NCBI GenBank assembly: GCA_015711795.1
Contig: JACVJC010000021.1
Span: 1-36,746 of the forward strand
Direction: 5' to 3'
Source: Candidatus Geothermocultor quzhuomuensis
GTDB lineage: Bacteria > Actinomycetota > Aquicultoria > Geothermocultorales > Geothermocultoraceae
DNA length: 36,746 nt
Position 1 is the first letter of the stretch, and every line of letters begins with the position of its first letter. A program made the translations under genes and the position numbers. The notes below the pieces were generated by a model, which saw only the letters and a program-made list of their open reading frames with translations, did no database searches and was not told the origin of the DNA. Shown piece by piece: positions 1 through 36,746 of the stretch.

Positions 1-3000
1 TTACGCATTCAACCCTTGGAGATGTTCCAGTTACCGGGTGCTTGTAAGCTTTATTAAATTGAGTTTGAGTGCTTGAGTGACAGAGGTAGCACTGATTTTC
101 TTCATCAGCTTTGGCAATTACTTTGTACTCTGAATCATGGGTTCCAAAGGTTCCAAAGGTAATGGTTGTTTGATAAGTCTTGCCCATAGTGTCGTTGTGG
201 CACTTTGTGCAGTTAGCATTAAACTGAGTATTGTCAGAAAATTGAGAAGCTGTTGCATAGTTATGAGCACTTGAAGAATAGCTTGAGGTTTCAATCTTAG
301 CTTCCTGGGTCTTACCTAAAGTTGAAGTGTATGATGAATAGACAGTCTGACTTACCTTATGGCAAGTGGTGCAAATACCCCCTGAAGGATAACTTAAGTT
401 AAAGTCAGTTGAAGCTGTAGCTAAGTTAGTTCCAGTTGTTTGCCTTAAGTTAGCTGCTTTATAGTTATTAAATCTATCATGGTCAACATGGCAAGAGTTA
501 ATACAATTTCTGTTGGGATCAGAAAAGCTAGTTGTTGGGTCAGCAGTATCAGTTGTCATTAAGTGATGGTAACCAGTTGTTGTTGAGGTCATTCGGGTAT
601 AGATTGAGGAATGGCAAGTTGAGCAAGCCTGACCACCACCTGAGACGCCTGGTAGTGGTTTGTGAGGAACTCCAGTATGGCAACTACTGCAAGCTATGTT
701 AGCCGTGGTATCAGATAAGTAGTGACCACTCTTGGCAGGTAGCTTTTGAAGCTCATAGCCTAAGTAACGCTCAGGAACAGTTGGGGTTGTACGGCTTGAA
801 TCATTTTCCCTATGGCATGCTAGACAGAATCTTCTCTCTGAATTTAAGGTGTTTCCAGTTTCAGCTTCATACTCTTGTTTTAGCTCTTTGTTAACCATCT
901 TGTAACTTGATTCATGAGGATTATGGCAAACATAGCATGGAAGCTTGGTTCCTTGTGAATAAATGGCTGTTGAGGTTGCTGCAGCAATGTCTGGGTCAAA
1001 GTTAATCCTGTGCCCTACTCTTTCATTGTTTTCAGCTGAGTCAGTGTAGTCACTCTTTACATCAGTAGCTGGGTTTCCATCATGACATTCGAAGCAGAAA
1101 GAGTATGCAAGCTCATTATTGTTAGAGGCATAACTTTCAGGGGAAGTGAAGGTTGAAATAAGCATATCAAATAAGTTAGATGTTCCATGAGGATTGTGGC
1201 AGTTCTTACAGTCTCCAGCAGGATATGATGAACCTGGCCAGGTAACACTAGGATTAGTTGAGTGAGTTGATAACTCATAAGTTGATGTTCCTGGGAAGGT
1301 TCCAGTTATTGGATACCCATCATTGTAGTTCCCAGCAGTTCCTTTAGGAACAATGCCTGAGGTTGGATAGCCATTGGTTGAGTTAAAGTGGCAAGCACCA
1401 CAGACTGATATGTCGTTAGTGGTAACTGCCCTTGAGTTAATGGTTGCCTTCAATAGTTTAACCAGTGATGAAGCGTGTTTCTCATGGCAGGAGTCACATC
1501 TTATGTTAATGGTTGAGGTACCATGGCCAGTTGATGAATAGTAGGTGTTTTTGTTAGCAGTAGCTGTTGCATTCATTCTTACACTGTATGGAATATAGGT
1601 GGTATCATTTCTTGTTTCTTCTGGTAAAGCTCCATCGTGGCATTTTAAGCAGAAGGAGTTAGCGGTTGAAGTTGATGAATTAAAGCCAGTTATTAAGTTA
1701 TAGGTGTTATCTGGATCAGTCAGTTTACTACCTGCATTTATGGTAATTACATGGGGGTTATGGCAGTTAGCACATTCTGCTCTTTGAGTTGAGCCATCAA
1801 TTGGATGTTTTGAGGTCTTTCCAGTAAATTCAGTTTCAATATCGTCTGAGGCACTGCCTCCACTCTTATGGCAAATAAAGCACTGATTTTCTTCATCAGC
1901 TTTGGCAATTACTTTGTACTCTGAATCATGGGTTCCAAAGGTTCCAAAGGTAATGGTTGTTTGATATTCCTTGCCCATAGTGTCGTTGTGGCACTTTGTG
2001 CAGTTAGCATTAAACTGAGTATTGTCAGAAAATTGAGAAGCTGTTGCATAGTTATGAGCACTTGAAGAATAGCTTGAGGTTTCAATCTTAGCTTCCTGGG
2101 TCTTACCTAAAGTTGAAGTGTATGATGAATAGACAGTCTGACTTACCTTATGGCAAGTGGTGCAAATACCCCCTGAAGGATAACTTAAGTTAAAGTCAGT
2201 TGAAGCTGTAGCTAAGTTAGTTCCAGTTGTTTGCCTTAAGTTAGCTGCTTTATAGTTATTAAATCTATCATGGTCAACATGGCAAGAGTTAATACAATTT
2301 CTGTTGGGATCAGAAAAGCTAGTTGTTGGGTCAGCAGTATCAGTTGTCATTAAGTGATGGTAACCAGTTGTTGTTGAGGTCATTCGGGTATAGATTGAGG
2401 AATGGCAAGTTGAGCAAGCCTGACCACCACCTGAGACGCCTGGTAGTGGTTTGTGAGGAGCTAGCTGATGACAATAAGAACAGGTAGGTTGAGGAGCATT
2501 TGATTCATGGCCACTCTTTTCTGGCAACTTCTTTAAAGTCAAACCTTCAATAGTTGGCGTAGCAGCGCTTGAATCATAAGGTCGATGGCAATAGTTACAT
2601 AATTGCCTTTGAGTTTGGATAACTGTTCCAGTTGAAGTTTCAAAGTAATCTGGAGCCATTGCATAGTTTCCATTTTGAGAGCCATGAGGGTTGTGGCAGT
2701 CGTAGCAAGGAAGCATGGCGCCTTGAGGTAACCATGCCGTAGCTGTAGATTCCACAATTGTTGAAGCCCAATTGATTCGATGACCAGCTCGTTCATCGCT
2801 TCCAATATAATATTGGGCAATATCAGGACCAGGACCACCAGCTTTATGACACTCTAGGCAAAGTTGGTAGGAAGATTGTGTAATAGTGGTTGGTGATAGT
2901 GGAAAACTCTCTGGTGAAGAAAAGGTTGCCACCAACATATCATAGGAAGAACTGGTTCCATGAGGTCCATGACACAAATCGCAATCTCCAGGGGTAGAAA

Positions 3001-6000
3001 CCTTGCCAGTTAGTGGATTGTAAGTTGCTATCCGATGTCCATTAGTCACAGTGGTATAAGCTGTCTCTCCAGGATAAGTCCCAGTAGCTGGATAACCAGT
3101 ATCATTAGAAGGAGTTGGCAAGCGATATTGAGTATTAGTTGGACTACCTGGATAACCATTTGATTGATTAGTATGGCAATTAAAGCAAACAATAGTTGGA
3201 GTTGGAATGGTCATTGAAGTTGTCCGAATTCTAAGCATTTCGGGAATAACACCGCTGGCATCGCTATAGCCATGGGTGTCGTGGCACTGCAAGCACAGAC
3301 TACCAGGTCGGGTTGTCCCAGAGGCAAGGCCAAAGTCCCCTGGTATATCATAGTTTTGAGTTGTTTTTCCGTGAGGAGAATTTTCATAGGTTGAGCGGCC
3401 AAAATAAAGAGTTTGAGTTGGTCCAGTGTGACAAGCAAAGCAAATCTCGTTCCACTCAGTACTGGTTGGATTAGCAGTTTGTGGAATTGAAACACCGCTA
3501 ATGGTTGGTTGAATTAAAGCTTGGAATTTTGAACCGTGGCGAGCATGACACTGACCACACTTAGTTTGATATGGACTAGTTGGTATCCTCATATGATAAG
3601 TAGTGGTAAATTCAGAGTGATCTTTGCCTGTTTCAACCCAATAGTTACTGACTGAAGAAAAGAGGTCAGTATTGGCTCCTTGGTCATTTGGTCCATGGCA
3701 GAAGAGACAAAATCTTTCACCTAATGGAACTAGCGAAAAAGTTATTCCTTTAAAATTATATTCTGAGTAATAAGGAGGAGTAGACTTATTAACATAAATT
3801 ATGCTGCTACTTGGGTCACGATAATAAATAATTTTCTCATACCTATCTTCTCTCAAGATAATAATTGAACCATCGTTACCGACGAAGTGGACTGAATGAC
3901 AGCTTGTGCAGATGGGACCTTGAGCGTCTGAGTCAAAATGATTGGTAGTAGCAGAAGGTTGACCAGTGTATTCTCCAAACTCAGCTTGTGAATTAGTATC
4001 ACCAACCGAGCCTTCAGCACGATAATAAGTCAAGCTTCCATGGCACGCATAACAAGTTGATTTGCTCTTTGCCCCTAAAGCTTCTCCACTAGCATCGTGT
4101 AACTTATGGCAATCGGTACACCAGGTTGACCAAGAATAATTATGGAAACCACCGGCAAAGACACCTGAGCCCGTTTCAAAAGGAATGTTAGTATTACTAA
4201 CCGTGCCACCTTCAACAATGAAATTAGAAGTTGAAGAAATATTTAAACCAGCCAAAGCATGGCCAGGAGCAGAAGCACTAATATCGTAAACAACAAAGGT
4301 TGAGGTTGTTTCGCCACTTGCAATTACAATTGGGCTGGTAAAAGTGAATGTAGTGATTTCGTCAGAGTAGTTTGAAGGTGATGCTGAAATTAATCCGTCT
4401 TGAGAGGGATTGAACACTCCATCCCCGTTATCGCGATAAAACTTAACTGCTGAGACAGTTTGAGTAGCGGTGCCATTCCAATAGTCAGTAAGAAAAGGAG
4501 TAACATATTCATAAAGTGATATCGCAGTCCAAGTTGTTGTGCCGCCACTAGCGCTCAAATCAAGTCTAACCATTGGGACATTTGTTCTACCTACCTTGAT
4601 ATATCGAGGAGCTAATAATACTGGTGAAACTGTTAATTGAGCTAAAACTGTTAATTGAGCTAAAGGGGGTGTTATTGAAGCAAGAGACGAAGAATATGGA
4701 AGATTAAGGGGAGAAGCGCTATCAGGGGGGTCAACAGTAAATGAGTTAATCCTTGCTCCAATTGTTCTCGTGGTTGAAGCAGTGTTGCTCATAGCTAAGG
4801 TAATAAAGTAATAGAAATTAGAAGTGGTAGAAGCTTCTTCAGACGGGCTAATGTTAATAGTAGTTTCTCCACCATTAAAAGTACCGCTACCTAAAAGAGT
4901 ATCCCCATCATCCCATATGCTATCGATGGAACGGTAAATCTTAACGCCACCCGTTTGAACATCAGAATCTAAAGCAGTTCCAGTTGAATTTATCGTGATT
5001 GAACTCATATAGCCCGTTCCAGCCGTAGTTGACATCGTAAATCTAATAAAATCATCAGTTGCTCCCTGGTTAATAGTTAAAGGAGCAGTATCAAATGGAG
5101 AAAGGGTAACAACATTACCAGTAATTGGTCGGGCGACAGTTTCAGCTGGCAAATTAGTATCAGCTACTGTGTCCGGTGATTCAACAATGATGTAGCTTGT
5201 GCCCGGTGTGCCAATTCGGGCGCCGACTGTAGTATTAACTGTGGCATTATTAGATAAGTCATAAGCAACAAAATAATAATCGCTCACTGAGGTAGTGATA
5301 GTTTGAGTCGTTGTCAAGGTAACAGTTGTCACCCCACTCACAAAGGTATTAGAACCCAAGAAGGTGTCCGCCCCATCTAAAATGTTATCAGTTGAGGAGT
5401 AAACCTTAACTGCAGAAATATCACTATCAGAAGCTGTCCCAATCTTGTCAACCCGCAATTTAGTCCAGTCAGCCGTACTAGCATCAGTTTGAAGCCTGAA
5501 CCAAAGCATAGGCACCCGAAGCTCTCCTTGAGCAATTGAAGAGGGGCTAGCATCAGCTTTAGAGTTAACAGAAACAGTATTGCTAGCTGGAGCAGATGGT
5601 GTACCAATATCAGCATTGATATCAGGAGCAACTGTATCAGTTGTATCATTCCATAAACCATTTGAGTTTTTAGCAAAGACAACAAAACGATAATCTACTC
5701 CATTGGTCAACCCAGTAATTGTTGTAGTTTCATTAGAGTTAGGAATTGGGGAAAGATTCTGATAAGCAACGGTAGCAAAAGCATCACTGGAAGAAGTTGG
5801 CCAAACACCATCGGTTCGATAGAGAACTTTAACTTCCGCTAAATCACCATTGTTAGGATTGGTCCAGGATAAAGTGGACTGAGAATCTTCGCCATCAGTA
5901 GCATTAAAATTAGTTACTTGGTTTGGTGCAACATCAACATTAACATTGTCAAGGTAAACTCCTGCATCTTCATTGGCATCATTTTGCATATCATAGTAAA

Positions 6001-8689
6001 ACCTTAGTATATACGAAGTTTGAGCACTTACCTGAATCGGAGTAGCAGGTAGCCAACCCGTATTCACCCATCCTGTATTTCCAGATGCATCAACATCTAA
6101 TGTCCAAACAGTTTGAGTAGTTGGCAAGTCACCCCCTCCAATTTGTCCATATAACCAGCAGGGGTCATTTGACGCTTCAACCACATTGTAATCGGTTTTA
6201 AATCTAATATAAGTTTTAGTGCCCGCAGTACCGGTTGTTGAGAAACTTTGCCAAAGTTCACCATCAGCTTGTGAATTGTTACCAGTACCCGTCCATCTTC
6301 CATAAAAACAACCATTAGGATTGCCGCCTGTTGCCTGCTGAGCAAATGTAGTCATCGCATTTGCTCTATTAACAGGTGTTTGCTTAGTCCAGCTAGTCTC
6401 ACCACTTTCAAAATCACCATTGCTTATCAAATTTATAGCTACCGTGGGGCCATAAATGCTAAAAACAAAGGCAACAACGAGAACAAGAGCAAATAAAACC
6501 AGAATAAAAAGGTTAAGCCAGTTTAAATAAGTGCTAGGGAAGAGGGCTAAACGCTTTACAAAATAAAGCAGTAAAAGTAATAAAAAGATAACTCCAGCAA
6601 CCCAGTAAAAAAGAGGGGTGGAACGAACGGGAAAATCTTCTACCCCTGGTTTAGCAGTTTTTAAAACATCTTCTTCTCTGGCTTCAAAGTCTTCAAGAAT
6701 TCCCTTTGAAGCTAGAATTTTGGATTTATCCTTGTTTCCGCTTGGTTTGTTAAATTTTTTGTTAGGGTAGAAAGAATTAATATCCTTCGTTTCCTTCTTG
6801 TTAATAAAACTGGAAAGGGTTGAAATTTTGGGCTGAGAAAAACCGGAAAAAACTTGCTTTTCTCCTTCATCCTGGCTTTCCGTTAAAGAATCCCTATTAG
6901 AAAAGTAATTTGCTTCTGCTAACCAAGAAGCAATACCAGAACCCCCACCTGATGATGAAGGAGGGGGATTTAAGTTCTTTCCGTAAATTGCCCATTTCTC
7001 ACCGTCAAATTTCTGCCAGGCAAAAAGGTTGCTTCCCGTAACCGAGAAATACTCATCACTGGAACCCCGAGCAAGGCTTATTTTTTCTTGAGTATCAAGA
7101 TTATAAGCATAGATATTGTAATTATCGCCCTCCAATTCGGTCCAAGAAATTAAATTGCCTGAGATGTTGGGGAGAAGCTGAGGATTGTCATTTGAGGCAA
7201 TAGCAACTGTTTCTAAGGTATTGACATTATAAAGAAATATATCGCCATTGCCCAGGGTGGGATCAGCATAAACCACTCTTCCATCCGAAATGTTGGGAGT
7301 ATATTGGTCACCAGGTTTAACACAAATGGGGAATTCTTCACCAGTTAAAAGGTTGTAGCCATAAATATCATAGTTTCCACCTCTTCTGTCCTGCCAGACA
7401 ACAATGTCTCCATCAACATCCGGTAGATAAGCTTGATTGGCTGGTAAGACTCCTCTAATTCCAGTAAGTAAATCAAAGTAACAAATTTTACTTAAATCGC
7501 TATTTCCAGAAACCTCCTTTTTTTGCCAGACAATATAACGCTCGCTTACACGAGGGGTAGTTTGATTTGCTCCACTTACTTCTATAGGATATTCTATGCC
7601 TGTGCTCTGGTCTAAAAGAATGATGTCACCATTTCCACTGCGCCAATCTTCATAGACAATCTTGTCACTATAGATATCTGGGTGAACCTGGTCACCTCCG
7701 TGGGAACAAATAGCTAATTCTTTGCCTGAACCTGTAGCCAAATCTTTTAAGTAAATATCCCAATCGCCTCTTCTCATATCCTGCCAAACGACATAAAAAC
7801 CAGAAGCACTTGGTCTCTTAGCAAGAATATTAGGAGGACTTATTAACCCCTCAGCAAAGTAGAAAGGTTCTGGCTCCGGTGGTGGTTGTTCTCCTCCACC
7901 ACCTCCAGGTTGAGCAGGAGTAGCTGGAATTGCTGGCGTAGCTGGAGTGGCTGGTTGAGTAGGTTTACTAGGCTTTCCAGGCTGAGCAGGAGTTGCTGGT
8001 TGGGCAGGTGTAGCTGGTTGTGCCGGAGTGGCTGGTTGAGTAGAATTTTGGGGTAAAGGACCTTTTTTAAGGGAAGACTTCTCTGAGAAAGAAGAAATGT
8101 TCAAATTGAATTTTGCATCTTCAGGGTTGTAAAGGTCACCTTTAATTTCTCCTTGACCACCAAGAAAATCACTTTCCTCATCAAATCTTTGAGCCAATTT
8201 TCCCTTTTGCTCACTTTGGATTATTGAGCCAATAATGGGAATCTTAGAAGCAACTCTGGGGTTTGCCTTAACCAAAACACCTGTGCCGGCAACGGTTATA
8301 GTTATCACAATGGCTAATGCTTTTACCAAGGCTGGATGGGCACTAAAAATTGACTGAATCGATTGAGAAGAAGAGTTAACTAAGTTCTGAGCAAAAGCAG
8401 CTGTAGAACCTAAGAAGCTTTTTATTAAACCAAAAACTCCAAGAGAATAAAGGATTTTTTGTCTCGGCAGTGGTTTACTTTTTAACTCTAAAGAGACTTT
8501 CTGCCAAATTCTTTCGCGAATTTCTGGGGTAAAAGGTACCTGCTGTGTTCCCTTTAAAGCAAGATAAGATTCTAAAAGAGGTTCGAGTTCTCCTTTTTTA
8601 TCCGAATACCTCTCAAGACATTCACGAACACTTAATCCTGCTTTAATCAACTCTATACATTCTTCTAAAATATCTTCAATGTTTTCCAT
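1..8689 (-). CDS. Giant anti-sigma-like / TolB propeller / multiheme cytochrome fusion (3' end outside window)
   Basis: Reading from the ATG at 8689 I find no stop in this frame down to position 2, so at least 2,896 residues. Residues 1-45 carry an ECLxRYxxxxxELEPLL-type motif known from membrane proteins encoded next to ECF sigma factors. A transmembrane helix follows near 119-143, then a Pro/Ala/Thr-rich linker (about 215-268), a TolB-like propeller with repeated VWQDxRxGxxDIY-type blades (about 277-573), two transmembrane helices (about 696-716 and 723-746), a SNGDFESG beta-sandwich, an Fn3-like domain and three related beta-sandwich repeats (about 754-1517). From about 1523 there are 32 heme motifs (30 CXXCH, 2 CX3CH), all in one frame. 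Predicted topology: head in the cytosol, propeller and heme region outside. No other in-frame ATG, GTG or TTG lies before the upstream stop; the Shine-Dalgarno is weak. The sigma gene ends 70 bp upstream. Function is inferred. Confidence 0.9.
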   Translation of the reverse strand, partial: MENIEDILEECIELIKAGLSVRECLERYSDKKGELEPLLESYLALKGTQQVPFTPEIRERIWQKVSLELKSKPLPRQKILYSLGVFGLIKSFLGSTAAFAQNLVNSSSQSIQSIFSAHPALVKALAIVITITVAGTGVLVKANPRVASKIPIIGSIIQSEQKGKLAQRFDEESDFLGGQGEIKGDLYNPEDAKFNLNISSFSEKSSLKKGPLPQNSTQPATPAQPATPAQPATPAQPGKPSKPTQPATPATPAIPATPAQPGGGGGEQPPPEPEPFYFAEGLISPPNILAKRPSASGFYVVWQDMRRGDWDIYLKDLATGSGKELAICSHGGDQVHPDIYSDKIVYEDWRSGNGDIILLDQSTGIEYPIEVSGANQTTPRVSERYIVWQKKEVSGNSDLSKICYFDLLTGIRGVLPANQAYLPDVDGDIVVWQDRRGGNYDIYGYNLLTGEEFPICVKPGDQYTPNISDGRVVYADPTLGNGDIFLYNVNTLETVAIASNDNPQLLPNISGNLISWTELEGDNYNIYAYNLDTQEKISLARGSSDEYFSVTGSNLFAWQKFDGEKWAIYGKNLNPPPSSSGGGSGIASWLAEANYFSNRDSLTESQDEGEKQVFSGFSQPKISTLSSFINKKETKDINSFYPNKKFNKPSGNKDKSKILASKGILEDFEAREEDVLKTAKPGVEDFPVRSTPLFYWVAGVIFLLLLLLYFVKRLALFPSTYLNWLNLFILVLFALVLVVAFVFSIYGPTVAINLISNGDFESGETSWTKQTPVNRANAMTTFAQQATGGNPNGCFYGRWTGTGNNSQADGELWQSFSTTGTAGTKTYIRFKTDYNVVEASNDPCWLYGQIGGGDLPTTQTVWTLDVDASGNTGWVNTGWLPATPIQVSAQTSYILRFYYDMQNDANEDAGVYLDNVNVDVAPNQVTNFNATDGEDSQSTLSWTNPNNGDLAEVKVLYRTDGVWPTSSSDAFATVAYQNLSPIPNSNETTTITGLTNGVDYRFVVFAKNSNGLWNDTTDTVAPDINADIGTPSAPASNTVSVNSKADASPSSIAQGELRVPMLWFRLQTDASTADWTKLRVDKIGTASDSDISAVKVYSSTDNILDGADTFLGSNTFVSGVTTVTLTTTQTITTSVSDYYFVAYDLSNNATVNTTVGARIGTPGTSYIIVESPDTVADTNLPAETVARPITGNVVTLSPFDTAPLTINQGATDDFIRFTMSTTAGTGYMSSITINSTGTALDSDVQTGGVKIYRSIDSIWDDGDTLLGSGTFNGGETTINISPSEEASTTSNFYYFITLAMSNTASTTRTIGARINSFTVDPPDSASPLNLPYSSSLASITPPLAQLTVLAQLTVSPVLLAPRYIKVGRTNVPMVRLDLSASGGTTTWTAISLYEYVTPFLTDYWNGTATQTVSAVKFYRDNGDGVFNPSQDGLISASPSNYSDEITTFTFTSPIVIASGETTSTFVVYDISASAPGHALAGLNISSTSNFIVEGGTVSNTNIPFETGSGVFAGGFHNYSWSTWCTDCHKLHDASGEALGAKSKSTCYACHGSLTYYRAEGSVGDTNSQAEFGEYTGQPSATTNHFDSDAQGPICTSCHSVHFVGNDGSIIILREDRYEKIIYYRDPSSSIIYVNKSTPPYYSEYNFKGITFSLVPLGERFCLFCHGPNDQGANTDLFSSVSNYWVETGKDHSEFTTTYHMRIPTSPYQTKCGQCHARHGSKFQALIQPTISGVSIPQTANPTSTEWNEICFACHTGPTQTLYFGRSTYENSPHGKTTQNYDIPGDFGLASGTTRPGSLCLQCHDTHGYSDASGVIPEMLRIRTTSMTIPTPTIVCFNCHTNQSNGYPGSPTNTQYRLPTPSNDTGYPATGTYPGETAYTTVTNGHRIATYNPLTGKVSTPGDCDLCHGPHGTSSSYDMLVATFSSPESFPLSPTTITQSSYQLCLECHKAGGPGPDIAQYYIGSDERAGHRINWASTIVESTATAWLPQGAMLPCYDCHNPHGSQNGNYAMAPDYFETSTGTVIQTQRQLCNYCHRPYDSSAATPTIEGLTLKKLPEKSGHESNAPQPTCSYCHQLAPHKPLPGVSGGGQACSTCHSSIYTRMTSTTTGYHHLMTTDTADPTTSFSDPNRNCINSCHVDHDRFNNYKAANLRQTTGTNLATASTDFNLSYPSGGICTTCHKVSQTVYSSYTSTLGKTQEAKIETSSYSSSAHNYATASQFSDNTQFNANCTKCHNDTMGKEYQTTITFGTFGTHDSEYKVIAKADEENQCFICHKSGGSASDDIETEFTGKTSKHPIDGSTQRAECANCHNPHVITINAGSKLTDPDNTYNLITGFNSSTSTANSFCLKCHDGALPEETRNDTTYIPYSVRMNATATANKNTYYSSTGHGTSTINIRCDSCHEKHASSLVKLLKATINSRAVTTNDISVCGACHFNSTNGYPTSGIVPKGTAGNYNDGYPITGTFPGTSTYELSTHSTNPSVTWPGSSYPAGDCKNCHNPHGTSNLFDMLISTFTSPESYASNNNELAYSFCFECHDGNPATDVKSDYTDSAENNERVGHRINFDPDIAAATSTAIYSQGTKLPCYVCHNPHESSYKMVNKELKQEYEAETGNTLNSERRFCLACHRENDSSRTTPTVPERYLGYELQKLPAKSGHYLSDTTANIACSSCHTGVPHKPLPGVSGGGQACSTCHSSIYTRMTSTTTGYHHLMTTDTADPTTSFSDPNRNCINSCHVDHDRFNNYKAANLRQTTGTNLATASTDFNLSYPSGGICTTCHKVSQTVYSSYTSTLGKTQEAKIETSSYSSSAHNYATASQFSDNTQFNANCTKCHNDTMGKTYQTTITFGTFGTHDSEYKVIAKADEENQCYLCHSSTQTQFNKAYKHPVTGTSPRVECV
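88..668 (-). repeat. 581-bp near-perfect direct repeat, copy 2
   Basis: Second copy, offset by exactly 1791 bp (in frame). The three mismatches fall in one codon (176-178). The surrounding module has diverged much more, which points to recent gene conversion or recombination inside the array. Confidence 0.92.
92..1882 (-). repeat. 14-heme module, second copy
   Basis: The motifs at 1868, 1760, 1637, 1484, 1388, 1196, 1082, 923, 812, 677, 611, 488, 359 and 197 repeat the pattern of the preceding module with a period of 1791 nt (597 residues). The CYLCH motif at 77-91 sits where a third module would begin, so the array probably continues past the left edge. Confidence 0.8.
1879..2459 (-). repeat. 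581-bp near-perfect direct repeat, copy 1
   Basis: Identical by eye to 88-668 except at 1967-1969, where one codon reads Glu (GAA) instead of Thr (ACT). It covers the last four heme motifs of a 14-heme module (CSTCH, CINSCH, CTTCH, CTKCH) and the stretch leading to the first cysteine of the next. Identity drops sharply at both ends. Confidence 0.92.
1883..3709 (-). repeat. 14-heme module, first copy
   Basis: Within the giant cytochrome the heme motifs at 3695, 3545, 3428, 3281, 3173, 2969, 2846, 2693, 2585, 2468, 2402, 2279, 2150 and 1988 match, in order and spacing, the 14 motifs of the next module. Flanking residues match too: PCYDCHNPHGS here against PCYVCHNPHES there, and ERAGHRINW against ERVGHRINF. 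Module length is about 609 residues. Confidence 0.8.
4628..4663 (-). repeat. Tandem 18-bp duplication in the giant gene
   Basis: Two perfect in-frame copies of an 18-bp unit encode LAQLTV twice, at the junction between two beta-sandwich repeats. Probably a slippage product in a linker. Confidence 0.85.
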
Positions 8690-8759
8690 TTGTATTCCAG
8701 AAGCCTTCCAGAGGATAAAACGGAAAAGGAGGTTTAATGATACGCTTTAATAGGAGATT

Positions 8760-9326
8760 TTAAAGAAGATTTTCTAACTTTGCATAGCTGTTGAAAATTC
8801 GAGACAAGGTTGCTAATCCCCTCCGTTGAAGTGCTCTTACCCCTCCTTCAGTTTTTCCCATAATTTTAGCGACTTCTGAAGCGGTCAATCTTTCAATAAA
8901 CCTTAAAATAATCACTTCTCGCTGCTCTTCAGTTAAATTCATCAAAGCTTCATAAAGACTTTCTAAGGTTAAATTATTTACCACAATTTCTTCTGGTTCT
9001 ACTTTTGCTTCCTTGATACTTTCTGCTTTTTCAAACTCATCAAGGATATATTTTCTTCTTTCACGGAACAAGTCTATCACCACGTTGTGAGCAATTTTAT
9101 AAAGCCAGGCTGTGAAAGGTTTTTCCGTTATTTGGTAATCCTTTATCTTTTCAAAAGCTTTCAAAAAAACTTGACCAGTTAATTCCTCAGCATCAAAGGG
9201 ATTTCCTACCTTAAAGTAGATGTATTTATATATTCCCTCGACAAAGAGGTTATAAATTCTTTCAAAAGCTTTTAAACTTCCCTTTGTTGCCTCTTCAACT
9301 AATTTATTAAGAGCCTCTCTTTCCAC
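8760..9326 (-). CDS. ECF-type RNA polymerase sigma factor
   Basis: A 188-residue sigma-70 family protein of normal ECF length. Region 2 is visible at about residues 25-90 (DAEELTGQVFLKAFE, then FTAWLYKIAHNVVIDLFR), and region 4 at about 130-175 (LTEEQREVIILRF, then a helix-turn-helix ending EGGVRALQRRG). The start is GTG at 9326 behind GAAGGA. It lies 70 bp upstream of the giant cytochrome gene on the same strand. The head of that protein looks anti-sigma-like, so the two probably form a sigma/anti-sigma pair in one transcript. Target promoters are unknown; no sigma-specific promoter could be identified from one window. Confidence 0.93.
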   Translation of the reverse strand: MEREALNKLVEEATKGSLKAFERIYNLFVEGIYKYIYFKVGNPFDAEELTGQVFLKAFEKIKDYQITEKPFTAWLYKIAHNVVIDLFRERRKYILDEFEKAESIKEAKVEPEEIVVNNLTLESLYEALMNLTEEQREVIILRFIERLTASEVAKIMGKTEGGVRALQRRGLATLSRIFNSYAKLENLL

Positions 9327-9508
9327 AACTTCCTTCTTTCACTTCTTTTAAAATAAAAAGTTAATTCCTTAAGCCTTCCTTTTTATATTTTAATCGACAA
9401 ATTTCTCCTTTTTCTTTAGTAAATTTTAGCGATTCCTCCTCCCCATCCTTAATCCTCCCAGAGGGAAAGGGAAAACCCTTACCTCCTATCTGGGTCCGGT
9501 ACTGTTTG

Positions 9509-11566
9509 CTACTTACTCCTCCCTGCTCGCTTTTTAACTCGTTTTAAAGCCTCGCTTATCCCTGAATAGTTGGGGTCTTCTTGATATACTTTTTGGTAAG
9601 CTTGATAAGCCTCGCTAAGTTTTCCTAAATTTTCATAAGCTTGACCTAAGCTAAACAAGACCTCACTGTTTCCTGGCTCTATCCTTAAGAACTCTTTTGC
9701 TTGAACAACTGCCTCTTCAAATCTACCTAGCTGTAGAAGAACCCTTATGAGACCTCGACGAGGACCTTTGAATAAAGGGTCGATCTCTACAACCATTCGA
9801 TAATATCTAGCCGCTTCCTCAATCATCAAAGAATTGTAATTTAACCCCAAGTATTCATAAACCTGAGCCAACCTAGCAATAACATCTTCCTCGTAAGGAT
9901 TGAGCCTTACTCCTTCCTTTAAAATTTCAATCCCCTTATTGATTGAAGTTAAATCACTCCCTGCTTGACCTCGAGTTAAATACATATCAGCTAAGGCGTT
10001 TCGATAAATTGCACGGTAAGGGTTAAGCTCTAAAGCTCTTTGATACTTTTGAGCATAAATTTGAGGATTGCCTTTCCCATAGAAAGTCATAGAAGCAACA
10101 GAATAAAAATTCATATCGGCAATAAAAGGCTTTGTTGCTAAAAGAGATAAAAATAAGAAAGGAAAAAAGACCAGGAAAACTAAACCAAGCTTATAAGAGC
10201 TGGGTAAAGTAATTTCTAACTTGAAATAACTTTTTTGCTTAAATAAAAAAGAACAAAGCAAACCAAAAAATATCCAGATAACAGTAACAATACCAATAAT
10301 AGTGATGCTAAAAAATGCCTGTACAAGATAACCAAAAAGTGCAGCAGCCATTCCTTTAAGATAAATGTTATCCCCCTTTAATTGAGGGAATATAAAAAGA
10401 CCAACCATTAAAAGAAGCCAAAAGAAGAAGAGAAAGGCAAGAAGCCCCATATCAGCAGCGATTTGGAAATACTCATTATGAACCCTATCGGGCATAGTCA
10501 TCTCTCCCTCAAGCTTGGTGTAGCGAACGGTTCGATATTTTGGAAATTGATAAAGCATCTGGTCTAAGCCAAAACCCCAAAGAGGTCTATCTCTAATCAT
10601 TTTGAGGGTACCTTTCCAAATTTCTATCCTGGTCGCGGCAGTCCCAGCTGAGATTTCCACTGTTGACCTAGCTCTACCTTTCAAGTATTCCAATTTTTGA
10701 CCCACATTTCCTTGAGAAGTCATAAAAAGAAGAAAAAAAACAACAACAAAAGTAGCGAGAAATAAAAATATCAGTCGGCTTAAATTAGGAAATATTCCTT
10801 TATAATAAAGGATTAGAACAAAAATTAATCCTGACGCAATGCCCAACCAAGCTCCTCTTGACAAAGCAAAAAGAGAACTAGCTAAGCAAAAAATAAATAA
10901 AAAACTATAGGGAAGAAAAAGAGGAATTCGGTAGGTTGAAAATAACTTAATGTGTCTTCTGCCCTCACTAAAGAAGAAATTTAAGATCAAGGGAATGATA
11001 GTAGCCAAATATCCTCCAAAAAAAACAGCATTCCCTAGGGTTGAACGGGCTCTATCCCTTTCAGGTCGCTGCATAAAGTCTGGAAGAAAATCCCAGCCAA
11101 AGGCTTGAGCAACTCCATAGAGAGCAATAAAGAGGCAAGAAATAAGAAGAGCTATAAAAATCTTTCTTGCCCATTTTTCTTCTTTCATGTATTGGGAAGT
11201 CAGAAAAAAAATGAAAGCAAAACAATAAATTGTTTGTAAGGTTTCGTATCTCCCATATTCCCCAAAAATGCTAGCAATAGGAAGGGGAGAAAATAAAACA
11301 GAAATAGTTGCCACTAAAACAAAAAGAAGAACAGGATAAAAAAGGGGAAACTTTTCAATAACAATTTCTCCTCTGAAGATTATTCGAGCTAAATAAAGAA
11401 AAAGAAGCAAAAGTGAAAAGAGATAAAGAAGAGTGGCTTTAGTTAAATCAAAAGCATCAAAAGTGCGAGGTGAAACAATTAAAGGAATGGTAAAGGCAAT
11501 AACAACAATAGTCCAACGGATAAAATTATCAAAAAGATTGGAAATCTCTTGAAATCCTCTTCTCAT
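9509..11566 (-). CDS. O-antigen ligase (Wzy_C) family membrane protein with C-terminal TPRs
   Basis: 685 residues. The first ~480 form a polytopic membrane region with landmarks shared by all five paralogs here: RSTLGN then FFGGYLA (about 174-187), SRGAW (about 236-240), IWKGT...LWGFGLD (about 316-335) and DRVHNEYFQ (about 360-368). Family members join lipid-linked glycans to LPS or to proteins at the outer face of the membrane. Residues about 500-685 are TPR repeats with ALELNPYR- and VEIDPLFKG-type helices. The C terminus (YQAYQKVY...SGISEALKRVKKRA) is closest to the paralog at 32076-34085. It lies 183 bp upstream of the sigma gene and may share its transcript. Start ATG with GGATGTT ahead. 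Substrate unknown; glycosylation of surface cytochromes is inference. Confidence 0.85.
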   Translation of the reverse strand: MRRGFQEISNLFDNFIRWTIVVIAFTIPLIVSPRTFDAFDLTKATLLYLFSLLLLFLYLARIIFRGEIVIEKFPLFYPVLLFVLVATISVLFSPLPIASIFGEYGRYETLQTIYCFAFIFFLTSQYMKEEKWARKIFIALLISCLFIALYGVAQAFGWDFLPDFMQRPERDRARSTLGNAVFFGGYLATIIPLILNFFFSEGRRHIKLFSTYRIPLFLPYSFLFIFCLASSLFALSRGAWLGIASGLIFVLILYYKGIFPNLSRLIFLFLATFVVVFFLLFMTSQGNVGQKLEYLKGRARSTVEISAGTAATRIEIWKGTLKMIRDRPLWGFGLDQMLYQFPKYRTVRYTKLEGEMTMPDRVHNEYFQIAADMGLLAFLFFFWLLLMVGLFIFPQLKGDNIYLKGMAAALFGYLVQAFFSITIIGIVTVIWIFFGLLCSFLFKQKSYFKLEITLPSSYKLGLVFLVFFPFLFLSLLATKPFIADMNFYSVASMTFYGKGNPQIYAQKYQRALELNPYRAIYRNALADMYLTRGQAGSDLTSINKGIEILKEGVRLNPYEEDVIARLAQVYEYLGLNYNSLMIEEAARYYRMVVEIDPLFKGPRRGLIRVLLQLGRFEEAVVQAKEFLRIEPGNSEVLFSLGQAYENLGKLSEAYQAYQKVYQEDPNYSGISEALKRVKKRAGRSK

Positions 11567-11689
11567 AACATCCTTTTTCTTTAAGGGTTTTATGTCTTAT
11601 ATTACCCTACTTTGCAATCTTATTTGCGTCGCTCCTAACCCATGACTTGTCATAAAAATTAAAATTTAAAGATAAAATAGCTCTGAAAA

Positions 11690-11770
11690 CTGATGATTCA
11701 AATAAATGATTAAAAATTGATTATCTTCAAAAAGGTTTTTAGTTTTACTCTTTAGTCTTAATGTTTGCTT
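11690..11770 (+). pseudogene. Relic of a ligase/TPR 3' end
   Basis: About 80 bp closely matching 15836-15916, which is the last codons, stop and 3' flank of the ligase at 13804-15858. The relic still reads LMIQIND-stop (the gene reads LMTQIND-stop) and continues through the same non-coding flank, but an in-frame TGA precedes it and no upstream ligase sequence remains. Like the intact copy, it faces the 3' end of a minus-strand cytochrome gene. It looks like the remnant of a duplicated ligase-cytochrome unit. Confidence 0.75.
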
Positions 11771-11802
11771 TAGCTCTACGACCTTCATTCTTCAACCTCT
11801 CC

Positions 11803-13665
11803 TTAGTACTGTTTTTCATACTCTTTTTTCTTATGGCAACCGCTATCAGGAGAAATTCCACAAGAACCACCTCTTTTGGTAAGAGAAAAATCAATAAAAT
11901 AGGTTTTCCCATCTATGGAAAATTTGTCCGTTATTAAATAAGGATGTTTTGAACCGTGACTTTCATGGCAAGCCCGGCAGGAAAATTTACTAGTATGAAT
12001 ATAATGGGAAGAAAATCGAGTATAAGGCGAAGGTTCTTTATATACTTCATATCGATGACATAAAAAGCAAATTTCCCTCTGATGATTAGGAAACTTTTCT
12101 TGGTAAGGCATTTTTAAAATATAGGAATAATTTGAGCCATGGACGCCTTTACTGCCATCTTCACTCCCATGGCAATTAAGGCAAGAGACCAGGCTATTTT
12201 CATCCCAAGGAGAAATGAAAGCTTCTTCTTTAATTCCTTTATTTTTTCCTCTTCCTTCAAGGGGATGGTAAGAAGGATTAAGCAAGCTAAACGCTTTACT
12301 TAAATCACTCTGCCCCGGAGGCAAAATTGTGTAGTTAGAATGGCATTTAAAACAAAGTTCATAATCCTTAGTAATTGGATTGACCACCTGTAGAGAGCTA
12401 TTAACCCCTCCTACTCCTTTTAAAACACCTTGAATTACACTCCCGCCTGAAGTATTACTTGCTAAATGCGGGTCATGGCAATCAACACACTCTGCATGCC
12501 TCATTGAATTAACAGGAAAATAAGCTAAATCAGCAAAATCCTCTCCATCTCGATGGAGAAAAGACCTCTCAATAGGGTGAGAAAATCTCTTTTTAAACTC
12601 TCTCTCTACATCTTTAGCTCCACCTCCCTGACAATGACAAGTAAGGCAAAGCTTCTCTTCACTGTAAGAAAAAGAATTATCTCCCTTAAATGAAGTTAAA
12701 TTTAAATTTCTTGAGCCATGGGGGTGATGACAAGTAAAACAAGAAAAACCAGCTTTAAAATGGCTGGATGATAAAAAATCTTCTTTGTTCCAACCATTAA
12801 AAAATGGACCGTAATTTGAGCGAAAATTAATGGAGTAAGGAATAAAAACACTAGTAGTGATTGTTACTTGAGGAGCATTGCCAGAGTGGCATTTTAGGCA
12901 AAATTCACTTGTCGTTAAAGAGAACTTTTGTGTATTTTGGGGATCTGATACTTCTTTACCCTCCTCACTTTGAACGGAATGGGGATTATGACAAGAAACG
13001 CACTCTAAGCCAGTTTTTTTAGAAGAAACAGGATGGTGAGAAGCGTAAGAAAACTCTTTTTCTTCTTTTTTATGGCAAGAAAAACAAAGATTTTCTTCCT
13101 TGTGGCTTTCGTCTTCTCCTTTAAAACTTATCAAAAAGGGATTAGTTGAACCATGAGGATTATGGCATTGCAAACAACTAATTTTTGAATTAGTTGAAGA
13201 GGGGGTTCTAATAAAGTGAGCTGAATTTAAAAAATTATTTTGAGGGAGTCTTCCCATCGTCGAAGTTGATTCTTGAATGTGGCAATCGAGACAAATCCCC
13301 TCTCCACTTTGAGTCATTCCCCTAGATTTTAAAAGTTTTGGATTGGAAGAGCGATTAACATGAGGGGAATGACATAAGCCACAATCAAGCTTTTTATCCT
13401 TATTTAAATGGATTGATTTCTTCTTAAGAGGGTCAAAATCTTCTAGAACATTTGCCCCTGGGGTAGTTCCATCGTGACAAAAGAGGCAGAAGTTTGCTTT
13501 CTCACCAGGAAACTGAGATAAGATGCGGTGGCAACTTTCACACAAGTTTGAAGTGTTACTAAAATCTCCGTGGAAATTGTGAGCAAGAACTGAATAAAAG
13601 GGAAATTTAACAAAAATGACCAATAAAATAAATAATTCCGATAATTTAATCGCAAATTTTTTCAC
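11803..13665 (-). CDS. Secreted 15-heme c-type cytochrome (paired CXXCH type)
   Basis: Starting at the GTG at 13665 (GGGAG seven bases upstream), the protein is 620 residues with a signal peptide ending near VLA-H (residue 28). A longer frame to 13710 exists but would begin inside the promoter at 13682-13710. There are 15 CXXCH motifs, many in the paired form CxxCHxPHGS...LCxxCH of multiheme electron carriers. The last cysteines form CGISPDSGCH, a CX7CH spacing that may or may not bind a sixteenth heme. No transmembrane segment follows the signal peptide, so the product should be secreted or wall-associated. It is divergent from the ligase at 13804. Electron-transfer role is secure by family; partner is unknown. 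Confidence 0.93.
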   Translation of the reverse strand: MKKFAIKLSELFILLVIFVKFPFYSVLAHNFHGDFSNTSNLCESCHRILSQFPGEKANFCLFCHDGTTPGANVLEDFDPLKKKSIHLNKDKKLDCGLCHSPHVNRSSNPKLLKSRGMTQSGEGICLDCHIQESTSTMGRLPQNNFLNSAHFIRTPSSTNSKISCLQCHNPHGSTNPFLISFKGEDESHKEENLCFSCHKKEEKEFSYASHHPVSSKKTGLECVSCHNPHSVQSEEGKEVSDPQNTQKFSLTTSEFCLKCHSGNAPQVTITTSVFIPYSINFRSNYGPFFNGWNKEDFLSSSHFKAGFSCFTCHHPHGSRNLNLTSFKGDNSFSYSEEKLCLTCHCQGGGAKDVEREFKKRFSHPIERSFLHRDGEDFADLAYFPVNSMRHAECVDCHDPHLASNTSGGSVIQGVLKGVGGVNSSLQVVNPITKDYELCFKCHSNYTILPPGQSDLSKAFSLLNPSYHPLEGRGKNKGIKEEAFISPWDENSLVSCLNCHGSEDGSKGVHGSNYSYILKMPYQEKFPNHQREICFLCHRYEVYKEPSPYTRFSSHYIHTSKFSCRACHESHGSKHPYLITDKFSIDGKTYFIDFSLTKRGGSCGISPDSGCHKKKEYEKQY

Positions 13666-13681
13666 AAGTTCTCCCTCATGA

Positions 13682-13710
13682 ATTTTAGCAAAAAAGACCA
13701 AATCTGCCAA
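13682..13710 (-). promoter_or_regulatory. Sigma-70-type promoter of the 15-heme cytochrome
   Basis: On the minus strand TTGGCA (13705-13710), a 17-bp spacer, then TAAAAT (13682-13687). Expected transcription start is about 13675, ten bases before the GTG start codon, supporting the shorter reading frame. Confidence 0.6.
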
Positions 13711-13803
13711 GCGAGCAACCTAAGCCTGAAAAGTCCGCCTTAGACTTCTGTTAACTTTCCTTTTAAGATATAATTCCAGAAGAAATAGAGGTGATTTTTC
13801 CCC

Positions 13804-15858
13804 TTGAGCCATAAATATTACAACAAAATTATTGAATGGGGATTCCTAGCTTTTCTCTTCCTCTATCCAATTTCAATTAATCCTTTTTTCCGCCCCACTT
13901 TTTCTCTTTTTAAATTAACGATACTCCGTCTTTTCACCTTAACTTTTCTTATTTTGTGGTTAGGAAAAGCAATTGTTCAAAAAAAATTGAAAATAACTTC
14001 TTCTCCTCTGCTTCCCCCTTTATTTACTCTTCTTACTTTAACTGCTCTCTCTACCATCTTCTCCATTAACTTACCAACTGCCCTCCTAGGTGAATACACA
14101 AGATTTGAGGGTTTCCTAACCCAAGTTAACTACTTTCTCATTGCCTTTCTCTTTTTAAACTATCAACTTAATGAAAAAAAAAGAATCACCCGAATTACCT
14201 TTTACTTCCTTGCTGGAGCCACTCTTGTTTCTTTAATCGCTATTTTTGAACATTTCTTCTTTAACCCTGTATTTTTTAGCCAAATAGAACATCTGGGAAA
14301 AGAAGGGTATCTCCAAAAAATTAGTGCTCGTTCCATTGCTACCTTTGGCAATACTGTCTTTTTAGGCTGGTATCTTTCCATGGCTTTCCCTTTCTCCCTT
14401 GCTACTTTTTGGAATCAAATAATTTTAAAAAAACATCGATTAATTCACTTTTTCTTTCTTTTCGCTATTCTCACTGCTATGATTTTCACCTACTCCCGAG
14501 GGGCTTGGGTCAGTGCTTTTCTATCAACCATTTTTCTCTTAACCATCTTAAGGAAAGAATTCAACAAAAAGCTATTTATTTCACTCATTGCTTTAATTCT
14601 TCTAGTTCTCTTAATTAATTCCCTCCCTACCCACTCAGGTTATCAGGTAACTATGCGGTTAAAAGGGTTAATTGAAACGGAAAGAGGGACAAGTGGTGGA
14701 AATCGTTTAATTATGTGGAAGTACACACTCCCAATCATTTTTAAATATCCCTTATTAGGAGCAGGGCTTGATACCTACAAATTAACCTTTCCTAGATTTA
14801 AGGGTTCTCCTTGGGCAACCTCATATCGAAGTGCTTTAGTTGATAAAGCCCACAATGAGCTTTTACAAATAGGGGCGACCATTGGGCTTTTTGGTGTTAT
14901 TACTTTTCTTTGGGTAATTGTTCTTACCTTTATTAAGGGGCTTTCTTTCCTCCAAAGAGAAAAAGAGAAAAGCTATCGCTTCTTGACCGCTGGTTTACTG
15001 GGGGCTGTTCTTGCCTACTCTATTGATATGCAGTTTCTTTTTAGCCAATTTGCAGTAACTCCTTTTCTTTGGTTCTTCATTGGGGTGGTTTTCTCGATAA
15101 TCTCCACAAAAGCTAGGGAAAAAGATGACATCGAGATTGATTTATCTAAGGGAAAGGTTAAAGCTCTTTATCCTATAATTGCCCTTTTTCTCCTTTCAAT
15201 GCTCATTTCTCTTAGCTTATGGCTAGCTGATGTTTACTATCAAAAAGCTCAGACAATTAATTTTGGTAAGCAAAGCTCAAAGGAGGCAATTAAGTTGATG
15301 GAAAAAGCAACCACCTTAAATCCTTTTGAGAGTTTCTACTGGTCTTATTTAGCCCGAAATTACTTAGCTATTGGGAAAAGCTCCAACAATCCTCAACTAT
15401 ACCTTTATTGGTTACAAAAAGCTGAACAATGCTATCTCAAATCAATCTCACTTAACCCATACAAAGAAATAACCTATTACTCAGCTTCTCAAGATTTTGT
15501 ATCCGCTGGTCAACAGCTCTTTAGAAAAGACCTCATTGAAAAAGGCATAAGCTATGCTGCTAAAACTCTTGAGATAAACCCTTACTCCTCAGACCACAAT
15601 GCCCAAATGGGAAATGCCTATGGCAGTCTGGGTGTTTTAAACAGTCAAAAAGAAATGTTTAAAAAAGCATTATTTTATTTCAAGAAAAGTGTCCAACTTG
15701 ACCCTCAAAATGCCGATTATTATAACCTAGGCTGGGCATATGAAAAGCTAGGAAAAATCAAAGAAGCTATTTGGGCTTATAAAAAAGCAGTAGAACTAAG
15801 AAAAGATAAAGACGCTCAAAAAGCCCTTAAGAGACTGATGACTCAAATAAATGATTAA
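13804..15858 (+). CDS. O-antigen ligase (Wzy_C) family membrane protein with C-terminal TPRs
   Basis: 684 residues, starting at TTG (13804) with GAGGTGA upstream. The membrane half carries RSIATFGN...FLGWYLS, YSRGAW and DKAHNELLQ, the landmarks shared by the five paralogs. The C-terminal ~200 residues are TPRs (ATTLNPFES, SISLNPYKE, SVQLDPQNA). A perfect TATAAT at 13769-13774 may be the -10 of its promoter but lacks a convincing -35. It is transcribed toward the hexaheme gene at 15949-16827, and its last codons and flank are duplicated at 11690-11770. Likely a surface glycan ligase or polymerase; substrate unknown. Confidence 0.84.
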   Translation: MSHKYYNKIIEWGFLAFLFLYPISINPFFRPTFSLFKLTILRLFTLTFLILWLGKAIVQKKLKITSSPLLPPLFTLLTLTALSTIFSINLPTALLGEYTRFEGFLTQVNYFLIAFLFLNYQLNEKKRITRITFYFLAGATLVSLIAIFEHFFFNPVFFSQIEHLGKEGYLQKISARSIATFGNTVFLGWYLSMAFPFSLATFWNQIILKKHRLIHFFFLFAILTAMIFTYSRGAWVSAFLSTIFLLTILRKEFNKKLFISLIALILLVLLINSLPTHSGYQVTMRLKGLIETERGTSGGNRLIMWKYTLPIIFKYPLLGAGLDTYKLTFPRFKGSPWATSYRSALVDKAHNELLQIGATIGLFGVITFLWVIVLTFIKGLSFLQREKEKSYRFLTAGLLGAVLAYSIDMQFLFSQFAVTPFLWFFIGVVFSIISTKAREKDDIEIDLSKGKVKALYPIIALFLLSMLISLSLWLADVYYQKAQTINFGKQSSKEAIKLMEKATTLNPFESFYWSYLARNYLAIGKSSNNPQLYLYWLQKAEQCYLKSISLNPYKEITYYSASQDFVSAGQQLFRKDLIEKGISYAAKTLEINPYSSDHNAQMGNAYGSLGVLNSQKEMFKKALFYFKKSVQLDPQNADYYNLGWAYEKLGKIKEAIWAYKKAVELRKDKDAQKALKRLMTQIND

Positions 15859-15948
15859 AAATTGATTATCTTCAAAAAGGTTTTTAATTTTACTTTTAAG
15901 TCCAATGTTTACCTTAGCTCTTATCGCCTTTAGTTCCTCCACCCCTGG

Positions 15949-16827
15949 TTATTCTGGTAGTTGAGAGGTGGGGTGGCAGTTTAGGCAAAGGTCATCACCG
16001 GTTTCTAAGCGGAAAAGAGGATTTTCAGTTCGATGAGGAAAAAATTTCAATCCAGGATTATCAGTAGCAGAATAAGTAGTGGGGCTATTACAAGTAAAAG
16101 TAAGAATAGCATCAGTTACATCATCATCAACTTCACGAGAATCCTCATGGCAATACTGACAAATTGGTGAAGTTCGAGGTTGCCAACCTGCTGGACTCAT
16201 TCGATATGCCCCATTTGACCTTGCTAATGAAGAATTAGCCCATGTCAAAGCTGCTGTATTGGTTTGGTGATTTGTTCCTCCCATACCGGTTCGGACATTG
16301 TGACAGTCAGTGCACCAATCGCCACTATAATCACTAATGGTTTGCGTTCCATAACCAGGAAGAGAAGGTGCATAAGTTTGAGAGCCACCTTTCCGCAGAA
16401 GACGAGAAGAGCTATAAGTAGCAGAGGTATCAGAGATATATGGATTAACCGTATTTCTATCATGAGGACTATGACACCCTCCACAAAGAGGTTTCTCCTC
16501 TTCAGGAGTACCAATACCCAAGGTAGATGAAGCAGTTAAAGTTGCATTAGGATTATGGTCCGCCAAAGTAGTTACACCAATAGTAGTATAAGGTTTAAAT
16601 AGAGCCTGTCCACCTGCTCCATGACAAACCTCACAAGTTGCTAAGAAGGTTGCCCCAAGTAAAAGCTTATAACCTCCCGGTGCATCGTGAAGAGTGTGAC
16701 AATCACTACACTTATCTGTTGTCGAAGCATAACCTCCATGAGGATTTTCAACACTAAAAGCTATTCCAACCAAGCAAAAAAGGGAAAAAAGAATAAAAAC
16801 TAAAAAAAGTAATATATACCTTTTCAC
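15949..16827 (-). CDS. Secreted hexaheme c-type cytochrome (module C)
   Basis: 292 residues from the GTG at 16827 (AGGA upstream); a longer frame to 16884 overlaps the promoter at 16871-16900 and is rejected. The signal peptide is about residues 1-25. Six CXXCH motifs: CSDCH, CEVCH, CGGCH, CTDCH, CQYCH, CLNCH. Exactly six histidines lie outside these motifs (PHGGY, TLH, ADHN, SPH, TNHQ, FPHR), and each has a counterpart in the paralogs at 18162 and 23110, as expected for bis-histidine ligation of all six hemes. The protein ends in the family signature ETGDDLCLNCH and is Ser/Thr-rich. It lies downstream of an NHL propeller gene. Hexaheme count recalls nanowire cytochromes such as OmcS, but homology to them is not shown. 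Confidence 0.93.
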   Translation of the reverse strand: MKRYILLFLVFILFSLFCLVGIAFSVENPHGGYASTTDKCSDCHTLHDAPGGYKLLLGATFLATCEVCHGAGGQALFKPYTTIGVTTLADHNPNATLTASSTLGIGTPEEEKPLCGGCHSPHDRNTVNPYISDTSATYSSSRLLRKGGSQTYAPSLPGYGTQTISDYSGDWCTDCHNVRTGMGGTNHQTNTAALTWANSSLARSNGAYRMSPAGWQPRTSPICQYCHEDSREVDDDVTDAILTFTCNSPTTYSATDNPGLKFFPHRTENPLFRLETGDDLCLNCHPTSQLPE

Positions 16828-16870
16828 TCCGTTTCCTTTCTGCCCCTTATATCTGCAAAATACTGGATAA

Positions 16871-16900
16871 AGTATAAAACCCAAGATAGTATGTTGTCAA
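16871..16900 (-). promoter_or_regulatory. Strong sigma-70-type promoter of hexaheme gene C
   Basis: Minus strand TTGACA (16895-16900), 18-bp spacer, TATACT (16871-16876). Expected start of transcription is near 16864, about 37 bases before the GTG at 16827. It lies in the NHL-cytochrome gap, so the cytochrome can be expressed without the NHL gene. Confidence 0.75.
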
Positions 16901-16931
16901 GAATTCTTTTAAAAAAAATTTTTAAAAAAAC

Positions 16932-16959
16932 TAATAATTAAATTCTAATAATTAAATTC
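16932..16959 (-). repeat. Tandem 14-bp duplication at the NHL gene stop
   Basis: Two copies of TAATAATTAAATTC (plus strand), the second overlapping the last codons of the NHL gene and the first lying just past its stop. Likely slippage. Confidence 0.8.
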
Positions 16960-18000
16960 AGGGAGAATTTCGTATCGAAGAAGTTTCACTGCTTGGACTC
17001 TCTGGTTACCACTATCTGCTAGATAAATTACCCAATTAGAGCCAACTTTTAACCCCCGAGGGAAGTTAAAATGCCCTTTATCTTCTCCTCTTCCACCAAC
17101 TTCAGCTAAGCGTTCACCTTGAGGGCTATACACTTGAATGGTGTGGTGAAAAGTATCAGCCACATAGATATTCCCATCAGGAGCTATCCCTAATCCAGCC
17201 GGGAGCCCAAACCTCCTTTGCGCTTCCCGAATACCTGCTGGAGGTTTACCAACTACCCACTTAAGCTTTCCTTTGGAAGAATAAGCATGAAGAGTCATGT
17301 TTAAGCCATCAGCCACATAAATTGTCCCATCGTCTCCAACTGCTATTCCGTCCGGTCCATCAAGTTGACTTCTTTCTCTTCCAGTTTCTCCAATCGTTTT
17401 TAAGAATCTTCCTTTCTCATTAAAAACTACGATTCTTCCTCGGTCGGTCACATAAATTTTCCCTCTGTAAACCGCTACCATCAAAGGATTTATTAAAGAA
17501 TAGTTTGATGAATTAGGGAAAAAGCGAATAAAGTTACCATCTGAGGTGTAGATATTAATCCGCCGATTGCCTGAGTCTACTACATAAACATTCCCATTAA
17601 TATCAATATCAATACCGGCTGGATAATGAAAATCCCCTGGTTTCCAGGTTGCTTTAACTCCCCCAGGTGGAGTGGCAATACCCGTTTCTCCAAAACTAAA
17701 TTTGAAGCGACCAAACCGATTAAAAACAAAAACTTTATCTGCATCAATATCAGTAACATAAATATCACCTAAATCATTTAAGGCAACATCATAAGGACGA
17801 ATAAACTTAGGTTGAGGTTCGGTGCCTGGGCCGCAAATAGCCATTATAAATTCTAGAGCACCAATTCTTTCAGTCCCAGAAAGGATTATTCCTGTCCCTC
17901 GTTTGGGCAACATAAAAAGATAAAAATAAGCCAAGAAATTAACTAAAATGAGCAAAAAAACCAACAAGATTTTCTGCTTAGTTAATTTTGAAAATTTCAA
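16945..18000 (-). CDS. Membrane-anchored NHL beta-propeller protein (module C)
   Basis: 351 residues from a TTG at 18000 with AGGAGGAG upstream. One transmembrane helix near 11-32 is followed by the LPKRGTG motif shared by the three NHL paralogs, placing the rest outside the cell. The body is a run of NHL blades with repeated signatures (DVALNDLGDIYVTD, GIDIDINGNVYVVDSGN, GIAVGDDGTIYVADGLN, GLGIAPDGNIYVADTFH), consistent with a six-bladed propeller. NHL propellers are usually binding scaffolds. It sits 60 bp before the stop-to-promoter region of hexaheme gene C and 161 bp after hexaheme gene B. Its role as assembly factor or partner of the cytochrome is inferred from repeated pairing. Confidence 0.9.
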   Translation of the reverse strand: MKFSKLTKQKILLVFLLILVNFLAYFYLFMLPKRGTGIILSGTERIGALEFIMAICGPGTEPQPKFIRPYDVALNDLGDIYVTDIDADKVFVFNRFGRFKFSFGETGIATPPGGVKATWKPGDFHYPAGIDIDINGNVYVVDSGNRRINIYTSDGNFIRFFPNSSNYSLINPLMVAVYRGKIYVTDRGRIVVFNEKGRFLKTIGETGRERSQLDGPDGIAVGDDGTIYVADGLNMTLHAYSSKGKLKWVVGKPPAGIREAQRRFGLPAGLGIAPDGNIYVADTFHHTIQVYSPQGERLAEVGGRGEDKGHFNFPRGLKVGSNWVIYLADSGNQRVQAVKLLRYEILPEFNY

Positions 18001-18049
18001 CTAAAAACTCCTCCTAAATCAAAAATACATATCATTTTAGCACCTAATT

Positions 18050-18090
18050 GTCAGGGTCTAGAGTTTAGTGAATTTTGACTGGACCCTGTC
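18050..18090 (-). repeat. Dispersed intergenic repeat, copy 1
   Basis: The minus strand contains the core CAGTCAAAATTCACT followed by an ACTCTAGACCC-like tail. Related copies with the same core (C/T variants) lie at 29479-29513 and 30719-30748. The ends of this copy (GGGTC / GACCC) could pair, suggesting a decayed hairpin-forming element. Confidence 0.6.
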
Positions 18091-18161
18091 CTTTAAGCTG
18101 ATTTTTTACTTTTGATTTCTTTAACCTTATAATCTTTGTCTATCTCTTTTGTTCTTCAGTC

Positions 18162-19046
18162 CTATGGCAACTCTGTTGTTATATGGCAATTTAAACAAAG
18201 GTCATCGCCAGTCTCAACTACAAACCTGGGAGAAGCCCCTTGATGGGGATAAGATTTATATTGAGGATTATCGCTTGCCCCGTAGCCAACCGTCGTAATG
18301 AAAAAGTCATTTTCAGTGTCTCTTAAGTCTTCATGGCAATATTGACAAATTGGAGAAGTCCTTGGTGCAAATCCAACTGGAGACATCCGATAAGCTCCGT
18401 TACTTCTAGGTAAATTTGATGAGGCATAAGAAAGGTCTTCGTTAGTTGGATGATTCCTTAAATTAGGATAAGAGCTCATTCGACGATTGTGGCAAATCGA
18501 ACACCAATAACCACCATAAAAAGGTGAGTAAACAGAAGTGTTAGGATTTGGTCTTTTTAAAAGGAGATGTGAGGTAAGAGTAGTGGTAGTGTCACAATAA
18601 TAAAAGGAAGTTGGGGGAATCATCCGATTAGGATTCCCATGAACTGAATGGCAAGAAGAACAAGTTAAAGTTCTTGGTAAAGAGTAATCGCCGCCAGGGA
18701 TGGTGATAGTCCCTTCAGCCGTGTGAGTACTTTCAGGATTAAGAACTACACCATAAACAGCAATCCCTGGACCACCACTAGGATCGTGGCAATACTGACA
18801 GTTATCAAAAATTGTTTCATAACGAAGAAGTTTAAAAGCTGACTGAGCAAGGTGAACAGCGTGACATTCCTTACACTTATTAGTTGTTGCTGTATAATCG
18901 CCGTGAGGTCCATAAGGAGGAGAGGTATACTGTAAAGGAACATTATAACCAGCCCCTAAAACTAATGACGGAGCTAATAGTAAAAAAATCAATAGTATTA
19001 TACCCCATAAATAATTTCTGTATCCAAATTCATAAATTTTGTGCAT
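18162..19046 (-). CDS. Secreted hexaheme c-type cytochrome (module B)
   Basis: 294 residues, ATG start at 19046, with a hydrophobic signal segment at about 13-31. Six CXXCH motifs: CKECH, CQYCH, CSSCH, CSICH, CQYCH, CLNCH. The six distal histidines shared with the paralogs are at PHGDY, AVH, STH, SVH, NHP and YPHQ; one further histidine is not conserved. It shares the C-terminal ETGDDLCLNCH signature and the SNGAYRMSP block with the 15949 gene. Unlike the other two hexaheme genes it has no clear TTGACA-type promoter directly upstream, where 349 bp of AT-rich sequence separate it from the NHL gene. Role: extracellular electron carrier, by family; filament formation is only a possibility. Confidence 0.92.
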   Translation of the reverse strand: MHKIYEFGYRNYLWGIILLIFLLLAPSLVLGAGYNVPLQYTSPPYGPHGDYTATTNKCKECHAVHLAQSAFKLLRYETIFDNCQYCHDPSGGPGIAVYGVVLNPESTHTAEGTITIPGGDYSLPRTLTCSSCHSVHGNPNRMIPPTSFYYCDTTTTLTSHLLLKRPNPNTSVYSPFYGGYWCSICHNRRMSSYPNLRNHPTNEDLSYASSNLPRSNGAYRMSPVGFAPRTSPICQYCHEDLRDTENDFFITTVGYGASDNPQYKSYPHQGASPRFVVETGDDLCLNCHITTELP

Positions 19047-19395
19047 AAATATCCAATCTAAATGGTTCTTAAATTTTAATTTTCCAATTTTTCAAACAAA
19101 AGAAATTTGAAATTTTGAGACATTGTAATTTATTATTTATTTTTTGGCTTCGGATTTTCTCTAACTCCTATTTTACTTCACCTTTTAGCCTTTCAACTCT
19201 CTTTCTTGGCGCTTTCAAGGGAATTTCTCTCCAATTATAGTTATAAGTTATAAAAAATTAAAAAGAGATTTTTCTTTCTTTCATTTTCCTTCCATACCAA
19301 AAATCATTTTTTATCTTATCTTCTAAAGAATTAAGCGTCAATAGAAAAAACAGTGGAGAGCAAAGGAGTGGGCAATTTTTGTTACCCGCTATCTG
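19047..19395. other. 349-bp intergenic region between NHL gene B and hexaheme gene B
   Basis: AT-rich and without a coding frame worth keeping. I see no strong terminator hairpin and no near-consensus promoter. Poor candidates such as TTGAAA-N17-TTAAGA occur close to the hexaheme start. If transcription starts here, the promoter is weak or uses another sigma factor. Confidence 0.5.
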
Positions 19396-20478
19396 CTAGG
19401 GCTTTAATGAAAGTAACTTTTTTCGATTAATCTTAAAGATTTGAAGGCGATTATTTTCCATATCAACAACAGCAAGAATATTTTGAAAAACTCTTATCCC
19501 TCGAGCAAAATTAAACTGCCCAGCCTCAATCCCTCGGCTACCGACTTCCGAAACTAACTTAGCTTGGGGATTAAAAATTTTAATTGTGAAATTAAAGGCA
19601 TCGACAACAAAAATATAACCATCCTTATTAACAGCCACTCCAGCTGGTAAACCAAAAAATCTTTTACTTTCTGCCATACTCTTTGGAACATCCCCTAAAA
19701 CCCAAGCAACTTTTCCTGAAAGTTCAAAAGCATTTAAAGTCATATTAAACTTATCACTCACATAAAGAATCCCTTTTTTGCTGAGACCAATTCCATTGGG
19801 AGCATTTAGTTTTCCTTTCTCACGTCCCTTTTCCCCCAAGCTAAAGAGGTAATTTCCCCTTAAATCAAAGACGGCTATTCTATCAAGACTATTATCACAA
19901 ACATAAACCTGGTCTTTAGAAACCAGGATTTCGGTGGGATAAACTTCTGCTTTTTCTCCATCCTCAAATTTGGGAAACCAAAAAAGAGGCTTTCCTGATG
20001 GAGAAAAGACTTGAACGCGCCAATTAAGGGTATCGGCAACATAAATTTTACCATCTTTAGAAACACCTATTCCATAGGGATAATTAAATTCCCCAGGTTT
20101 CCAGGTGATTTTCATACCAGGGGGAGGTTTAGCTGAGCCAAGCTTCCCAAAAGAAAAGAGAAATCTTCCTTCCTTATTAAAGACACAAACTCGATTATTT
20201 CCCGTGTCAGTAACATAAATTTTACCCTCTTGATCAAAAGCAACAGAATTTGGCCTTTTAAAATAGGGAGTTTCACCGCCTGGTCCATAAATTGACATTT
20301 TAAATTGAAGGGGACCCAACTCTCGAAATCCATATTCGATAATTCCAACACCTCTCTTGGGTAAAAGAAAAAAGTAATAGTAAGCTAGAATAAAAAGGGC
20401 AATTAGGAGGATAAAAATGATTATTTTGAAGAGAGTGTTAATTTTAACTTTTTGGAGCTTAAGTTTTTCGACTAGCAG
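19396..20478 (-). CDS. Membrane-anchored NHL beta-propeller protein (module B), probable CTG start
   Basis: The first internal ATG is at 20319, but the frame stays open to a stop at 20503-20505, and the upstream part encodes the same anchor as the paralogs: a transmembrane helix, then YYYFFLLPKRGVG, then GPLQFKMSIYGPGG. No ATG, GTG or TTG lies in the extension. A CTG at 20478 behind GGAAGGAG (12 bases away) gives 360 residues, close to the 351 and 353 of its relatives. The body has NHL blades (SVAFDQEGKIYVTDTGN, GIGVSKDGKIYVADTLN, GVAVNKDGYIFVVDAFN). Either a rare start codon or a small frameshift at the 5' end. It precedes hexaheme gene B on the same strand. Confidence 0.82.
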   Translation of the reverse strand: MLVEKLKLQKVKINTLFKIIIFILLIALFILAYYYFFLLPKRGVGIIEYGFRELGPLQFKMSIYGPGGETPYFKRPNSVAFDQEGKIYVTDTGNNRVCVFNKEGRFLFSFGKLGSAKPPPGMKITWKPGEFNYPYGIGVSKDGKIYVADTLNWRVQVFSPSGKPLFWFPKFEDGEKAEVYPTEILVSKDQVYVCDNSLDRIAVFDLRGNYLFSLGEKGREKGKLNAPNGIGLSKKGILYVSDKFNMTLNAFELSGKVAWVLGDVPKSMAESKRFFGLPAGVAVNKDGYIFVVDAFNFTIKIFNPQAKLVSEVGSRGIEAGQFNFARGIRVFQNILAVVDMENNRLQIFKINRKKLLSLKP

Positions 20479-21055
20479 GGTCTTGCAATTCTCCTTCCTC
20501 TTTTAAAGTCATATCTCTGAAATATAATTTTTAATGCAAATTTATAAGCCCCTATTCACAAATCCTAATTTCTAAATCCTTGCCTTAACCCCTATCTCAA
20601 TCTTAACTTTCGTCTCTCATCTTCACTTTTTCCTCTTTTGATTGAACCCTAGCCACAACCCCTGTGGACACTACTTGGAATTTTATCTTTATTTCAAAGC
20701 GTTTTACTTCTCGTTTAGAAATGCTTTAAAAAGGATAGTTAAAAAAGATTAGAGAGTCAACAATAAGAGTTTTGAAACGCTGAAGCTTTGATGAGCGAAG
20801 CAAAAATTCAAAAATCAAAATGATTTAAGTTGCAAGAAAAAACTGGAAACTTAGAACTTGATACCTAAAACTTGTGTTTCCTGGAACTATTCTCAGGGCA
20901 AAAATAATAAATATTAAAGCTCAAAAGGTAAACTAGGATAAAGACAAGTCCTTGCGTTACAATATATTTTGAGCAATATTTCTTTCTTTTGGTTTTTTAA
21001 AAAATCTATTACATAATTTGATAATAGGATTGAGAGAATATTCAAGGTTAAGCTA
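20479..21055. other. 577-bp divergent intergenic region
   Basis: Separates NHL gene B (minus) from the ligase at 21056 (plus), so it should hold promoters for both. AT-rich with no convincing reading frame. A TACAAT at 20958-20963 is a possible plus-strand -10 without a good -35. Around 20642-20656 the sequence TTGAACCCTAGCCAC resembles the tail of the dispersed repeat at 29479-29513. Nothing else is supported. Confidence 0.45.
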
Positions 21056-22969
21056 ATGGTTAAAAAAGTTTCTCTTTTACAGGTTTCTCAATGGGTTTTT
21101 GTTTTTTTGTTGTGGGTTTTTCCTTTTGTTGTTATTCCCCTCTGCTTTGACTTTGAGGTTCTGCCCAAACTTATTTTCTTAAGAATTTCAACTATTATCC
21201 TAATCTTCCTATGGTTATTACACTCCTTTGAAATTAAGAAAGTAGTTATCAGGCGAACCTTTTTAGACTTACCTTTAATTACTTCTAGTTTTATTTTACT
21301 TCTCGCCACTTTTTTTGGTCTTAATCCTAGGCTAAGCTTTTATGGATTGAGATTTCGTTACGATGGTTTAATTACTTCCTTAAATTACTTTGTTCTTTAC
21401 TTCCTCACTGTTAATCTAGTTAAAAAGAGAGAGCAAATTAAAAAGGTATTTTTAGGCTTAATCATTTCAGCTTCGATTGTTTCAATTTATGCTATCGTTC
21501 AAAGATTTGGCTTTGAAGTATTTAGTGGCATATTCCAAGATGATTTAAGTCGAGCTTCAGCTAGTTTTGGTAATCCATTATTTTTAGGTGGCTACTTAGC
21601 TTTAATTTGCCCTCTTTCTTTAACATCCCTTTTACTCACCAAAGAAAAGCCAAGTTGGAAGCAAATCCTTTTTTCTCTAACAACTCTTTTAACGGGCGCT
21701 GCTTTAACTTCATCTCTTGCCCGTTCAGCCTGGATAGGAGTGGTTTTTTCTCTCATTTTTATCCTAAGTTGGGCTATCCGATGGCATAAATTAAGGTGGC
21801 AACAACTGATTTCCCTTGCTTTAATCTTCTTTTTAATTGTTAAAATCTTTGCGCTCCAAAGCCAGAAAGTAAGTGGGCCTTCCCTTTTTGCTCGATTAAA
21901 CTCGATTTTTAAATTTGATCCAACCTCGGCTGACCGTCTTTTAATTTGGGAAGGTGCTTTCTCAATAATTAAAAATTTTCCTTTGCTAGGCACCGGTCCT
22001 GATGGTTTTAGCCTTGTTTTTGCTCAACACCGCCCTTTTATTTGGTCAAGAACTGTTTCCAATCCCCAAGCTTTGCCTGACAAAGCTCATAACGATTTTC
22101 TCCAAGTTGCCTCCACCAGTGGAATAATAGAATTAAATTTCTATCTCTGGATTTTAATTCTTTTCCTTTTAATTTGCTTTCAAGAATTGAGGAAAGATAG
22201 AGAAAGAAGTTTTCACCAGCTTATTTTGATAATAGCAGCAACTTCTTCTATTATTAGCGGGCTTATTCAACTCCAGTTTAGCTTTTCTATTCCTTCTGTC
22301 GCCCCCTTTTTTTGGGCAATAATTGGTTTAGGGGTAAGCTCCGTTTATCTTGAAAAAAAAGGGCAAATTTTTCAAATCTCCCTTGACCGAATTGACCAGC
22401 GAAAAAAGCTTAGTTATTCCCTAATTATTTGCCTGATTGCAATCTTACTCATTTATTCAGGCCTCAAAGTTATTTGGGCTGACACCTTTTATCAAAAAGC
22501 AATAAGTTTTCGCCTGAGTAACCAATATCAAAAAGCAATAGTTTATTCTCATAAAGCAGTGAGGATTAATCCCAATGAGAGTGAATATTTAAAGGAGTTA
22601 TCACTTGATTATGCTCAAGCAGCGGCACATCAGGGCAATCAACTTTATTTTCAACAAGCATTATCTGCTATAAAAAGGGCAAAAAAGCTCAATCGATTAG
22701 ATAAAATGGTTTATTTTAGTTCAGGCGAAATTTATCGTGCTTGGGCACTTTACGAGCCAGCTTATATTGATAACGCTATCCTTAACTATAAGCAAGCCTT
22801 AAAACTAGACCCAGAGTTTATTGATACTTGGCGAGGATTAGCTAGAGCAAGAGAAATTTTAGGTCAAAAAAAAGAAGCAAGAAAAGCTTGGCAAGAAATC
22901 TTGCGCCTTAACCCAACTGATGAAGAAGCAAAAGAAGAAATTAAAAGAACCACAAGGAGTAGGGAGTAG
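21056..22969 (+). CDS. O-antigen ligase (Wzy_C) family membrane protein with C-terminal TPRs
   Basis: 637 residues, the shortest of the five paralogs. ATG start with AAGG upstream. The membrane half has RASASFGN...FLGGYLA, LARSAW (the usual SRGAW is changed here), LLGTGPDGF and DKAHNDFLQ. The C-terminal TPR part is about 150 residues (AVRINPNES, ALKLDPEFI, ILRLNPTDE). It is a lone plus-strand gene between two NHL-hexaheme modules and converges on the terminator at 23025-23065. Likely catalyses transfer or polymerisation of lipid-linked glycan outside the membrane; TPRs may recruit the acceptor. Acceptor unknown. Confidence 0.84.
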   Translation: MVKKVSLLQVSQWVFVFLLWVFPFVVIPLCFDFEVLPKLIFLRISTIILIFLWLLHSFEIKKVVIRRTFLDLPLITSSFILLLATFFGLNPRLSFYGLRFRYDGLITSLNYFVLYFLTVNLVKKREQIKKVFLGLIISASIVSIYAIVQRFGFEVFSGIFQDDLSRASASFGNPLFLGGYLALICPLSLTSLLLTKEKPSWKQILFSLTTLLTGAALTSSLARSAWIGVVFSLIFILSWAIRWHKLRWQQLISLALIFFLIVKIFALQSQKVSGPSLFARLNSIFKFDPTSADRLLIWEGAFSIIKNFPLLGTGPDGFSLVFAQHRPFIWSRTVSNPQALPDKAHNDFLQVASTSGIIELNFYLWILILFLLICFQELRKDRERSFHQLILIIAATSSIISGLIQLQFSFSIPSVAPFFWAIIGLGVSSVYLEKKGQIFQISLDRIDQRKKLSYSLIICLIAILLIYSGLKVIWADTFYQKAISFRLSNQYQKAIVYSHKAVRINPNESEYLKELSLDYAQAAAHQGNQLYFQQALSAIKRAKKLNRLDKMVYFSSGEIYRAWALYEPAYIDNAILNYKQALKLDPEFIDTWRGLARAREILGQKKEARKAWQEILRLNPTDEEAKEEIKRTTRSRE

Positions 22970-23024
22970 GACAAATATGGGGAAAATTATTAAGATAAGG
23001 GTGGAATAAGATGACAAAATTAAG

Positions 23025-23065
23025 AGACAAAGAAAACCCCGAGTGTCCAGTGGACACTCGGGGTT
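23025..23065 (-). terminator. Rho-independent terminator of the minus-strand cluster
   Basis: A 13-bp GC-rich stem with a 5-base loop: AACCCCGAGTGTC pairs with GACACTCGGGGTT (23035-23065). On the minus strand it is followed by TTTTCTTTG. It sits 45 bp past the stop of the hexaheme gene at 23110 and closes the cluster. Confidence 0.85.
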
Positions 23066-23109
23066 AATTTCATACCAGTACTGGTCCTATTTTTATATTA
23101 GCTTTAAGC

Positions 23110-23958
23110 CTAGGGCAACTCCGTAGTTATATGGCAATTCTGGCAAAGGTCGTCACCAGTTTCTGCTCTCAGTCTTGTGCTAATAGTTTCATGTGGGAAA
23201 TTAGCGTACTCTGGGTTGACACCAGTTGGATAAGTTGCTGAAATTGGATTAAAGTTAAAGGCAGTTTCAACATCTCGGTAATCCTCATGGCACTGCTGAC
23301 AAATGGGGTCAGGGTCATCACCGCTAGTGAGTGTCATTTTATAACGGGCATTGGTTCTACCCAAGTTTCCCGTGCCAGCCGATGAAGTAACATAGTTATA
23401 GTAGTAAGTTGCAGTATCTACCGGGTGGTTAGCCAGAGTCCCAGTGACATGTCTTCTAGAGTGGCAGTCAGCACAGAATCTCGCACCATAATTAACAGTT
23501 TGGGATGTCGCCACAGGTTGATTGGGATTGGGGTCCCTCAGGACTAAGCGGTTAGATTGAGTATCAGTAGTATCACCAAGAAAAACATCGACTACTCTAT
23601 TAGGGTTATCATGAGGGCTGTGGCAAGATGAGCAAGTTAAAGTAGTTGTGAGATTTTCAATTCCGAGTTCCAGACTACCAGTAGTAGTCTCACAAGTATG
23701 GCTTGCTCCTTCAGTATAAGTGAACTCGTAAACCCTTTTAGCTGTAGCTCCATCATGACAATATTGACAAGTGTCATAAACAGTGTTTCTCATTAACAAC
23801 TTTAAAGTGCCCTGTGCTTCGTGGACATCATGGCATTCTTTACATTTATCAGTAACATCTGAATAATTACCATGAGGTCCAGCTGCTCCCATAGCCAAAG
23901 TAATGGAAAGGGTCAAGAGGCCAATAACCAGTACTATCAAAAGAGAAGCTTTACGCAA
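23110..23958 (-). CDS. Secreted hexaheme c-type cytochrome (module A)
   Basis: The best start is TTG at 23958: AAAGGAGG lies seven bases upstream. The longer GTG start at 23967 would overlap that ribosome-binding site. The product is 282 residues with a signal peptide to about residue 23. Six CXXCH motifs: CKECH, CQYCH, CSSCH, CADCH, CQQCH, CQNCH. Distal histidines match the paralogs (PHGNY, DVH, ASH, SPH, NHP, FPHE), and the ending is ETGDDLCQNCH. It has its own near-perfect promoter (24020-24049) and its own terminator, so it is probably the most strongly expressed gene of the cluster. An extracellular electron carrier; whether it polymerises cannot be told from sequence alone. Confidence 0.94.
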   Translation of the reverse strand: MRKASLLIVLVIGLLTLSITLAMGAAGPHGNYSDVTDKCKECHDVHEAQGTLKLLMRNTVYDTCQYCHDGATAKRVYEFTYTEGASHTCETTTGSLELGIENLTTTLTCSSCHSPHDNPNRVVDVFLGDTTDTQSNRLVLRDPNPNQPVATSQTVNYGARFCADCHSRRHVTGTLANHPVDTATYYYNYVTSSAGTGNLGRTNARYKMTLTSGDDPDPICQQCHEDYRDVETAFNFNPISATYPTGVNPEYANFPHETISTRLRAETGDDLCQNCHITTELP

Positions 23959-24019
23959 ATTATTCACCTCCTTTCGCTTTACCTTAAATTTTCATTATTA
24001 AGTTTTAAAAAGCTTTTTT

Positions 24020-24049
24020 ATTATAATTACTCTTCTTTGAAGTTGTCAA
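24020..24049 (-). promoter_or_regulatory. Consensus sigma-70-type promoter of hexaheme gene A
   Basis: Minus strand TTGACA (24044-24049), 18-bp spacer, TATAAT (24020-24025): both hexamers are perfect. It lies in the 118-bp gap behind the NHL gene, about 60 bp before the TTG start. Confidence 0.85.
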
Positions 24050-24076
24050 GCTTTTTATAATTTTTTTTAAAAAAAT

Positions 24077-25138
24077 TTACTCAAAGGGTTCGATTACATA
24101 CTTTAATATTCTTATTTTTTGGATACGGTCATTTTCCATATCAGCTACATAAAGGTCACCATATCGGTCAATATCTAACCCTCGAGCAAAATTGAATGTC
24201 CCTTTCTCAACCCCCCTTTGACCAACTTCTGCTAGCTTTTTGCCTTGAGGTGAATAAACTTGAATGGTAAAGTGGAAAGCGTCAACCACATTTATTCTAC
24301 CTTTGGGATCAAGGGCAACACCAGCTGGAAGCCCAAATTCTCTTGGTGTTTCACGTAACCCTTTGGGAACTTTCCCTTTAACCCACTTAAGTTTTCCCTT
24401 AGAAGTAAAGGCATTTAAAGTCATATTTAAGCCATCAGCCACATAAACTGTCCCACCAGCTCCAACCTCTACTCCTATTGGCCCATCAAGAGCTCCTTCT
24501 ACTCTTCCTTTTTGACCAATTGAGGAAATTAGCTTCCCATTAAGGGAAAACACTGCTATTCTCCCATGAGAACGGTCAGTAACATAAATTTTATTCCCTT
24601 TCAAATGTAAATCAATAGGATAAATACCTCCCCCTTTAGGAAACCAGCGCAAAAAACGACCTTCAGGATTAAAAACTTGAATTCTCCCATTCATTGTATC
24701 AGCTACATAAATATTGCCATCGTCATCAAGGTCAATCCCGTAAGGTAGCCAAAAGCGGCCCGGACGCCAAGTAGCCCTTTCTCCAGGCAAAACTAAAGCT
24801 CGACCGTGTTCACCAAACTGGAAGAGAAAACGCCCATAGCGATTAAAAACACAAATTCGATCATTCCTCCCATCGGTTACATAAATCTTTCCATCTTCTC
24901 CGACAGCTACACTATTAGGGCGGTTAAAATAAGGATTAACTCTCGTCCCCGGTCCATAAATAACCATCAAACAGCGAATATTACCAACATCAACTGGGAC
25001 TGTATCGACTAAGCCACCTCCTCTCTTTGGGAGAAGAAAGAAATAATAATAACTTAAGAGAACCAATCCAACCAAAATTAAAAAAGCCAAAATTTTTAAT
25101 ATTGTTTCAACCTTAACCCCTTTTGCTTTAGCTACCAT
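24077..25138 (-). CDS. Membrane-anchored NHL beta-propeller protein (module A)
   Basis: 353 residues; ATG with AAAGGAGG seven bases upstream. One transmembrane helix (about 14-34) ends in YYYFFLLPKRGGG, as in the paralogs. Outside it lie NHL blades (SVAVGEDGKIYVTDGRN, GIDLDDDGNIYVADTMN, GVEVGAGGTVYVADGLN, GLDIDRYGDLYVADMEN). The conserved MVIYGPGT segment after the anchor also recurs in the other copies. It lies 164 bp after the 15-heme membrane cytochrome gene and just before hexaheme gene A. A scaffold or assembly partner for the cytochrome is the likely role, from context. Confidence 0.92.
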   Translation of the reverse strand: MVAKAKGVKVETILKILAFLILVGLVLLSYYYFFLLPKRGGGLVDTVPVDVGNIRCLMVIYGPGTRVNPYFNRPNSVAVGEDGKIYVTDGRNDRICVFNRYGRFLFQFGEHGRALVLPGERATWRPGRFWLPYGIDLDDDGNIYVADTMNGRIQVFNPEGRFLRWFPKGGGIYPIDLHLKGNKIYVTDRSHGRIAVFSLNGKLISSIGQKGRVEGALDGPIGVEVGAGGTVYVADGLNMTLNAFTSKGKLKWVKGKVPKGLRETPREFGLPAGVALDPKGRINVVDAFHFTIQVYSPQGKKLAEVGQRGVEKGTFNFARGLDIDRYGDLYVADMENDRIQKIRILKYVIEPFE

Positions 25139-25302
25139 TGATTTTCCTCCTTTCCAATTATATTGTTTTAAATTTAAATACTATCAATTAATATTACTCC
25201 TTTTTTACCAGAAAATTGATTATTTGTAAACTACCTTTTATAACTAAAACTTACCAGGTAACAGTAAACAAGCAAGAAGAAGCTGCTACTTGTTACTTGT
25301 TA

Positions 25303-27723
25303 TTAAGGTAATTCTATTGGTTGATGACACAATATGCACAAACCATCTCGAACCCAAACCAACATTCGAAAATTTCGTGTCCCGTGAGGGTCATGACAAG
25401 TAGAGGAACAAATAAGGTCTGCCTTCCTCCTCTCATCATAATAAGGAAGGTCTACAGGGTGAGTCTTTATGGTATATTTTCTTCCATAAACATATTTATC
25501 ATGACAAATAAAGCAAAGGTCGCACTCGCGCATAATCTTTAGGGGAGGGAAATCAGAACCGTGAGGGGTATGACAGTTTAAACATAAACCAACCCCAACC
25601 CTCCTCGCTAATCTACCATGGGAACTAGCTTCATAAATACTTCGATTAGAATTGGGGGTAATCTTTTTCGAATGGCAAAGAAAACAAAGGTTATTATCTT
25701 TAGCAATACATAACTTGGGATACAAGGTAGCATGGGGGTGATGACACTTTAGGCAAGTCCAGCTAATATCAACCGGGTGATGGGAAATCTTTAAAAATTC
25801 AAGCCTGATACTGGGGTGGCAACGATAGCAAAGAGAGGGTAACTGCTCATATAGCAACATTTCAACCTCGGCTGAATGAGGTTTATGGCACTCAGTACAA
25901 CTTTTGCCCCTCACAAATGGCACGTGTTGAACAGGGAGTTTAGCCTGTTGAGCTACTTTTAAATGGCAAGAAAAACAAACATTCCTTTGGCTATCCTGCA
26001 ATATCCCATAGTAATTTGAAGCGTGGGGATGATGACAGCTAAGGCAAACTCTTTCAGCAAAGGGTTTATGAAGAAGAGGAAGTCGATATTCTTTTGAAAG
26101 ATTATGACAGGAAAGGCACAAATCTCTCTCATCAGCTAACAAAATTCCCAAGTAATCAGAAGCATGAGGGTCATGACAAGAGGAACATTTACCAACTTCA
26201 AAAGGGCTATGCTGATAGCCCCGCTTAGTTTGCTCAAGAAGCTTTTGGTGACAAGTTAAACAAAGTTGTTTTTGAGGCATAATTAGTCCTGGCTTACCAA
26301 AGGGGTGATACCAATCAATAAAGGTTGTTTTTAAAAGAATCCCTTTCTTTACCAATTTAAGCTCTAAGCCCAGCACTTTTCCGCAAGGACTTTTGCTTGA
26401 AATGCCAAAAGTCTCTCCACAAACCTTCTTTACCCACCTCTTCCCACGGGTTTCTTCAAATAAGCGCCTCACTTCTTTTCGAATTTGCTCAGCATGTTCA
26501 AGATGACAATCAGTGCATCTCTTCTTTAAAAATGGGTCATGAACCACTCTCAAACGAAGCTTAGCTAACATTTCTTTATGGCAAACTAGGCACTCTTTAT
26601 TTTTTACAATGAATTCCTTCTCATAAGGTCTTAACCGAAAAAAGGAAAGATAAATTAGGGTAGCAAGCTGAAGTAAAAGGAGGAGAAGGAGAATTAAAAG
26701 GAGAATTTTTCTCCGCCTACCAGCTGGAGCTAATGGCCTAGCAGCTAAAAGAGGTGGTAAAACAAGCGCTTTGAAACACAAGTTTTGATTGGTTTTCTCT
26801 GCCCAACCGCCAATTTCAGTTGGGTCAGGATAAGAATAAAAAGAATTCTTTCCATAAAAACTATTATCCACATAAGGAGACTGAAGGTCGGTTGAAACCC
26901 CCAGAACTTCATAGTAAGATTTAGCAGTTGCCTGTGGTGCTTTGAGAACAAATCGGTATTTGGAATTAATCTTTAAGGTCTGTGGTGTTTTAAAAGAGTA
27001 AGAATGCCAGTCAAAGTCAACTTTTACTCTCCTAGCTTCAATTAATACCCCTTCTTCTAAGATTTCACCAGTTAAAGCATCTTGAAGGGAAAAGACTAAG
27101 TCACCAGCTGGTTTAAGAAGTGCTCCTTTTCGAACTAAAAAGGAGATGGAAGAAATCGTTTTAGGCTCGAGCATTAAGACAGACTCAGCAACCTCACTTT
27201 TGCCGTAAATTGGCTCGGAGATAAATGGTTCTCGATAAACTTGACCCTCAAAAGTTCCATCTTTAAACTCTAAGAGATAAATGGGGGCTGAATCTCTCTC
27301 TACTACCCACTTTTTTCCTTCTAAACTAGTTAAGGTAGCGCTTTCCTTTCGACGGTCACGAACAGTTAAAAAGGGAAGGGAAATAAAATTGTCTAAATTA
27401 GCTGACTCAGAATAAATAACAAGGTGATAAGTAAGATTTTCAGTGGCTATATATTCTGATAGTTCTACTTCCTGCCACCCTGAAGAGCGAGGCAAAAAAG
27501 AGCCTGAGGATAAGACTCTTCCCCTTGGCATGCCTCGATAATCTTCTTGAAGCTCAACTTGATAAGGTGGAACTTTACCAAAAATGTTTTGAATAAAAAA
27601 GTGGACTTTAGTTAAAGGTTTGCTTTTAGTTATGGGAAAACGGTAGGAAAATTTCTTAACGGGGCTATCGAGCGGATAAGATTCTTTTGACAAAATTACA
27701 AAATCATTACCCCAACGCTCCAT
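25303..27723 (-). CDS. Membrane 15-heme cytochrome with N-terminal beta-sandwich domain
   Basis: 806 residues from the ATG at 27723 (GAGG upstream; a TTG four codons earlier is less likely). Residues 1-325 look like two related beta-sandwich (jelly-roll-like) domains with no signal peptide. A GRRRK patch and one strong transmembrane helix (about 339-362) follow, then a 440-residue heme region with 14 CXXCH and one CX3CH (CSSTCH, 25393-25410). Many motifs are in the paired form CxxCHHPH...CxxCH. The positive patch before the helix predicts the sandwich domains inside the cell and the hemes outside, an unusual arrangement. It lies between a TPR anchor gene and an NHL gene in the rex cluster. 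Probable membrane-to-wall electron carrier; function of the N-terminal part unknown. Confidence 0.88.
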   Translation of the reverse strand: MERWGNDFVILSKESYPLDSPVKKFSYRFPITKSKPLTKVHFFIQNIFGKVPPYQVELQEDYRGMPRGRVLSSGSFLPRSSGWQEVELSEYIATENLTYHLVIYSESANLDNFISLPFLTVRDRRKESATLTSLEGKKWVVERDSAPIYLLEFKDGTFEGQVYREPFISEPIYGKSEVAESVLMLEPKTISSISFLVRKGALLKPAGDLVFSLQDALTGEILEEGVLIEARRVKVDFDWHSYSFKTPQTLKINSKYRFVLKAPQATAKSYYEVLGVSTDLQSPYVDNSFYGKNSFYSYPDPTEIGGWAEKTNQNLCFKALVLPPLLAARPLAPAGRRRKILLLILLLLLLLQLATLIYLSFFRLRPYEKEFIVKNKECLVCHKEMLAKLRLRVVHDPFLKKRCTDCHLEHAEQIRKEVRRLFEETRGKRWVKKVCGETFGISSKSPCGKVLGLELKLVKKGILLKTTFIDWYHPFGKPGLIMPQKQLCLTCHQKLLEQTKRGYQHSPFEVGKCSSCHDPHASDYLGILLADERDLCLSCHNLSKEYRLPLLHKPFAERVCLSCHHPHASNYYGILQDSQRNVCFSCHLKVAQQAKLPVQHVPFVRGKSCTECHKPHSAEVEMLLYEQLPSLCYRCHPSIRLEFLKISHHPVDISWTCLKCHHPHATLYPKLCIAKDNNLCFLCHSKKITPNSNRSIYEASSHGRLARRVGVGLCLNCHTPHGSDFPPLKIMRECDLCFICHDKYVYGRKYTIKTHPVDLPYYDERRKADLICSSTCHDPHGTRNFRMLVWVRDGLCILCHQPIELP

Positions 27724-27816
27724 TATGACCCTCAATTATTAAAAATATACCCCTCACCCTTTTAAAAAGACCAATTAGAAAATGAGGGGTGAATATTTTA
27801 ATCAATTCTCTTCAGC

Positions 27817-28494
27817 TTACTTTGCTTCTAACCGTTTTAATCCTTCTTTTGCCTCTTTATCAGTAGGAAGAAATTGGAGAGTAGTTTTATACTCTTCGAT
27901 TGCCTTCTCGTCTTCGCCGAGCTTCTCGTAAGCTTTACCAAGTTCGCGATGGACATTAGCCCAAGTTGGTTCAATCCTTAAAACATTGTTAAAGCAAATA
28001 ATGGCTTCTTTGTAATTTTTCTGCTGGGCTCGGATTAAACCTAGCTGATACCAACTTAAAGCATGGTCAGGATTCCTTTCCACAATCTGCTCAAATTTAT
28101 CAACTGCTTGCATATACTTTTTCTCTCGTAAATAAATAATTCCTAATTGATAATGAGCTTCAATTAATCCACTATCAATTTCAAGAGCAATATTATATTC
28201 CTTTTCAGCATCTTTAAGTTTATTCATCTGCTGATAAATCCAAGCTAAATTGAGATGAGCAGTAGCATCCCTCGGCCTTGACCTAACAGTTGCTTGCCAT
28301 CTCTCCATTTCATATTGGAGAGGAGACTTTGGTTGAACTTGAGCATAGTAGCGATAAAGAATAAGCCCACTTAAGACAATAAAAGCAATCAGTAAAAGAA
28401 CCAAGATAATACTTAAAAATAAGCTTACTTTTGCTTCCGATGGCTTTGGTTCAGCAATCTTTTCTTCCAAATCTCCTTCCATTAAAAATATCAA
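27817..28494 (-). CDS. Membrane-anchored TPR protein
   Basis: 225 residues. The TTG at 28494 has AAAGGAGG five bases upstream, so it is preferred over the upstream TTG at 28515 and the downstream ATG at 28482. A single transmembrane helix (about 22-47) is followed by about four TPRs with clear 34-residue spacing (NLAWIYQQMNKLKDAEKEY, YQLGIIYLREKKYMQAV, YQLGLIRAQQKNYKEAI, RELGKAYEKLGEDEKAI). The layout resembles the TPR part of CcmH/NrfG, which holds apocytochromes during heme attachment. A cytochrome assembly role is plausible here from context but not shown. A promoter overlapped by a possible Rex site lies directly upstream. Confidence 0.85.
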   Translation of the reverse strand: MIFLMEGDLEEKIAEPKPSEAKVSLFLSIILVLLLIAFIVLSGLILYRYYAQVQPKSPLQYEMERWQATVRSRPRDATAHLNLAWIYQQMNKLKDAEKEYNIALEIDSGLIEAHYQLGIIYLREKKYMQAVDKFEQIVERNPDHALSWYQLGLIRAQQKNYKEAIICFNNVLRIEPTWANVHRELGKAYEKLGEDEKAIEEYKTTLQFLPTDKEAKEGLKRLEAK

Positions 28495-28543
28495 TTCTTC
28501 CTCCTTTCTTTGCAATCTTACTTAAATAAAATTTTCTGAGTAA

Positions 28544-28572
28544 AGTATAAACCAATTTGTGAAAAAAAGCAA
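28544..28572 (-). promoter_or_regulatory. Probable promoter of the TPR-cytochrome-NHL genes
   Basis: Minus strand TTGCTT (28567-28572), 17-bp spacer, TATACT (28544-28549). The -10 is good and the -35 moderate. Expected start is about 28536, 42 bases before the TTG at 28494. Confidence 0.5.
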
Positions 28573-28574
28573 AA
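28557..28574. promoter_or_regulatory. Possible Rex operator in the TPR gene promoter
   Basis: TTGTGAA-N4-AGCAAAA on the plus strand: the left half fits the Rex consensus TTGTGAA fully, the right half only in part (4 of 7). It lies between and over the -35 and -10 of the promoter at 28544-28572, where binding would repress. Confidence 0.35.
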
Positions 28575-28618
28575 CTTTTATCTAAAACCTTATTCCTATT
28601 GGATTAAAATAAAGATAT

Positions 28619-29311
28619 TTATTTAATACTTGGTTTTCCCCCCTCTCCAAACCTTTTTTCATTTCCCCTTTTAATAATAGATTTTTCGCCTTTCGACAAA
28701 TAGTAAGAAAGAATTTGAAATTCAACTGATAAATCGACATTTCTCACCGGTATCTTGTCAGAAACCTCAATTGAGACAGGAGCAAAATTTAGAATTGATT
28801 TAACCCCGGCCTCAACCAATTTTTCAGCAACTTCTTGAGCTTTTTGAGCTGGTGTGGTGATTATTCCAATATCAACCCCAATTTTTTTAACTATTTTCCT
28901 TAAAGAATCCATTTTATAAATATTGACCCCATTCATCTCCTTACCTATTTTAGAAGGGTCAACATCAAAACCAGCCACTATTTCAAATCCTCTCTCTTTA
29001 AAACCATTATATCCTAAAAGAGCAGAACCCAATCTTCCAACTCCAACAACGATTACTTTTTTTGCCTGAGCTAGCCCTAAAAATTGAGAAAGCTCCTCAA
29101 TTAACTTTTCAATTTCATACCCAATACCCCTAATGCCAAATTCTCCTAAAAATGATAGGTCTTTCCTAACTTGAGCTGAATTAGTACCTATAAGTTCTGC
29201 TAACCTTGTTGAAGAAACTACCCTTTCTCCCTTAGAGTAAAAATTAACTAATCCTCTGAGATATAAAGGAAGACGATTGATAGTTGCTTTTGGAACTTTT
29301 TTTCTCACCAT
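28619..29311 (-). CDS. rex: Redox-sensing transcriptional repressor Rex
   Basis: 230 residues from the ATG at 29311 (GTG codons at 29317 and 29308 are alternatives). The N-terminal winged helix has the family pattern RLPLYLRGL...VSSTRLAELIG...VRKDLSFLGEFG. The Rossmann domain has VVGVGRLGSAL (GxGxxG type), then GFDVDP, a TTPAQKAQEVA stretch and ILNFAPV. Length is normal for Rex. Rex dimers bind DNA when NAD+ prevails and release it when NADH rises, tuning respiratory and fermentative genes. Placement at the head of a cytochrome cluster, with an operator at its own promoter (29340-29357), suggests autoregulation and control of this electron-export system. Confidence 0.96.
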   Translation of the reverse strand: MVRKKVPKATINRLPLYLRGLVNFYSKGERVVSSTRLAELIGTNSAQVRKDLSFLGEFGIRGIGYEIEKLIEELSQFLGLAQAKKVIVVGVGRLGSALLGYNGFKERGFEIVAGFDVDPSKIGKEMNGVNIYKMDSLRKIVKKIGVDIGIITTPAQKAQEVAEKLVEAGVKSILNFAPVSIEVSDKIPVRNVDLSVEFQILSYYLSKGEKSIIKRGNEKRFGEGGKPSIK

Positions 29312-29339
29312 TTTCACCAGTTTTGCCTAGTAACCAGGC

Positions 29340-29357
29340 AAGTTAACTCTTTCACAA
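29340..29357. promoter_or_regulatory. Rex operator upstream of rex
   Basis: AAGTTAACTCTTTCACAA matches the clostridial-type Rex consensus TTGTTAA-N4-TTAACAA at 11 of 14 informative positions. It lies just downstream of the rex -10 box, over the expected transcription start, fitting autorepression. Confidence 0.55.
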
Positions 29358-29359
29358 AG

Positions 29360-29388
29360 ATTATAAGTTATTTTTGTCACTTTTTCCA
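29360..29388 (-). promoter_or_regulatory. Promoter of rex
   Basis: Minus strand TGGAAA (29383-29388), 17-bp spacer, perfect TATAAT (29360-29365). Expected start is about 29353, inside the Rex operator. Confidence 0.6.
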
Positions 29389-29478
29389 CCCTCACAGTGA
29401 GCAAGAAGCAGTTTCCCTTCCCTAGCAAAAGGGAGAATGTCAAAATAAGCCAAAAGATAGGGTTCAAAGACTAGTATT

Positions 29479-29513
29479 CAGTGTCCAGTTAAAATTTACT
29501 GAACCCTAGACCC
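29479..29513 (+). repeat. Dispersed intergenic repeat, copy 2
   Basis: CAGTTAAAATTTACT core followed by GAACCCTAGACCC, matching the copies at 18050-18090 (other strand) and 30719-30748. Function unknown. Confidence 0.6.
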
Positions 29514-29573
29514 AAAACCGGTCACTAACATGAAACTTAAAACTTGAAGCTGCTTGCTGTCTTCTCTCTGTGG

Positions 29574-29602
29574 TTGTGGCAAGTTGATTCATCCTGTAAA
29601 AT
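29574..29602 (+). promoter_or_regulatory. Probable promoter of the 12-heme cytochrome genes
   Basis: TTGTGG (29574-29579), 17-bp spacer, TAAAAT (29597-29602), about 60 bp before the ATG at 29670. The -35 is only partly conserved. Confidence 0.45.
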
Positions 29603-29669
29603 AAAGGTGAGCTAAACAGTTTAATAGCTTGGTAAATTGCTTAGAATTTAAAGTTTACTTAGGAAAATT

Positions 29670-30650
29670 ATGTTCCAATTAATCGATGAAAAACTTTTTG
29701 AGCTTCTTAAAAAAAAAGAAGCTAAAAAATTTTTGCTCATCCTTTCAATAGTTTTTTTATTTTTTCTTTTATTATTAGTAAGCTTGCTTGCTCTTTCTTC
29801 CCAATCTTCATTTTGTCCAACTTGCCATTTAATAAAAGAAGACTATCTTTCCTGGAAAAAATCTTCTCACTCTCAGATTTCCTGTATCTCCTGTCATCAC
29901 CAGCGAGGTTACTTTTCCTACCTCACCTTTCAATTAAAAAAAATTAAAAATCTCAGTTCTTTTCTTTTCAATTCTTATCAAAAACCCTTAACAACAAAAG
30001 TCTTAAATGAAAGCTGTTTGTCTTGTCATCCTGCCATCATTGAAATATCTAAAGAAAGTGGCAAAATCAAGGTTAGCCATAAAGAATTCACTAATGCTGG
30101 TTACCTTTGCACTGATTGTCACAGTGCTTCTTTTCATCCCATTAAGGGGAGAGTAAGAAACTATCCCAATATGGATAAATGTTTTCAGTGCCACAATGGA
30201 AAAAATGCAAGTGCTCACTGCAATCTTTGCCATATGGAAAAAATCTCTAAAAAAATCAAATCAAGCACCAAGAGCCCTTACCTTCTTACCCATGGTTCAG
30301 CTGATAAAAAGCTCCACAGTATGGGTAATCTTGAAACTTGCTCAATTTGCCATACGGTCAATTTTTGCTCAAAATGTCACCGAAAAACTAAGATGCCTCA
30401 TCCAGCTGAATGGGGTTACTACCACGGTATTTGGGGAAAGCAAACTTCTGAAGATTGCTATTCTTGCCATTCAAAAAAATATTGCATTAAATGTCATATT
30501 CTCCCTATGCCTCACCCAAAAGAATTTTTGCCAAGCCATGGGAAAATTGCAGTAAATATAGGTTTTGAAATTTGTTTCAGGTGTCATGTGATAGAAACTT
30601 GTGAATTTTGTCATGTAAAATCAGTTCACCGTTACATTGGAGGTCGATAA
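29670..30650 (+). CDS. NapC/NirT-like membrane 12-heme cytochrome
   Basis: 326 residues. One N-terminal transmembrane helix (about 20-43) is followed directly by FCPTCHLIKEDYLSWKKSSH and CISCHHQRG, the arrangement of the first two hemes of NapC/NrfH-type quinol dehydrogenases. Twelve CXXCH motifs in all: four in the NapC-like part and eight in a C-terminal extension with MPHPAEW- and MPHPKEF-type histidine segments. NapC itself is about 200 residues, so this is an extended form. It should oxidise menaquinol at the membrane and pass electrons to outer cytochromes; the quinol step is inferred from the family. Next gene 163 bp downstream is a paralog. Confidence 0.9.
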   Translation: MFQLIDEKLFELLKKKEAKKFLLILSIVFLFFLLLLVSLLALSSQSSFCPTCHLIKEDYLSWKKSSHSQISCISCHHQRGYFSYLTFQLKKIKNLSSFLFNSYQKPLTTKVLNESCLSCHPAIIEISKESGKIKVSHKEFTNAGYLCTDCHSASFHPIKGRVRNYPNMDKCFQCHNGKNASAHCNLCHMEKISKKIKSSTKSPYLLTHGSADKKLHSMGNLETCSICHTVNFCSKCHRKTKMPHPAEWGYYHGIWGKQTSEDCYSCHSKKYCIKCHILPMPHPKEFLPSHGKIAVNIGFEICFRCHVIETCEFCHVKSVHRYIGGR

Positions 30651-30718
30651 AGGAAAAAATCACCAAAGATAAAATCCCAAGCACTAAGCTCAAGTAGTAT
30701 CCAGAGGGTAGTGGCAAG

Positions 30719-30748
30719 GATTCAGTTAAAATTCACTAGAGCCTGACC
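30719..30748 (+). repeat. Dispersed intergenic repeat, copy 3
   Basis: CAGTTAAAATTCACT core followed by AGAGCCTGACC, between the two 12-heme cytochrome genes. Related to copies at 18050-18090 and 29479-29513. Confidence 0.55.
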
Positions 30749-30813
30749 ACTAAATTCTAAGAAAGGATTTAGAAACTATAATTTTTGGGCGAAGGTAAGG
30801 AAAAGGTAAAAAA

Positions 30814-31992
30814 ATGGTTTTGCTTCCACTTATAAAGCTATTACTCGAAGAAAAGAGCCAGAGGCTATTAAATTTAAATAAAGGAGAAAAAGCTTCCTCG
30901 TTAGGTGACCTTTTTACAATTGTTAAAAAGATTGGTGAAAAGGTTCTTTATACTTTTCACCACCCATTAGCTTCCCCTAGAGAAACGGTCATTCTTATAT
31001 CCATAGTTGTTGTTCTTATTCTCATCCTCATTGTTCTTTTTTTAATTATTTTATTGGTTAGGAAAAAAATTGAGGAAACTCCTGAAAAAGAAGAAGTAAA
31101 AGAAGTCAAGAAAAAATTGAGTAAGAAAAAAATTTTCGAATGTTATTTAATCTTCAGTGGAATGGCCCTCTTTTTGTTTTTAGTTTCTTTAACTATTACT
31201 TCTCATCCTAAATTTTGTGCTTCTTGCCATTTAATTAAAGAAGAATATGAAAGCTGGAAAAAATCGACTCACTCAAAAGTTACTTGTCTTAGTTGCCATA
31301 ATGAACCAGGTGCCTTGAGTTATCTTATCGGAAAAGTTAAAGGAGCAGGAAATTTCTTAGCTTACATTGTTAGAAACTTCAAGAAACCAGTAGCTTATGT
31401 CTCTAATTCTTCCTGCCTTTCCTGCCACAAAAAAATTCTTTCTAAAATGACCGTCTCAAAGGTGAGGATAAGCCATCAAGAAATAATTAAAGCTGGTGCT
31501 TCCTGTGTTGATTGTCACAAATGCTTAGTCCACAAGAGAGCAAAGGGAGAAAAAGTCTTTGTAATGGATAAATGCCTAACTTGTCATAATGACCAAAAAG
31601 CTAGCTCTTCCTGTCCTACTTGCCACCATATTGATATTGCATATAACCCCAGTCTAAATTTAGATGATTTTCCCAAGGTTCACTTAGAAAGCCCGACTAA
31701 TTGCCAAGGCTGCCACTCCAAGGCACTAGAAAGGAAATGTTTCAACTGTCATCGAATAGAAATGCCTCACACATCTGAGTTTATAAATGGTGGTCATGCT
31801 CGAGCTGCCTTTATCAATAAAGCTATTTGCTATCGTTGTCACGCTGGCTGTCAAAAATGCCACATAAAGTTGGGTGCTTTTTGGCCTCATCCTTCTAATT
31901 GGATTATTACCCATCGAAAGTATAAAGCTTCAGACTGTTCAAATTGTCATGTTGCTAACATTTGCGGTTTATGCCACCCAGAAATGAAGTAA
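30814..31992 (+). CDS. NapC/NirT-like membrane 12-heme cytochrome with extra N-terminal segment
   Basis: 392 residues; ATG with AAGGAAAAGG upstream. It differs from the preceding paralog by an extra N-terminal part: a transmembrane helix (about 57-82), a highly charged cytosolic loop (about 83-107) and the second helix (about 108-129). Then come FCASCHLIKEEYESWKKSTH and CLSCHNEPG as in NapC-like proteins, with heme 1 at Cys135. Twelve CXXCH motifs follow the same order as in the paralog at 29670, ending CSNCH and CGLCH. Likely a second quinol-linked entry point, or a partner of the first. The ligase gene starts 83 bp downstream and may be cotranscribed. Confidence 0.9.
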   Translation: MVLLPLIKLLLEEKSQRLLNLNKGEKASSLGDLFTIVKKIGEKVLYTFHHPLASPRETVILISIVVVLILILIVLFLIILLVRKKIEETPEKEEVKEVKKKLSKKKIFECYLIFSGMALFLFLVSLTITSHPKFCASCHLIKEEYESWKKSTHSKVTCLSCHNEPGALSYLIGKVKGAGNFLAYIVRNFKKPVAYVSNSSCLSCHKKILSKMTVSKVRISHQEIIKAGASCVDCHKCLVHKRAKGEKVFVMDKCLTCHNDQKASSSCPTCHHIDIAYNPSLNLDDFPKVHLESPTNCQGCHSKALERKCFNCHRIEMPHTSEFINGGHARAAFINKAICYRCHAGCQKCHIKLGAFWPHPSNWIITHRKYKASDCSNCHVANICGLCHPEMK

Positions 31993-32075
31993 CAAATCCT
32001 GAAAATTAAAGAAATAAAGGAAAAGATTAATCTTTCTTACTTTCTTAAGAATGTGAAAAAGTTTTTAAGGTTAAG

Positions 32076-34085
32076 ATGGCAAAAATAACAAATCTAAAGA
32101 GAAGGACAGAAAAAAACTTAATAGACTGGATTGCATATAAGGGGTTAGTTTCATTCACCTTTCTCCTTCCTCTAATTTATTTGCCTTTCCTCGAAGATAG
32201 CTTTAGTTTACCCAAAGCTATCTTGCTCAAACTTTTCCTCTTTTTCAGCCTTGCTTTATTTATTCTCATAATCAATCACAAAAAAATCTTCTTCCTTGCA
32301 GCACTAAAACTACCCTTATTCATCTTAATAATCTGGCTCATCGCCTCCTTACCCCTCTCGTCTAACCCCTCGCTCAGCTTCACTGGTAATTACCTTCGAG
32401 ATGAAGGGATATTAGCTTTTTTAGGATACTTGTCTCTTTATTTCTTTGCTTTTAACTTTATCGATAGCGAAAAGAAAGCACTGGAAATTCTAAAGCTTCT
32501 TCTTATTATCTCAGTCGTTGAAAGTCTTATTGGCATTCTTCAAAGTTTTGGAATTGACCCAATTCATTTAAGTGGTAAAAGTTTTGAGGTGTCTCGAAGC
32601 TCTGGAACCTTTGGTAATCCTGTTTTCCTCGGCTCTTTCCTGGTTTTAACTTTACCCATTTCAATAACCTTTTCCCTAAACTCCAAACTAAAAAGAGAGA
32701 AAATACTTTACTCTATCATCACTATTACCCTTGGTATTTGCCTTCTTTTCACCTTTTCAAGAGGGGCCTGGGTAGGGTTTATTATTTCTCTCATCATTTT
32801 TCTTTTTCTCAGCCCCGAAATTCTCAAAGAAAAAAAGAAAGGACTTCTTGCCTTATTATTAATATTTATTTTCTTTTTAACTATTGCCAGCCTTACTCTC
32901 CCAAGAAAAACTCTTTTCTCTAGGATAAGCTGGAAAGCCGATGAAGGGATTCTTTCTCGAATTGATTTATGGAAGGGAACCATTAAGTTAATTTACCAAA
33001 AACCTCTTTGGGGTTATGGATTAGAAACTTTTAGAGGTTTAATCCCCAAGCACTTTACTCCTTTGTTGGCTCAACTAGCCACCCTTCAAGACCGCCCTCA
33101 CAATCAATTCCTCTATCTAGCCTTTTCCCTGGGGATAGTAGGCTTACTTATCTTCAATTGGATAATTATTGCTTTTTTCCGAATTGAACTGCCTTCCCTC
33201 AGCCAGATGAAAAAAGAGAGAAAAATGATTTTAACAGGGATTCTGGCTTCAGCTGGGGGCTACTTAGTTCAAGAGCAATTTTCCTTTAGCTTAGTTGGTG
33301 TCACTCCCATTTTTTGGCTTTTTTTGGGAATAGCTCATCCCTTTGTTGCTAAAGAAAAACCTCTTGTTCCATTACCTTTCATTTTAAAAAATAACCTTGG
33401 GGAAAAACTTGTCTTTACAACGCTAGGTATCATCATTTTAGCTTGCTTCTTTTCCCAGATAAGCTTCTTTTTAGCTGATTATTATTTCAAAAAAGGATTA
33501 ATCTTTTCCCAATACGCTCAAAACCAACTCCTTTGGGAAGAAGCAATAATTAATTTAAAAAAAGCCGTTACTTTAAATCCATTCCAAAATAAATATCGAG
33601 AAGTTTTAGGAGAAAGTTATCGAAAAGGCGGACAAGGGCTAGGAATTAAGGAATGGGGTTATCTCGCCCTTAAAACTTATTATGAAGGTATTAAAAGAGA
33701 CCCATTAGATGAAAATTTCTGGCTTGGGTTGGGGGATGTTTACCTTTACAACTTTAAAGACAAAGAATCCAAGCAAAAAGCAATACAAGCCTATAAAGAA
33801 GCCCTGAAAATTGACCCTTTGTCACCCATTGCTAAATGGGCTATCGGCGATGTTTACTTAGAAGAAAAAAAATATGACCTAGCTATTAAAAACCTAGAGG
33901 AAGCAGTTGCTATCTCGCCAAGAAAACCTGGCATTTACTTTAGTTTAGGTCTTGCTTATGAAAGGATGGGAAAGTGGGATGAAGCTTATCAAGCTTACCA
34001 AAGGGTATATCAGCAAAACCCCAACTATTCAGGGATAAAAGAAACCTTAAAACGAGTTAAAAAGCGAGCCCTAAACAAAAGATAG
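32076..34085 (+). CDS. O-antigen ligase (Wzy_C) family membrane protein with C-terminal TPRs
   Basis: 669 residues. ATG with AAGG upstream. Membrane landmarks: RSSGTFGN...FLGSFLV, FSRGAWVG, LWGYGLETF and DRPHNQFLY. The C-terminal TPRs include ALKIDPLSP and AVAISPRKP. The last 40 residues (YQAYQRVYQQ...SGIKETLKRVKKRA) and the DNA encoding them are notably close to the paralog at 9509-11566. It follows the two 12-heme cytochrome genes and is followed 15 bp later by another ligase, so the two ligases form an operon. Expected to act on lipid-linked glycan at the outer membrane face; acceptor unknown. Confidence 0.85.
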   Translation: MAKITNLKRRTEKNLIDWIAYKGLVSFTFLLPLIYLPFLEDSFSLPKAILLKLFLFFSLALFILIINHKKIFFLAALKLPLFILIIWLIASLPLSSNPSLSFTGNYLRDEGILAFLGYLSLYFFAFNFIDSEKKALEILKLLLIISVVESLIGILQSFGIDPIHLSGKSFEVSRSSGTFGNPVFLGSFLVLTLPISITFSLNSKLKREKILYSIITITLGICLLFTFSRGAWVGFIISLIIFLFLSPEILKEKKKGLLALLLIFIFFLTIASLTLPRKTLFSRISWKADEGILSRIDLWKGTIKLIYQKPLWGYGLETFRGLIPKHFTPLLAQLATLQDRPHNQFLYLAFSLGIVGLLIFNWIIIAFFRIELPSLSQMKKERKMILTGILASAGGYLVQEQFSFSLVGVTPIFWLFLGIAHPFVAKEKPLVPLPFILKNNLGEKLVFTTLGIIILACFFSQISFFLADYYFKKGLIFSQYAQNQLLWEEAIINLKKAVTLNPFQNKYREVLGESYRKGGQGLGIKEWGYLALKTYYEGIKRDPLDENFWLGLGDVYLYNFKDKESKQKAIQAYKEALKIDPLSPIAKWAIGDVYLEEKKYDLAIKNLEEAVAISPRKPGIYFSLGLAYERMGKWDEAYQAYQRVYQQNPNYSGIKETLKRVKKRALNKR

Positions 34086-34100
34086 TGAAAAGAAAGAGCA

Positions 34101-36170
34101 GTGAGCAAAGAAGAGTTTGTGAAGAAAACTGAAAGAGTAACAAGAGCGTCCTTAATCATTGCTCCAACTCTTATGCCCCTTCTTTTCCTTCCTCCTCTTT
34201 GGGGAGCAAGCGATGCTCCTAAATATACCTTTCTTATCTTATTTTCCCTCCTTCTTCTCTGGCTTTTTGCTCTTAAGATTTTATCAAATAGCAAAGTTAA
34301 GATTTATCATAATCCTTTGAACTTTCTTGTTCTTTCCTTTCTTTTAACTTTAGTTTCCTCAACCTTTTTCTCTCCCGATAAGGAAATTAGTTTTTGGGGT
34401 CTACCAAGCCGCCAGACTGGTTTAGTTACTTTCCTGGGATTTTTTATATTTTGGTTCTTCACAGCAAATTGCATCAAAGATAATAAAACTCGCTTGACTC
34501 TTTTTAAAGGAATTACTTTTTCTGCTTCTTTCGTTGGGATAATTGCCTTCCTTCAAAGATGTGGTTACACCTTTGGAAGCTGGTATCTTTTTTACTATCC
34601 CGACCCCTTAAGGTCTTTTGCCACTTTTGGCAACCCTAACTTCCTTGGCGCCTTTCTCATTATCTCCATTCCAATAACCTCCTCTCTTATCTTTATCTCA
34701 AAAGATGCCACTTTTAAATTAATTTCTCTTTTCTCCCTTTCTATCCAGGTTGTTTCCCTTTATTTTACTTACTCCAGAGGCACCTGGTTAGGTTTTCTTG
34801 CTGCTCTCATCTTTGGTTTTCTTCTTTTCCTTCAATATTTTAAGTTTAAACTCAAAAATTTCCTCTCCTCTTTTCTTATTCTTTCTCTTTTCACTTTACT
34901 CTTAATTATCGGAGCTGACCTTTTTCGTTCTCAGCAAATTTCTCAAACTTCTTATAACTTCTTATCACGACTTCGTTCTCTCCCAACTGAGGAAGGTTCA
35001 ACTAAGGAAAGGGTAGTTTTCTGGAGAGTATGCCTCAAGATAATTAAGGAGCATCCCCTCCAAGGAACTGGTTTAGAAAGATATCAAAAGGCCTTTGAGC
35101 AATACCTCCCTACCCTTAAAGAAAGTACCTCAATTTCGCCCCCTGACCGTCCTCATAATGACTTTCTCCAAGTCGCCACAGGCTCTGGCCTTTTGGCTTT
35201 GACTTTTTATTTTGGGATTATCACTGCCTTTTTCCTCTCAGGAATTAATTTGCTCAAAAAAACAAGTAACCCTGAGGAAACTTTAATGCTCACTGCCATT
35301 TTAACTGGAGGTTTAGGTTACTTAGTTCAAAATCAATTCAATTTCCATACAGTGGGAACAGGGTTTTTCTTCTGGTTAACCTTAGGGCTCGTCGCTGGTT
35401 TTTCCCCTGAAAAAGAAGTCTTTACCTTACTGCAAGCTAAATTTTCAGAATCCTTAAGAATAAGTGGACTAGTATTCCTGGCTTTAGCCTTTTTAATTCT
35501 TGCCTTTAAACTAGGCTTAAGCCCTACCTTAGCCGACTGGTATTTTCACCAAAGCATCAATCCCCTTAACCCAATCCCCCTGGACCAGAAAATCCATCTT
35601 AACCAAAAAGCGATAAAGCTTATGCCTATTTACAAGCGGTATTTTTTTAATTTAAGCCAGCTTTACTTAACTAAATACGAACAAACTCAAAGCCCTGAAT
35701 ATTTTAAAAAATCAGTCCACCTCTTAGAGGAAATAGTTAAAGCTAACCCCAGAGAGGAATTGCCTAACTCTTTACTAGCAGGGGTGTACTTAAAATACGG
35801 AGAAGAAAAGAAGAACAAATGGGCTTTATTGAAAGCAGCTCAGAGATACCAAATTTTAACTCAATTAAATTCAAAAAACTCTGATTATTTTTATAACCTT
35901 GGGGTATCCCACTTCCTTTTGGAAGAATATAATGAAGCTCTCTTCGCTTTAAAAAGGGACATTTCTTTAAACCCAAAAGATGGCAAAGCTTACTTTATTC
36001 TGGGAAAAATTTATGAGAAAAAAAACCAAACTCAAAAAGCTATTGAAAACTACCAAAAAGCTTTGGAATTATATGAAAAAAGCAAGCAGGAAAGAAAAAT
36101 CTCCCCTCAAGACAAAATTTTAGTTGAAAAAATTCAAAAAAGACTCAAGCAATTAGAAGTAAGAAAATAA
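34101..36170 (+). CDS. O-antigen ligase (Wzy_C) family membrane protein with C-terminal TPRs
   Basis: 689 residues, the longest paralog, GTG start 15 bp after the preceding stop. Membrane landmarks: RSFATFGN...FLGAFLI, YSRGTWLG (Thr for the usual Ala), LQGTGLERY and DRPHNDFLQ. TPRs fill about residues 490-689, ending in a lysine-rich helix. A pair of adjacent non-identical ligases suggests different substrates, or one ligase and one polymerase. A terminator hairpin lies about 75 bp past the stop. Confidence 0.85.
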   Translation: MSKEEFVKKTERVTRASLIIAPTLMPLLFLPPLWGASDAPKYTFLILFSLLLLWLFALKILSNSKVKIYHNPLNFLVLSFLLTLVSSTFFSPDKEISFWGLPSRQTGLVTFLGFFIFWFFTANCIKDNKTRLTLFKGITFSASFVGIIAFLQRCGYTFGSWYLFYYPDPLRSFATFGNPNFLGAFLIISIPITSSLIFISKDATFKLISLFSLSIQVVSLYFTYSRGTWLGFLAALIFGFLLFLQYFKFKLKNFLSSFLILSLFTLLLIIGADLFRSQQISQTSYNFLSRLRSLPTEEGSTKERVVFWRVCLKIIKEHPLQGTGLERYQKAFEQYLPTLKESTSISPPDRPHNDFLQVATGSGLLALTFYFGIITAFFLSGINLLKKTSNPEETLMLTAILTGGLGYLVQNQFNFHTVGTGFFFWLTLGLVAGFSPEKEVFTLLQAKFSESLRISGLVFLALAFLILAFKLGLSPTLADWYFHQSINPLNPIPLDQKIHLNQKAIKLMPIYKRYFFNLSQLYLTKYEQTQSPEYFKKSVHLLEEIVKANPREELPNSLLAGVYLKYGEEKKNKWALLKAAQRYQILTQLNSKNSDYFYNLGVSHFLLEEYNEALFALKRDISLNPKDGKAYFILGKIYEKKNQTQKAIENYQKALELYEKSKQERKISPQDKILVEKIQKRLKQLEVRK

Positions 36171-36244
36171 AGAATAATAACATTAAAACAGTGATGTCAA
36201 GAAAGAAAAAAGTCTGTAAGGGAAGATTAAAATCGTTCAAAAAG

Positions 36245-36271
36245 AAAAGCCCCACCAATGGCGGGGCTTTT
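36245..36271 (-). terminator. Rho-independent terminator between convergent genes
   Basis: AAAAGCCCC pairs with GGGGCTTTT around a short loop. The T-run is better on the minus strand (TTTTCTTTTTG), so it mainly ends the cytochrome gene at 36290, but it could also stop plus-strand transcripts from the ligase. Confidence 0.8.
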
Positions 36272-36289
36272 CACCTGCATTTGTTTTAA

Positions 36290-36746
36290 CTAGGGCAAAG
36301 TGCGGGTATCGTGGCAATCCCAACAAACACCATCTAACTGGCTAGATGTTGCATTATCTTCCAAGAGAACATAACTGTTACTCTTGTGAGGCCAGTTGTA
36401 GTATTTTCCACCACTGACTTGCTTTGTCATTTTATGGCACTGACGACAAGTGGGACCATCATTAGTTGTAGCAGAAGTATCACTAGTGGGGTCTGTTGCC
36501 CAATTACCAGGCTCAACCTTGACTAGGCTATCAGTAGATTCTTTGTCTCCACAAGTTACATAATAATCGTCACCAAACTTATAACCGTCAGTCTCGCAAT
36601 CATGGCTATAACCAGTAACCCATTGTTCATTAACATTATCCCACATTACTCTTCTATCAATGTATCTTCCTTTGTTACCCATATGGCAAGTTGCACACCA
36701 GTCAGTTAAGTCAACTGTTTTCTCGCAGAAAGCGTATTCCAAGTAT
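36290..36746 (-). CDS. C-terminal part of a c-type cytochrome resembling the hexahemes (5' end outside window)
   Basis: The frame is open to the right edge, so a TTG at 36742 is not accepted as the start. About 151 residues with three CXXCH motifs: CATCH, CRQCH and CWDCH. The end (TCRQCH, then NWPHK, then GVCWDCHDTRTLP) parallels the last third of the hexahemes (ICQQCH, FPHE, DLCQNCHITTELP), so this is probably a further, diverged member. It has a spacer with extra cysteines (DCETDG and TCGDKE) not seen in the others. Confidence 0.8.
   Translation of the reverse strand, partial: YLEYAFCEKTVDLTDWCATCHMGNKGRYIDRRVMWDNVNEQWVTGYSHDCETDGYKFGDDYYVTCGDKESTDSLVKVEPGNWATDPTSDTSATTNDGPTCRQCHKMTKQVSGGKYYNWPHKSNSYVLLEDNATSSQLDGVCWDCHDTRTLP

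Follow-up and report, generated by a model that had tools for sequence, protein, structure and literature searches.

Organization of the locus

The window analyzed here, 36,746 nucleotides in length, is an entire contig (C21) of a 38-contig, 1.76-Mb MAG. It carries a giant ORF that starts with an ATG and contains no stop codon, in agreement with the continuous frame of at least 2,896 codons reported in the initial annotation; because the window is the whole contig and the ORF runs off its end, the C-terminus of the encoded protein (P0001) is missing. From the N-terminus to the C-terminus, P0001 consists of a head, a transmembrane (TM) helix, a Pro-rich linker, a TolB-like β-propeller, a membrane hairpin, about five β-sandwiches and 32 heme motifs (Table 1). 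Directly upstream, across a gap of 70 nt, lies a gene for an ECF sigma factor, for which the nearest NCBIfam model is TIGR02952 ("BldN family"; 161 bits, under the curated cut-off of 206).

Table 1. Coordinates of the predicted features of the giant ORF and of the adjacent genes in the window
Feature	Residues	Positions	Strand	Evidence or remark
Whole fusion ORF		2..8689	-	minimum length 2,896 aa; open up to the contig end
Anti-sigma-like head, helical, predicted cytoplasmic	1-72	8474..8689	-	leave-one-out HMM, sigma neighbor, model helices
TM helix 1	119-141	8267..8335	-	hydropathy and sequences of relatives
Pro/Ala-rich low-complexity linker	217-277	7859..8041	-	Pro-rich linker also in the relative P0002
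TolB-like β-propeller	278-582	6944..7858	-	TIGR04275, E 3e-52
Two-helix membrane hairpin	690-742	6464..6622	-	hydropathy; absent from the relative P0002
About five β-sandwich modules	745-1515	4145..6457	-	fn3 E 1.1e-7, weak BNR_assoc_N, alignment; five counted by eye
Multiheme c-type cytochrome region	1524-2871	77..4120	-	30 CXXCH + 2 CX3CH
First copy of repeat R (584 nt, 5 heme motifs)		1879..2462	-	repeat search
Second copy of repeat R, close to the contig edge		88..671	-	4 differences relative to the first copy
Gene for an ECF sigma factor (188 aa), presumed partner		8760..9326	-	Sigma70_r2 E 3.7e-13, Sigma70_r4 E 2.9e-12
O-antigen ligase/TPR membrane protein, third gene of the conserved cluster		9509..11566	-	Wzy_C E 9.4e-24

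The HMM domain search that had been proposed for this locus yielded, with Pfam and NCBIfam, the ECF sigma, propeller, fn3 and cytochrome domains. The TolB-like propeller is confirmed both by the match to TIGR04275 (174 bits, 6 repeats) and by an AlphaFold model (pLDDT 86) for which the best PDB matches identified by Foldseek are TolB proteins. The other propeller matches in the class (in G006, G011, G002, G032 and others) are in ORFs that contain no hemes and look like secreted propeller proteins. The estimate of "five or so" β-sandwiches agrees with our own count, made by eye, and the modules include an fn3 domain at residues 924-1011.

The expected minimum of 32 hemes was recovered exactly, and this region contains MtrC/MtrF-like, Paired_CXXCH and cytochrome c7/c3 domains (PF22113, PF09699, PF14522, PF14537); a search of PDB chains with the heme region at E ≤ 1e-5 gave no match. 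Two copies of a repeat (R) are located within it. In this genome, contig C20 breaks off within repeat R and shares 103 identical bases with it, and the contig of the second fusion described below also ends within a stretch matching this repeat, which suggests gene conversion or recent duplication among these cytochromes. Because the near-identical repeat sits at the edge of the contig and recurs at the end of C20, the layout past residue ~2,075 can be trusted less; 13 of the 32 heme motifs come before this point.

Contig C20 encodes a headless relative (L034, 7753-11562) with an N-terminal TM, an SLH-like stretch recognized by eye, a Big_5 Ig domain and 12 hemes, which also runs off the contig end; the head is thus not a general feature of these cytochromes. 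Gene pairs that each combine a small multiheme cytochrome, ending with "...GDDLCLNCHxT(S/T)xLP", with an NHL propeller recur in the window (15949-18000, 18162-20319 and 23110-25138) and in L034 (4642-6880), most with an N-terminal hydrophobic stretch. A heme-free protein of 4,191 aa (L069, 60-12635, contig C19) starts inside a propeller at the contig start, and L070 (1-897, contig C22) may be its N-terminal part. Five O-antigen-ligase-like TPR proteins are encoded amid the cytochrome genes of the window (9509-11566, 13804-15858, 21056-22969, 32076-34085 and 34101-36170; Wzy_C confirmed for two) and might glycosylate surface cytochromes. The cytochrome cluster also includes a Rex-type repressor (PF06971 and CoA_binding; 28619-29317, minus strand), which is a candidate for NADH/NAD control of the cluster.

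An independent fusion in a second genome

A search for the same fusion in related genomes, as suggested in the initial annotation, identified a second case in the same class but in another family (G013:C146, L065; CALKMS010000146.1). Here, an ECF sigma gene (1922-2521) is followed, 6 nt later, by the start of a gene for a fusion protein, P0002, of at least 1,359 aa, which starts with a cytoplasmic segment and one TM and continues with a Pro-rich linker, a propeller, a sandwich and at least 15 hemes. Identity to the window protein is 41% for the propeller, 48% for the last sandwich together with the hemes, and 45% for the fusion. P0002 lacks the hairpin and about four of the sandwiches of the window protein, such that only the last sandwich is common to the two. 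In both genomes the three-gene cluster has the same order, namely O-antigen-ligase/TPR protein, ECF sigma factor and fusion, and the L065 O-antigen-ligase/TPR protein shows 41% identity to the product of window gene 9509-11566 vs 22-29% to the four further proteins of this kind in the window.

The head of P0002 is shortened, with the TM starting near residue 56, and the head profile gives no match to it; the head is therefore not equally conserved in the two fusions. In the sigma factor tree, the sigma factors of both fusions are on long branches, and the analysis gives no decision for or against their being sisters (p-AU 0.51). The fusion was found in 2 of the 397 genomes searched in the phylum, and a scan of public genomes for it returned nothing besides the record of L065 itself.

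The head belongs to an ECF-linked domain family

The initial annotation had noticed in the N-terminal region a motif of proteins encoded beside ECF sigma genes, and profile analysis bears this out. A head profile built without the window sequence matched residues 2-62 of P0001 with E = 6.5e-12 (Z = 1e6), and profile search identified the head as a homolog of the N-terminal domain found in DUF5667-type proteins. We collected 45 distinct head domains, that of the window among them, and in every case an ECF sigma domain precedes the head on the same strand at a distance within 400 nt (median 22 nt, maximum 316 nt). Members of the family occur in numerous genomes of this class, and other classes of the phylum have them as well.

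The part of these proteins outside the membrane differs among the relatives: it is DUF5667 in the five head relatives scanned and, in another group, a ~930-aa tandem-repeat protein (typical repeat "NANxxFLxxLxxxLDPxV"). Loci of the latter kind, in which sigma-adjacent heads run into ~930-aa tandem-repeat proteins, occur in other families of the phylum (L113-L118), and in several of these a similar second repeat protein follows. Since the head stays with the sigma gene while the outside part changes, it is a movable module, and such a combination, judged from sequence, would be the usual picture for anti-sigma factors. With all its 45 members beside an ECF sigma domain and with three kinds of outside domain, the head family looks like an undescribed modular anti-sigma domain. 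No match to PF18915 (DUF5667) was detected in P0001, even with the N-terminal piece at E ≤ 10; given that the DUF5667-type head is present and the DUF5667 domain absent, we do not name the window protein a DUF5667 protein.

At 23-32% identity to its relatives, the window head retains every invariant position of the family (C11, C24, L25, L35, L39, also Y28). The two cysteines (encoded at 8657-8659 and 8618-8620, respectively) are invariant in 18 of the 18 aligned heads, while some heads outside the alignment lack one or both; a thiol switch or a metal site is possible for this pair. The head is not a zinc anti-sigma (ZAS) domain: residues 1-118 contain no cysteines other than C11 and C24 and no CxxC, and the HxxxCxxC motif is accordingly absent. 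Neither the head sequence by itself nor the head profile retrieved a credible match in PDB sequence searches. As regards a relationship to the RsbN class (ASDIII), the profile matched no anti-sigma factor among PDB chains at E ≤ 10. In a single-sequence model of residues 1-150, residues 1-40 are helical (pLDDT 83-89), and confidence is low beyond residue 45.

Membrane topology

Of the membrane segments, the hairpin of the initial annotation was recovered (helices 692-711 and 722-742), and an additional TM helix at residues 119-141 that had been overlooked brings the number of TMs in the window protein to three. This helix sits where the DUF5667-type relatives carry their single TM. The charges flanking it show no clear preference for an N-in orientation; a moderately hydrophobic stretch, residues 79-96, may form another helix. 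In c-type cytochromes, heme attachment takes place on the outer side of the membrane. As the single TM of P0002 precedes its hemes, which must be outside, the N-terminus of P0002 is inside, and the three TMs of the window protein give the same result for its N-terminus.

Genes for cytochrome c assembly proteins are present in the genome, as are genes for M50 intramembrane proteases. We infer that the host is a one-membrane bacterium, perhaps an actinobacterium; no Omp85 outer-membrane protein was found in the genome (100% complete according to the MAG table), and the top-scoring chains for RpoB are presumably those of Streptomyces and mycobacteria.

A tentative model and its alternatives

As the overall explanation we favor, with reasonable though far from complete confidence, the reading of the window protein as a membrane-bound anti-sigma factor of the kind known from Tt-TolB and RsgI, with a multiheme cytochrome as its extracytoplasmic part. 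The components of this reading differ in strength. The open frame, its domains, the neighboring sigma gene, the family of the head and the conserved cluster and fusion are direct observations. From its sequence relationships, the head likely binds the sigma factor encoded by the upstream gene, and the outside part probably regulates this sigma factor. That heme or electron flow is the signal is possible, if rather unlikely; and the full chain, in which an ECF sigma factor receives, through one polypeptide, the redox state or electrical contact of a multiheme cytochrome at the surface, such that extracellular electron flow directly sets expression, is a speculative proposition that we regard as doubtful.

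In the proposed mechanism, the cytoplasmic head would hold the ECF sigma factor from the upstream gene at the membrane. Residues 119-141 would span the membrane, with the propeller, sandwiches and hemes outside and the hairpin dipping back into the membrane. An outside trigger, which may be a ligand or partner at the propeller or else the assembly, contact or redox state of the cytochrome, would cause the head to let the sigma factor go via intramembrane cleavage or a change of shape, and the freed sigma factor would then switch on its regulon.

The most serious competing explanation assigns sensing solely to the propeller, as in Tt-TolB. The cytochrome would then be a passenger that the anti-sigma anchor keeps at the cell surface, and no redox signal would reach the sigma factor; we give this a real but minor chance. 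The head-TM-propeller unit on its own fits the layout of Tt-TolB, the propeller of which is presumably the sensor; the hairpin adds a membrane anchor between the propeller and the hemes in the window protein; and head relatives with other outside domains imply that the head needs no heme. However, the propeller, the last sandwich and the hemes go together in both known fusions, in P0002 without an intervening hairpin, and the headless multiheme proteins of the same genome imply that anchoring requires no anti-sigma head.

A second alternative, in which the head is vestigial or a mere membrane signal anchor and the sigma factor is controlled by something else, appears improbable: the strong shortening of the P0002 head, which no longer fits the family profile, would accord with it, but the window head has kept all invariant family positions, and a sigma gene lies directly upstream of the fusion in both genomes.

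Finally, a head-heme join produced by an assembly or frame artefact, conceivable for a MAG contig with a near-identical repeat at its edge in common with C20, is extremely improbable: the same cluster with the same fusion, 45% identical, exists in an independent genome of another family, which rules out such an artefact between the head and hemes 1-13, the repeat starts past residue ~2,075 after 13 hemes, and inspection of the frame and of repeats found no stop and no long repeat between the head and the first hemes, all of which speaks against the join or frameshift within 4,100-8,689 that the initial annotation had named as refuting it.

Turning back to the reading of the window protein as an anti-sigma factor with a cytochrome outside, its interest lies in the open question of how extracellularly respiring bacteria sense their surface electron carriers. 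A sigma factor inhibitor inside a cytochrome would, if this reading is true, be a very direct answer, and the cell may then be able to switch genes in response to events at its surface wiring.

Comparison with known systems

The initial annotation knew of no described protein with this architecture. Our literature searches do not contradict that statement with regard to the combination, for which we found no precedent and no paper on a fusion of an anti-sigma factor with a cytochrome; the separate elements, in contrast, each have precedents.

A precedent in layout is Tt-TolB of Thermoanaerobacter tengcongensis, the anti-sigma factor of Tt-RpoE1, which binds its ECF sigma factor through the N-terminus and contains a TM and a TolB domain (PMC3397946). 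Its gene is directly downstream of that of the ECF sigma factor, and the protein consists of a short cytoplasmic N-terminus, one TM and a TolB domain outside (PMC3397946); in the window protein, likewise, a TM is followed by a TolB-like propeller, and the gene comes after an ECF sigma gene. The likeness is one of layout; Tt-TolB, with 645 aa and a 39-residue head, has no hemes, hairpin or sandwiches. The DUF5667 (PF18915) proteins share with the window protein a homologous head, a TM behind it and the same place beside the sigma gene, but the window protein has a propeller and a cytochrome in place of the DUF5667 domain. A literature search on DUF5667 found no published work, and binding or inhibition of sigma factors by this family is not reported in the papers found.

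The heme part has the same Pfam domains as MtrC/MtrF and paired-CXXCH cytochromes; unlike in these, it is joined through the membrane to a sigma-linked head. Extracytoplasmic heme c that acts as a sensor and is attached through the membrane to a signaling domain is found in the chemoreceptors GSU0582 and GSU0935 of Geobacter (PMC3460858), in which, however, a single heme is bound in a PAS fold and the output is chemotaxis rather than a sigma factor.

The RsgI anti-sigma factors of Clostridium thermocellum, which sense substrate through surface domains that are sensors or enzymes and are cleaved in the membrane by RseP (PMC12203970), resemble the window protein in that a cytoplasmic head is followed by a TM and then by a surface part which is a binding or enzyme module in its own right and serves as a surface sensor for a sigma factor (PMC12203970). 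They differ in the head, in the partner, SigI, and in the surface parts, which are carbohydrate modules or enzymes rather than cytochromes. The window protein is not a member of the RsgI family: it has no RsgI-type Pfam match and no RsgI N-terminal domain, and its neighboring sigma factor is of the ECF type, not SigI. If our reading is true, the idea embodied by RsgI and Tt-TolB, that a surface machine is its own sensor, would reach from polymer degradation to electron transfer.
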